A stretch of 64,000 nt of DNA. It comes from Apostichopus japonicus (taxonomy: Eukaryota > Echinodermata > Holothuroidea > Aspidochirotida > Stichopodidae). This document shows, in pieces, positions 1 through 64,000 of the stretch. The position numbers were made by a program, and so were the translations under genes. The first letter of the stretch is position 1. Each line of letters begins with the position of its first letter. The stretch is taken from positions 1,577,001-1,641,000 of the forward strand of contig NC_092563.1 in the NCBI RefSeq assembly GCF_037975245.1. Reading direction: 5' to 3'. A model generated the notes under the pieces. It did no database searches and was not told the DNA's origin. It worked only from the letters and a program-made list of their open reading frames with translations.

Positions 1-374
1 TGGTTTGATTTCCTAGTTGCATCATTTAACAGGTGTAAATTTAACATTTGAAAGATGTATTCTTGCTTATATTTCCAGCTCAGGTCAAATGTTGTGATAA
101 CATAAAAATATATCCCAATTAATATGAATTGTGATTCACATTGGTATCGTTCGTTCTGATGAAAGTTGTATGTACAAACAGCACCCACTTGTAATGCAAC
201 GACCTATGCAGTTAGCGACACAGTTTAGCCAATGGCAATTGGTTCCAATTTCTCTGGTACTATGTACGGATGCCCATAAGCTAATTTCCAATTGCCAACA
301 AACTCTCCAATTGTTGTGAGGTGTAACGCACATTTTATCTAATAGGCTGGTCTGTTGGAGATACAGTAGATTAC

Positions 375-666
375 GAAACAAGGTTTCCACAATTTGACCT
401 CTGGTGACTCCAACCGAATTTGACCAGTGCCACAACATTCAATAGGCTTCTTCCACTCAATGTGGTTCTTCTTCACACAAAATATGAGATTGGTCCAAGT
501 TTCCTCTATGATATATCGTGTTTACAAGGTTTTCACAACTTGACCCCTAGTGACCACTAATGAACTTTGACCTCGACCAAAAACAATACGCTCCTTAATG
601 TGGTACTTCTTCACACAAAATATGAGATTGATCCAATCTTCCCTTCTTGAGATATCGTGTTTACAA
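375..666. repeat. Diverged tandem repeat, period about 146 bp
   Basis: Two units are visible. The phrase around CAAGGTTTCCACAATTTGAC at 379 returns as CAAGGTTTTCACAACTTGAC at 525, and TTCTTCACACAAAATATGAG occurs near 468 and again near 608. The units are interrupted by stops in all frames, so this is non-coding. Its family is not known to me. Confidence 0.6.
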
Positions 667-2617
667 GCAATGTATCACACATACTCATCCGCCTGCATAA
701 CCACATACAGTAGGTTTACGATTATCATTGAAACCAAAGAAAACTTCAACATTTATATCAAATTTATTCCACCTTTACTACTCTCCTCATGATATAAATA
801 TATATTTCAAAGGAAATTTATAGCATTTGTCGTACAAATTGTGTAAGTAACAAGATGTGCGTGGTACAACCTCAATTTTATTTATGAAATGCTGTATTTA
901 GACCCAACAAATTTGTCACTGTTATTCTTCAAGGGCTGGGAATGTCCTCATATATTTGCACTTCTTATCTCATTTCACCTGTTTGTAGTTTACAGTTGTG
1001 GCTTCATGTACAACACTGTGCAGTAGGTCGTCCCAAAATATCTTGTTGGTTGACATGACATAGAATTCCAGACTATAAAGTGGAGTTTAACAATGAGCCT
1101 TTAATTAGAGTTAGGATTCTAGTTATAGTTATTCCTTTTGCAAGTCTAAAAGGGAGATCTATTTGTTAAAAATCTCCCACTGACTAATATGAATAGAAAG
1201 TTAAGGTTATGTATCTAGACCTTTTCAACCCTAACCCCACACTGCTCCCTTCCTTACGCTACAGAAACTTCTGGATTGTGTTGATTTTCAAAATCCAGTC
1301 ATATTTTGGGGGCTTAATCAAGCAAATCAGGTACAGTATCCAGCTAGATTTGTAATGCCAAATCTGGGATATCCCTACACACAACAAGAAACCTCATCAC
1401 CAATTCCATAATAATAGGAAAAGGAACATTTGTGTTCTTTAGTTTACCTATATCAATTTTGTTACCCTTTATGAGCAAGGTCAAGGATGAAGCTAAAACC
1501 CACCTTTGCAACATAGCCTAGGCCAACTAACAAGTAACATACCAGTATGCCTAGGCCTACACCTAATTGGGCCAAATAAGATTGCACTCTAAATGGGTTT
1601 TTTTCTGCATGTTAAATGGTGCCGACACATTCAGCATAGGCTGTCGTCAATTTTACTGTGGCAAAACCAAATGGGCGATAAACTAACACAGTAACAGCAG
1701 TAACAGTAAATTCCTGCTAACCTGAATGTAGGTTAGTCTAAAAACAATACCTGACGTTTATTAACCTGTCCCTGATTCATGCTGCGTGAAATGTATTAAT
1801 AAATTCGCTACACTTAGGGATTGGGTAGGCTAAATACTAAGTCTACGTGTGTAGGCAGTATGACAGTATGAGCATGACACTTGACAGAACTAAGGAAGTG
1901 TTTTGCCATGGCTAGGTCACACATGTTGCAACGCTTGTGAACGTTAGGCTACCACAGTACCATGTACAGTTAACAACGGAAAATCGTTTTTCCGACGATA
2001 TTGCAAACGGTTAGGCCTAAACTGGCTGGATATAATCTCAGGTAATTGAAACATATTTAAAATTTACATTGCTTTCGAATCGTCGACACCACCACTGGCT
2101 TCGTCCATACTACTTAATTCGTTTGTCAGGATCAAGTGATGAGAGGTATCTGCGCAACTCTGTTCTTACTAACTGCAATTACCTAAATTGCAATTTTTAC
2201 TGCAAAGAACATGTTCACACTGCACCAGATACGGTGCGTGCACTGTACTTACAACTTTAACAATACCTATGGAACGCCAAAATGGAGAAAACATGCGGTA
2301 ACAATTATATTTACAAATCGTTGTCCCCTAAAATGACATAGAATTTTACAAGTCATTATGTGACCCACTCAGGGACGTAGCCAGGGGGGAGCAGGGGGAG
2401 CGACTGCCCCCCCTTTCAGTGTCGATTTTTTTTTAAACTGTCGTTTTTTAGCATGGTATTTTGTCAGTGCTCTTTTGATCTTGAATACTCGTCAGCTCCG
2501 TTAACTCAATTATAATCTTAGTAACATTCAGGCCTACTGATTCAACTACTTAGTTTAGCAGATACAATTAGCTTAATTTAGCCTATAGCCAATTACAAGC
2601 CTACAGTTGGCTACTGC
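667..2617. other. Intergenic DNA, no gene recognised
   Basis: AT-rich sequence with stops in every frame. I see no exon with good splice sites, no RNA gene and no long repeat. A short block at 2369-2412 (GACGTAGCCAGG followed by G and C runs) resembles an end of the GGCGTAG-type MITEs described downstream. Confidence 0.5.
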
Positions 2618-2669
2618 GTAATCAGGCGCGTATCCAGGGCGGGGCGTTGGGGGCGCGCGCCCCCCGGGT

Positions 2670-2795
2670 AAGAAAAAGAGGAGAGAAAAAAAAAAGAGAA
2701 GAAAAAAGGGAAAAGGAGGGGGAAAAAAGAAAAGGAGGAGAGAAAGGAAGGGAAAAGAAAAAGAAAAAAGAGAGAAAAAGGAGAAAAGGAGGGAG
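2670..2795 (+). repeat. 126-nt uninterrupted polypurine tract
   Basis: Every base from 2670 to 2795 on the plus strand is A or G; the run is broken by T at 2669 and T at 2796. It lies just inside the left end of the 2623-4547 element. The open frames on the opposite strand (poly Phe/Leu/Ser) are a composition artefact. Confidence 0.85.
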
Positions 2796-3444
2796 TAGAA
2801 GATAGCCAAGACTTCGGGAAGAGAAAGAGGAACAGTTATAGTTAAAGCGCTGATCTCTATTATATACACAGGGAAGCCAGTGACAGATCAAGGATTACGG
2901 AGGGGGTGTGCGCCTCACCCTACCCCTTACACCGACAACTCCATTTTTGACGTTTCCATTTTTCCTCTCTCACTAATGTATCTGTATAAATACTATATAT
3001 GGTCTATCATAACGCGTGTGTGTGTATGAACGCCTTAAACAATTGTGCTATATGGAACCAACTGTGGCTGGTCTTGAACTCGACCGAGTCGTCGGGGAAC
3101 ATAACGCATTTCGGGAAGGGGGCGACCGCCCCCCCCCCCGAGCAAATTTTCTTTATGACATCGCTATGGACAATGCTTAGATGCAACTTACAAGGCCTGG
3201 GAAGTGTTATTTCCAGCGATCTGGGAGGCATTTTCGGCCAAAATTTTTCTTGTACGCTTCGCGCCAACTCATGGTGGCGCTTCGCTTAGATAGTTTGCCT
3301 ACAGGCCTCGCCCCTCCCTTGGCAATTACTCGCTACACGCCTGTTCGAATTTGTAAAGCAAAGAGCAGCTATAACATCATATCAGTGAGCATTGAAATGC
3401 ATGTTCCACGATGAACAGCCTCAAAAACTGTCTATGTGTGTAGT

Positions 3445-3871
3445 CAAAGGCGTAGGAGCCCAATTGGATTTGGGGCTGTAACGACTTGCCCGAAAAAAAG
3501 TCAAAATTGTTCGCGCGCTTCGCGCGCGTTCAACATATCGATGCCAATATTATATAAGCAAGCATCGGTCATTACATTGCATGGCATCGTGTACCTTACG
3601 GTCCGTGAAAGTTGCACAGTATACCACCGGATGCTTATGTAAACAACGAAATGTCTTATGTAGATGGAGAAAAAACATACAGATCCATTTATGTCAAAAC
3701 TCTCTTTTACATAGTAATGTCGGCCAAGCTTAGAACTTTATTTTAATTACCAAGGAGATAATTTTTAAGCTATTCATTGCTATTTATTTTTCTTTCAGTA
3801 GGTGCCAGAAAAAACTGGTTGCGGGGGGGGGGGGTGGGGGCTGCAGCCTCCACCTCCTACGGGACCTACGC
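3445..3871. mobile_element. Nested MITE-like insertion flanked by 13-bp direct repeats
   Basis: Inverted ends AGGCGTAGGAGCCC (left) and GGGACCTACGCC (right) bound about 427 bp. The same 13 bases, CTATGTGTGTAGT, lie on both sides (3432-3444 and 3872-3884), which I read as the target-site duplication. It interrupts the 2623-4547 element and is therefore younger. No coding capacity. Confidence 0.65.
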
Positions 3872-4552
3872 CTATGTGTGTAGTGTTCGGTTTCGATATA
3901 ACTGATATCGGAAATATCTGGTATTTTTCATTTCCTTCAACGAAGTTTAATAACAGCCATTATAAGAGGAATTTTGTACACCAATAAATAAACTGTTTCT
4001 GCATTTTTGAAAATTTCCTGACCAACATTCTTCATCATACTTTCCTCTACTCGTGCAAATTTAACCTGTCTGTTAGGGGTTGAAGAAGGTTTTTCTATAT
4101 TGGTTGTCCATAGATTGAATTTTGTGCAACATTATGTGTATGTTTTGAAGAGATTTTTATTCATGAGAAATGTGAATTTTCAAATTCTCAACAAATAATG
4201 GGCTTAAAACCTTGAAAAGTGGGGCTTTCGGATATTGTGGGCCGTGACGTAGAATCACCTACAAAAGCAATGATCCATAGGACATGCAATGAGGTCGAAC
4301 ATGATGTGTGACTAGTGACAATCTTCAAAAAGGTTATGAATGGAAAAAACTTTTGGGAAATACTTGGTTCTCAGGAAAAAGTGTACATCTGGTTGGTCAT
4401 TTTCAAGCCCGAGAAGTGCCATTTCCGGTGATCTGGGGGGTATCAAAACCAGAAATTTTCTTGTACGCTCTGCGCCAACTGATGGTGGCGCTCCGCTTAG
4501 ATAGTAATTCGCGCCCCCCGGGTTAGAAAATCCTGGATACGCGCCTGGTAAT

Positions 4553-4995
4553 AAAATACATATTGCCTACCTAACCGCACTCTATGGAATGTCACGAACC
4601 GTATGCACAACAACGTCGACAACGTTCGTTCTATGAGTCGTCCTAAGGTGTTGCACGAACAGCATGTTATGAAGCTAAGCTAGCAAATGTACGTGATACA
4701 CACTTCCTATAATAATTATTACACTGCTAATACACTGCGATAACGATATTGTTTTTAGGCCACTGCATATCTGGCTATATTACAAAATATGAAAGTTTAT
4801 ATGGTCCATCAGTTAAGTTCGTCAAATGTATTAAAGTCCAGACATCGGACAGACTTTGGACAATAAACAAGAATCATCCTACTGGAAAAATTGTAAAAGA
4901 GCACTAGATATGTTTGTCTTTCTGATATATTATGTAAAAGAACATGTACAAGAATTCAAACAGGAAACAAAATCTGATGAGTGATATCATATGAT
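4553..4995. other. Intergenic DNA, nothing recognised
   Basis: AT-rich spacer between two MITE-like elements with no open frame, RNA gene or repeat that I can identify. Confidence 0.4.
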
Positions 4996-5805
4996 CAGCG
5001 GCGTAGCCAGTATGTAGCACTGTAGGCCCGGTTTTTGGCCAAGTTATCCTTTTCTTTTAAACACCCATAATTCAAATCCATAAGCTTGCTGGACGAGTTT
5101 AAGAGTCTAGACAGGAAAAACTATTGAAATGAACGTAGCAAGAATATGGCTAAATTAGGTGACCTATTCTTCTGTCATCTAGGCTGTCATTTCTATCGCG
5201 TGCCGTTTCATTCAACAAGTACTCTACCCGCCGAAAAAGACTAGGATCCGATCTTGTCAGTTTTTTAACATGTTAATAAGAACCCATTTACGCAGATAAT
5301 ATTTCAGTTTAGAAAAAAGTTGAGAAATTTGCATCAGATGGCAATCGTCGGATAGCTCTCGCCTTCTCTTATTAGGCTAACTTAAACATTTACTAGCTAC
5401 AGTTGTATTAAAGACAATTACTGGCTATAGTTGTATCAAAGACATTTCTGGCCTATCTTGTATCAGAAGTTGAAAAGTAAGACTACTCTGTACATGTACC
5501 TTGCTAATTTTTAATACATTATAGTAGTATTGAATTACGTATTTTAACTCGTTTATTTTTGGGGTTTAAAAGTGATATTGAAGGAGGTGTCTCAAGTTAG
5601 CAAGAGGCCATGGAACCAGAATGAACACTCGGGAAGGGCCGTTTCCGGCCATCTAGGGGGTTTGTAAAACCAAAAATTTTCTTGTACGCTCCGCGCCAAC
5701 CGATGGTGACGCTCCGCTCAGATAGTCGTGCCTACAACTTTGAAAATCGATATCAATCGCAAAAAGTACCCCCCCCCCCCTTTCAAATTCCTGGCTACGT
5801 CGCTG
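4996..5805. mobile_element. MITE-like element with CAGCGRCGTAGCCAG inverted ends
   Basis: The left end CAGCGGCGTAGCCAG (4996-5010) pairs with the right end CTGGCTACGTCGCTG (5791-5805), one mismatch in 15. The 3' third carries the same CTTGTACGCT..GCGCCAAC..GATGGTGACGCT block seen at 3249 and 4461, linking it to the 2623-4547 element. A clear target duplication is not visible. No transposase. Confidence 0.6.
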
Positions 5806-5808
5806 GAT

Positions 5809-6975
5809 CCACTTACAGTTCTCAAATAACCACCAACAACATTTCGTCATTGTGCAGTCAGCATAGTTCCACATAATGATCGTGAGTCTTTATTTTTCAA
5901 TGATTAATAATCACATATAAGTGACATCTTTTCCTAATTTAGCGGTAACATAATGAACGAAACATTATGTCTTGTTCTAATTCAAACTTTTTTCATACTA
6001 TCCGATGTAACCTCTTTTCTGGTCCTGCATTGCCACGTCATAACCAAATAAAAATTGGCAAATCATAACTATGAAGTACACTGCCACATAATGACTTCTG
6101 CCTCTGATAACATCACTTCTCATGCGACCAGTTCTCATGCAAACTCTTCTAATGCGGCGATCTCTTCTAGTGGCATGGTGCTATTGGTTTACAATTGCTG
6201 ACCGTGTGTATGAGACAATTCCCATCATAGGGGCTCCCAACGTATGCCAAACAATATTTATGTACAAAAGAAAAGGCAATACTTGCAAGAGGAAGTCGTA
6301 AGCTACTACATTTTGGTGTTGCCCTCTCACATCATAATTTCGCTACATTTTGCCTGAAGTATATATCTTTGCGTTGAGTACGTCTAACTTTGTGGGTATG
6401 TTTGTTTAGACTCTTGAATAACTCACCTCAAATCAGTTTTGTTACTTGGGACCTAGGAATATCTAAACAGAAGGTGTTGAATTGAAGTTTCAAACAAAGT
6501 TTAAGAAATTTACAAGCAAATTTTATTCAACTAACCAAAGGATGGATAATGTAGAACAATTTGGTGACACCCAGTCATTTACGTTAGTAGATACGTTCAG
6601 AAGATAGACAGATAGATAGATAGATAGAAAGCTTTGCACGCGAGTTAAACAAGTATATTGCCTCAGGTAAGAAAGAATTACGGAACCTGGAACTTAGTAT
6701 GGGGCACCTGTAATCGTATACCCTGGATCTGTTGTACATGGTAAGACTGTAAAATGGTGTGATTTCCCATTCTTGGGAAATCGGTATATCCTGAAAGACA
6801 TTTACCGTTGAAAAAAGTTTTTCTCGGAATCTTGACCAAGACCTTCCTTTTCCGGAAAATTGATACGCTATAAAAATTGTCGTTATTCGTTCGGATACCT
6901 GGAATTACGATCTAGATGACTTAACTTGGTCACTCTGCGTGAGTGCAAGGTCAAGATAAAGTCTCCACAGCAAAA

Positions 6976-6978
<3 letters not shown>
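5809..6978. other. Intergenic DNA, nothing recognised
   Basis: No exon, RNA gene or long repeat recognised. A short GATA run (about 6606-6628) is the only regular structure. Confidence 0.4.

Positions 6979-7004
<26 letters not shown>
6979..7004. repeat. (TA)n microsatellite
   Basis: Thirteen uninterrupted TA dinucleotides. Simple sequence repeat. Confidence 0.9.
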
Positions 7005-7009
<5 letters not shown>

Positions 7010-7353
7010 GTTAAGTTGCAAAATCAACGTCAGGTTTTGCAGTTATATAAACTTTACTGTATAGCAAGTTGACGCTGTCACTCTAACGCATAAGCAATTA
7101 AAGCAGTTTATGAAATATGACATACCTGTAAACAAATGAAGAAGATTTGATACAGATGTATTTCTATTAAATGAATTTAATCGTCAACCCTATGAGTAGG
7201 CTAACTTACTCTGATGGTTTCATTGATATAATTGATAAGTTACTCAGGTGTAAGTTTGATGCTGCATTTTGCATTGAATAAATCACATGTTGGTGTTATC
7301 GTGTACCGTACTCCATCATTAAAGGCAAGATTAAGGTGACATATGATTGCCGA

Positions 7354-7377
7354 ATTATATATAACTATATAACTATA

Positions 7378-7430
<53 letters not shown>

Positions 7431-7431
7431 C

Positions 7432-7464
<33 letters not shown>

Positions 7465-7472
7465 GTGGAGAG
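7354..7472. repeat. (TA)n-(GA)n compound microsatellite
   Basis: A long TA run passes directly into a GA run from about 7443. The open frames over it (poly Ile/Tyr one way, poly Leu/Ser the other) come from the repeat and are not genes. Confidence 0.9.
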
Positions 7473-8894
7473 AGAGTTGGTTGGTTGGCGTCTATCTTGG
7501 CGCAGAGTGCTCTATGTCCAGTGGACAGAGCGGAATATGTGTAGATAGTAGTTGAGACTAGTGGAACACTAGTAGTTGTAACTCGGAGTTTCACACGTTT
7601 TAGCGATCGTCAGACAACTGAGTTGTCCCTGGAAAATGCCGTGAAAATGTAAATGCAACCCTCCCCGCCCCCCCCCCCCCCCTTTTCCACACTCACCGAC
7701 GTTTGTGTAATACTTCCATATTAGTCTGTGCAGGCAGTTCTTAGAAATAATGTTGCAAAGTGGGTAGTAGTTTATGCAAGATAACAAATCCCACCGAGTG
7801 CAAAGCTACGTACATAGACCTGAGTTAATGTAAGCTTATTTCCTAGTATTGAATTGTTAGTTGAAACGCCCATGACATCATAACGGTCATCCCATGTTAT
7901 TCTGGCATGTGATATATCGTTAAGGATACATTAAAATGAGGTGGCGATAACAAACATTCAATAGGCTTTAGTTATATCGCATCCGAAAGGACAGCCGTGA
8001 CCGGTCTAGGGGCCTAGGCTAACTATATCCAGGGTCCAGTGAATAACAATACAGCAGGCTGGGCAGACGACACTAGTAATTAAATTCCTATTTAATTGCT
8101 TCTACTATCGCTTCCTAAGAATTCCCTGTGAAACTGCAGTCCACTGCCACATTTTTTAAGATTTTGGCACCCAAGTGCGGCAAACGATATCACCATTTCG
8201 AATGATATATGTCAACTTTATCACTTTAGTTATGTCAAAGACGTAGTGTTTGTATTACCCGCCGGTACTTCTTGCCGTACAAGCAAAGCGCCGCCAGTTG
8301 GATGATGGCTTCAGTATAATGCGTCTGACACTTCAATTTCTATGAGGTTGATACATCCCAAAATACTATTTTTTCTTGACTGGGTGATTCGCTTTACTAC
8401 TACGTACATCATCTCTGTTAGAAGGTATACTGGTATACGATACCAGGAACTGGCTTTAATTATTTGTTTTTACATAATTTTGTAATGATCTGAATCGATA
8501 ACGTTAATTCAAGTTGGCGGTGTCAGTAATACATAAATAAGTTAATGCATACACCTATACCCACCGTCCATTCAATCCTCACCAATGAATTTGTGATCGG
8601 AAATATATCCGTAGTACTTATGGTGATAGATAGGTATACCGCACTATAGATGATACTAATATATATTGAGCAGTCTGATCGTTACGCGCGTGCATATGGC
8701 AAAAACTAATGGGGTCTTTCTTTCGAGTTTTTTCTCTTAACGATTCTAGAAGACATAGCTTTAATTGATCTAACTACATACACTAAACCTTTTGAACCCC
8801 CTCGAGCAAACAGCAAATGCTTCGCTAGTTTCCTGGCCGGACATCAATTGACACACAGGATATATGGGGCCACAAATAGATACAAAGTTGTTGC
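7473..8894. other. Intergenic DNA, no gene recognised
   Basis: Non-coding by inspection. A poly-C run lies at about 7668-7682. No splice-bounded exon or RNA gene recognised. Confidence 0.4.
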
Positions 8895-9021
8895 AGTAAA
8901 GACTTGCTATGTTTATATTTATATATAGGATATATATATATAGGCTATATATATATATATAGGCTATATATATAGGCTATATATATAGGCTATATATATA
9001 TATATATATATAGGCTATATA

Positions 9022-9060
<39 letters not shown>

Positions 9061-9076
9061 ATAGCAAGTCTTTACT
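8895..9076. repeat. Long palindrome with 24-bp perfect arms around a TA-rich core
   Basis: The left arm (8895-8918, starting AGTAAAGACTTGCTATG) and right arm (9053-9076, ending CATAGCAAGTCTTTACT) are exact reverse complements. The 134-bp core is TA dinucleotides interrupted by AGGC, itself largely self-complementary, so the unit could fold into one very long hairpin or cruciform. Confidence 0.85.
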
Positions 9077-9132
9077 GGAGGTTGGTGGCGTCACATTGGT
9101 GGCAGCGGTGGGATCCTAGTACCTGTTTTTAT

Positions 9133-9198
<66 letters not shown>

Positions 9199-9299
9199 GA
9201 AAATGAAAATCGTATAATGATGGCAGTTGTTCTGTGTTCACATCGACGGACAGGTACTAAGATCCCACCGCTGCCACCAATGTTACGCCACCAACCTCC
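9077..9299. repeat. Second palindrome: 50-bp inverted repeat around a (TA)n loop
   Basis: Arms 9077-9126 and 9250-9299 match over 50 bp with two mismatches (phrase TTGGTGGCAGCGGTGGGATC in the left arm). The loop holds about 60 bp of TA dinucleotide. It begins at the base after the preceding palindrome ends, so the two are probably parts of one foldback structure. Confidence 0.85.
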
Positions 9300-9490
9300 A
9301 CGTTGTGTAACCGGAAGCCTCGGGTTGAAAGGAGAGGACACTGCGGGAGAAGAAGGCGGCTTATAATACGGAAAACACTAAAGACCAAACATTAAAGAGA
9401 CGATTTAATATTTCATGATATTATAATTATATAATAAAAAACGCCTCTAGTTGGGAACATTGATACTACATGACATGTGTACACACTGCC

Positions 9491-9712
9491 TAGGAGCCGG
9501 GCATTCCTTGTGGTCGGGCACTGCCTATAGGAGCCGGACATTGCGCAGGTGTCGGGCACTGCCTATGTACCGGTCAGTGCTATGGAGTCGGGCTGCGCGG
9601 GAGTCGGGCATTGCTCGGATGTCGGGCACTGCACAGAAGTCTGGCACTGCGCAGGAATCGGGCACTGCGCCTTTGCCGAGAACTGTACCGGTGTAGGGAA
9701 CTGCGCAGGAGG
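9491..9712 (+). repeat. Degenerate minisatellite, about 20-bp unit
   Basis: About eleven imperfect copies of a unit close to GTCGGGCACTGCGCAGGAGT. Open frames over it on both strands reflect the repeat period rather than a gene. Confidence 0.75.
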
Positions 9713-9799
9713 TTAGGCACGGCCTGCCATATAATTACTACAATGGTGCTACTCTTTACGTTTGGCACAGACAAGGTTATACTGCTGGCAGATACTTAA

Positions 9800-10143
9800 A
9801 GGTATTGAAGACTCGCCCCAAACCGCGTGCCGCGCTCTGAAAAAGTTAACTTTCTGTTGCTCGCAAGTGACGTTTTGTTCGTGTCGCTACAAAATGCAGA
9901 CATTAATGAAACGTGATACCTTGTTATCTTTAGCTGGACCTGTAAGGTCCATCGCTGTGCTGTGGGTATTGACCGCAGCTGTAAGTACTGACTGTACACT
10001 AGTGTCTAATTACCGACGGTAGCAAGCTGTGTGTGTATTTTTTGGGATCGATGGTGGTATCTAACACTTCTGTTACACCTTATTCGAAACTAGGTCAGAT
10101 TACCGGCATTAGACGTTTCCTTTTGCGCGAGTCTTCACACCCT
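9800..10143 (+). mobile_element. TTAA-flanked MITE, copy A
   Basis: A 344-bp element flanked by TTAA on both sides (9796-9799, 10144-10147). Ends are AGGTATTGAAGACTCG and CGAGTCTTCACACCCT, imperfect inverted repeats. Related copies lie at 21055-22443 (reverse, interrupted), 37941-38298 and 47936-48290. TTAA duplication suggests mobilisation by a piggyBac-like transposase, but no transposase is present. Confidence 0.8.
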
Positions 10144-10635
10144 TTAATCCGTGCTTTAAGTGAAGAAGAGATGTAAGTTGTTATCTAATTGCATACCCCG
10201 GAAATAATCTGATAGTTATTAGACCACGTATATAAACTGTTATACAAAGCCCCTATCACTAAAACAATCCCGTAGTAAAGCCCTGACCAATCAACGGTCA
10301 CTAAAACAACCTCTATCTGAGCCGCGACCAATGGGTGTCGACTCTGGCTCCCTACCTGTCTATACTCAGCAAGTAACATAGAATTGTAAACGCTCCACAA
10401 AGCCTAACATATACATGTGTATTTACGTTCCCCAAAGTAGACGCGTTGTTTCTACGAGCTCAACGGATTGTGGCCTCTAAATGTAACTTACGTAATCTTC
10501 GGAAAACAAAAACGATTTTCGCTACAAACTATATATATTTATAGATACTGATAGTGTAAGGATCTAAAGCAAACACACATTTTCGAATATATACTCTTTT
10601 GAAATATACTGTTTGAGCTGTTGAAGTTATAAACA
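10144..10635. other. Upstream region of the TIMP-like gene
   Basis: No open frame or repeat recognised. It presumably contains the promoter and 5' UTR of the gene starting at 10636, but I see no TATA or initiator motif placed well enough to annotate. Confidence 0.35.
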
Positions 10636-10762
10636 ATGTTGTCGTTCCTCGCATTTACAGTGTTACTTTTAAATGGCATGGACAGGACTTCGGCGACATG
10701 CAATAGTGTTTGTCATCCTTTCGTGGGGACCATACAGGATAAAAGATGTTCACAGACGTATC
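10636..10762 (+). CDS. TIMP-like gene, exon 1 (signal peptide and first three Cys)
   Basis: Starts at the only suitable ATG and encodes residues 1-42 plus one base. It carries the signal peptide and CNSVCHP. The donor is TC|GTAAGT, strong. Confidence 0.8.
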
Positions 10763-12976
10763 GTAAGTTTATGTACTTGCAAAGCTGCCTGCATTTTCAC
10801 CTTTTTGTTATTAATTATTTTGTTCATAGGGTGACTCTATAGGCAGAATTTTGATCTTGTCATATTTATTATAGACCAATGAGAAAGGCAGTTAAACTTG
10901 ATTGGCATAATAGTTTCTGTAACTGGGTGGGGAGGGGTGGGGGAGGGGAAGGCGGTATACGTGTGTCTTAGCTCAGTGTTGTTTTCTTTGCCTTTTTTGA
11001 TAAACAATTGATTAGTTAAGGCCCTTGGAAATTAGAAGTCGCGCTTTGGGGGTTACAAAGAGTTGCTCTTTCCACAGTTTTGTACAAATGAAAGTCACAT
11101 GCCTCACTGCCCTCGAATAGCGGCGCAACATACATATAGGTTGAGACTAGTGGACTATCCATTTATATCTGTCAGATAAGGTAAACAGGCCATATATATC
11201 GGTCAAGGACTATATGTATTCATTCATTGTACCATATTTTTTATTTCAGTCTTCGTCTTTAATCCTATCTATAGGTACAACAGTCATTAATTGAAGTTTT
11301 TCTACCTTATGTATTAATTTCAATATCTGGAATGCTCCTTTAAGGCCAAAATCGCGCTCTATAGGTCTAGTTGTGAACCGGTCAATTCATCATTTCATTT
11401 TCACCAGAAATGCAACGAAATAGTTTGTAAAACATTCTAAATAAATATGAAATTTGAGGCAATCACAGTTCTTCTTTTCTCATCTGTGTCGCTTCTGAGG
11501 AATTGACTGTTGGTTTATGTGCTACAGACTAAGTATTCCAGCCACTTTCGTTGCTGAGCTTGTGATACATATTCGTTATTGAGTCATTTTCAAAACGTAT
11601 TAAACAATTGGTTATATTTGTCATCCTTTACAAATCACTTATTTTCTGTAGTGTTCACAGCCAAAGTGTTGCGACCAGTTATCCCATCAAGTAACCCGGC
11701 TACGACAAGAGAGTACTTAGTTGAAGTCATTCATATTTACCACGGACCGCATGATATGTTGCCAGGAAGTGTCGTAACCATAGCAACACCGAGAGCACTG
11801 TCAGCGTGTGGAGTGTTACCAAATATCGGAATGAAATACTTGCTTGGATGTAAGTTGATCGAATCTAACTAAATCATAGAAAGGAAGAATGATTTTTAGG
11901 ACTAGAATATTATCCATCCATTCATCCATCCATCCATCTAGCTATCTGTCAATCTATTTTAATTATTTATCTATTTTCAGCTTTCAAGGGTAAACGTATT
12001 TAGCGATACAAAACGCTAATCTTACATGAGGCCCTCAAACATTATTTACAATTAAGGAAATCGTAAATTTAAACTAAATGTAAATAATTAAAAGAGTAAA
12101 ATAAGAATGAAACACAAAATAAAATCATGAAAAAAAATTGAAAAAGAAGTACAAAGAGTAGGTAAAACATATGAAGGTCTGGTAAATACACCATTACAAA
12201 AAAAAAATGAAATCATTTCTCAATCACTATCTACCTGACTGTCTGTCTGTCTATTAATACATATATAAAACTGGTCAAACCAGTTCCAAAAAGGGTTTTA
12301 TCTCGAAAAGGTGATATTTTGTTACAAACTTCCGACGTTTTATTTCCAAACGTCCACATTTTAACACGAAATTTTGACATTTCATCTCAATATTTTGACA
12401 ATCCAGCTCAAAATATAAAATGGGGGATTTTGAAACTTTTTATATTTGATCGGAAAATGTTGACAAATTATTTCATCAATTTCGAATTTTATCTCAAAAG
12501 TGTGATGTTTTATTTCAAAATTCCGACGTTTTTTGTCAAATATACATCTTTTAACACGAAAATTGACATTTGATCTCAACATTATGAATTTCTCAACATC
12601 GGCCTTATATTTTGAAATTTTGACGAATTATACGAGTAGAATAAGGTTAGATTGTTAGATTGTTCTTTTTGTGTCCCTTTTTTGCGGGGGGGGGGGGGGG
12701 GGAGTGCCTACATCATTTCATCTTCCACTTCTTAACACCGACCTTAAATTTTTCTTTCTTGTTTTATATCATTTTATCTTCTATTCTTCCTCAGCAAATA
12801 CTTTCATAGCGAAGACAGTTAACGCACAGGGACAGGAAAGCGCATCAAAGGGACGAAATTCAATTGTTGGTACAATTAAAATTCGGCTTGTGTGCGATAC
12901 GTTTGAAAGACTTACCCAACGTGTGAGAACGTTTCTGCAAAGAGGTGCGTGCCAAGTTGCCATCGAAGCTGTATGA
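10636..12976 (+). CDS. Secreted TIMP-like single-NTR-domain protein (3 exons)
   Basis: Joining 10636-10762, 11652-11849 and 12795-12976 gives one open frame of 168 aa with GT-AG introns, both phase 1. Residues 1-21 are a signal peptide (hydrophobic FLAFTVLLL). The rest is an NTR domain with exactly six cysteines (22, 26, 38, 95, 142, 161), spaced like the N-terminal domain of tissue inhibitors of metalloproteinases, plus TIMP-like stretches CHP, FTAKVL, SACGV, KYLLG and LVCDTF. There is no TIMP C-terminal domain, so it stops where vertebrate TIMPs would continue. The N-terminal motif is CNSVC rather than the CxC that chelates zinc in classical TIMPs, so protease inhibition is uncertain. Sea-cucumber tensilins, which stiffen collagenous tissue, are TIMP-like; kinship with them is possible but unproven from this sequence. 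Confidence 0.8.
11652..11849 (+). CDS. TIMP-like gene, exon 2 (NTR core)
   Basis: Acceptor TTTTCTGTAG, donor GGAT|GTAAGT. It enters and leaves in phase 1 and encodes residues 43-108, including the fourth cysteine in SACGV and the YLLG strand. Confidence 0.8.
12311..12600. repeat. Diverged tandem duplication in intron 2
   Basis: The phrase TTCCGACGTTTT..CATTTTAACACGAAA..TTGACATTTCATCTCAA at about 12330-12390 recurs in altered form at about 12520-12580. AT-rich and non-coding, within intron 2 of the TIMP-like gene. Confidence 0.6.
12795..12976 (+). CDS. TIMP-like gene, exon 3 (end of NTR, stop)
   Basis: Acceptor CTTCCTCAG after a pyrimidine tract. Encodes residues 109-168 with the last two cysteines (LVCDTF, GACQV) and ends with TGA at 12974-12976. 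An alternative donor GTGCGT at 12944 could link to more distal exons, but nothing downstream supports that. Confidence 0.75.
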
Positions 12977-15900
12977 TAACTGTAGTTTTGACCACTATTT
13001 TAACATCTTCGATATATCTATTTCCATCTACGTAAACATATCATCGCCGCACTGCAATGTATCTTTATGAAATTAAACAACTACTATAAATCAGGTTGGA
13101 GGTTATAGATTTACAGGAGCGCCGCTATAATGTAATATTTTAAATGTGAAATAATTAGAAATAATTAACTAAAACGACAGGGATATATCATATTAGTAAA
13201 CCGTAAACAGAAAACTGACTGTGGAATGGATTTGTAAAAAAGCACCATGTGATCACTGGGTCGAATCCCGTACTACCAACTATGTTTATTGCCCTTCAAT
13301 TTGAAAATCAAAGTAGCATATATACTGCATGGCATTGATTATACGATGCACGTTCGAAATACCAAATTTAAAGCAGCATTTTGCGTCCTTTTCTATGGTT
13401 TTTCTCAACCTCACTGATTCCACGATACCATAATACATAACTAGCTTATCTATTCAAATCTTACTTCAAATGGTGGCATAAAAGTCGAAAAATTTACATA
13501 TTTCAACTGTGTTTTTCTCGAAGATATTTTCCGTTGGGATCCAAATAAACCTCGCAAATAATATGAATATTTAATGCTACGAACGTCATTGGCCAATACG
13601 TAATACAACACCATGCTTGAGTGTGTAGATTGTCTATGGCATTTGTACCAGGGAGCTCTTAGAGTCCAGCTCGCTGATTGGTTGAATTCAAACTAGTGGG
13701 TTGGGGGAACTGTTTGCGATTATTATTAAGTGTGTAATTTGTCGGTGAACACTTTTTCATTATCTGCAAATGTCCTTAAGTACTCGGCAATTAACGCTTC
13801 GGGCAGGGGAAAAACTTGGCTAATATCTTAGTTTGCTGTTTTGTGATTGATATATGTCAAAAACTCGAAGGACAGTTGTCAAAAAAGTGGAAAACGGCGA
13901 CAAAACGCAAAATGCATGCTATAAAGCATCACAACAAACTATATACTACGGGAACAATAAGAGTATGTTACCGTTGCCAATGGATGTTAAGGTCGCCATC
14001 GGAGGTTCCTGAGGGTGCCTTTGGCATACCAGGAGCAACAGGTTGGAGAGGGGACAATGCGATCACTAGTTCGAATTCCATTCATAATTATATATACTAA
14101 AATTTATTTTCTCTGTAAAATTTCAAAATGAATGTACGTGGCACTGACTTACGGTGCGCATTCGAAATTTTCAATGTTGTCAATAAATGCATTTTTCAAC
14201 TTTTAGAAGTGAAGACCTTTATGGTTGCGAATGACGTTGATAGGGTAGAAGCGTCAGAGCTGCTACAGGGGAGTTCGGGATTACTAACGGCAATAGTATC
14301 AAGAACATAACGTATCAATCTTTGTGAAGATGTTAGAGTATAAGAAACAAGAGAGTTTAGGATTGATAATGATCAGATCCGAGTGTATATAGTGTTCCAT
14401 TGGTTGTTTATCTTAATAATAAATGTCTAAGACTTACTATTTACGTGTTATATAGGCCAATATTTAAAGCTCTTGAGTTGTGCCAGCAGCGGGCTACACC
14501 ATTTTGGTGCAATGTTTAATATTTTGTCAGTTGTGATCTTTTCTCAATTTTACAAGGGTTAAACCAGACATTGTTTAGTAGACCTGTAGTTTAACTTAAA
14601 GTTATGTTGGAGAGATTGATAAATGAGCAACGATTGCAACAATGCACCATTTCCAAATTTTGATAAGCAAATTAACTAGTTATATGATTATTTTAAAAGG
14701 CAGATATTAAAGAATAAAATTCCCCGTAACATTGTATGTTTTTTTTTAAACTTGCTGAAGTCCTTGATATTGTCCGAGGAATCGCCAAGTAATATTAAAT
14801 ATCTGCTACTTTTTAAACTCTATTATACCTAAATTATTTCCTAACATTCACCAAGATGTCATCATAACCGAAATCCTTACGTGTTTTAACGTTTTAGGGG
14901 AATAAATGAAAAAGGAGTTTAAAATTGTATATAAATTGGTTAATATTGTTTATTGTGACGATGGTACAATCGTTTCAAGGCAGCAATGACGATCAACTTA
15001 ATAATTAATTGTTTTTAATGTATGTATGTATGACGATGTTGTGACTGTTTGATAATAAAAGACGTGTGGAAGTTTGACATATATGCGACAACATTGTGTT
15101 ATTTTGGCACCATCGGTGACAAGTTTGGATCATCAGCATCTCGTATTTCTAGGGTCCTATTGACCTTCTGTCCTCTGTTTAGTTTTAGTATAGAGCCAGG
15201 CTTATATCACAATTTGGCGTAAACAAATATAATTTTTCATGTAATTCAATAATTAGAAGCAGATGTGAGACTTTCCTGTTCATGGCTGGAAGTTTGTCTT
15301 TATAACTTCCTTTTGTTATAAAGTTTTGGCTTTTAGTTACCAAGATAAGCTATAAGGGAAGGAAAACACACTGACTTAAAATGACCCAACCGAGTTAAAT
15401 GCTAGAAATGCAAAAAAAAAACTCTGTTGAGAAATGTCTTGAGTTGTATGTGGTATATGCTTTTTAAAGATTTGAATGCAGGGAGGTGATTGTTATATTT
15501 CTTTCATTTCTATCCATTTAACGAAATTAAAATGTATTCAAAATAATTGAAATATATACTCTAGCCTATGGGATATTCAGGCGGCATGCACTGCAATGTA
15601 TAACTTATGTATAGGCTTCAAGGGCACGTATATTGGCAACAAAAGTATTCCACACTGTTAGTTGAACTTCTTCTCAATACTATAGTCTCTTTACTTTTTT
15701 CTTTTTCATAACCTCAATCCACCGTTAGCCAAAAATATTAACCAAATATAAAAGTGCTAACAATAATTGGAACATAGTTAAACATAGAAAGAATGGTAAG
15801 GAAATGTGCTCAACGTGATTAGACTTTACTTGCGTAACGATGTTGTGATTGAGTTAATTGTGATTTGAATAGTTCATTAGTAAGATTAATATTCAGTTTT

Positions 15901-16226
15901 AAACAAAGGCACACCTTTGTTCTGGATGGATTAAAATGTAACTATGTTGTGATTATTTATGCGCTTGTCGGTGGTATGTGTTGCTTGGGATGTGTATTGT
16001 ATATGTGCATGTGTATCGTTAGTTCAAATGGAGTGTGGACCAGGCTAGGATGGGAGTGAGTACTTAGAGTTCGCAAAGACAAGACGTATTTTCATCTTCT
16101 TGATGTATCCAACGTAGAAACGAAGACGTTTCAATCTTGCTTGTTCGTCTAATTATTCTGCTTATTATACACTCCTTACGTGTAGTGATAGACATTACCC
16201 CCTTTACTGGATTTTATATATTTGTT
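12977..16226. other. Intergenic DNA with two possible old SINE fragments
   Basis: No further exon is convincing. GATCACTGGGTCGAATCCC (about 13252) and GATCACTAGTTCGAATTCC (about 14060) resemble the tRNA B box and lie in related but diverged surroundings, so they may be decayed tRNA-derived SINEs. A frame at 14128-14310 follows a reasonable acceptor (CAACTTTTAG) but shows no similarity I recognise. Confidence 0.35.
13544..13549 (+). terminator. Possible poly(A) signal AATAAA for the TIMP-like gene
   Basis: First AATAAA seen on this strand downstream of the stop at 12976, about 570 nt away. No transcript evidence; other AATAAA motifs lie near 14418 and 15054. Confidence 0.3.
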
Positions 16227-16503
16227 CAGTGGCGTAGGAAGGTACTTTTGAGTGGGGGTGGGGGGCTGAAGACTGATGGCCGGCCTGGGGAGGGGTCTAA
16301 GGGGAGGGGATGTCTCCCTCCCCTTTGGAAATTTCTTGCATTTCCAGGTGGCCTTAGATGCAATTTGGTGCTCCAAATGAGATTTTTTTCTCATTTGGAA
16401 ATGAAAAAGGGGTTTTCTGACTTGCGAAGCGGGGGGGGGGGGGGGCGGCGGAATGATACTTCCGCCCCCATATTTTTCACTGCCCCCCGGTTCCTACGCC
16501 CTT
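16227..16503 (+). mobile_element. GGCGTAGGAA MITE, copy 1
   Basis: Starts CAGTGGCGTAGGAAGG and ends TTCCTACGCCCTT, inverted ends of about 10 bp. The body contains CTCATTTGGAAATGAAAAAG and a long G run. The copy at 56730-57088 is the same sequence in the opposite orientation. The open frames across it are not genes. Confidence 0.75.
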
Positions 16504-17103
16504 GTATTTGTTACAACTTATACATCGATATATGCTGAAATTTATATTGCCTTCCTGATATTCAATACGAACATATATTTTTATACAAGGGATTTCAAAG
16601 TCGAGGGGAAGATTGAAATCCATCGTTTACGTTTAGACAAAAGGAGAGAAAAAAACCCTCTGGAACCGTTCTGTTTTTCAAATTCTACGAACATTTCAAA
16701 GTAAATCCTTTAAGTTTAAAAATAGGAAAGCCCATATAGGAAAATATTCTTGTTTTCCGTTACACACAATTATTATTACAACAAAAAATATTAAGATCAT
16801 TGATTACCTGAGTGGCTTTATGGTAATGTACCATAGCCTAATTAGATTTTATGGACTTTCATCTTTTTATCGGCATAAGAGTTTGTATCTGAATAAAGGC
16901 CTATATGTATATCTTTTCCATCAATTTAATATAATAGTATTAATGAATTATTAGAATATTAGTCGTTATGTAGGCTATTGTGTTTCTTAGTAATTCCGTT
17001 TTCTCGTTCGATCAACGTCGATATTCAGTTTCTTTACGTCAAGGTATACTTTTTGAAAACATGATAATTGATTTCCTCAAAAATCTCAATATCTGACCGG
17101 GTT
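16504..17103. other. Intergenic DNA, nothing recognised
   Basis: AT-rich, no exon, RNA gene or repeat recognised. Confidence 0.4.
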
Positions 17104-18206
17104 GCGATCCCCCCCCCCCCCCAGCGCGGTAAAGGCCATCATTTGCATACCTCGCTTCTCATTGGCTGGGTCTTGCACTTTTAATGATGAATTGGGAAGT
17201 TCTCGCTCATACGCAAATGTACACGTACGTGTATGTACAAACATGTACATACACGTGCACGCAGTACAACGTAATTCGCATACACGTATTGTATGAACTG
17301 GCGACTGTCTTTAGAAGACAACTTTGTTAAAAAAAATTGTTAAAAAGTTTTTTCTTTGCTTTTGCGCGGACTTGTTTTCGCACATGTACATCCATAAGTT
17401 CGTAAAACAATACTGCGACCATGGACTGTGCGTGTACACGTCTCATTGTAGATGACTGTCCTTCTTTGAAGGTAAGGATTAATATACGTTTATGATCCAA
17501 AACTGAAAAGCCAATAAATTGAATAAATTTAGTTTTGACAAGGGTGTAAAGCTTCGAAGTGATGGTGGAACTTGCTGTACAGATAAGTACTGCGATGCAA
17601 TGTACGCAGATTAGTGGTCAGGCGTTTTCTTGCTTCAAAACTGCATAGAAACAGTGGACAGCTTGACAGTTTCTGGTTGACTTTTTACTTGAGATGCTTT
17701 TTAATTTAAAACTGATAGACTCTTATTTTTGAGCATTGATTTGATTTTCAAAATTATGACCCTTGAACACGGTTAATTATGACCCTTTCGCACGGTTTTT
17801 AGATAATATAATACGAAAGATATAGGCCTAATAATTAGTCATATAAGTAGTACCACTGCCACTGTGGATTATATATAGTTATTGCGCACAGACATTGTCT
17901 TACGTTTATATTATATGGTGATATTTTGTATCATCTTCAAACTGTTTCGGTTTGATTTAACTTCTTTAAATTAACAGCAACAGATTTGTGCGATGTTTAA
18001 CCACTGATCCACTACACCCTCTACTCAAACGCGCGCATTCTGCTGCTATACCGTTTTCTTTTCTGCGTGTAGCGTGCAAAGTGGCCTTGTGAAAAGTGGT
18101 ATGTGATGAGCGATTCTGTTTAGTAGTTGAACTTGTAATGAAGCTTATTTCATACGGACCCCAGCCAATGGGAGCAAGGTATGCAAAGCGCTGGGGGAAA
18201 AATCGC
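17104..18206. repeat. 1.1-kb segment with imperfect inverted ends carrying octamer-like and CCAAT motifs
   Basis: The left block (17104-17170) reads GCGAT, C run, CAGCGC, then ATTTGCATACC (17141) and CTCATTGGCTGGG. The right block (18159-18206) is its imperfect reverse complement: CCCAGCCAATGGGAGCAAGG, TATGCAAAGCGCTGGGGG, AAAAATCGC. It may be the inverted ends of a transposon or two opposed promoter-like blocks. No gene is recognised between them. A 13-bp perfect hairpin lies at 17227-17256. Confidence 0.5.
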
Positions 18207-19228
18207 GGCCGGTTTCAGAATAAAAAAAAGTTGAAGATATTACGACATCTTTAGTACAAAATTTAGAAAATTAGAAATATTATCTTCTGGTTGTAATTCA
18301 ATATAGTATAAGGGATGTTTGAACGTTACATATATCGTCGAGTCCGTTGCCTGTAAAGGGACTATATACTGTCTATCTGGCAATCCCGTACTCCATAGTA
18401 CGGTGGTTCTAAAGGTACAGGCGTAATGTACACAAAATTTGAATATTTTTAATGACTTGTCGACTTTCGGGAATTTATATATCCTGACAAATTTGTCAAC
18501 ACGTCAAAAAAAAATACTGTATCTATCGACAACTTACGCTAACCTGACATCTTGACGAAATTATCATATCGAATTATCGGGATGATGTGTTATACTAATA
18601 AAACGTAAAGTAAATCTTCAGTCTATCCTTTCAGAACCACCGTACCATATGTCATGTACTGCACGAACCATGAGCTCGCGAAAGATCTTTGGCATGGTCC
18701 GGTTTCACACGATATGCATGGGTGACGTCAAACTAACGTATAGCCCTATCTGTGAACTAGAAATGGCCTGGTAATCATCATCGGTAAGGTGGTTTATACA
18801 GTAAAGTTAATAGTTGATAATACCAAAGTTATATCCAAAGTTTTATTAGCTTTGATTATTCATAGATGTACTATGAATGTGTCGATATGTGCTACACATT
18901 TATTTCATTAAAGTACACCGGACGTGGCCAAGCGTCCGTCATACTCGACTCGTAGCTAGGCTAGGCCTAGTGGTAGTACTATTGTTAGGCCTTTCGAACA
19001 AAGATAAAACTTTGGTAAGGCCTAGCCAAACGTGAAAACTCCATGTGTTCAGCAAAATTATCTTATATGATTATGAATCTCATAAGATATAGCATACGCT
19101 ACGTGTGAGGTATTGTAGTTAAGGCCTAGGCCTACTACTACATAATGACGTCCATGTACTTAAAGCCTTTCACCTAAGTAAACAAACTAGAAGGAATTAT
19201 TAAGCCTAGCTACTGAGCTAGTAGTAGC
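18207..19228. other. Intergenic DNA, nothing recognised
   Basis: Non-coding by inspection; TAGGCCTAGG-type short palindromes are common here but form no array. Confidence 0.35.
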
Positions 19229-19690
19229 GTGGACACTTCGGACACCTAAGCCTTAAAACACCCCAAAACTATATCTTCTGTTCTGGTATAAATCACCTGA
19301 AAATATACTTGATATGGTGGGAGAAGTGTGTTATATTACGAAACACGGCCAAACTTTCTTTCCTGCAAACTGTTTTCACGTTGTATTCCAAGAAGATTCT
19401 TCATGATTGTGGAACTTGTATTTCTTTGCTAGAGTATTGCGAAGTTCGGACACACGGCCCACAGTGTGGCGCTGGTGATAAAATTGGTGGCGCAGTTGCT
19501 CATTCAGTAATTATAACAGACTTCATAGATCTCTGTCATTTTATTGACAAATATGGAAGTATTTACTTGCACACAGGTCATTTTGGAGAGAAAGTATCTG
19601 TAGCTTCGTAGTATATATGAAATTGGCTGTTGCTATAGGTTGTCCTGGTGAAATCGTGTATTTCTTAGGGATGTCTGAACTTCGCAGTGT
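19229..19690 (+). mobile_element. GAAGTTCG MITE, copy 1
   Basis: About 460 bp, alignable by eye over most of its length with the reverse complement of 54041-54519 (shared phrases TTAAAACACCCCAAAACTA, ATATGGTGGGAGAA, ATTGACAAATATG). Ends resemble CTTCGAAGTTCGCCC..TAAG. The 100-codon frame within it belongs to the repeat and is not a gene. Confidence 0.65.
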
Positions 19691-20324
19691 TCCGAACTTT
19701 GCAATACATGACTATACTACTACTAGTAGTAGTAGTAGGCCTAAGGCTAAGGTAGCACTGATTGCAATGGACAGGTGCATGTGCTTCCACTCCAGTTCCA
19801 GTCTCAAACTGCACTTGGGCCTAGGCATATACAGTGCGGTACTTACTTCGTACTAAGTAAAGGCTTCAGATATTACTAGCAACGATACAGCAGGCAACCT
19901 TTACTTTTTGCAGTCAAGCAGAGTAACATATATATGAATGATGCGTTTGAATCCATTTCAGGTATATGCTGATCAAATTGTGTTTTTTAAAGCCTTTAAC
20001 ATGTACAGTACTCTCCCCCCAGTTTTGCACATTTTTTGGCATTAGGAAATCCTACTCCCTAAAAATAACCAAAATTACCTTAATATAATACAATTACCCT
20101 CTGGGACCCGACTTGTCAGAGCTAAGACTATGAGGCTCACATAGCATAGCAAACAGCATCCAAAGTCAATGGGTGTACACTTCAGGTCTACACTACAGTT
20201 AGCTTATCGACGAATGTGTCAATTTAGGGGTATGAAAGAACTTGACACGTCAGATATTTTTAATATGTGAGGAACTACACATGAAAATGAATACAATTGA
20301 GTGATTTGGATTTTACGTTGATAG
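19691..20324. other. Intergenic DNA with target site of the nested transposon
   Basis: Nothing recognised except the 8 bases GTTGATAG (20317-20324), which I read as the left target-site duplication of the element starting at 20325. Confidence 0.4.
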
Positions 20325-21054
20325 TAGTGTTCAACCGACAATTGGTTAGATAATCGGCATCGTGCCGATTATCAGACAATTGGTAAATAATTGGCATCGG
20401 CAAATTACCGATTATTATTTGGAACCGATTATTACGTTCAACCTAAATGATTGTATTTTTCTGCGCTTTTGATTCACCACAACCACAACCGGAGAAAAAC
20501 GTAGATCATTCGCTTCAACGCTATTCAAGCCGGGGAAGGTGCGCTCATCTACCTTGTAACGGTATCACAAGTCCCTCACGCGAGTTTGTACTAATGCTGT
20601 TCGATACACTTTCCAGTTTTGGCAGTTGACATCATACAGTTTACCTGGGATAAGCTTAGGAGGACGACATAATTATTTTTTTTCACCTCGCCTCTTGCAA
20701 AATCAACAAAATCTCATGTTATCATGTTCAACGATTGATAAGAAAGATTAATTGTCTCGACTAAATATAAAAACCAAATCAATATACTTTTGAACCACTT
20801 TGGCCGTTTCACCATAGGTGAAAACTGGAAAGTGAAAACAATAACATCATGTTCATTGTGAGTTCTACGAACATTAAGCTAGTCTGGCCAGAGAATGGTT
20901 GAGCTTCATATGTTTGGCGACAGTACTCAGTAGCTCTACAGTATTACAGTATTTTGTGATTAGGCAAACTTTCTTATGCATATTTTTGTGAAAAACCCGA
21001 AGCAACTTTTTTTTTCTCCTGACCGCATATACTAAATAAGCAAGTCTGTAATTT

Positions 21055-22443
21055 GACCTAGTTTCGAAAGAGGTGTAACAGAAGTGTTGAACATCACCAT
21101 CGATCCCAGAAAATACACACACAGCTTGCTACCGTCGGTAATTAGACACTAGTGTACAGTTAGTACATACAGCTACGGTCAATACCCACAGCACAGTGTA
21201 TAATCGATACAGCGATGGACATCTCAGGTCCAGCTAAAGATAACAAGGTATCACATTTCATTACTGTCTGCATTTTGTAGCGACACAAACAAAACGTCAC
21301 TTGTAAGCAACAGAAAGTTAACTTTTTCAGATGGCCGCACGGTTTGGGGTAGCGTTGTGCAGGATCCCGGTAGTCAAGTATTGACTAGTCCCGAACACAG
21401 TGCAATGTGTAACTACTACCGGTATTGGGAAAACAACCGGTTATTACATTCGTTTCGGTATCATTCCCGGGAATCCCGGACATATTAAAAATATCTACAT
21501 GTTACTATTTGAAATAAAGAAAAAAAGGGTTCTTAGTTTGAATAATATCTGATCAATTTACGTAATGGCCTAGACCTATATATTAACGAATCAACTTTTC
21601 ACGTAGTAATTTGGACCTAGGCTACACCAAATATCGAACGTTACTTTGGCTCAGCATTTTACGGGACCTCAAAGTTATTTTGAAATTTCGTTATTTATTC
21701 TTCCTTCAAACGATGATTGTGAAGGTTCCCATGTACAAAATCTTACCCTTATGCATTTCACCTCATTTTGTTATAATAATTCTAACGATTTAATAAATTT
21801 TGAGCCAAAACCGCAGGGAGTATATCCAGTATCCAGCCGATTAACGATATAAATAAATTCTGTACTATTCTTATGTATGTAGTTTCTAGTCCTGTATTTA
21901 CGTAGTCCCTATGTTACATCTTATTGTCTTAAGTTCCAAACACGTGGTGACATGTTGATAGTTAAAAACTTTTCATTGTGAACTTTTGAACTTGAAGGGG
22001 TTGCCCTATTCCAATATCATGGAATAGTGGGTAACTCCCAATTTCTGTTTGTGTATGGATTACAAGTTTAATCCATGTGAGAACATGTAAATCAAATATC
22101 GTACGTCGAGTATGAATGAAGGATGGTGTAGGTTGCTTTTTTCCAAGGTTTGTGCTTTTCTTTTTGGAAGTGTATGTTAAAAAACAAAGGCCCTAATATT
22201 GCGTGTTAGTTATATTTTTTCTTTTTTTGATAACCGTGCGTGTAAGAGTATGTACAAAGCCTATAGGCTATGCTTATTGAATGTATGACATCTCGTAACT
22301 ACTGTAAGTGCTTTGAACCATAGCATGAAAGTTGAGGAAAATCCCGGTGGTAGTTACGATACCGGGATTCATGTTGCAACACTACCGGTTGTATGAAATC
22401 CGACTACCGCACAACGCTAGTTTGGGGCGAGTCTTCAATGCCT
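21055..22443 (-). mobile_element. TTAA MITE, copy B, reverse and split by an insertion
   Basis: Reverse complement of the 9800-10143 family: 21055-21349 and 22420-22443 are one copy separated by the 1070-bp insertion at 21350-22419. The right end is CGAGTCTTCAATGCCT followed by TTAA (22444-22447). The left terminal 50 bp are diverged or lost, so the left border is approximate. Confidence 0.7.
21350..22419. mobile_element. Inner hAT-like non-autonomous element
   Basis: Begins TAGCGTTGTGCAGG and ends CCGCACAACGCTA, inverted ends of at least 11 perfect bases followed by a GGTAGTC match offset by 8 bases. The flanks are identical 8-mers, GTTTGGGG (21342-21349 and 22420-22427). TAGNG ends and an 8-bp duplication are typical of hAT elements. 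The interior frames (60-68 codons) are not recognisable as transposase. Confidence 0.8.
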
Positions 22444-22631
22444 TTAAGGCGGCCTGAGTTCCACAAAAATGATGAAATAATCGGTAATCAGCATCGGCCG
22501 GATTGTCATTGGAACTAATTGGTAACTGTTAAAATCGATTATCATATTATCGGTCGAACACTAGTTGATATAGACATCGTTTATCTAATCAAATCCTTAA
22601 GTGCGTCAATTATGAGCCCACCATGTTACTA

Positions 22632-23221
22632 ATAAGGCTTTGGCGATTAGGCTATTGGTGATGAGGCTACTGGTGATTAGGCTACTGGTGATTAGGCTAC
22701 TGGTGATTAGGCTACTGGTGATTAGGCTACTGGTGATTAGGCTATTGGTGATGAGGCCCTACTGGTGATTAGGCTATTGGTGATGAGGCTACTGGTGATT
22801 AGGCTATTGGTGATGAGGCTACTGGTGATTAGGCTATTGGTGATGAGGCTATTGGTGATTAGGCTATTGGTGATGAGGCTATTGGTGATTAGGCTATTGG
22901 TGATGAGGCTATTGGTGATTAGGCTATTGGTGATGAGGCTATTGGTGATGAGGCTACTGGTGATTAGGCTATTGGTGATGAGGCTACTGGTGATGAGGCT
23001 ATTGGTGATTAGGCTATTGGTGATGAGGCTACTGGTGATTAGGCTATTGGTGATGAGGCTACTGGTGATGAGGCTATTGGTGATGAGGCTACTGGTGATT
23101 AGGCTATTGGTGATGAGGCTACTGGTGATTAGGCTACTGGTGATGAGGCTACTGGTGATGAGGCTATTGGTGATGAGGCTACTGGTGATTAGGCTACTGG
23201 TGATGAGGCTATTGGTGATTA
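22632..23221. repeat. 15-bp minisatellite, about 39 units
   Basis: Unit GGTGATKAGGCTAYT, with only two common variable positions (G/T and T/C). Because the unit is 15 bp and nearly invariant, long open frames appear on both strands (LLVMR-type plus strand, SLITN/SLITS-type minus strand); these are period artefacts. The array ends 95 bp before the start codon of the TSP1-repeat gene. Confidence 0.9.
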
Positions 23222-23316
23222 GCTGGCTGTGGAACAGGTGCTTTATTACTTGCATGCAATTTTTTCCTCAACATTCCTTTCAGAGAGTTTAACATTCATT
23301 GGAGATCAAATTCACA

Positions 23317-23437
23317 ATGATAAGGAGAAAGAGACAATATATGGGATGGAAATACTTCATACAGCCAGGTTTTGTAGTACCATGTGCAGTAATAGTGATT
23401 GCTTTTCTGTGTAACTCTGACCTTGGATATGGAAATA
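23317..23437 (+). CDS. TSP1 gene exon 1: signal peptide
   Basis: ATG AT 23317, in a different frame from the longer shadow frame there. Encodes a basic N-terminus (MIRRKRQYMGWKYF) and hydrophobic core, then donor AATA|GTAAGT in phase 1. Met9 is an alternative start. Confidence 0.7.
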
Positions 23438-26400
23438 GTAAGTTGATTTTTTATCCTTATAGATAGGACTCTTGACTGTATTGTTAGGTAGGCCCAAGTC
23501 TGAAATTTCCATTTGATATCTCCATTACCTATTGTCTAATTTCCACTTTCATTGAATGACAAAACAAAATATATATCTCTATGCAACAACAGTTTCAACA
23601 GTGTTACTATAAAACCATTGCATTCATGGGCTTTGAATTTGTTATCTTTTCATTCATCAACTAACCTAGAATAAGGCAGATGTAGACCTAAGTTCATTTA
23701 ACATCATACTTATAGCCAGCAGATAATGAAAAACAATCGCTGGCATTTTTCTGATAGTGCAAGATTAATGTTGGTTTTGAATTAATACAAGGGGAAAATG
23801 CAAACTGTGGGAATTGGGGTTAAGCCAGGAGATATTTATGCACCAGTTAACTTACTTTTGCAACTTGCTAAACTTTTGGAATTCTAGGCCTGCATTTTGT
23901 TATGGTTCATAGTCTGTTAGGACAGCTTAGGAGAATTCTTTGGCTAATGCATTTGTTTGAGGTAATGTGTGGTTATTATCTTAACAAAATCATACAGGTG
24001 ATATGTGTAAGAAAAGATTTACCAATACTTTATTGGCCGAGTACGTCATGTTAGATGAGTCCAATGAAGACCTAACTGAGCGAACGGTACACTTTGGATG
24101 TGGCTTTGGTACTCACTTTGATGATGAGGATCCCACTCAACCTGGATTTAACTTTCCACACAAAGCGATTCATTGCAGTCTAGGCGTTTGGAATGACTCC
24201 ACTCCTTCTTGTATCATACGTAAGTTATGCAAACTATTGTTAATTACCTTTTCTATTAATTAATATATCTAGCTTTATACAGAATGTGATGCATAAGAAT
24301 GAACTCTCTGTGTTGATAAATATCCTCTCCAAATATGAAAAGGGAGGCGCAAATCCAGAATTAATAATTAATCCTCGGGTGGGTGCTAATACTAAATTTA
24401 AATCAGGTGGACCAGTTGCTCTTGTGATAGGGTGGTGCCCTTGGTAGGCTTCTTTGATGTCTTCTAGGCTTGTAGAGTGTGCTAATAATTATGGAATAAA
24501 TCTCATGTATTATGTCACAGATGAGTGTTATTGTTTGAGCGGCACAACAGCTCATCTTCGGCAAAAACAAGGACACCAATGTCAAAAAGGCATCAGTTTG
24601 TGGCGCCCTCCAGAGAATCAGTTCAAAACAGAAAGGAAGGGAATAAAAATGATTGAATATTGATTTGTTTTTTTTTTCCCTTTCTGCATAGCCTATAACA
24701 TGTATCTTTATACATTAGAGACCATGAATTACAGGAATGTAGTTGTGTGGCAAGGAGACCAACTGCAAATAGATTTCTTTACGGTAAGCATGTAAATTCT
24801 CTGTCAAGGTCAGCTTTTCTTGTCTTGTGATCGATTGACCGCATATCGGATTGATAAAATTAGGATGCATGCATGAAGTTTAACATACAAATTGAGGCCA
24901 CTATGGCACCATCCATAAGGCTCAATCAACAACTCCTTCAACTTGGTGGAGGTCATTAAAAAATAGAGGCTTTACCTAACCCCACAAGGAACAAGTGAAA
25001 ATTTGTTTTACAAAAAAAAAGAGGATTTATATGCTGGTCACCGGCTGCAGGCTTCCTTTGTTATACACCAACTACCTGGGCAACTTAATCAACTAGGGAA
25101 ATAATATGGTAGGGTAGGGTACAGTGTTTGTTAACTGTAACTGATGAAGTAGCTTGCTTTCACATCTATTTCTTCCTGTATTCAATTTGTTTCAATATCA
25201 AGTAGTGTCACATACATGATATTGATGAATCGGAAAAAAATTATAAGTTAAATATTAAATGAGTCACCTATATAATGGATCCCCTTTAGGATCATAGGTA
25301 CAATAAATGCATACTTTGCTCAAACAATGGCAGAAGAATTTATTTTCCACTATACTGTTAATGATGTATTAATTATATCCTACAACTTTTAGATCCAGTT
25401 TTTAATAGTGTCTTTAAGAGAATGGTAAAAAAAAGTCATCTTGCCCTGTATCATATGTAGCCTCTATTTTAGTTACAATCTTCTTTGTACAAAAGTTTTC
25501 TTCTTTTTTGTAGAAAGGGAAGTCCTTGATACTAAGAGGGCCCTATGTTTACAAGGAAAGTGGTGAAAAACTTGAGAATTCTACACTCACCAAATATATT
25601 GTGAAACCACGAGGTGTCTATTCCTTTAGAGCTGAGTGAGTAAATCTTGATTTGGTTTTATCATTTTTGGAACATTGGTATGAATGATATATTTAAATTG
25701 TTATTAGTTTACTGCAAAAAGAAAAATGTGTTTTGCCTCTAGGATACAAAGTTCTGTATAACTATATGAATACTTCATTTAATGCATGATTTGACTGGTA
25801 AATACCACATTCTAAAGGATCTCAATTAAGGTTTAAAAACATTTTGACTAACCTTGTAAGGGATATTTATGTTATCAGAGACCTGGCTGATGGCTGTGAC
25901 TAAGTTTATCCCCGGGAGGTATTGTGTCATTAAGATTTACAGCCAAAATGCAACATTTTGAGCCAAAGTCTTTACAATATATAGCACTTTGACTAATATA
26001 AGTACAGATAGGATCACCTGGACACTGAGCAATTCTATAGCATTCTCAATCTACCCATACGCCTGTCTCGATAATGCTGGCACATTGCCACTACATAGCA
26101 AACTCACTATACTAGATCTGACTAGTTTCCTGGATTAAAAGTTTTTAATACACAAAAGCTTGTTCACTTGTGCAAAAGTCGAGCCAGCTTGCTATCACCA
26201 ATAGTAAAATCACTGTCTTATGTACTCTAATGTGACAACTGAAAGGGCCAGTAGTTATTCACACAGAGACATTTAGTCTTTTCTTATGATCCTCAATGGC
26301 TGGGATAATTAAGAAGATCAAAGCCTCTAGGAATATACTTTTGATAACTTCTAGCTCCCTTTTAGCTCATGCTAAAATGTGTATGATCTTAAAGCTTTTC

Positions 26401-29400
26401 ATTAATAGCTTTGGAAAATCTCTTTTGCTTGGCATTTATAGCTTCTGTGAAAACCTTAATAGCAATGTAATTTGCTGTGGAGGTGTAATGATGGAAGGAA
26501 TTTTAGAGGCAGTACGTTGCACAGCAAGATCCATCACTCTTAATGTACTTTAATGCTTAAAGTTGGTCCCTTTATAACTAAATGTCATCTTTGTTGCTGC
26601 TGTCAATGAAAAAATAATTATTTATTTTTTAAGATGGAGAGGCTATCCTACAGTTGAGGACACTGGCTACTATTACTACCTCGACACTGAGAAATATTGG
26701 GATGATAGTGAAAAGAAGTGGATGCCCAGAAAAAGATATGAGTACTTTTACGTTCAAGTCTATGGTAACTAAATAATTAATTAATTAAATAATTGTTCAG
26801 TAAATTAATTTAAGACATATTGAGAGAAGATATGTTGATATCATCTACAAAAAAAAAGTGAGTTCTAGCAATATTACTACAATTACTGTATTCTGGTTTT
26901 CAAGATGTTCACCGTGAAAATATATCTTAACCGCAGGAATGCTCCTTGCAGGCTATATTGAGGATTAGGGGCCTCCTCGTTGCAGAAATGTTAGAAATTC
27001 TAATTAACTCAACCGAAACATTTTCTTTTAAATTCACTATCTGCAACAGAGTATACCCTTGCATGACATTCGCCACACCATTTGTTCGTGGAAAACTTGT
27101 AATATAATGAAAATATGTCATTTGAGGCTGTAAATCTATTATGCTTTCCCATGGAGCTTTGTGTTGTATCTGATGAACTGACGTACTAGTATGTGTATTA
27201 AACTAAGTAGTTCAGTCAAGTTTAATTGATGAACCTGGAGTCGTTTAAAGGGTCATTCTCCAAATTTTAAAAGTGTTATAGTAATACTACCTAAACTGAT
27301 AGCAGTGTTTTGTTATAGTCTACAACAAATCAAATTTAATTCTGTTCCTTTTAAGTCATACTTTAGTTAAGTTTAGTATCTATAAGTAAGTTCGATATTA
27401 ATTGTGTATGGTATCATCATTTGATCATGAAACCTTCTTCAGTATGTCAGGTGGGCCATGATTTCATACTGCCAGTATTAATTTATCCTTTTCAGGACCA
27501 ATCGACGGTCAGTGGAGTGAGTGGACTGCATGGAGCAGCTGTGACAGCACGTGTGGTGAGAGCAGCCGTTTCCGATCACATTCCTGTGACAATCCAGCAC
27601 CTGAAAATGGAGGGGATTATTGCCCAGGCCCTTGGAATGAAACAGAAATATGCAACGTTGACCCTTGTCCTGTGGATGGCAACTGGGCCCCATGGTCAGC
27701 ATGGTGGACTTGCACAAAATCTTGTGGAGGAGGCAGTCAAACTCACACCCGTACCTGCACCAACCCTGCACCCGTCTGGGGAGGGCTCGATTGTGGTGGA
27801 GAGAGTGAAGAAACCACAGGGTGCAATACCAACCCATGTCCTAGTAAGTGCCTAGTGTTCATACTTACGTTGTAGAGTTTTTGTGTAGAGTTTAGGTAGA
27901 GTTTCGTGTATAGAGCCTTTTGATCACTTACATGTAAGTATGCCTAGAGCATTCTGCATGAGGAGGGGCATTGATCAGATTAGTAACTCTTGTCTGGGAA
28001 GGGACACTACTTGCATCAGCCTTTTAGACTGATCATGCCCGTTTCTTGAGTATGGGACAGTGCTTAGATTAGTAGCAGCCCTTCCTAGTGTATTTTGCAG
28101 AGGCTGCAGAACAGGGTTCAATCTGGGGTGCGGGCACAAACTTCAAAGAGCAGGGACACATGTGACTTTAATTGGAAGGTGCCAAACTACAAAATCACCT
28201 CAAAATTGCAGAAAAAATGGATCCTCTAGGCATTCGGTTTGTCAACAAAACGTCACTTTAAAGTTTTTTTTTTTTTTTAATTTACCTAACAAAAGGGCAT
28301 ATTTGACATAACAAAAGGACACATTTTCAGTAGAAAGGGTACTTTTCATGAACAAATGGAAATACTTGTAATTTATGCTTGGGGCACTTTTGATGATTTC
28401 ACAAAACTGGGGTAAGGGGGGGGGGAGAGTGGGAACGTGTACCCTGTGTTCCTTTGGCTCCATCAGCCCTGACCAACAAGTTCTCAACCCTTCATATCTT
28501 TTTCCACATCTGAATACCTATTTCTCCTCTAGGCATTCGGTTTGTCAACAAAACGTCACTTTAAAGTTTTTTTTTTTTTTTAATTTACCTAACAAAAGGG
28601 CATATTTGACATAACAAAAGGACACATTTTCAGTAGAAAGGGTACTTTTCATGAACAAATGGAAATACTTGTAATTTATGCTTGGGGCACTTTTGATGAT
28701 TTCACAAAACTGGGGTAAGGGGGGGGGAGAGTGGGAACGTGTACCCTGTGTTCCTTTGGCTCCATCAGCCCTGACCAACAAGTTCTCAACCCTTCATATC
28801 TTTTTCCACATCTGAATACCTATTTCTGTACTACATTCTCAGTATGAGACACCTTACCAATAACTATCTCTAATCTCTCTCTCTTTCTCTCCAGTTGATG
28901 GGGGCTGGGGTTCATGGGATGACTGGAGTGCCTGTACCGTGCAGTGTGGAGGAGGGGGAACACGTCAGAGGATTCGTTACTGTGACGACCCATCTCCTGA
29001 GTACGGCGGCGACTACTGTGTTGGTGATAGCTACGAGACAGAGTCTTGTGGGGAACAAAGCTGCAAAGGTTTGTTATGATTTGTTGCTCGCCTTTAGCTC
29101 TTTGTTCCTCTGTCAACATCTTGCTATTGTAATATTAACAATTCGTAATTACCCTCTAACTTGATGTATTGTAATCCGCTGGGGGTATACAATATACACG
29201 TGATACTCATGTGGAAGCTAGCCTAAATCATTTTCAAATTCACACAATGATCATCTCTTCAACCTGTTTACGGTTCTTTTAGAACTGTCATGATTGCATG
29301 GCTACCATGTCTATCATTCCCAGATATATTACCATTAAAATTACACCTAATAATATAATTCACATTTAATTCCCAGTTCTTCACCATCTGAACTAGAATG

Positions 29401-32400
29401 TTTGCAAGAAACTGTTGAAATGTTTCATTTCTTCCACACCACATGGATCCACTTCTGACGGTGTCTAGGGCCCAGAGGAGGGGTCTAATTATTACCCAAC
29501 TGCATATAAAAAAAATCACCTGACTGAACGTTTTCCACCGTCTAAACATTTTTATCCCTACTGACGATAGTGGAGGGGAGGGAGGGGGAATCACCCTCTA
29601 TGCTTCCCCTATGCACACATCACTGCTTGTATCTGTAACCTTGATAATGGAAGTCATACAGGCTTTCCTTGGAGACATGTTTTTTTTTTTTTTACTGTTT
29701 GCACATTACTTAGGAGATTTTACCTACTCGTCTTTGTTTTAACTCTCATAATATAAGTCGATGGCAACTGGGCCCAGTGGAGCTCTTGGAATGAATGCTC
29801 AGTCACATGTGGCTTTGGTGTCACCAGCCGAAATCGGACTTGTTCTGATCCATCTCCGACAAGCGGAGGAAGGGACTGTCCTGGTCATCTCATTGTCAAT
29901 AATTATTACCAAGCAGAAGATTGCATGGAGCTTCTAGAATGCCCCGGTAATATATGATTAATAAAAGAATTACTGAAGCGTATTTATGATGAATTTAATT
30001 TCATGTTGGAAGCCGCCATCAATGTTTTCCGGACATGTGTGGGGTAATTGATGTCTATTTATTTTACACAGAAAAGTTGTCAAGTTGTCTTTGCTCTCAT
30101 CATATCTTATCAAATTAAAAAACTGCTCCTTTGTATTGTACAATTAATGGTTAATTCTTGTGTTACTTTTGTCCTTGTTGCCCAAATTTGTTTAAATTTT
30201 AGTGGATGGAGGGTGGACTGAATGGCCACCGTGGACTAATTGTTCGGAGCTCTGCGGGGGAGGCTTTCAGTTTCGTAACAGGTCTTGCTCTAACCCTCCT
30301 CCCAGCTCTGACGGTGCTGATTGCCATGGTAACACAACTGAAACCAGAGAATGTAATGTGCAACCTTGTGGTGGTATGTGCTATAATTATAATCATTAAC
30401 TCATTCTTTATATTCAAATTAAAACATCGATACCAACTTTTAATTAAGTAGCCTTGTATACTACTACTGAAATTTCAAGTCGGTTAATAGGGAGCTAGCC
30501 CTTTCTCATTTGCATCTGAACGAGGAGTTTTTTTAGAAAAGTGGAGACAGAGCTAGTAGCTGATCGAGATAACAACCGGCAAGTTTTCTGTTTCCTGTAA
30601 AAAAATATTTAGTTTAGAATATCTGCACACTGTAGCCATTTAGAAGGATTTTGATTTTTAGCCTAAAATTGACAGCAAGTTTAGTTTAACCATATATCTA
30701 TAAATAAAACAAAACTATTAAGTAAACTTTAAAAGCACCTTTATAAAAACAAATGTGTATCGTATAGATGGACTAGTCCACCCACACACCTCAGTCTCAA
30801 TATGTAATATAACACAGTGTAAGTCAGCATGTTTTCGTCCTCATAGTCTTGCAAATGTAAAACAGTATACCTTCCTCATACAGTTCTCATTTTCTTAATG
30901 TACAATCCTATGTAACATATTGGCTAGAATATATGGCAACTTACTCATAGCAGGAAAACTAACTGATTCTTGCTATGAAAGTACTTATTGTTTCTTCTTT
31001 CCTTCTCCTCCCCCACTCCCCCCCCTCCCCCTGGACATATCAGTCAACGGTCTTTGGGGTCAGTGGGCATCGTGGTCCACCCCTTGCTCTGTGACCTGTG
31101 GTGAAGGAGTTTTACACCGATCCAGAAAGTGTGATGACCCTCCTCCCACTTTCGGCGGGGAGGACTGCATCGGCATCAGGGAGCAAGCGAAGATTTGTAA
31201 AGACAGACCTTGTCTCAGTAAGTCAGAATTAATTCAAAGGAGAAGAAACTTCATTGTACTGTGATACTAATTACAAACAGAATATTTGAACATTGGTGCA
31301 GCACTTTTGAGTCTAGTACTTAATTCATATGCAAAATCATCATGTCAATTTCTATAAACACTGTAATTAAATCATGTAAAATACCTTGATTCAAAAAAAC
31401 AAATGCATATGATTAACAAGCAAAATGTATCAAAAGTTATTTTTAAAATCCATATTTTGCCGCTTAAACTTGTATTTAATTGGTTTAAATAGGACATCCT
31501 GAAATTGTCTTCTAAAATTTATATGCAAATTATAGATGGTGAGAGGTAGTATTTGGGAGACTTAGGGTTACAGGGAACATAAATGTTCTGTACATCTGTG
31601 CATTAAGTGAACCAAGTCAAGATTGCAGAAAGGGCTAGTTGATAGAGCAAATAAACACGATATTTTGGAAGTGGTGATAGTATGTTTTTCTGTGGTAAAG
31701 TGAAATGCATAGTATGCATTACCTTAGTGTGCCCACTGGTTCTTTCAAATAGACAATTAGTATATCCTATATTCTGGCACAAAACTTCCTTTCGATAGAC
31801 AGGAGGGAGAGAATGCATGGGAGGAAGTGGGGTGTAAATTGTGGAGAAAGGGGAGGAGGACCCTTTGTTATGGTTATCACCTAGCTATACCTACTAACTA
31901 AGAATAGGGATCATCTCGACGAGATTAACACTGGTGAGGTCTGGTCGTTCACAGATGGAGGTTGGACAGAATGGTCTCCATGGTCAATCTGTTCTGCTAG
32001 CTGTTTAGGAGGTGTCCAGGCAAGGTCCAGATCATGTACCAACCCAAGACCTGGACCTAATGGTCTAGATTGCCCAGCTAAGGATCCCATTTCTCAGTGG
32101 AGACGGTGCAACCAGCAACCCTGTCCTGGTTAGTTTATGTTACACATTTGGCTCACTAGCGAATCTTGCGCAGACGTGTTTAATATTTGATGGACTATAT
32201 TTCTATGACACAGGTACTGTGAATTTGTTGTCCTATATTAATATCTTGATATTCCCATGTGGTGGTTGTAGTATTGGCCGGAATTAACCTTAGTGGGGAT
32301 AATAGTCTAGTATAAATTAAGAATTGTATCATTCTGCAAGGACAATCTTCTTGTATCCTTCAATGCAAGCTTTAAACAATAACACATGCATGGCCAGTAG

Positions 32401-35400
32401 TTGTTTTCAACAGCTGAGCAGTTGTTGGACTTGGAATTTGACATAGCAATATGAAATCATTGTAGAATTGACTCGTTAGAAAGAACTAAAGAAATATGAA
32501 TTAACCAAACATGAGGACATAATGGATTATATATGTTTACGTGTTTGACAGTTCATGGCCGATGGGGGCAGTGGACTAATTGGACATCTTGCAGTGCGAG
32601 TTGCGACGGAGGTTTCCGCTGGCGAAATAGAAATTGCTCAAATCCGGCTCCGTTATGGGGTGGCGACGAATGCCGTGGGAAAGAACTTCAACGAAAGAGA
32701 TGTAGCAGTCACCTATGTCCTGGTAAGTAGCTGTTAGTATAAATGTCATGGACTTACCATTGAAGGAAGGTAGGTTACTTGTTATAAAAGAATGAACCAG
32801 CATTCTCTGACATTATACCATTGGTTTGTAGAGTTGTATTCGTCATGGCAGGTAAAGGGAGTGCCTCGCTCGATGTTGCATCTACCTAACACTGTACAGT
32901 GCTTTATGATTTTAATATTCATCTTTGTTGGAAATATCTGATTATGACATTAATAACTGAGCTGACGTGCATATTAATTATGTAACGATCAAACTAATTG
33001 TTGCACCTACCGCTTGCTGTACTGCCTTTACAGATTACCTGTTACCTTGTCAGGATCGCGATCATTTTACTTTCAATTCATCCCGCAGACTTCTGAGAAT
33101 ATCATGTCTCAAACGTGTAGCAGGAAAAAGTCCTAGTTCCTATTTTCTGTCATTTCTGTATGTGGTTTATCTCACTTTAGAAAGAGTGCTTACTTACCCT
33201 TTCAGATTCTAAAAATTGCATTGGTGCACTTTTCAAAACTGAGAAAAACTTGTCATTTTCCGCAGCCAATTCAATGAAATTACAGGACAACTGCCAACTT
33301 GCCCTTTTCGATCCTTAATTCAAGTCTTGGCGCACACTGTCTGGAGTCATTGAGGTGTTTTCCTATTTTAATCTTGCAGTTTTTGCGCTGACAGAAGGAA
33401 TTGAATTCATTCCGTTTGATACTCACATCAATGCCAGCTGGAGTCAGCCATTGGATTATGTTTGGCCGATTCTCTACTACAATGTACACATCAGATTACA
33501 GTAAGGAATAGTTTTGTCTCTTGAAGCATAATCACTTCTTTATTTTCTTTGAGTCAAATTTATTCATCACCATTGGATGGTCATGAAAGTTTCGGCTGGG
33601 TGGCAATATTTTTTAAAGGTCTCTGTCAAAATGGACAAAGAAGATGATGACAAAATGATTGATTGATTAATTCAGTGTGTGATTAAAGCGGAATATGTTT
33701 GATTGCTGTGTTAATGAAGCTTAAACATTTTGTGAAAGTGTTAGGTAAATATTATGCAATAACAGACTGAAGGACATCATTATTGCAATTAAGCTCAATT
33801 TGTATGCTCTTCCTGTGTAAAATAGTTTATCCAGTGATAAAATTTATATTCTCTGTAATGCTTTAATGTAATGTTGAGTAATGTTGGTAGATTAGCAACA
33901 TTCCATATATGCAGTATATTACATTTGTAATATATCAAAACAATCGGAGTAAATAAAATCTCAAGTATTAAACCTTTTTAAGATGAATAAACATTTTCCA
34001 TCATGGCCTAACCAGTCCATAAACTGTGTTTACTAATGGAATAATGTATACTTTATCTGGCAACAACAATTAACTTTCAAACAACCATATATAGAGGAAG
34101 GGAAAAAATACCTTTTTAGATGTGGTGGAAAATTAGCAGTTTCTACAGTACTACCAAAAGAACAATCGATTTGAAAATGGATTGTTGAAATTTCAGTCAT
34201 GCCTGTGGGGCTAAGCACTTCACCTACTGCGATGCCTAACTCCCCACCCCCTCCTTCCCCCCCCCCCAATCTCATTTTTCCCAGTTAGAATGCAAGTCAC
34301 ATTTATTCAGTGTTTAGCTGTGATAATTATGTGTACTTTAGAGGAAGCGCACCACCTATGAGGAAGAAACTTTGGCAAAGTTTAGAATATTTTTTAGAAT
34401 TTCAGCATACTACATATTTTAGGGGGAATATACAGATCACTTTCAAAAGAGCAAACCTAAACAATCTATCTTTCTGCTGTAGTTTTTTGATTCGTAATTG
34501 TTTCAAGTTCTTGCCCAGGCGCCTACATCGTTGGATTTCGTTTCGTCTACAGGACTAGCAAACGGAATTCAGACAAGACGATTCTCTACAACAAGGCAGA
34601 TGGTTACCATTATACTATCTACAACCTCTCAGACTTTAAAACCTACGCCACAAGAGATAATGACACATTCACAATTTCTCTGCCATTCCTGCAACCATTT
34701 AGCAGCTATGAGCTCTGTATCTCCACAAAATACAACCATACACAAGAAAGCCTTCATTCAGAGCTTGTGACGGTAACCACACTTAAGTATGGTGAGTATC
34801 GGTAACTTACATAGTAAGTACAAACATGTTGAGTATCATTATAGTAACACATGAATGTGGCAGACTAATCATACAGTGTCTTTCAAAGAAAGTCATTTTA
34901 TCTGAGCTTGCTTAAACAATAGAATTAATCAAGAAGAAAATGAGATGATTTGTCCACTCTTGAATAAATCTTGCTGGACTCTTGGAACTTTGCTGAGTCT
35001 GTGCAAGAGGAATGTTTACCTTGGCTTGACATTAATTCAACATAGTCTTTTATTTCTGCCCTGAATGTGTTTTCCATACTATTTCTCCCAGCATATCCAG
35101 CCCCTCCAACAGATGTAAGAATAGAGCTTGCTGACTTTGAATTAGAAAGAGAGCATAAGGTATCAAACTCCTCCAGATGAGATGAAGCTTAAAGTTGTTT
35201 CCTTGATGTTTGGTTCTGCATCAGTTATTTCTTGGGTCTTTTGAAGAATTAACAAGTGCTGATCTACTAAAAAAAATTAAGTTTGATAATTTCTTGACAT
35301 TTGAAACTGTTTCATCTACTTCCTGCTATTAATAATTATTTTACAGCTCATATAACCATTTTGCCTCTGTATCGTTCCTATTCTTTGAGTTTATGTTGGA

Positions 35401-38400
35401 TCTTTTTCCTTTTTTTTTTGTTGCCTTTTAATTGTTGCCACCATCTCACAGCAGGGAGTATTCAGAGCCAATCAAATTGCAGTGTCTTGTTTTCTTTACC
35501 TAAATGACCCAACTTTTGGCATGTAGAATTGACAGACAGGAAAATGGCTTGCATTAGCACCTTAACAGAAAATGTACCAATCTGATGCTCTGATGTCATG
35601 AATAAACAACAAATTTGTAAGGGCTATCTTCTTTTTTCTAAGCCTGCCATCTTAAGGTGTTATAGGCTTTGTTTATGCGTTGTGTATAGTGGATGACCTC
35701 AGAAAGTGCAATTCAGTGTTGTAAACACCGATGACTACCTGTTAATACTTTTGCAGGATCCTATTCTTCTGGCTTGAGAGATTTTGGAATAATTCCTGCA
35801 AAGTAGTTATGCTTGTTTATTTCATGGCTTGTGTGTTTATTTCTTGGTCTGTGTGTTTATTTCTTGCTTCTTGTTATCCAAGCTGGATAATGTTTTACAG
35901 TCATATCACACTTTTCAATTGTTTTTTTAATATAAATTATAAATTCATTGTCTAAGCCTTGTAACAAACACAGCTTGATTTCAAACAGAGAATGAATGAA
36001 AAAAGAACAAACTCTGTATTAATATATGTATGACAAAATAATTGCCAACATGCCCCTCAAAATAATTACGAAATAAAGTGAACTTTCTTAGTGAGTTTTG
36101 TCAATCATGCAAGTTTATGTCCCTAGTGTCCTTTCTGAAAACTGTTTACACAGAAACTAACCTAGCAATTTATCATCAAGCAAACCTAGTGTAGGAATTA
36201 TACAAAGGATGGTGGTCATCGTAAAATGCATCAGTAAACAAGATTGTGAATGCCACCACTGACTAATATGGCAGGGGTCTGAATTAATTTTCTACGAGGG
36301 CCAGAGAAAAACATTGGTTGGAGTTGAGGGCCAAACAGAACCAACATCTCACTACACCTAGATTGAATAATGTGTACGATAGGCTGGTATAGAGTTCTCA
36401 TGCCTAAGGCATTCAGAGACCATATACTTAGCAAGATCGTGGCCAATTTTTATTTCGCAGGCCAGAATTGTTCCATGTTTCCTATTGAAAACGCCTGTGG
36501 TATGGTAATGTTTGTATAAATTAATATAATAGAATATAACAGGTAACAATGATACATAGGTTGACTGGAATATTACTTACCCTCCATCAACGATATCGTG
36601 GGTTGAGGGTTTTTAAATCCTAAAGCAGTTCTAGATCACAAGTAGGCCTTAAACCACCTATTTAGTGTCATCAGCTGAAACAATTATTCATTAAATGTTT
36701 TATTTAATGCTAAATAATTAGGTTCTTCAGATGTCAGGAATGTTAAATCTCTCAAGTTAAACAAACAGTGCACAGAGGGTAAACTGCTATTACTTGCAAA
36801 TTTGTGTTCATCACCTTGTGTTATTTTAATTGCTTGGTTACATGTGACAAATATGTTATTTGATTGATCCATCAGGTATTGATCAGGTGGACACCTAATC
36901 CGTCAGAGGACTACGCCGAGCCTACCGGGTATCAGGTGATGATCAGGGATATCAGGACACCGTGGAATCAAGGATGGAGAACACTGGCCAATGTAACAGA
37001 AGAAATAACTGGGTGTGTAATTACAATGCTGTGAAATTATCTTTCTTTTTCTTTCATTTTTTTATTGTGAATATTATGAAAATTACGGTAGTAAAGAAAT
37101 ATAGCAACACAAGGCTCTTCCAGTTGAAACAAGCTTCTTTAGAAGAACTAAATTCTTATGTGTTGTACCTAATTTAAGATTATTAAATTTTAAGGTGAAT
37201 AAACATATTGTGTTTCATTTATTTTTAATTATAGTAGCCTAATAACACAATAAGTAGGACTAAAACCTTTAATGTAACTGTATTGATATATTCCATTCAT
37301 AATTGTAGCTATTTAAACATCTCTAGAATGTAATGTCAATTTGTTGATTAATCTGATTTATATTGTTTGTATCTGATTGTAATCTGATTTATATTGTTGA
37401 TTAATCTGATAAGTATCATGGACCATTGAAATAGAAAAGTGGCTAGGAAATAACATTTCGAAGGAGCCACGAAATTACCAGATTTGATCTTACCTGCGAG
37501 CAAAACATTTCTCTTTCAGGTATCTTGTGAGAAGCTCAGAGGGGATTAGATTAGCTGAGGAAGTTTATGCCATCCAGGTGAAAGCTATCAGTGATGGACG
37601 AGAAAGTAAATCTACCACTTGTCCAGATCTAGTTGACTACCAGCAAGGTAAATACCAATGAGAAAATACTTGGTCAATGTCACCATGACAGATCTGGCAC
37701 TGTCTTTGGCATCTTGCCAGCTGACCACTCCCTCTCAATACCATAGATTTTGGAATTTGGCGTTAGCTGGTCAGTGGGGAGGAATATAAGCTGTCAAAGC
37801 ATTGCTACTGCTTAAACTTGCTGGTTTCAGCAGTTATCCTTCCCTTCTTTAACAGTGTCAGTTGCCAGTACTTAGTCAGTTTACAGTTAAACTTCCTTGA
37901 AATGTGTATAATATGCAAATGAGATGAGGCAGACCTATAAAGGCATTGAAGACTCTCCCCAAACCGCGTGCAGCCATCTAAAATAGTTAACTTTCTGTTG
38001 CTTGCAAGTGACGTTTTGTTCGTATCGTTACAAAATGCAGACAGTAATGAAACGTGATACCTTGTTATCTTTAGCTGGACCTGAGATGTCCATCGCTGTA
38101 TCGTTTGTACACTGTGCTGTGGGTATTGACCGCAGCTGTATGTACTGACTGTACAACGTCTCATAACCGACGGTAGCAAGCTGTGTGTGAATTTTCTGGG
38201 ATCAATGGTGGTGTCTAACACTTCTGTTACACCTCATTCGAAACTCGGTCAGATTACCGGCATTAGACATTTTTTTTTGGGCGAGTCTTTACACCCATTT
38301 AAAATCCTGCTCAGAGATCCCAAAAGTTTTTTACAATTAAATTAGACAATTAAATATTTCTGAGGCATTTGGTACACATTGTGTGCCAAGTTACTAAGTA

Positions 38401-38980
38401 TTATGTAACCCGGATGTTAACTTCATTATCGAAACTTTCTGCATGGCCAGACATAATGTTACCACAGTCACTTGACTTGCTAGGTTGGTACATGATAAAT
38501 GAATGTACTTTACATCACTAGCACTTCACCCTTATGTTATGCTAAGTTTATTTCAAAAAACATATTGGTATGATTTGATACATCACACTTTTTAACAATT
38601 CACCTGACTTGTCCCCCAAATTTGCTTTTACTCATATCAAATTCTTTAATTTCCCCCCCCCCCCCCATTTTCTGCATTGAAAGTCATTTAGAATATTTTA
38701 TGCCATTCTGGGGCTATACTTGATGGGCAGTGGCTTGTAGTAAAATGAATTAAGACAACAATGTACCATGTATTGATCATGACAGATAGAGGTCACGCAA
38801 AAATTAATTAAAATGTCATGTACATCATTATACCTGTTATGTAAGTTAAAGACCAGCTGATCTGATTATTTCCTTACAGTTGGCGGAAGAACCTTGATGG
38901 TTTTTAGCGGAACTAACGGTTTCAACCTAATGCCAGGCTTGAATTTTCTTCTAGTTTTCATCCACTGGCTATCGATATGA
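23317..38980 (+). CDS. GPI-anchored sushi-Ig-TSP1(x8)-FN3(x2) surface protein (18 exons)
   Basis: Eighteen exons joined at GT-AG sites encode about 971 aa. Domains in order: signal peptide (1-37, hydrophobic FVVPCAVIVIAFLC); sushi/CCP (about 41-114, ending GVWNDSTPSC); Ig-like (about 115-229, with DTGYYYYL); eight TSP1 repeats (230-696), each with a WxxWxxW-type start and six cysteines; two FN3-like domains (697-938); and a C-terminal hydrophobic tail after SGTNG that looks like a GPI-anchor signal. Repeats 1, 2, 4 and 6 have the CxxS/TCG O-fucosylation motif. Nearly all module boundaries are phase 1, as in shuffled domain exons. The exon 13 to exon 14 join breaks frame, so a small exon may be missing. 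A role in cell-surface adhesion, guidance or pattern recognition is plausible from the domains but not shown. I do not recognise a named orthologue. Confidence 0.8.
23998..24219 (+). CDS. TSP1 gene exon 2: sushi/CCP domain
   Basis: Phase 1-1 exon, 222 bp. Four cysteines in sushi order (MCKKR, FGCGF, IHCSLGVW, PSCII) with the Trp between Cys3 and Cys4. Donor C|GTAAGT. Confidence 0.8.
24692..24783 (+). CDS. TSP1 gene exon 3: start of Ig-like domain
   Basis: Acceptor TTTCTGCATAG, donor ACG|GTAAGC, leaves in phase 0. Encodes YNMYLYTLETMNYRNVVV and WQGDQLQIDFFT, beta-strand-like. Confidence 0.75.
25514..25635 (+). CDS. TSP1 gene exon 4: middle of Ig-like domain
   Basis: Acceptor CTTTTTTGTAG, donor GCTGA|GTGAGT, phase 0 to 2. 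Encodes KGKSLILRGPYVYKESG through GVYSFRA. Confidence 0.75.
26634..26764 (+). CDS. TSP1 gene exon 5: end of Ig-like domain
   Basis: Acceptor TTTTTTAAG, donor TATG|GTAACT, ends in phase 1. Contains VEDTGYYYYLD, an Ig F-strand motif in which the usual cysteine is replaced by Tyr, then FYVQVYG. Confidence 0.75.
27496..27843 (+). CDS. TSP1 gene exon 6: TSP1 repeats 1 and 2
   Basis: 348 bp, phase 1-1, the only exon with two repeats. Repeat 1: WSEWTAWSSC, CDSTCGE. Repeat 2: WAPWSAWWTC, CTKSCGG. Donor CCTA|GTAAGT. The long minus-strand frame here is its shadow. Confidence 0.9.
28223..28827 (+). repeat. Recent 303-bp tandem duplication in the intron between exons 6 and 7
   Basis: Copies 28223-28525 and 28526-28827 look identical except for one base in a G run. 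Both start CCTCTAGGCATTCGG and end GAATACCTATTTCT. The duplicated frames over it are non-coding. Confidence 0.9.
28895..29068 (+). CDS. TSP1 gene exon 7: TSP1 repeat 3
   Basis: 174 bp, phase 1-1, after a strong CT-rich acceptor. WGSWDDWSAC; CTVQCGG lacks the Ser/Thr for O-fucosylation. Six cysteines. Confidence 0.9.
29758..29946 (+). CDS. TSP1 gene exon 8: TSP1 repeat 4
   Basis: 189 bp, phase 1-1. WAQWSSWNEC and CSVTCGF. Slightly long between Cys4 and Cys5 (GHLIVNNYYQAED). Donor CCCCG|GTAATA. Confidence 0.9.
30203..30373 (+). CDS. TSP1 gene exon 9: TSP1 repeat 5
   Basis: 171 bp, phase 1-1. WTEWPPWTNC, CSELCGG (no Ser/Thr acceptor), N-glycosylation sequons NCS and NTT. Donor GGTG|GTATGT. Confidence 0.9.
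31044..31217 (+). CDS. TSP1 gene exon 10: TSP1 repeat 6
   Basis: 174 bp, phase 1-1. WGQWASWSTPC and CSVTCGE, six cysteines. Donor CTCA|GTAAGT. Confidence 0.9.
31955..32128 (+). CDS. TSP1 gene exon 11: TSP1 repeat 7
   Basis: 174 bp, phase 1-1. WTEWSPWSIC; CSASCLG has Leu where the usual motif has Gly. Donor CCTG|GTTAGT. Confidence 0.9.
32552..32722 (+). CDS. TSP1 gene exon 12: TSP1 repeat 8
   Basis: 171 bp, phase 1-1. WGQWTNWTSC; CSASCDG lacks the usual Cys-Gly. Donor CCTG|GTAAGT. Confidence 0.9.
33380..33500 (+). CDS. TSP1 gene exon 13: first half of FN3-like domain 1
   Basis: Acceptor TTTTAATCTTGCAG, donor TTACA|GTAAGG. Encodes FN3 A-C strands (INASWSQP, ILYYNVHIRL). It leaves in phase 2, whereas the next recognisable exon needs phase 1. 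Confidence 0.7.
34519..34791 (+). CDS. TSP1 gene exon 14: FN3-like domain 1, remainder
   Basis: Acceptor TTCTTGCCCAG, donor TATG|GTGAGT. Open only in the frame that starts with the second base of a codon: AYIVGFRFVYRT, then SYELCISTKYN and ELVTVTTL (F-G strands). A second C-strand-like stretch at its start suggests sequence is missing between exons 13 and 14. Confidence 0.7.
35092..35159 (+). CDS. TSP1 gene exon 15: start of FN3-like domain 2
   Basis: 68 bp, phase 1 to 0. AYPAPPTDVRIELADFEL matches the linker and A strand of FN3 domains. Confidence 0.75.
36876..37012 (+). CDS. TSP1 gene exon 16: FN3-like domain 2, middle
   Basis: 137 bp, phase 0 to 2. VLIRWTPNPSED, then PTGYQVMIRD, classic FN3 B and C strands. 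Confidence 0.8.
37520..37647 (+). CDS. TSP1 gene exon 17: FN3-like domain 2, end
   Basis: 128 bp, phase 2 to 1. EEVYAIQVKAISDGRES is the F-G hairpin. Donor CAAG|GTAAAT. Confidence 0.8.
37941..38298 (+). mobile_element. TTAA MITE, copy C, in the last intron of the TSP1 gene
   Basis: 358 bp, same family as 9800-10143: starts AGGCATTGAAGACT, ends GCGAGTCTTTACACCCA. The right TTAA is intact (38299-38302); the left one has decayed to ATAA. Confidence 0.75.
38880..38980 (+). CDS. TSP1 gene exon 18: GPI-anchor signal and stop
   Basis: Acceptor TTTCCTTACAG. Encodes GGRTLMVFSGTNGF followed by the hydrophobic tail LNFLLVFIHWLSI and TGA at 38978-38980. A small-residue patch (SGTNG), short spacer and hydrophobic end with nothing after it is the pattern of a GPI-attachment signal rather than a transmembrane anchor. 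Confidence 0.7.
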
Positions 38981-39434
38981 TGAAATTCCAGCTTCAGCTT
39001 ATAGCCAAGGTCTAAATCATTCCATTTTACTGAGTTTGTAATCAAATCATATTACCATCATCACATTTTGATCTGTGCTAATGATATCGCATAATCAGAG
39101 GAAAAACTACTATCGAATTAGCAATTTGAGCATTTCAAAAGATGAATATTTTATATTGATATGTTTAATCCTCTAAAAACTTAGAGAAAGAACAAGAAAT
39201 GCCAAACAGGTGATAATGTCAAAACATCATATTAAAAGGAAAGAATACAAGGATGAAATGGTACACAATGTCTCCATTGAATTCCAAACATGTGTCTCTA
39301 GAGGATGTCATAGTCTGGTTTTCCTATTGAGTTGTGTGTGGATTCAGAGGAGTTGACTGGCTCTGCACTAGACTAACTAGTCCAGCCACTTTCATTGATG
39401 ATCGTAGAGTCTTAAATATTTAAAGGGTATTTCT

Positions 39435-39440
39435 AATAAA
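39435..39440 (+). terminator. Poly(A) signal AATAAA of the TSP1-repeat gene
   Basis: First AATAAA after the stop, giving a 3' UTR of about 460 nt. The 26-bp minisatellite begins about 55 bp further on. Confidence 0.5.
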
Positions 39441-39494
39441 AAACTGAGACTAGCTCATGGAAGTTGTTTTTATATATCTGGCTGTGCTGGAATG

Positions 39495-40474
39495 TCATCC
39501 TTTCACTGATTGGATATGTTTGTCCCTTTGACTGATTGGATATCTTTGTTCCTTTCACTGATTGGATATGTTTGTCCCTTTCACTGATTGGATATGTTTG
39601 TCCCTTTCACTGATTGGATATGTTTGTCCCTTTCACTGATTGGATATCTTTGTTCCTTTCACTGATTGGATATGTTTGTCCCTTTCACTGATTGGATGTA
39701 TGTTTGTCCCTTTGACTGATTGGATATGTTTGTCCCTTTCACTGATTGGATATGTTTGTCCCTTTCACTGATTGGATATGTTTGTCCCTTTCACTGATTG
39801 GATGTATGTTTGTCCCTTTGACTGATTGGATATGTTTGTCCCTTTCACTAATTGGATGTATGTTTGTCCCTTTGACTGATTGGATATGTTTGTCCCTTTC
39901 ACTGATTGGCTATGTTTGTCCCTTTCACTGATTGGATATGTTTGTCCCTTTGACTGATTGGATATGTTTGTCCCTTTGACTAATTGGATGTGTTTGTTCC
40001 TTTCACTGATTGGATATGTTTGTCCCTTTCACTGATTGGATATGTTTGTCCCTTTGACTGATTGGATATGTTTGTCCCTTTCACTAATTGGATGTGTTTG
40101 TTCCTTTCACTGATTGGATATGTTTGTCCCTTTCACTGATTGGATGTTTGTCCCTTTCACTGATTGGATATGTTTGTCACTTTCACTGATTGGATATGTT
40201 TGTCCCTTTGACTGATTGGATATGTTTGTCCCTTTCACTAATTGGATGTGTTTGCTCCTTTCACTGATTGGATATGTTTGTCCCTTTCACTGATTGGATA
40301 TGTTTGTCCCTTTGACTGATTGGATATGTTTGTCCTTTTCACTAATTGGATGTATGTTTGTCCCTTTCACTAATTGGATATGTTTGTCCCTTTCACTGAT
40401 TGGCTATGTTTGTCCCTTTCACTGATTGGATATGTTTGTCCCTTTCACTGATTGGATATGTTTGTCCATGATAA
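39495..40474 (+). repeat. 26-bp minisatellite, about 37 units
   Basis: Unit CTGATTGGATATGTTTGTCC plus CTTTCA, with recurring variants (CTTTGA, ACTAATTGG, GGATGTATG). A short frame over it is a repeat artefact. It begins just after the TSP1-gene poly(A) signal. Confidence 0.9.
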
Positions 40475-40544
40475 TGGAAACTTTATGAAGAAGCTTTTCA
40501 GGTTGATTTTAATCAACTTTCATATGCTATTTAATACATTAGTC

Positions 40545-40606
40545 AAACTGACTGATTGAGCCAATGGACTAACTTAAGTTAGTCCATTAGCTCAATCAGA
40601 CAGTTT
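40545..40606. repeat. Loopless inverted repeat with 31-bp arms
   Basis: Arms 40545-40575 and 40576-40606 are reverse complements with two mismatches and no spacer (centre AACTT|AAGTT). No poly-T or gene context identifies a function. A smaller palindrome (GTTGATTTTAATCAAC) lies at about 40502-40517. Confidence 0.85.
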
Positions 40607-42752
40607 GTCTTTAAATAACTGCAGTTTAATTTCTAATTTGATCTTTAATTAAATGCTGTTGAAAGAGTACCGTTATGTATAGTGTCTGGGGAAAGAAATG
40701 TCCTGAATTAAATCAAAACTGTATATTACATGCCAACCTTATGCATTACAAGTAGAACCTGCGATGAATTAATTTATCAGATCACACCTATGCATGCTAA
40801 GTTTTTCAATACCGCCATCATTTCCTTCTGGAAAATTTTTACACTGTAGTTTTGATTTATACTTGTTCAGAATTATTATTAAGAAATTGAAATTATTGAG
40901 AAAGAATTTTTATAAGATTTGATATGTGGATGAATGCAATTGTCTTGTTTCTTTGGCTCCAAAGCCTCTTTAGACACTAAAATTTCATACAATGTTTATA
41001 AAATTGCCAAACGGTGAAACTGAAAATAAAAAAAATCAATAGAAAATAATCTGTGGGTGTTATCATTCTTGTAAATAAAGGAGAATGCTTTTCTTGAGTT
41101 TTGAAGTTCTTTATTTGTTACTTTATTTTTTTCTGCCATATAGCAAACATAGCTAAATGTAAAAAAAAAAGCCAAGAGTTGAGATATAAGGACACCAGAT
41201 CATTCAGTTACTTCTGTCATTAAAAGATTAAATTTTAATATATATTGTATCGATAGTCGTTAACACTGATAATGATATCACTTAAAAAGAGTCAGGCAGC
41301 GTACTTTCATGCATTAAAATCTGAGGACAGTGCTGTGCTGTTGTGTTGTAAGGAGTTGACTCTGTCACTAAATTTGAGTCAGGCCGGATACAGGGGACTG
41401 TACCCCCCACCTTACCCTGGGTACAGACTACTGTGTCCCCCCTCCCCTCCTCCACCAATGCCACCACTAGTTACAGGACATGAGTATGTCCGGCCCTTCT
41501 AAATCATGGTGCCCTGCCAACTTGGAGGGACTCGTAACACAGCTCTGTTATGCTGTAAGCTTCCCCCACCCTAAGTCATGAAAGCAATCCCAATGAGTGC
41601 AGAAAATAGACTGTCATTTATTGCTTTGAAATGTGATAATCATCATTAACAGTACCAGAATAAACCAAGCAACAGGAAGAATTCTTTTATTGGTGGCATG
41701 AAACAACAAAGGGTGGAATGTACAAAAAAAAAAAGCTAGGTCAAAATGAAAATACTGAAAACAATAATACTTTGTTGTTGACATACTACACACAGGTAAT
41801 TAGTAATATTGACTAATTAGCCCTAAGAGGCAACTGCACCTTACAGGTCAACAGAGAAAAAAATCTGGTAATTGAAACACAAAATGGGTGGATTTATATT
41901 TTGCTGATCAGAAACTCAAAATCTATGAAATTAATATTAAACCACTTTTGCTAGAGATTGTATCAAGACAAAAACATGGGCTACTCACTTTCATCTCTTA
42001 CAGTTTGACAGAAACATAAGAGAATGCTCCTTCACAATAAGATATTTGCAAAGCAACACTCAAATTCACTCTATTGGTCACAGTTGAAAAACAAGACCAA
42101 CAACATGTGAGAGATGTTAACACATCTCCTCATCATTGCCATTGCCTCATCTTACAATATGCTTGGACATCTATTTGTGAATACAAATTTTAGTTCTACT
42201 AGAGTCCTGTGCTTATGTAAAAGTTGAAGGAAATATTGGACTGGGAATATTACATTTTTAATGAAGCAGTTGTAATGGAGAATTAAACTTTAACAATACA
42301 GAGTATTTTACACATACTCAATAGGGTTACATAACATGTTAAATAATGGAGCTGAAATTTAAAAAGGCACCGTGATTTGTCCACCTTTTACAAAAAAGTG
42401 TTACAGAAATGTTTCCACAAACCTGGGTACCAATGACTCTCATTTTGCAAATATATATATGTGAAAGACGAAAAGAGAAATAAAAGGAGAAATGACCAGA
42501 CACCACATGAAGTCACTACATTTCTTCACCAAAAATGCAGATTTTCTTGAAGAGTGGTTCATAATTCATGTAATTTGAAAATAACTTTAATTATACTAAA
42601 AGCATGATGATCTGTAATCGCTGTGCTAGTCATCCTAATCTCCAAAAGGTTCCATATCCAAAGATCTCCGGCTCTTTTATCAGCAAGGCATTGTGCCTCA
42701 AATGTTAATCACTGATTGACGATGGAAAGTCTGCTAAAGACAAGACGCCTTG
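40607..42752. other. Intergenic DNA and probable 3' UTR of the minus-strand gene
   Basis: No exon seen. On the minus strand, downstream of the stop at 42753, a variant poly(A) signal ATTAAA lies at 42586-42591 and AATAAA motifs at 41686-41691 and 41617-41622, so the 3' UTR probably ends within this region. Confidence 0.35.
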
Positions 42753-42833
42753 TCACGATGTCTTGTCGTCTTTCTTTTCATATTTCTTTGCCGTTTCCCT
42801 GAAGCTTTCTAAAAATATCTTGACATCAGGAAT
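42753..42833 (-). CDS. STMP1: STMP1-like last exon: charged tail and stop
   Basis: 27 codons including TGA (42753-42755). Starts IPDVKIF, ends with a lysine/aspartate-rich tail. Confidence 0.65.
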   Translation of the reverse strand: MPDVKIFLESFRETAKKYEKKDDKTS

Positions 42834-43525
42834 CTGTAGAGATCAAAATGGAAAATAATCGAGGGGAAAAAAAAAAATCAAATTTTGAAAGATCAAAGGA
42901 AGAATAGGCTAGAATATGAAGACTAGTGACCTCTGACGATACAAGTCTAGTGATTAACATGCACCCTTCACCTCTCTTGCACTCGATTGGAGGTACTTTA
43001 TAGTAGACAATTTCTTTGCTAGGGGTGCAAGTCAGAAACTTTTAAGAGGACCAAATTCAGCTTTTGAGGTCGTCTATCAGACAACTACTTGTCTTCATCA
43101 AACTTGGATTGGATTGTACAGCACTAACAAAACCCCCACATGGGATAAATTGGTATCACCCTCCATCACTTTGGAGGTATTGAAGTAAAACAAAATCCTA
43201 CCCAACTGCTATATATTTTTGGATGACCAGAGAGTAATACCTGGTTGTTCGAGTGACAACCAGAAAAGAAAACAAAATGAAGAATTTAAAAACTAGTAAC
43301 TAAGGAGTACACACCAGTTTCATTTATTACAGTGCACAACAGAATTTCTAGAGAGATTTACCACATAAAGTCAAAAGGTCAACTACTTCTTACAGTATTG
43401 CTTGTGCAATCACTCCCATATATGTTACAGACAAACAATGTACATATATACAGTAGGCAAACACTACTTACATCATACTTCTGTGCTACAAAAACACCAA
43501 ATCCAGTTCCGGTGACAAATCCAAC
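42753..43525 (-). CDS. STMP1: Short transmembrane mitochondrial protein 1-like micropeptide (C-terminal two exons)
   Basis: Exons 43472-43525 and 42753-42833 on the minus strand join in phase 0 to encode 44 residues: VGFVTGTGFGVFVAQKYD then IPDVKIFLESFRETAKKY and a lysine-rich end, followed by TGA. The order small hydrophobic glycine-rich helix, AQxYDIP motif, charged lysine-rich tail matches STMP1, an animal mitochondrial inner-membrane micropeptide of about 47 aa. The acceptor and donor sites (CTCTTTCAG; GAT|GTAAGT; CTACAG) are good. The start codon must lie in an upstream exon that I cannot fix; see 46934-46963. Assignment rests on a short sequence, so it is likely rather than certain. Confidence 0.65.
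43472..43525 (-). CDS. STMP1: STMP1-like exon: membrane segment and AQKYD motif
   Basis: 54 bp, phase 0-0, 18 codons. Acceptor CTCTTTCAG and donor GAT|GTAAGT read on the minus strand. Confidence 0.65.
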
Positions 43526-43771
43526 CTGAAAGAGTAATTAAGCAATGTCAATATATTTATGAGCTAGATTAAACAAGAAACAATCTAAAAAGTTTTAATT
43601 AATCAGTACTATGGAGTACCTCTGTTTGGATCCTACCTTTTTATTGAACACTGCAGAACAGTCAAGTTCATGATTGCAAGTTTGCAACCATGTTAAAGAT
43701 GCTATTAACATGAAAAAAATGTACAAACATGTAGTGCACTATAGTGAAAGTATGTATACTACATACTCAAA

Positions 43772-44002
43772 ATGTATAATTGGGACATCATAAGAAAGGA
43801 ATTCATTTGCAGGTTTGGGTTTGTGTTTGTGCAGAACTCATTGCATTTCCATTTTGAAAGAGTTTTTTCTGTTTATGTGTCAAAAATATCGAATAGACTA
43901 CCAGAATACATTCCAGAACAGCCTCTATATGAAACATTAAACAATCTCCTGAAAGTCCACCTGTTTCACAATTGGCATATCCATAGGGATGTGGCCTTAT
44001 AA
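43772..44002 (+). pseudogene. Possible fossil of a non-LTR retrotransposon 3' end
   Basis: The 76-codon frame ends with NRLPEYIPEQPLYETLNN then LLKVHLFHNW, reminiscent of the WNxLPxxIRxxxxxxxFKxxLKxHLF stretch at the C-terminus of many LINE reverse transcriptase ORFs. No RT catalytic motif is present nearby. Weak evidence. Confidence 0.35.
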
Positions 44003-46159
44003 GCACCTCAAAGCATCTGTATGATTTTGCTCTTAATTGGGTAGTAAGTTAAACTGTTACTATTGTACCCCACAAATTTAATGAAATTTTCATATGCTCA
44101 AGTGATCACCTTACATCTAATCTGATTGTTTCTTGCAGACTTGCCCCCCCCCTCTACCCCCCCTTCCAAAAAAATTGGGTTGCCAAATTTATATCGTGTC
44201 TCAAGCCAGGTAGCGGAAACAAAACAAATTGATCAGTTTAAATCTTTCTAATAGAATCCAACTGTAAATTTCCTCCCTGTACTGTCATAGTAGTTCCCAT
44301 GTTTTGATAAACATATGTACGCTGTTGTTTACTGTTAGCCAATATCCAATCAACTGCCATCAAAGCAATCGATGAGCAGTTAAATCATTAATCATCACAA
44401 AGAATGTATGGATTTTTGTTGGATGATTTTAAGCCTTTATGGAGAGAAGCATCTCAGAGGAAATCACAAAATAGATTGCCAATGAAAGTTTGGGAACCAG
44501 GATCTATAGGATTTTGGTGGACAAATTCAGGTACCTCATCTTTCTCTCAATGGTTGGACATGGTATCACTGTATTAAAACCAAATTGTAGCAACTTTTAA
44601 TAGTTAAGAGACATGTCTGAGAAGTGCTGGTCAGAATGATTACCAAAGGTGAATAGAACTGTATTCAGTATATGGAAAACAAGGAGAACATATAAATGTA
44701 AACATCAAATCTGGCAGACTATGTATGTACTAAGTTCTCAAAATCTTGTTATTTCTGAATTCTCCAGGCCAACTACCACAGTACGCAATGTGGAAATAAA
44801 TGATTAAAAACAATTAGGAGTAAACATGCTAACAAGGTACCTTGAAGTACGGAGGCACAATTTTTGCATGGATTTCAAATTTGCTGGAAGGAAAGCAGTC
44901 TCCCAGGGCCCCCAGGTTGTATGACATGCATTTAAGAATCTGATGGCATTGTGCCTTAGAATCAAAATGTTGAAGGGCTAGCTAATGGCATTCCAATAGG
45001 CTAAAGGTGATCCAGGCATTAGCCAACAGGTATTCTGGATGCAAATTCGTATTGAATACACAATCTGTAAATTAATAAAGAAGTAGCCTTGGACTACTTA
45101 CTTTGGTATGGTGGTATGTATACAGTAACTTCACATATCCCCTAAATTCGCAAACTGCTATACATATGTAGCTGCACTGATAAACACTTTAGTGGCCTTG
45201 TTCAGAAGTCAAATTGTAACCATTTTTCAATCGTGACATTAATCTACAAAGCATTAACGGAAATGTCAGCCAAACTTGCCATGTGCAGTGAAACAAGGAA
45301 ACATCAATTTTGAGAAGCTTTTTGAATTATTTCATGCGCTATGCCGAATTATACAGTTAACTTAAACTCATGAATGCACAAATATTTGGGAAATTTTCCC
45401 TTGCTTCGAGCTATTTGACTTCCGACATTTATAAGTATAATTCTCTCTATTTCCAGGGAAGTTGGTCAAAATATTCATGAAATTGCATAGCTGAAGGAAA
45501 GAACCATGTCACTGAACGAAATCAGAAAGATCGTCAATACCGCTATCATTTAAAAGAACATTATTGCCCTTACTATCGCGAATTTACCGTATACCATCAG
45601 AAAAAACTTTACACCATGTATTATTGAATACATGATGCAACTTGCATTGGTTTACCTACAATGCAACTTGCATTGGTTTAGCTACAATGTACAGACGGCT
45701 ATTGCGCAAAGTTTACTCGGGGTTACAAGACTGACATTGACAATACATTATCGCCTAGGGAATGTAGGCTACTCGATTTCTTTGTTTTTCAACATGAATA
45801 CATTATCAAAATATGTCAGAAATATCAAAATAGCTTGTTACCAAAAATCCAACCATGATTATTCAAGTGTGCTGCACGTCTCGTTAAATAACAATCAAAA
45901 TCCAAGACTTTACTGCGGATCTAAATGTAAAGAGTTCTGTCACGTTCAGAGTCAGGTATTGTGATACGGTAACCTAGAAGGTACATACGAAAGAGGAAAC
46001 ATGAAAAAGTAACCCAGATTTAATGTTTCTGTAAGTGTTCGATCCTTTAATTATATCATCTTATTATACCTCCAAGGGTGGCGGGGCTACTCCACTTGAA
46101 CGCCTAAACGTGAATCCTTTTAAAAACCCATAAAATATAATGGAATAGTGGTATTGCCG

Positions 46160-46435
46160 AACTAAGTTGGGGGGGGGGGGTTGCCCCGGGTACAGCCAGA
46201 GGTGGTGTACATTCCCCCTCAAAAAAATGTCCCTATTTTTGAAAACCATTGTGTAAACAGTTCAAGCTTTGCCAAAGATAGCATCATTTTGCATCTAAGC
46301 CACCTTACATAAACAAAACATTCTCAGAGGAGAAGCGGACCATTCCCCTTAGACCCCCTCCAGGACGGCATCCCCTGCATATGAGGTGACAAAGGAAGAA
46401 ACCGCCCGGGTTCCAACTAGGTACGCCACTGGCGA
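46160..46435 (-). mobile_element. MITE-like fragment related to the GGCGTAGGAA family
   Basis: Ends AGGTACGCCACTGG and includes GCATCTAAGCCACCTTA and TTCCCCTTAGACCCCCTCC, similar to the 56730-57088 element. A poly-G run is near the left side. Boundaries approximate. Confidence 0.45.
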
Positions 46436-46933
46436 ATGGAAATTGCACGAAATTCTTATATTCGCAAGTTTCAATCTAATGTTTTCAATGACTTTCTGGG
46501 CCACCGTAGTATAGATTGAGACGAATTGACCAATTTGTGATATATAAAATTCGCTATCTTGAATTCTAGAAACGTAGTTCTTCTACGGAGGCCTATATTA
46601 CATGAAAAAGGAAACAAATAACGATTGTCATTTAAATTACCACTTTGGGTTACAAGGAAATCTAACTGATGATGCGAGATACTGGAAAGTGTGATATATT
46701 ATCACTGTGCCACTGTCGCGAAAAATATGTTCTTCAAAGGGCTGGTAAACAATAACTTACCTGTATTTTGGATGTTTGAAATACCCGGCAGAACAAACCA
46801 GTTCAGTACACACGACGTGCCACTTGGTATAATTGTTTTGTTGTAATAATTGTAGTGGTTAAACTTTCTGTGAGTTTCTAACAACCTTGTTCTTTGAGAT
46901 ATCCGATACTCTCTCTTTTAGTCTTTAGTTCAC

Positions 46934-46963
46934 CCCAAAAGGATATAGAAGAGCCAGTGCCAT
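46934..46963 (-). CDS. STMP1: Candidate first coding exon of the STMP1-like gene
   Basis: A minus-strand ATG followed by nine codons (MALALLYPFG) ends in phase 0 at GGG|GTGAAC, which fits the next exon. It lies about 270 bp from the MRPL38 start. The donor is mediocre and the peptide does not clearly match the STMP1 N-terminus, so this is a guess. A stronger donor (ATACAG|GTAAGT at about 46759) bounds a stretch with no in-frame ATG and could be a 5' UTR exon. Confidence 0.2.
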
Positions 46964-47234
46964 GAAGGGACATACAAAATTCGTGCACTACAACTATTAA
47001 AATTTGTAAAATTGAGTAGCCAGTCCTCAGAAATCGAGCTCCATCAGCCTCAAATACATTTTGTCAAGGAAGGCAGTTATTTTAAGTTTAATTCCCAACT
47101 ATCTTTGTTGTGAGATATTGCAAAACTTGCGTTTAAACAAGTTATCGAGATCCACTTCACTGTTGTGAGTTCTGAAGCTATTGTTACAAGTATCTTCTAC
47201 TCTTCCTTACTTCATTTGTCACAACATTTCCAAA
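46964..47234. promoter_or_regulatory. Possible bidirectional promoter, STMP1-like / MRPL38
   Basis: The interval between the candidate minus-strand start (46963) and the MRPL38 ATG (47235). No TATA box stands out; a short intergenic region would fit two housekeeping mitochondrial genes. Depends on the uncertain first exon. Confidence 0.25.
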
Positions 47235-47364
47235 ATGGCAGCCCCCTTCGTCAGAACTTGCGGTACATTCTTTCGAAGATCGCGTGTGATGTTTCCACAA
47301 CAAAAACCTCAGGAAGGCATAAACGTTCGACTATTCAATAAACCATCAAGCCGTCTTGTCCATG
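47235..47364 (+). CDS. MRPL38: MRPL38 exon 1: targeting peptide
   Basis: ATG at 47235 in context CAAAATGGC. Residues 1-43, donor CATG|GTATAA, phase 1. Confidence 0.85.
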
Positions 47365-50300
47365 GTATAAAATTTTGCATTTCCATGAAGATGTAAACTA
47401 ATGACATCCATTTTAAAATCTACAGTAGTCTAGGCACAACGTCGAAAACTTAGCAGTAGGCCTTGTGCCTAACACTGTGTTGGGAAGGGCCAGTTCTGCG
47501 AAGTCAAGTTTGCAAGGCGTTTAAATGATCATGTGTACCCACTACACTGTCGATGAAACATAACTTTTATGGAATTATTTAAAACAGATGTATCTAACAG
47601 TAACAAGACTGGAATACACAATCCTTGGCCGATAAAGAGAGCCCTAGTCTTGAAGTGTTTAAGACAAGATTGCCCACGCATTGTTATTAGCACTGCTGCG
47701 CTGCGCACCAACATCCTTGTTGTGATACCCGAGAGGGGTTTTAACGAGTTGCTAACAGAAACAGAAATATATTACATAACTTAAACTAGGCTAAGTATGG
47801 TATATAACAATTTGAGGAATCCATATGAAATCAAATTGCCATTTTCAACTTTCAACTTCTTAAAAATCATCATGATTGACCATCAGCTTTAATTTTAAGC
47901 ACACTAAATATTGCTAGCACTTTAAAGGCATTGAAGACTCGCCCCAAACCGCGTGCGGCCATCTGAAAAAGTGAACTTTCTGTTGCTTGCAAGTGACGTT
48001 TTGTTCGTGTCGCTACAAAATGCAGACAGTAACTGAAACGTGAAACCTTAATTGTTATCTTTAGCTGGACCTGAGATGTCCATCGCTGTATCGTTTGTAT
48101 ACTGTGCTGTGGGTATTGACTGCAGCTGTATGTACTGACTGTACACTAGTGTCTAATTACCGACAGTAGCAAGCTGTGTGTGTATTTTCTGGGATCGATG
48201 GTGGTGGTTTACACTTCTGTTACACCTCATTCGAAACTAGGTCAATTTACCGGCATTAGACGTTTCTTTTTGCACGAGTCTTCACACCCTTTAAAAGAAC
48301 ATTGCTAGATGCGCAGATCCACAAAATTATTTCCATCCATTGGAGATGTCTAAACATAAACAATTCATGTCTTAGTGTGGATAGCCTAACTACTAAAGGA
48401 GGAATGTTAGCTCAGTGGTTAACGCCAGTGCATCCTTCCAATTAAAGGTCCCCAGTTCGAGTCACTCCAAGATTAATGTGTGTCATCCAGTTGCAGAGTT
48501 GTTGACAATTCATAGTCATTAAATATGAATCTAAGAGACTGACTTCGGTCAGCGTGCGGCTTTGATAAGCCACTGAGGCTTCTTCGCGAGTTCCTACTTG
48601 CAGGAAGATCTAAAATACATACATACTAAAATAGGAGTGGCAGTAAAATGCTTGTTTAAATTTGAACATGGATGACCATGGTCTGAATTTTTAGCATATT
48701 AAGAGGCAGTGCTGGTGACCTATTTGTGTGCCATAATTTACCCTCTGTCCAATAGAAAATAGCAAAATAAATGCAATTTTTTCCAAATCTATTTTAAATG
48801 AATTATTTTAATTATTTGGACTAAACATCTTGGTTGGTAACCAGTGATTCAAATAATATCCAAGTTCACCTATATATTAAAGACAAATTGATTGCTACAG
48901 ACCTTTCTTTTGATAGTGTAAGTGATCTACAGATTATGTAATATCTAATTGGGTTTTCTTACTAAACAGCAAGAAAGCATTGATTACCCAGAACTGAGTC
49001 TGAGAAGTTAAACTTTAATTTATGAATGAGAAATAGAGGTATAGAATCTAGATAATATTTTTTGGGCTGTTTTTTCCGGGACAATTGTGTGGGATAGAAG
49101 ATAGGACAAACAACTGGTTTATAACTGCAGTAAACTGCTTCACCAAATAGAAATGACAAATTGAGAACAAAAGGGTTCATACCTCGTGCAGAACTAATTA
49201 TTTAGTTATCTTAATAATTTTCCTTCTTTATCTCCTTTTGTCAGGAGAAATTGAACATCAAAAACCTAGGACAAAATTGATGGGAAAATGCGTCAATTCG
49301 TTCACAAGAATTAGTTAGGCATTTTTTCAGCTTACAGTTGACATTGATAATGTGCATTGTTTAGGCTTGTGACCGTAAGCTGTTATTGCATTCATTGCTT
49401 TCTCCATCTATAAACCAACTTAAAGAAGCTGTAGTTTGTTATCCTCTCATCTGATTTTGATCAAATTTGCACTCTTGTAATGACCGTGATATTTTTTTGT
49501 CTTATTGCAAGGATATTTATTCACATCTTCCCAATTCCCTGAGGTTTTTTTTTTTATTGAAAACAGTTTGATACTTTGCATTTATAAGGAGGACTCATTT
49601 TGGGTATGTTCTTCCTACATCCAAGACCATAAATGTTTATTTTTAAGAAAATCACAATTTGACAGTAAGCATGGAATCTTAGAATAAGTGTTGGATGCTA
49701 ATATCACATTTGACACATAAATCCAAAAGGGAGCCGGGTGAGCCGCTTACTGTACCCTTTGGCAAAATTGTTTTTGGCAGTAAGCAAATTTGCATTTTCC
49801 AGCAGTATCATTTGAAGTCTGTATAGTCTTCATAGTTACATTTAGTAAGCAAACACAGCTCCTGGGTCCTCTGTAGTTTGAATGATGTTTACACTTTTTA
49901 TGGAAAGCTATAAATTCTCTGAGTATGATCTGGATTAAGATAACATTTGCCATAAATATTGATTCAGTGGTAAATGTTGTTTGATAGTTTTAACACTAAA
50001 TACTTCCTAAAGGTGACCCAAAATTGATGTCCAAAATCTCAAAGGTGTGTTTTCTATTAAGTTGGAAGCAAAATAATATACAAATTCAGCTGTAAGCATT
50101 TTGTAATATAGACACATATGTTGACAAACTGCTGTGTTACAACTTTTTTAAGAGATTTGAGAATATAATTGGAAAGACTGAAAGATTTAAATGGCGTGGT
50201 TTAATTCATAAATTTAAACGAATCTGAAATGAGAACACAGTGGGGAAATTACATACAAATTTAGAAAGAGGAATTTAACGTTTCGCTGCATAGACCTCAG

Positions 50301-53300
50301 GCAAACATATTCTATGTTCTATCAACTAGGCTATCCATCCTTATATCAGGTGGTAATTGTTAAGCATATTTTTGCTGGGTTTGCCATTCAGAAACCACAA
50401 TGCTTTGCAAACATGTATTTGAACCAGTTTCAATTATGCAACCCAGGAAATGAAGCATTTGAAGAGAACTTTTGGAATCGCATCCAAATCTGAGAGGGTC
50501 ACATGGAATGACCCTTTGTGCATCCTCCCTTTTTTACGTTAAGTCTTCTGAAAACAAAATCAAAAAGGGACGTTCTGGTTTGTTCATATGTTAAATTACA
50601 TTTGCGTATACAAATTAAAACCAGATAACTGAAAAACTGACTGAGAAATAAATGTTTGAAAGGTAAAACAGTGAAAAAGTGTTACTTAATTAGGTAATAT
50701 GGATAAAATGTTTGGTGACAAATTAATGTAGTTAAATTGTTTTTAAATTATTTTTTTGGTCTTTTTTCTTTCCACAGCATCAGTTGGTATTGACATTGGT
50801 CTTCCACCCAAACTTGTGATGCAAGGACAGCAAACCAAAGAAAGACGAGAACACTTGCAAAACCAAAAGAGCAAGTTACAACTGGAAAAATCTGCAAGAC
50901 TCCGACAGTGTCAGTATTGATACAAATTTAGCATTTTATCTGTTTTAGGAAGAAAACACGTCAGTAACCATGTGGACAAATGTAAAAACCAAAAGGCAAT
51001 ATGTAGGCAATTTCGTCAGACATTAGTCAAGGAAGGATAAACATAATCCTTCTGTAGCTCATCGATAGAACTAAAGTATTTCCATAAAAATGTATTGTAG
51101 GCGCCCTGAACAATTCAAATACTAATCAATCCGGTGGCTGAAGTTAATTGCTGGAAACATCCTTCATCTTCAGTTCAAAACTGAATCCTCAGCAAATATA
51201 TTGGGTTTTTCAAAGCTGGTGTTTATTTTGTGAATGTAATGAGCAACAGGAGAGCGAGTGATGTCATCATGACAATATAGCTGAAAACATTTGTTTTCTT
51301 ATTTAATATACTTAAATAATCGTTTTCAGCCAAAGAGATCAGTTGCATTTTGATGAAATGCTAAGTACAAGAATGATGACAGCTATTAAAGCAAATGTTC
51401 CAAATCATTCATTTCAATTCACCAAAAGATTGTAATTTAGAGGAATATAAAGGTTTTGAATAAAGTATGCCATTATGGCATCACTTCCCAAGAGATTCAC
51501 TCAAATTCCTCACTCAAACATATTCAAACTCTGTGAAATAAATTCTTCTCATTCCTAAATGTGAAATTAGCTAGTAATTATCCTGAGTATTTAAGTCGAT
51601 AACAGTTTCAGCCTAAATTCCTATAGTAAAGTAGGTTAGGCTAGTTATATCTGATGTAAAAGTGTGATTGGTCTAGGTGTATATGTTTTAAGTGTATACT
51701 GTATGTTTGCTGTTAACATTTTCTGCAGACAATATTGCATCTATTGAAAATTGAATGCAAAAAAAAAAAAAAAAAAACACATTTGAAGGCAACACATAAG
51801 TTTAATGCTACAATTGCAACCATTACTCAAAGAACTTTTCAAGGTGATTGGACATAAACTGTAAAACTCAGGTTTGATCCTGAGCCAAATTTAGCAATAA
51901 AGTTATTTTGGTGGAGAGAAGCCTTGAAGATCTAAGACACTCTTGTAAGCAATAGGAAACTATTGTATGCATGAGTAGATGACTACATGAGTTCAGCAAA
52001 CTTAGTCTTGCAGTTCAATAATTTACATGTTTAACCACTTATTCATAGATCAAATGTAGTAACTCACAATGTAAAGTAACCCCCCCCCCCCCCACCCCAT
52101 GAAAGAAAAAGGACTTTGTTCAATAGAAAAGTCACATCTACAAACTAGTGATTACTAAGGAAAAAATTACATTAAATTTGATCTAAAGGCCCTCCTGCTA
52201 AGATACAGCCCTGGGCAGTAGAGAAAAGTTTTATCTGGGAGGGAACAAAAGTCAGGGCAGTGGGACATGTGACTTGAGTTAAAGGGTTGTCCACAATGTT
52301 ACCTCAAAACATTCAGACATAAGTGGTTTCCCTGCACATTCAGTACCACAAGTTCTTGTAGTTGAATATTTTTGCAACAAGAGGGCAGCTCTTGGAAAGG
52401 AAATTTAATTTTCCAACCAAATGTCACTTTTTAGATAACATAAGGAGACATTTCCCTTGTAAAAATGGAAAGAAGTTGCCTTTTATTACTAAAAATTTGG
52501 TCTCCTAATTTATGAGGTTGTTCACAATACAATGCAGCGGGGGAGGAGGGGGGTGCTGCATGATCCCCCTGTCCATGACTTTGCTGCTGTCTCTTATTTG
52601 TGACATTAATTAGAAATTAATGAAGTATGTTTGTGTTCTTTATTTTCAGTGGAAATACCGTTGGATGAAGTGAGGAGGAAGTGGGAGACCACATCTGCCC
52701 CGTATCATATCAGAGCAACCGGTCATCACTACAACATATTCACAGATCTCTTTGACGGGGCAGACTTTCTCTCCCACGTTGTCATGAAGATATTCTTTGA
52801 GTGTCCAGATGAAGGATTCATGCCTGTCTACTATGGCAATGTCATTACACCGACAGAGGTAATAACATCAAATGCTGCGACTTCATTTCCTGTTATTGGG
52901 AAGAATCTTTAAAGATTCTGAATCCCTCGTATCCACGAACTGGCCTTGAACATGTTCATTGGCGCCAGTGATCATTCTTGTGGTAATAATTTGACATTTT
53001 AAGATGCATAATGTAAGCACATTATGAATAGTGATAAATGCTGTTTAATGAATGTTACTCTGTTTAATAGTCATAGTCTCATGGTCAAGGTGATGTTTAA
53101 TGCAAAATAACAATAAATATATAAGGTTTGTACATACCCACACAGCTAGGAAGAAAAAGTTCAAAGATGATTTGTACTTTTGTATTTTAGTTAGTAATTT
53201 GCTTGAATTTTCTTCAAGGACAGAAGCGGGGATGAAAAACCTTTTGACAAGATGCACGGTCAATGTCAAGTGGTAAAACTTTAAAACTTAATATTTGTGT

Positions 53301-56300
53301 GCTTGGTAGACTATCTCTCCCTAACTGCAAGTTTGATGTTTATTTCGGTCTTTCGTTTTGTGAGATTTGGAGGTTTTTGCCAAGTAATAACAAGACGGTC
53401 TAGTATGTACAAAATGATCATTTTCAGGTTGTCAGTGTAATGTCCTTTATAAAACTCTGTACAAAGTACTTCTGCCACTGCTATCAAAGTACTTTTAATT
53501 ATTGTCATAATTAGTCAAATTAGTTACCTGCAATCATTTGTGCACGATATAAGCTTGAGTAAGAGTTAAATGAATATGCAATTTCCTATATGTGGAGCAC
53601 ATTATATTTTCACTATGAAGTCACCTGATTGTACCTTTAAACACTACCATAGCAATCATAAATGAAACAGGTTAAGCTTTATTAAAATGTGTAGAAAATA
53701 TCAGGTAGAAAATTTTCTAGGTATGGTCAAAATAACAACATGGATTTATTCTACAATATATATTTAAATTCCTATGTGGGGGTGGGTCACTTGAAAGTAA
53801 CATTACTGAGCGCTTAATTGGAAGCACACAATTTCTTCCCAAAATACATAACTAAAAGTGCATTAACATTGCTTTGATAACTGCAGTGTATGTGTTTTGT
53901 CTTCCAAAAATATTACTGTCAATAGAATTACAGAAAATTATGCAGGTCTAGATAATCAAATTTTGGTTTACGATTTTGTAAAGACTTGTTTTAGTGCAAT
54001 AAACAGATTAAAGACAGGCATACAACAGTATAGTCAGTATTGCGAAGTTCGCCATACTGCGAAGTTCGGGCACCCTAAGAAATACACGATTTTCACCATG
54101 AAAACCTACAGGAAGAGCCAAATTTCACCAAAAAGTACGAAGCTACAGTTATTTTCTCTCCAAAATGACCCGTGTGCAAGAAATTACTTACATATTTGTC
54201 AATAAAATGACGAAGATCTATGAAGTCTGTTATAATTACTGAAAGAGCAACAGCGCCACCAATTTGTACCAGCGCCACACTGTAGGTTGCGTGGCCGAAA
54301 TTCGCAATACTCTAGCAAGAAATACCAGTTCCACAATCACGAAGAATCTTCTTGGAAAACAACGTGAAAACAGTTTGCAGGAAAGAAAGTTTGGCCGTGT
54401 ATCGTACTAAAACACAATTCTCCCACCATATGAAGTATATTTTCTGGTGATTTAGACCAGAAGATTTAGTTTTGGGGTGTTTTAAGTCTTAAGTGGGCGA
54501 ACTTCGAAGTCACCGTCCTACTGTTCAGCGAATATGAGGCCATTGATTTCTGTATCTACAACAAATTCTTTTGCTTTATGAATGGAAACAGCTGACTGGA
54601 GACAACAGTTGCATCTGGCAATGGTAGTAGTAGGAAACTTAATTATCTGAATCTCAGATAAGCTTAGACATGGTTACTCTTCTTTGAGAATGGTACGTAG
54701 AGTGTTGTTTGATAATGGATATCTAGAGTTCTGTTAGATGTACAGTACAAGGAAAGATTACACTGTAGTCATGAACTAATGGATTTTTATTTTTGTCTGG
54801 CAGGCATTGAAACCCCCAACAGTCCATTATGACTGTGATGCTGGAAACCTTTGGACTTTGCTAATGGTGAATCCTGGTAAGCTCAAAAATGTTTTATTGT
54901 TTCTTAATTTTTTGCATTTGATGTCATGTTTTCTTCTGTGTTTACATTTAGAAAAAGCCTGCATTCCTTTACAATTTGGCAAAAAATTAAAATATATTTA
55001 TTGAATAATTTATCATGTTACTAAAAGTGATCTTGACTACAGACAATAAGGACTTTAGCTAGAAATAAAAATCTGGGTTCACGTAATTTGTGTGGTTGTC
55101 TAATTTGTGCTCTGGGGAAGTGTTCTGAAGATTGTTGCCATTTCCTTTGGCACACACCTATTTGATTCTTATAATTTGCAAAATTTTAGTGTCATTTTAA
55201 GCTTTTCAAAGCGATGATATTTGTGCATGTTACCAAAGTCTGCAGTACATATAAGTATCCAAGTATTTACTATAGAGCAGTTCTATGTGAGTGGATGAAT
55301 CTGCTTTCTTTGGCACTTTTGAGGTAATTTTCATAATTATATAAACGTTATTCCACATTTAAATTGGTGACATTCCAGTTCATTAATGTGACAGGCAGGA
55401 TTTCATTTCAAATAATGACGACGACGACGATGAAGTTTAATAATCTATTATGATTATTACGTTTTAGCCAGGGATGCAAGATCTACATATTGAGATCACG
55501 ACAGTATTCCTTTGCAGACTTCAACTTACTTACAATTGCTCTAGTTTTGTACTACACATTTTTTCAACATTGTTCATGCCAAAACAATATTAACCTACTT
55601 CTGTTTTGACAAAAGAAGTATCAACACTTACAACAAAAACTTTATTACCTCCCAGGTGTTCTCACCATCAAAATAATACATTAGTTAGTACCGTTACAAA
55701 TGGTTATTTAGAGAATATAGGTCTCACCTGCCCAAAGTATCCTCACCTCCCACAGAGTCCAAAACAAAAGAACTTCCTTTCAAGTTGTTTAATCTACAGT
55801 CAAAGACAAAGACATGATATCACCTGGTTTGAAATTGTTAACAAGCATGCCAGTGGGGGGTTCTTTTTCTTCATTTACCGTTATAGGATCATGAAGGTCA
55901 ATTGTAACAGTTCGTAACTTTTAAATATATTCTGCGGAATAGCCTTATGTGGGTTATTTGTGTCCATAATGAATTAGTTTATTTGGAAAAAAGACATTTG
56001 TTCTGATCAAAAGGTCAACTCTGCCATGACATCCGTTACAAATTAAGCATGTCAGTGATGGACACATAAAGGACCTTTAAAGAATGGGGACAATTTCACC
56101 AATGGGAAAATGTATCTTTTTTACAAGAACGGGACAATCCTCAGTTTAATCTAGGCATGTGGTAACCTTAAATGACATGCATCTGAAATAGAGATCTTCA
56201 CTTCAAACCAATCTAGGTGGGCATCAATAACAACCGTATTTTGAACAATGCTACCAACTTGCAATGAAACCCACAACTGCTGATTTGGGTATAATTAAGG

Positions 56301-59300
56301 ACTAGAGTAATAATCCTTCCAAGCAAATGATGTTTTACACAAGCAAGGGAAATTGAACACCAGATTTCAATTAAAAAGATTTTGGTAAACATGTTAAGGA
56401 TATTGTGATTGTCACAAAACCTACGGTACCTTTGGTAAAATGTGGTTAAATGAACACTACAGCCACCAAATATGAGAAATCAATTCTACGAGGTGATCAA
56501 GTGTTTCGACCCCCATAAACTTGTCCACATTTCAACAGTTTAAGAGCACTCTAATATTTGCAAAGTTTTGCAATGTGTTTTCAAATCATCACATTCCTCC
56601 AAAATTTTTTAACCTATAGGTTTCAGTTTGGTTGCTCTAGGCTGTAGATATATAGATTTTTGTGTATATACAAAGCATTCCCATGTAAGGAAGGAATAAG
56701 GAAATCATATATTATGTGCCTTCAATATCAAGGGCGTAGGAACCGGGGGGCTGGGGGGGCGCCAGCCCCCAGTGAAAAATATGGGGGGGCGGAAGTATCG
56801 TTCTGCCCCCCCGCTCTGCAAGTCAGAAAACCCCTTTTTCATTTCCAAATGAGAAAAAAATCTCATTTGAAGCACCAAATTGCATCTAAGGCTAGGTGAA
56901 AATGCAAAATTCTTTACAAAATGGAGTGGGTGTTGAAGTGTGCTATATTGCACCAAATTGCATCTGAGGCCACCTGGAAATGCAAAAAAAATCCAAAGGG
57001 GAGGGGGACACCCCTCCCCTTAAACCCCTCCCCAGGCCGGCCATCAGTCTTCAGCCCCCCCACTCAAAAGTACCTTCCTACGCCACTGTTCAATATGTTC
57101 ATTTGAAGCTGTGTGATAATTTCATGGTTGAATAATTCACAGCTCATTAATGGAGCCATGTTGTCTGAGTAAGCATAAGTTTCCATCTTCATTTTTTGTA
57201 CAATCAAGGCTATTTATAATACAAACAATCGCTGTTGTACAAGGAACTCTGCTGTTTGGATAACATCAGATGAGTTCAGTTTATTGTCGTCAGGGGAAGA
57301 ACCTAGAAAATTCATTTCAAATTTAGGTCAATAATGACTGTCTGGATCTCTAATACATTTCTATTGGCAACAGCTTTAGGGATTAAAAGTAGAAAGAGTG
57401 ACTGTAAAGTTTACTTAGGTCTCAAAATATCTCTAAATGTTGGATGTTAATGTTGGTATTGTAAAATGTCTCAAAATGTGAAAGATGTCTGTAAAAGTCT
57501 CAAAACATCAGTCTTATAAGGATATTAATGTACATGTCACGTTATGTCTCTCAGCACATCTAAGTAATGCTTTAAAATGTCTGAAAATGTCTATCAATGT
57601 CTCAAAATATCTCAACTTCTCATAACATATCAGTACTGTACCAAGATTTCAAATTGTTAATGTTTTCTGTGAATTGTTGTTCAAAAATTGTCTCAAGTTC
57701 TCATTACATATCAGTAATGTAGCAAAATTTCAGTTAAGCCTGGAAATGTTGCAAAATGTCTCATACATATCATCACATATATCACTAATGTTTCAAAATG
57801 TCTGTCAATGTCTAAATGTATGTCTCAATATTGAATGCAATTGTTTTATTATGTCTGTGTTGCACAGTAGCATGAATTATAAAAAGTATATACAATTATC
57901 GTGACAACAGCAAATTATATTAATACTGTCATAAGTGATTATGGTGATTTGTAAGCAAAACTTTCACCCTTTATTTAGCACTTTTAATTATCATTATCAC
58001 GATTATAAACGATAAATATTTTGCTACTGTACTTTCCAATGATTGCTGGTACCTTATAATAGATACTTATGGTTCCTGTCTCTGGCAATAATCTGGTAGT
58101 TTAATTTTTGGTATTGCTTCCTTTGCAGATGGTCACCTGATATATAATGATGCAGAATATGTTCACTGGATGATGTAAGTACACTGTGATAGTTGGTGAA
58201 CTTTTAATTCTCTCTTTTTAAAGCATTTCTGTGTTTGTAATAAAAGGCAAGAAAAATATCCAAATTATTCCAATTAATCTCACATGGAGAGAAATAATTA
58301 AAACATCATTATTGGTGCCAGCAACTTTGTTCTAATGTAATGCCTTGGTAGGATATTCCATTATGTGCCTAACCAGCCCATATAAACTGTTTCTCAATCA
58401 CTGTACCATTCAGTTCTGCTACAGCAAAGGTGCCATGATTATGAATTTGGTACAGTTGATGTTGTGCTTCATTTGCAGTAAATTCTGCAACCGGTATTTG
58501 TTACAAAGGTTTGAAAAAGAGACATTTATACAATTGATGGTTAATGCGGAAAGTTGTTTTTTGTCCTATTCAAATTTCTCTCTGCTTTCTGCTAGCACAT
58601 TGGAAGGGGGAAATCGTCATAGTTTGTTATCGTTGGTTGGGAGCGTAATTTTGGAGCATAGCATAGATTGAGGCTCACCATACTATATTTTTCTTATATT
58701 TTTGTTAATACAGAGGCAATATACCTGATGAAAAACTAAGTGAAGGAGATACAATCTTTGATTATTTGCCTGTGTTTCCTGCTAAAGGAACAGGTTATCA
58801 GAGAATTGTCTTTTTGCTCTTCAAACAAGATGGGAAAGTTAATTACAGTGATGAGATTGTACCGTTACCATGGTGAGTGTAAAATGTTTGGGACCTGTGA
58901 ATTGCTCCCTCCTTTCCAACTCATTACTTCTCCCGATTCACCCTTCTCCTTATTAGTTAAGAATTGGCTACGCTTCTCAAAATATCTGCTTATTACTGAA
59001 TATGGTTTTTCCTCAAATGGAGGAAAAGAGGTGTGAATGTTTGTACCAGAATACAATATTGTTTTATTCTCCCACAATCCATACATATTATTTGCCAATC
59101 ATGGAGAAGTTTGGTACGTATCACAACTAGGTTATTAACAGTAGGTAGAACCAAACCTACTTTGTGGAACTGTTTCAACTTTTAAATATGTTTGACCTGC
59201 AAAAGGTCAAATTTGGCACAATTCTATGCATCTTTCTTTTTTGTTTTCTTAGTCGCAGTTTACCAAATAGAACATTTAGTACACATGAATTTTATGCAAA

Positions 59301-60134
59301 ATACCAGGATGTTTTAACTCCAGTGGGCCTGTCTTTCTCGCAATGCAGATGGGACCAGTCAGTTACAGCTATATTTCATGATACCCTCGGTAAGATTGTA
59401 CAAATGCAGACATTTCAGAACAGCACACGATCATAAAATAAGAAGATTTTACATTGGCTTATTTAAGGCTGTGTCTCCCTGCAATTACTGTAATACACAC
59501 TGGCTGTAATATCTATTTCATTGATACCATTCTTTTGTAGAAATGAAAAATATAAATCGCTTCTAAAAGTGTTTTTCATATTGTAATTGAACTGGTAATA
59601 TCTGTACAGCTGCCTGAAGCTGTGTCTGCGTGGTTTTAAGAATTATGAGGTCTCCCAATTACTATCCATTCATTTATTGATTTACAGTTAGCCTCAGATA
59701 GCACATCCAGAAACTGCAACGACATACTGAGCCAGTATTATACCTTTGTAATCTAGTCCAAATCCAAAAGTGACATTCACAGCCAAGCAAAAATGCTCTA
59801 TTAACTAAACTTAAACTTGAACTTAAACTGGTAACATTTTGTTTGATGGAAATTATACCATCAGACAGGACCACTTGTTTCCAGAGTCAATCTTTAACAT
59901 TGTGCAAACTTGCACTTTTTTCCTTCATAGCTGTACCTCTTAACAATATTTGTATAAAGGTGATTGTTATTTATGGTTTCATTTCTCTGTCTTTCCTGGT
60001 ATTGTGTTGTTTTTTCAGACATGAGGGAGCCGATCTTTGAGTATGATGTTCCTAAACTTCCTGTACTTCCCCAAATGAAATGGCCTCACAGGAAAACCTT
60101 GAACTATCTTAAGCAGTACCTTCCAGATGATTGA
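47235..60134 (+). CDS. MRPL38: Mitochondrial ribosomal protein L38 (8 exons)
   Basis: Eight exons joined at GT-AG sites give an uninterrupted 333-aa protein; human MRPL38 is about 380 aa. The N-terminus ([20 protein letters not shown]) is Arg-rich without acidic residues, as expected for a mitochondrial targeting peptide. A coiled, charged linker follows (about 60-87), then the family's [19 protein letters not shown] and TPTE motifs, and a PEBP-like fold with [36 protein letters not shown] (written in part) and the C-terminal [24 protein letters not shown]38 is a structural protein of the mitochondrial large ribosomal subunit in the central protuberance. Intron 1 holds a TTAA MITE (47936-48290) and a SINE (48407-48630), intron 3 a GAAGTTCG MITE, and intron 4 a GGCGTAGGAA MITE. 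Confidence 0.92.
47936..48290 (+). mobile_element. TTAA MITE, copy D, in MRPL38 intron 1
   Basis: 355 bp flanked by TTAA at 47932-47935 and 48291-48294. Starts AGGCATTGAAGACTCG, ends CGAGTCTTCACACCCT. Together with copy A it defines the family ends. Confidence 0.8.
48407..48630 (+). mobile_element. tRNA-derived SINE in MRPL38 intron 1
   Basis: An A-box-like TTAGCTCAGTGG (48407-48418) and B-box-like AGTTCGAGTC (48454-48463) are spaced as in a tRNA. A non-tRNA body follows and the element ends in a TACATACATAC-type tail, a SINE arrangement. It cannot fold into a normal tRNA by inspection. Confidence 0.65.
50778..50909 (+). CDS. MRPL38: MRPL38 exon 2
   Basis: Acceptor TTTCCACAG. Encodes IDIGLPPKL and a charged helix ([12 protein letters not shown]). 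The donor CAGT|GTCAGT is chosen because only this end keeps frame with exon 3. Confidence 0.85.
52650..52858 (+). CDS. MRPL38: MRPL38 exon 3
   Basis: Acceptor TTATTTTCAG, donor AGAG|GTAATA, phase 1 to 0. Contains [38 protein letters not shown]. Confidence 0.92.
54041..54519 (-). mobile_element. GAAGTTCG MITE, copy 2, in MRPL38 intron 3
   Basis: Reverse-oriented relative of 19229-19690. Left end GCGAAGTTCGGGCACCCTAAG, right end CTTAAGTGGGCGAACTTCG, inverted repeats. The 102-codon frame across its left part is not a gene. Confidence 0.7.
54804..54876 (+). CDS. MRPL38: MRPL38 exon 4
   Basis: Acceptor GTCTGGCAG, donor [20 protein letters not shown] begins the PEBP-like core. Confidence 0.9.
56730..57088 (-). 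mobile_element. GGCGTAGGAA MITE, copy 2, in MRPL38 intron 4
   Basis: Reverse of 16227-16503, from AAGGGCGTAGGAACCGG to CCTTCCTACGCCACTG. It is about 80 bp longer because the phrase CACCAAATTGCATCT is duplicated inside. Confidence 0.75.
57420..57840 (+). repeat. Degenerate short-period repeat in MRPL38 intron 4
   Basis: Recurring ATGTCTCAAAATGTCTG-like phrases at irregular spacing over about 400 bp; an old, decayed tandem array. Confidence 0.5.
58129..58174 (+). CDS. MRPL38: MRPL38 exon 5
   Basis: 46-bp exon, phase 1 to 2: [15 protein letters not shown]. Acceptor CCTTTGCAG, donor TGAT|GTAAGT. Confidence 0.9.
58714..58872 (+). CDS. MRPL38: MRPL38 exon 6
   Basis: Acceptor TTAATACAG, donor [30 protein letters not shown] and the PEBP signature [14 protein letters not shown]. 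Confidence 0.92.
59253..59389 (+). CDS. MRPL38: MRPL38 exon 7
   Basis: Acceptor TTTTCTTAG, donor [28 protein letters not shown] and [14 protein letters not shown], both conserved in the family. Confidence 0.92.
60019..60134 (+). CDS. MRPL38: MRPL38 exon 8 and stop
   Basis: Acceptor [27 protein letters not shown], then [16 protein letters not shown] and TGA (60132-60134). Confidence 0.92.
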
Positions 60135-60378
60135 CCACTGGACAGACTTTCAAATTGTGAAGTCACTATGGCAACCCATTTGTATTTTGTACTTTTCCAA
60201 AGGTTGCACATAGAAAAAATAAGAGAACTCTAACAGACTACAAAGTTATACTTTGCATTGCTTGGGGGATGTATACGGAAATGTCTGGTGACCAATGATG
60301 GTACCAAGCAGTATGGTGATTTCCTCATTCTGGTATCCTTGACCTCATCTGAGATAGGGTTGTGATTACCTCACAGCA

Positions 60379-60384
60379 AATAAA
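60379..60384 (+). terminator. Poly(A) signal AATAAA of MRPL38
   Basis: First AATAAA downstream, 245 nt after the stop codon, a typical 3' UTR length. Confidence 0.6.
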
Positions 60385-60964
60385 TCCTCAGTTATTCACC
60401 TGAAGATGAACTTGGTGGTATTTTCATGCTGCTTAGAGAGTTAGCCTTTGTCTGTGTCATTTGTTAATTCCCCCCCCCCCCTGTTTGTTTAACAAGTAGT
60501 GCATGTATTATGCAATCATCATGCTAATTTCAAATATTCCTAAGTGGGGTCCCATTTGTGCACTCTGCAATGCTTCAACTGTGGTCTGATAATTGTCTGA
60601 AAATGCACCATTTGACATTTAAAATTTTAATCTAATTTTTTCTGAGGGCAGATGTTCCTAGGCCCCCCCTTTAATGGTAGTCACCTTCCATGATCCCATT
60701 GCCACACCCCCCCCCCCTGTGATCAATCTTGGATCTGCCTGGAATACTTTAATATTAAGATATGAATCTTTGAAATTCTTGAATGAGTTCTCAAACTATT
60801 CAAATTTTTCCTCACTTTAAGAAATTGTGTTGTGAGTGTTGCTATGGTAATTTCATGCAATGAGTATGTTATAAGTAATACATATTTTGCATAAATCCCT
60901 ATCTGCTTTGTATGTCTGCCATAATTTCAACTTCTGTAAAGATGCATATATATATATTCTTATA

Positions 60965-61090
60965 AAAGAGAGCATTGTGGTCAAATGGCTATAAAGGCAA
61001 TGGACTTGTGATCAAATCATTGCAGGTTCGAGTCCTGACCAGATCGTTAAGTTGTATACTTGGGCAAGAAAAGAATCGGCCTCTCCTAAT
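60965..61090 (+). mobile_element. tRNA-derived SINE fragment
   Basis: A-box-like TGGTCAAATGG (about 60979) and perfect B box GGTTCGAGTCC (61025-61035), followed by ACTTGGGCAAGAAAAG, a phrase typical of the body of tRNA-derived SINEs. Acceptor-stem pairing is absent, so a functional tRNA is unlikely. Confidence 0.6.
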
Positions 61091-64000
61091 CACTAGTGGA
61101 CCAAGGTATGGGGCAGGGGGAGGGGCAAAGTGAAATCTGAAATCCCCCGATTTAGGTAGGGGCATTACCCTTTTTGGAAATGTATTTGATGTAGGTGGGG
61201 AAATGTGGGCCCATGCCCAGGGGTGGATTGACAGTGATAATCGGGGTCCCCTCCACTGTTGTCATAGCAAGCAATAAAGAAGGTGGGTTCCTTAGACAAA
61301 GAGTTGAGATTTCGCACACTTATGAGCACAACCTTTCTTGCTATACATAGATAAGACCCACAATACTCAAACAATTTGTATGCAAGTGTACTAGATCAAA
61401 GAGAGAAGAAACTGTTAACGAACTGCCTATCTACTGCCAAAAAAAAAGCCTTTGTTGGTAAATGTTAAAGTTAGAGGACCTGACATTTTGATCCCAGCAG
61501 GCACACTGATTTACCCTTGCCCGTATCTTCCCCCCCCCCCAACCCCATCCCCATTGTCCCCACCCAATCCCCATTGTGCAAGCTGATTGACTGGAGCAAG
61601 GAACCTTGAAATATTCTCCTATGTTTGAGATACGTCGCTATAGTGACGCCTTCTCCGTGACGTCCACCTGGGTATAACCCCTTGCATTCCGTAGAGAGAA
61701 AGTGGCAGCCCACAGGCCTCGTAAAGGTATACTGCGGGAGGCTTCACTATGTGAGTATTCTGAGCAGTTGACAATAGAAGCAGGAATGTTTGTTCTGGTC
61801 TCAGACGGTGGAAATCCTTTATTGCCATGTAAACAAAACGAAGGTTTGCACGTTAAATTCTGCAATGGTGAAATAATTTTGTCCTGTCTGGGTCTTTGTA
61901 ATTGGATAAAAGCTCTCTACTGAAACGGACGTCGTAGCGTGGAGAAAACATTATCACAACAGAAAGGGCGTGTAAGTGTCATATCTGTATAATTAAATAT
62001 CAATAACACCAGCAACATTTGAACGTTGAAGGTCGGATTGAAATGTATAACTATAAGTAGGCGACTAGGAAGTACATTCAGAAAGTTCACCAGGAGGTTA
62101 AACTGGGCATCTTTCTCTCTCTCCACTTCATTCTCTCTCTTCCATGGACTATCAAAAAGTACTTTATTTACTATTTTTGTTTGAATTAACCTTTTTCTTT
62201 TCAGTGAATATAGGCCTAGTCTGTGCCTATAGTGTGACGTCATAAAGGATGGCAACCTTTGGTACCGGAGCCTGCTACTATTTTGACCCAAAAAAAGAAT
62301 GGGGTATCCGGATACGCCGTATATTAAAAAAAAAAGACAATTTTATTCGAATAGTAGGCCTTGACCTACCTTTCATAGATTCATAAAAGTTAATTTCATA
62401 TAATTCTTCCAAATTTATAACCTATTTCCCTATATTTAATGATAACAGTACTGTGTGAAAGGGGTTGTTCTCTAAAGGGTTACGACGGAAGCAGTGCGTG
62501 ACTCAGATGTATTCTAACGTGAAATTAACTCTAGCACGGAGGCTCGGTGTAGTTTCATGGCTAGCCCGGACATGCATGTCTTTAGCGCAACAACTGAAGG
62601 CCCTTTTGGAAGGGGCTGTTTGCATGTGGGAGGATCATGGGAGAGGTGGGCGGGCATGGATTATGATTCGTTTGACGTTCATATCGGGAGATAACACAGG
62701 ACTATACTTATTTGTTTGCTGTATGCTTTATATATTCCATTATATAAGACACGTGTTTAAAATAGGGCTCTCGTGAATAAAGACATGTACATAGAGGCTT
62801 ATATATAGGCCTAGGGCTTTCGGTGACAATTATAATTAAGGAATGTAAACATTTACTGCAGACCTAATCACTTTCAACAACCGCTTAGGCCTACATGACA
62901 TCCTCCCTTCCCGGGCTATTTTAGATTTCTTTCTTAGTATACATATCACATGTGTATATGTTGGACAACCTTACATCGATAGCACAGCCACTCCATTGGA
63001 CATCATATGCTTCAAGTTACGTAAGAGGGCCATTAAGATTAAGATCCATTTAAATGAACCAGGTAACTTAATATGTGACAATGGTCATTAAGATAAGAAC
63101 CCTTTAAATGAACCAGGTTAATTTAGGCATTGTCATGACAGTTGCAGATAAAGTGTTTATTAGCAATCAAAGAGTCTGATTCTTGGGTTATATTAGCTTC
63201 ACGTGTCACTTACATGAAATACACTGTGTAAACCTTTTGTCGGTATATATCCAAGCTAAATGGGCTAGGTCGCCACGGTCGTAGATTTATGACTCAAATA
63301 GGATTTAATGAAAGCAGATATCGCTTGAAATTGACAAGGTTAAGTAATTCCGTCTTTCTTAATATCACGGTTTCATAATTCGTTTCAAAACTTCGTGCAA
63401 TTTTCACCATAACAAAAATAACAACACTATAACAATTTATTTCTTGGCATAAAATTGAGCTTAATTTCTAATTTGAAAAAAAGATATAAATGGAGAAAGA
63501 AACATAAAGGATAACTTGAGGCACAAAAAACTTAAATTCGGTACGCTGCATAGGTCCTTATAGAAACACTATAGGCCTATACTTTATCAGTGCAGGTATG
63601 GTATTATATACCACTTTTAGTTTCTGAGGTAATACCCCTTAGACATCTGTGGACAGGCTGAATCTCATCGGGGGCTACAACATCAGTTCTCAATTTAACA
63701 TTAAGGAGCTTAGCCAAAAGTTGGCGTATTTTAAATCTGAGTTTCTTAAATATATAACGGTCTAAATAGTCTAAATAGTCAAAACTACGTCTTTAACATT
63801 GTTTCAAATTACATAGCACCTTTGCAGTGTATGCATCCTCCAATAATATTATATTGTTTTAAAGTGGAAGGGCCGCCCATCCCCTTACATCCTTTCCGTA
63901 AGGACGACCTGAAATCTTAACCCCCCCCCCATCTCTCTCTCCTGTACACAAATTATGGTTGCGCCTCATTAATGGTATGACTTTACTTTGTTTCTGTTGG
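61091..64000. other. Intergenic DNA, no gene recognised
   Basis: Several frames of 60-124 codons on both strands show no domain, signal peptide or splice-bounded structure I recognise. Poly-C runs lie near 61531 and 63921. Confidence 0.4.
63031..63122 (+). repeat. Small tandem duplication, about 55-bp period
   Basis: CATTAAGATTAAGATCCATTT and AAATGAACCAGG at 63031-63063 recur as CATTAAGATAAGAACCCTTT and AAATGAACCAGG at about 63087-63118. Confidence 0.6.

Follow-up and report, generated by a model that had tools for sequence, protein, structure and literature searches.

An intact Apostichopus japonicus gene predicted to encode a surface protein with eight TSP1 repeats and a GPI-like tail

The stretch of Apostichopus japonicus DNA analysed here (64,000 nucleotides, termed the window; C3:1577001-1641000 of the host genome) carries an intact animal gene whose product has an array of eight TSP1 repeats (TSRs). 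The balance of the evidence favors a secreted surface protein, probably GPI-anchored, with a role in adhesion or recognition. The gene is a new domain combination of a familiar type of TSR protein.

TSR proteins act in axon guidance, matrix binding, and immune recognition. In the favored reading, a small N-terminal head consisting of a divergent CCP and an unclassified, probably beta-rich segment would be carried by the eight TSP1 repeats as a stalk, with membrane-proximal modules of FN3 type and then a GPI tail behind it. The stalk may bind glycosaminoglycans, matrix, or a protein ligand while keeping the head off the membrane, and the most likely function would be that of an adhesion or recognition co-receptor. 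Any signal would need a partner, because such a protein has no cytoplasmic part. To our knowledge, a GPI-anchored TSR array is an unusual way to hold TSRs on the cell surface; if the anchor is real, the array is a clear candidate co-receptor. The value of the gene is moderate since it uses well-known modules, the genome is rich in TSR exons, and no link yet ties it to a process.

Rebuilding the gene exon by exon from the sequence gives 18 exons on the plus strand between 23317 and 38980, which join in a single open frame of 975 amino acids (Table 1). All 17 introns are GT-AG, and the 975 codons hold no stop. The gene runs without interruption from the ATG at 23317, which has an in-frame stop upstream at 23290, to the TGA at 38978-38980. 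These two codons are exactly the ends given in a preliminary description of this DNA, whose claim of a single gene is supported. The exon boundaries were picked to preserve the frame and the GT-AG borders and are a predicted model, from which we infer the splicing as drawn. A split of the TSP1 exons between two neighboring genes is rejected at the level of the DNA: the 18 exons share one frame, no second gene is seen, and tblastn with the protein (E<=10) finds no further TSP1 copy in the 64-kb window. Fourteen N-glycosylation sequons are spread across the 975 residues. Rfam and tRNA searches gave nothing useful for this gene.

Table 1. Positions of the predicted exons and associated features within the window.
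Feature	Position	Strand	Description
Exon 1	23317..23437	+	Start codon and signal-peptide-like segment; most hydrophobic 19-mer begins at aa 14
Exon 2	23998..24219	+	Phase 1-1; divergent CCP/sushi-like candidate module, 4 Cys; without Pfam match
Exon 3	24692..24783	+	Beginning of the region called Ig-like in the preliminary description; no Cys, fold putative
Exon 4	25514..25635	+	Same so-called Ig-like region as exon 3
Exon 5	26634..26764	+	Same so-called Ig-like region; holds EDTGYYYYL
Exon 6	27496..27843	+	TSP1 repeats 1 and 2
Exon 7	28895..29068	+	TSP1 repeat 3
Exon 8	29758..29946	+	TSP1 repeat 4
Exon 9	30203..30373	+	TSP1 repeat 5
Exon 10	31044..31217	+	TSP1 repeat 6
Exon 11	31955..32128	+	TSP1 repeat 7
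Exon 12	32552..32722	+	TSP1 repeat 8
Exon 13	33380..33500	+	Phase 1 to 2; FN3-like strands A-B-C by eye (weak)
Exon 14	34508..34791	+	Remainder of the first FN3-like module
Exon 15	35092..35159	+	Predicted second FN3 module, start
Exon 16	36876..37012	+	Predicted second FN3 module, middle
Exon 17	37520..37647	+	Predicted second FN3 module, end
Exon 18	38880..38980	+	GPI-signal-like tail with SGT (its S a candidate omega site), a spacer, and a hydrophobic end; TGA
Candidate poly(A) signal AATAAA	39435..39440	+	

The eight TSP1 modules named in the preliminary description are confirmed. Pfam TSP_1 matches the protein in 8 stretches (E 4.6e-75), and TSP1_spondin, TSP1_ADAMTS, and TSP1_CFP_C likewise score above the Pfam cut-offs, the last with 62.2 bits against a cut-off of 27. 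Six cysteines and WxxWxxW are present in every repeat, which places the array in the TSP1 (TSR) superfamily. Cysteine spacing is 3-10-11-9-4 in five of the repeats and longer in repeats 3, 4, and 7. The exons that carry the array, 6-12, are in phase 1 at both ends. In the PDB, properdin is the best match (E 3.6e-41), followed by thrombospondin-1 and UNC5B; the TSRs also match UNC5A and UNC5D. WxxW/C sites occur in all eight TSRs, and five contain C-x2-3-[S/T]-C-x2-G, which we take to be the O-fucosylation motif. Charge differs along the array. TSRs 1-4 are jointly acidic (pI 4.1) and TSRs 5-8 jointly basic (pI 8.2), with net charges from TSR 1 to TSR 8 of -8, -3, -7, -5, -4, 0, +3, and +5, so that repeat 5 by itself is at -4 despite lying in the basic half.

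The host genome (671.6 Mb, 35 contigs) holds at least 128 TSP_1 matches at E<=1e-3, a lower bound because 150 of 231 candidates were scored, and all eight repeats of the gene are recovered among them. A FastTree tree was built from 88 repeats: the 8 of the gene, plus 80 that span at least 40 profile positions and come from 26 stretches of the genome covering part of the 128 matches. None of the eight has another repeat of its own gene as sister, and recent internal amplification of the array is rejected on this basis. Their sisters lie in arrays on C2, C9/C16, C19, and C22, with supports from 0 to 0.875. Repeats 6 and 7 have TSRs of a hemicentin locus as sisters (supports 0.846 and 0.875). This hemicentin-like locus, on C22, has six TSR exons and Ig, G2F, and EGF-like ORFs, the EGF assignment being by eye. 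The N-terminal CCP-like and so-called Ig-like region gives four matches in the genome at E<=10, all within its own locus, a search that a very diverged copy could escape; no close copy of the gene was found in its genome. A pattern search of viral contigs gave three matches, none of them a relative.

Outside the array, the domain list of the preliminary description proved too generous: the Pfam search proposed there gives no match for the CCP and Ig modules, and the second FN3 module stays below the cut-offs. Exon 2, a lone phase 1-1 exon, encodes four cysteines and closes on a CCP-like C-x2-G-x-W-x4-P-x-C. It has no Pfam match at E<=10, where speed filters discard most weak matches, and no PDB match even at E 10. 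The exon scores 9.7 bits on a profile built from 12 CCPs (complement receptors 1 and 2, factor H), a value reached by 0 of 5000 free shuffles and by 2 of 5000 with the cysteines fixed. The alignment spans just 18 residues at the end of the exon. Real CCPs left out of the profile score far higher, 21.6-72.1 bits, and the gene's own TSRs at most 2.6. None of 500000 shuffles matches a pattern that was written after exon 2 had been viewed. Exon 2 is best described as a candidate divergent CCP, not a proven one. In this test and in the Ig and FN3 tests below, shuffles without a reported score are counted as below the real one.

The Ig-like module that the preliminary description placed in exons 3-5 is not supported. 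These exons encode no cysteine, have no Pfam Ig match and no PDB match, and 329 of 5000 shuffles equal their score on an Ig profile. A control, one Ig ORF of the hemicentin-like locus in the same genome, is recognized as I-set (positions 1-62 of 90, E 5.9e-11). The only Ig-like sign in exons 3-5 is EDTGYYYYL, presumably a counterpart of the Ig tyrosine corner, minus the cysteine.

Two FN3 modules had also been described, of which the second has partial support. Its product from exons 15-17 matches a contactin-5 FN3 module (E 1.6e-4 over 52 residues, PDB phmmer), and its profile score is reached by 8 of 5000 shuffles. In Pfam it has sub-threshold matches only, to Tissue_fac (E 0.062) and to Ig_RIMBP2 (E 0.0041), the latter being the only Ig-named match of the protein. 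The first module, from exons 13 and 14, is irregular and weak, and its assignment is doubtful: 72 of 5000 shuffles score as high as the whole, 153 of 5000 as high as exon 13 alone, and 26 of 5000 as high as exon 14 alone. A Robo1 match (E 0.0017) covers its second half and continues into the next module. By eye, exons 13 and 14 each resemble a partial FN3, and exon 14 opens with a second C-like strand.

The weak first FN3 module and the unsupported Ig region raise the possibility that the TSR core is right and that the exons at its edges, 13 and 14 or those of the N-terminus, are joined otherwise. Exon 14 must start at 34508 because exon 13 ends in phase 2, and a nearby acceptor at 34519 has a higher score (12 vs 10). 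Since the latter fits the phase of exon 12, a transcript could skip exon 13 by splicing exon 12 directly to 34519. Against this, exon 13 resembles FN3 strands A-B-C by eye, the chain 12-13-14 is open and in frame, and a scan of intron 13 showed no FN3-like exon to complete the module. Mixed junctions of this kind have a real but minority chance. The scan of intron 13 (acceptor score >=8, donor score >=4, >=12 aa) rejected a missing FN3 exon: the sole phase 2-to-1 candidate, which ends at 33618 and has two alternative acceptors, is not FN3-like by eye.

Strong hydrophobicity is confined to two stretches of the protein, aa 14-32 and the C-terminus, and no internal segment is transmembrane-like. 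The first could be an uncleaved signal anchor, because a basic stretch precedes it. The second is encoded by exon 18, in whose peptide a spacer separates the small triple SGT from a hydrophobic end of 14 residues that runs up to the stop. A home-made rule (small triple, spacer, hydrophobic end) with a hydropathy threshold of 1.8 is passed by exon 18. The hydrophobic end, which includes H and N, has a mean hydropathy of 1.8, just at that threshold, and the rule is also passed by 11 of 982 random terminal exons and by 2 members of a set of 153 pseudo-terminal exons from the window that includes exon 18. The GPI signal claimed in the preliminary description is a plausible prediction that sits at the edge of the rule.

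With a tail that barely passes, the protein could instead be a secreted, soluble, properdin-like or rhamnospondin-like TSR array, in which exon 18 has no working GPI signal and the product serves as an opsonin or matrix component. Properdin leads the PDB matches of the array, and the TSP1_CFP_C score exceeds its cut-off, both as such a protein would have it. This soluble alternative is nevertheless unlikely. The hydrophobic end lies directly before the stop with the small-residue triple at the right distance, and the near-terminal FN3 module and the CCP-like exon are not known from properdin.

The DNA was scanned for a further exon after 38880 with a better membrane segment, and no nearby candidate exon offers one. 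Of 106 acceptors with at least 14 pyrimidines in 20, 35 give a candidate terminal exon of >=20 aa, and by hydrophobicity over 19 residues exon 18 ranks third of these 35. The two that surpass it, 59931 and 57979, speak for a transmembrane receptor whose last coding exons were missed, with exon 17 joined to a distant exon for a membrane helix and cytoplasmic tail, and with exon 18 as an alternative or spurious end. However, these two are more than 19 kb past exon 18 (about 21 and 19 kb), which itself is 1.2 kb from exon 17, and their peptides stop at 36 and 37 aa. A selection of nine ORFs outside the coding exons shows no Pfam domain above cut-off, and the high rank of exon 18 likewise speaks against the transmembrane receptor, which is improbable. 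One ORF analysis took in only ORFs of >=45 aa. Among the nearer candidates that lie outside repeats, none exceeds exon 18 in hydrophobicity. Those at 38009 and 38075 sit within a dispersed repeat; the repeats considered are those of >=120 bases, outside the two minisatellites.

The favored GPI-anchored array shares features with several known proteins. Properdin (CFP) has tandem TSP1 repeats as well; it is a soluble protein in which six TSRs follow a TB-like domain, and it is not known to have any further module such as FN3 or a CCP-like exon. The present protein differs in having no TB-like Pfam match and in its eight TSRs, its FN3-matching module, its CCP-like exon, and its probable GPI tail. 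UNC5 receptors resemble it in placing N-terminal modules before TSP1 on a surface protein. They are transmembrane proteins with two Ig domains, two TSRs, and ZU5 and death domains, and here Pfam finds no ZU5 or death match, there are eight TSRs, and no segment inside the chain is transmembrane-like. The likeness to contactins lies in the second FN3 module and in the probable GPI anchor. Contactins have six Ig and then four FN3 modules, are GPI-anchored, and are not known to contain TSRs; the present protein has a TSR array and no Ig match above cut-off.

Hemicentin, which consists of vWA, Ig repeats, TSRs, G2F, and EGF domains according to part of PMC10381214, shares tandem TSRs with the gene, and repeats 6 and 7 group with TSRs of its locus. 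The 975-aa protein has no vWA, G2F, or EGF Pfam match, and identity with hemicentin is rejected, since the hemicentin-like locus sits elsewhere, on C22. Echinoderm hemicentin and thrombospondins are described in the same partial text (PMC10381214). The eight TSRs are a feature shared with rhamnospondin of Hydractinia, for which microbe binding has been proposed (parts of PMC4820225 and PMC5446238) and which is secreted and has a rhamnose-binding lectin domain (part of PMC4820225); no lectin match is found in Pfam here. The gene is thus neither a properdin nor a rhamnospondin, and neither an UNC5 receptor nor a contactin.

Cnidarians have many TSR proteins, among them ones of novel architecture and some with immunoglobulin domains (PMC5446238); in the main text of that paper, CCP, sushi, and GPI are absent as words. 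The portions used of PMC11312191 and PMC6374515 contain no protein of the same domain order. Titles and abstract beginnings among the matches listed, mainly open literature with most subscription journals outside, likewise gave none. The gene may conceivably encode a lineage-specific GPI-anchored receptor for surface recognition or guidance, with a hitherto undescribed order of domains, in which a divergent CCP and a beta domain of no recognized family would sit on the eight-TSR stalk; this stronger reading is tentative. The preliminary description had gone as far as a candidate for an undescribed surface system. That the gene is of surface type, with a TSP1 array and an end resembling a GPI signal, is supported, but that wording goes too far, because TSR proteins of novel architecture are a known, shuffled kind (PMC5446238, in part), and because the partners and function of this one are only predicted.

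The closest functional likeness is to properdin and rhamnospondin for the array and to UNC5 and contactins for the placement at the cell surface. Class I cytokine receptors of the CNTFR type combine Ig, two FN3 modules, and a GPI anchor, and carry WSXWS in the membrane-proximal FN3. Identity with this class is rejected since the FN3 modules of the present protein lack WSXWS; the sole WSXWS of the protein is WSPWS at aa 588, within TSR 7.

The intron preceding TSP1 repeat 3 carries a 303-bp tandem duplication, a recent event whose two copies are 99.7% identical. Elsewhere in the host genome, TSP1 exons are also found in arrays. One, on contig C2, comprises 16 TSP1 exons, all on a single strand, and exceeds the gene studied here in repeat number. 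In another, on contig C11, several copies scored exactly alike when the genome was searched, among them one pair at 43.3 bits and one at 36.5 bits, which suggests recent tandem duplication.

Minisatellites flank the gene on both sides. The start codon lies ~95 bases downstream of the end of the first, while the second begins ~520 bases 3′ of the stop codon, shortly past the candidate poly(A) signal. A dispersed repeat of ~300–380 bp is present in four copies in the window that are 86–92% identical, one of them within the last intron of the gene, and two repeats of ~480 bases form an inverted pair (88% identical). An open reading frame of 136 codons matches two Pfam families below threshold, ORC1_wHTH at E 0.0039 and PH_SPT16 at E 0.05; these matches are probably due to chance.

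Coordinates of the repeats, reading frame and TSP1 arrays (window positions unless a contig is named)
Feature	Coordinates	Units
Tandem duplication	28222-28827	
Minisatellite, 5′	22635-23222	15/30 bp; 30-bp unit repeated ~19 times with 95% matches
Minisatellite, 3′	39499-40467	26 bp; 37 copies
Dispersed repeat	9787-10147, 21048-21349, 37928-38304, 47920-48296	
Inverted pair	19237-19718, 54027-54501	
Open reading frame	45554-45961	
TSP1 array (L015-L018)	G000:C2:4287000-4326600	
TSP1 array (L036)	G000:C11:1303000-1312900
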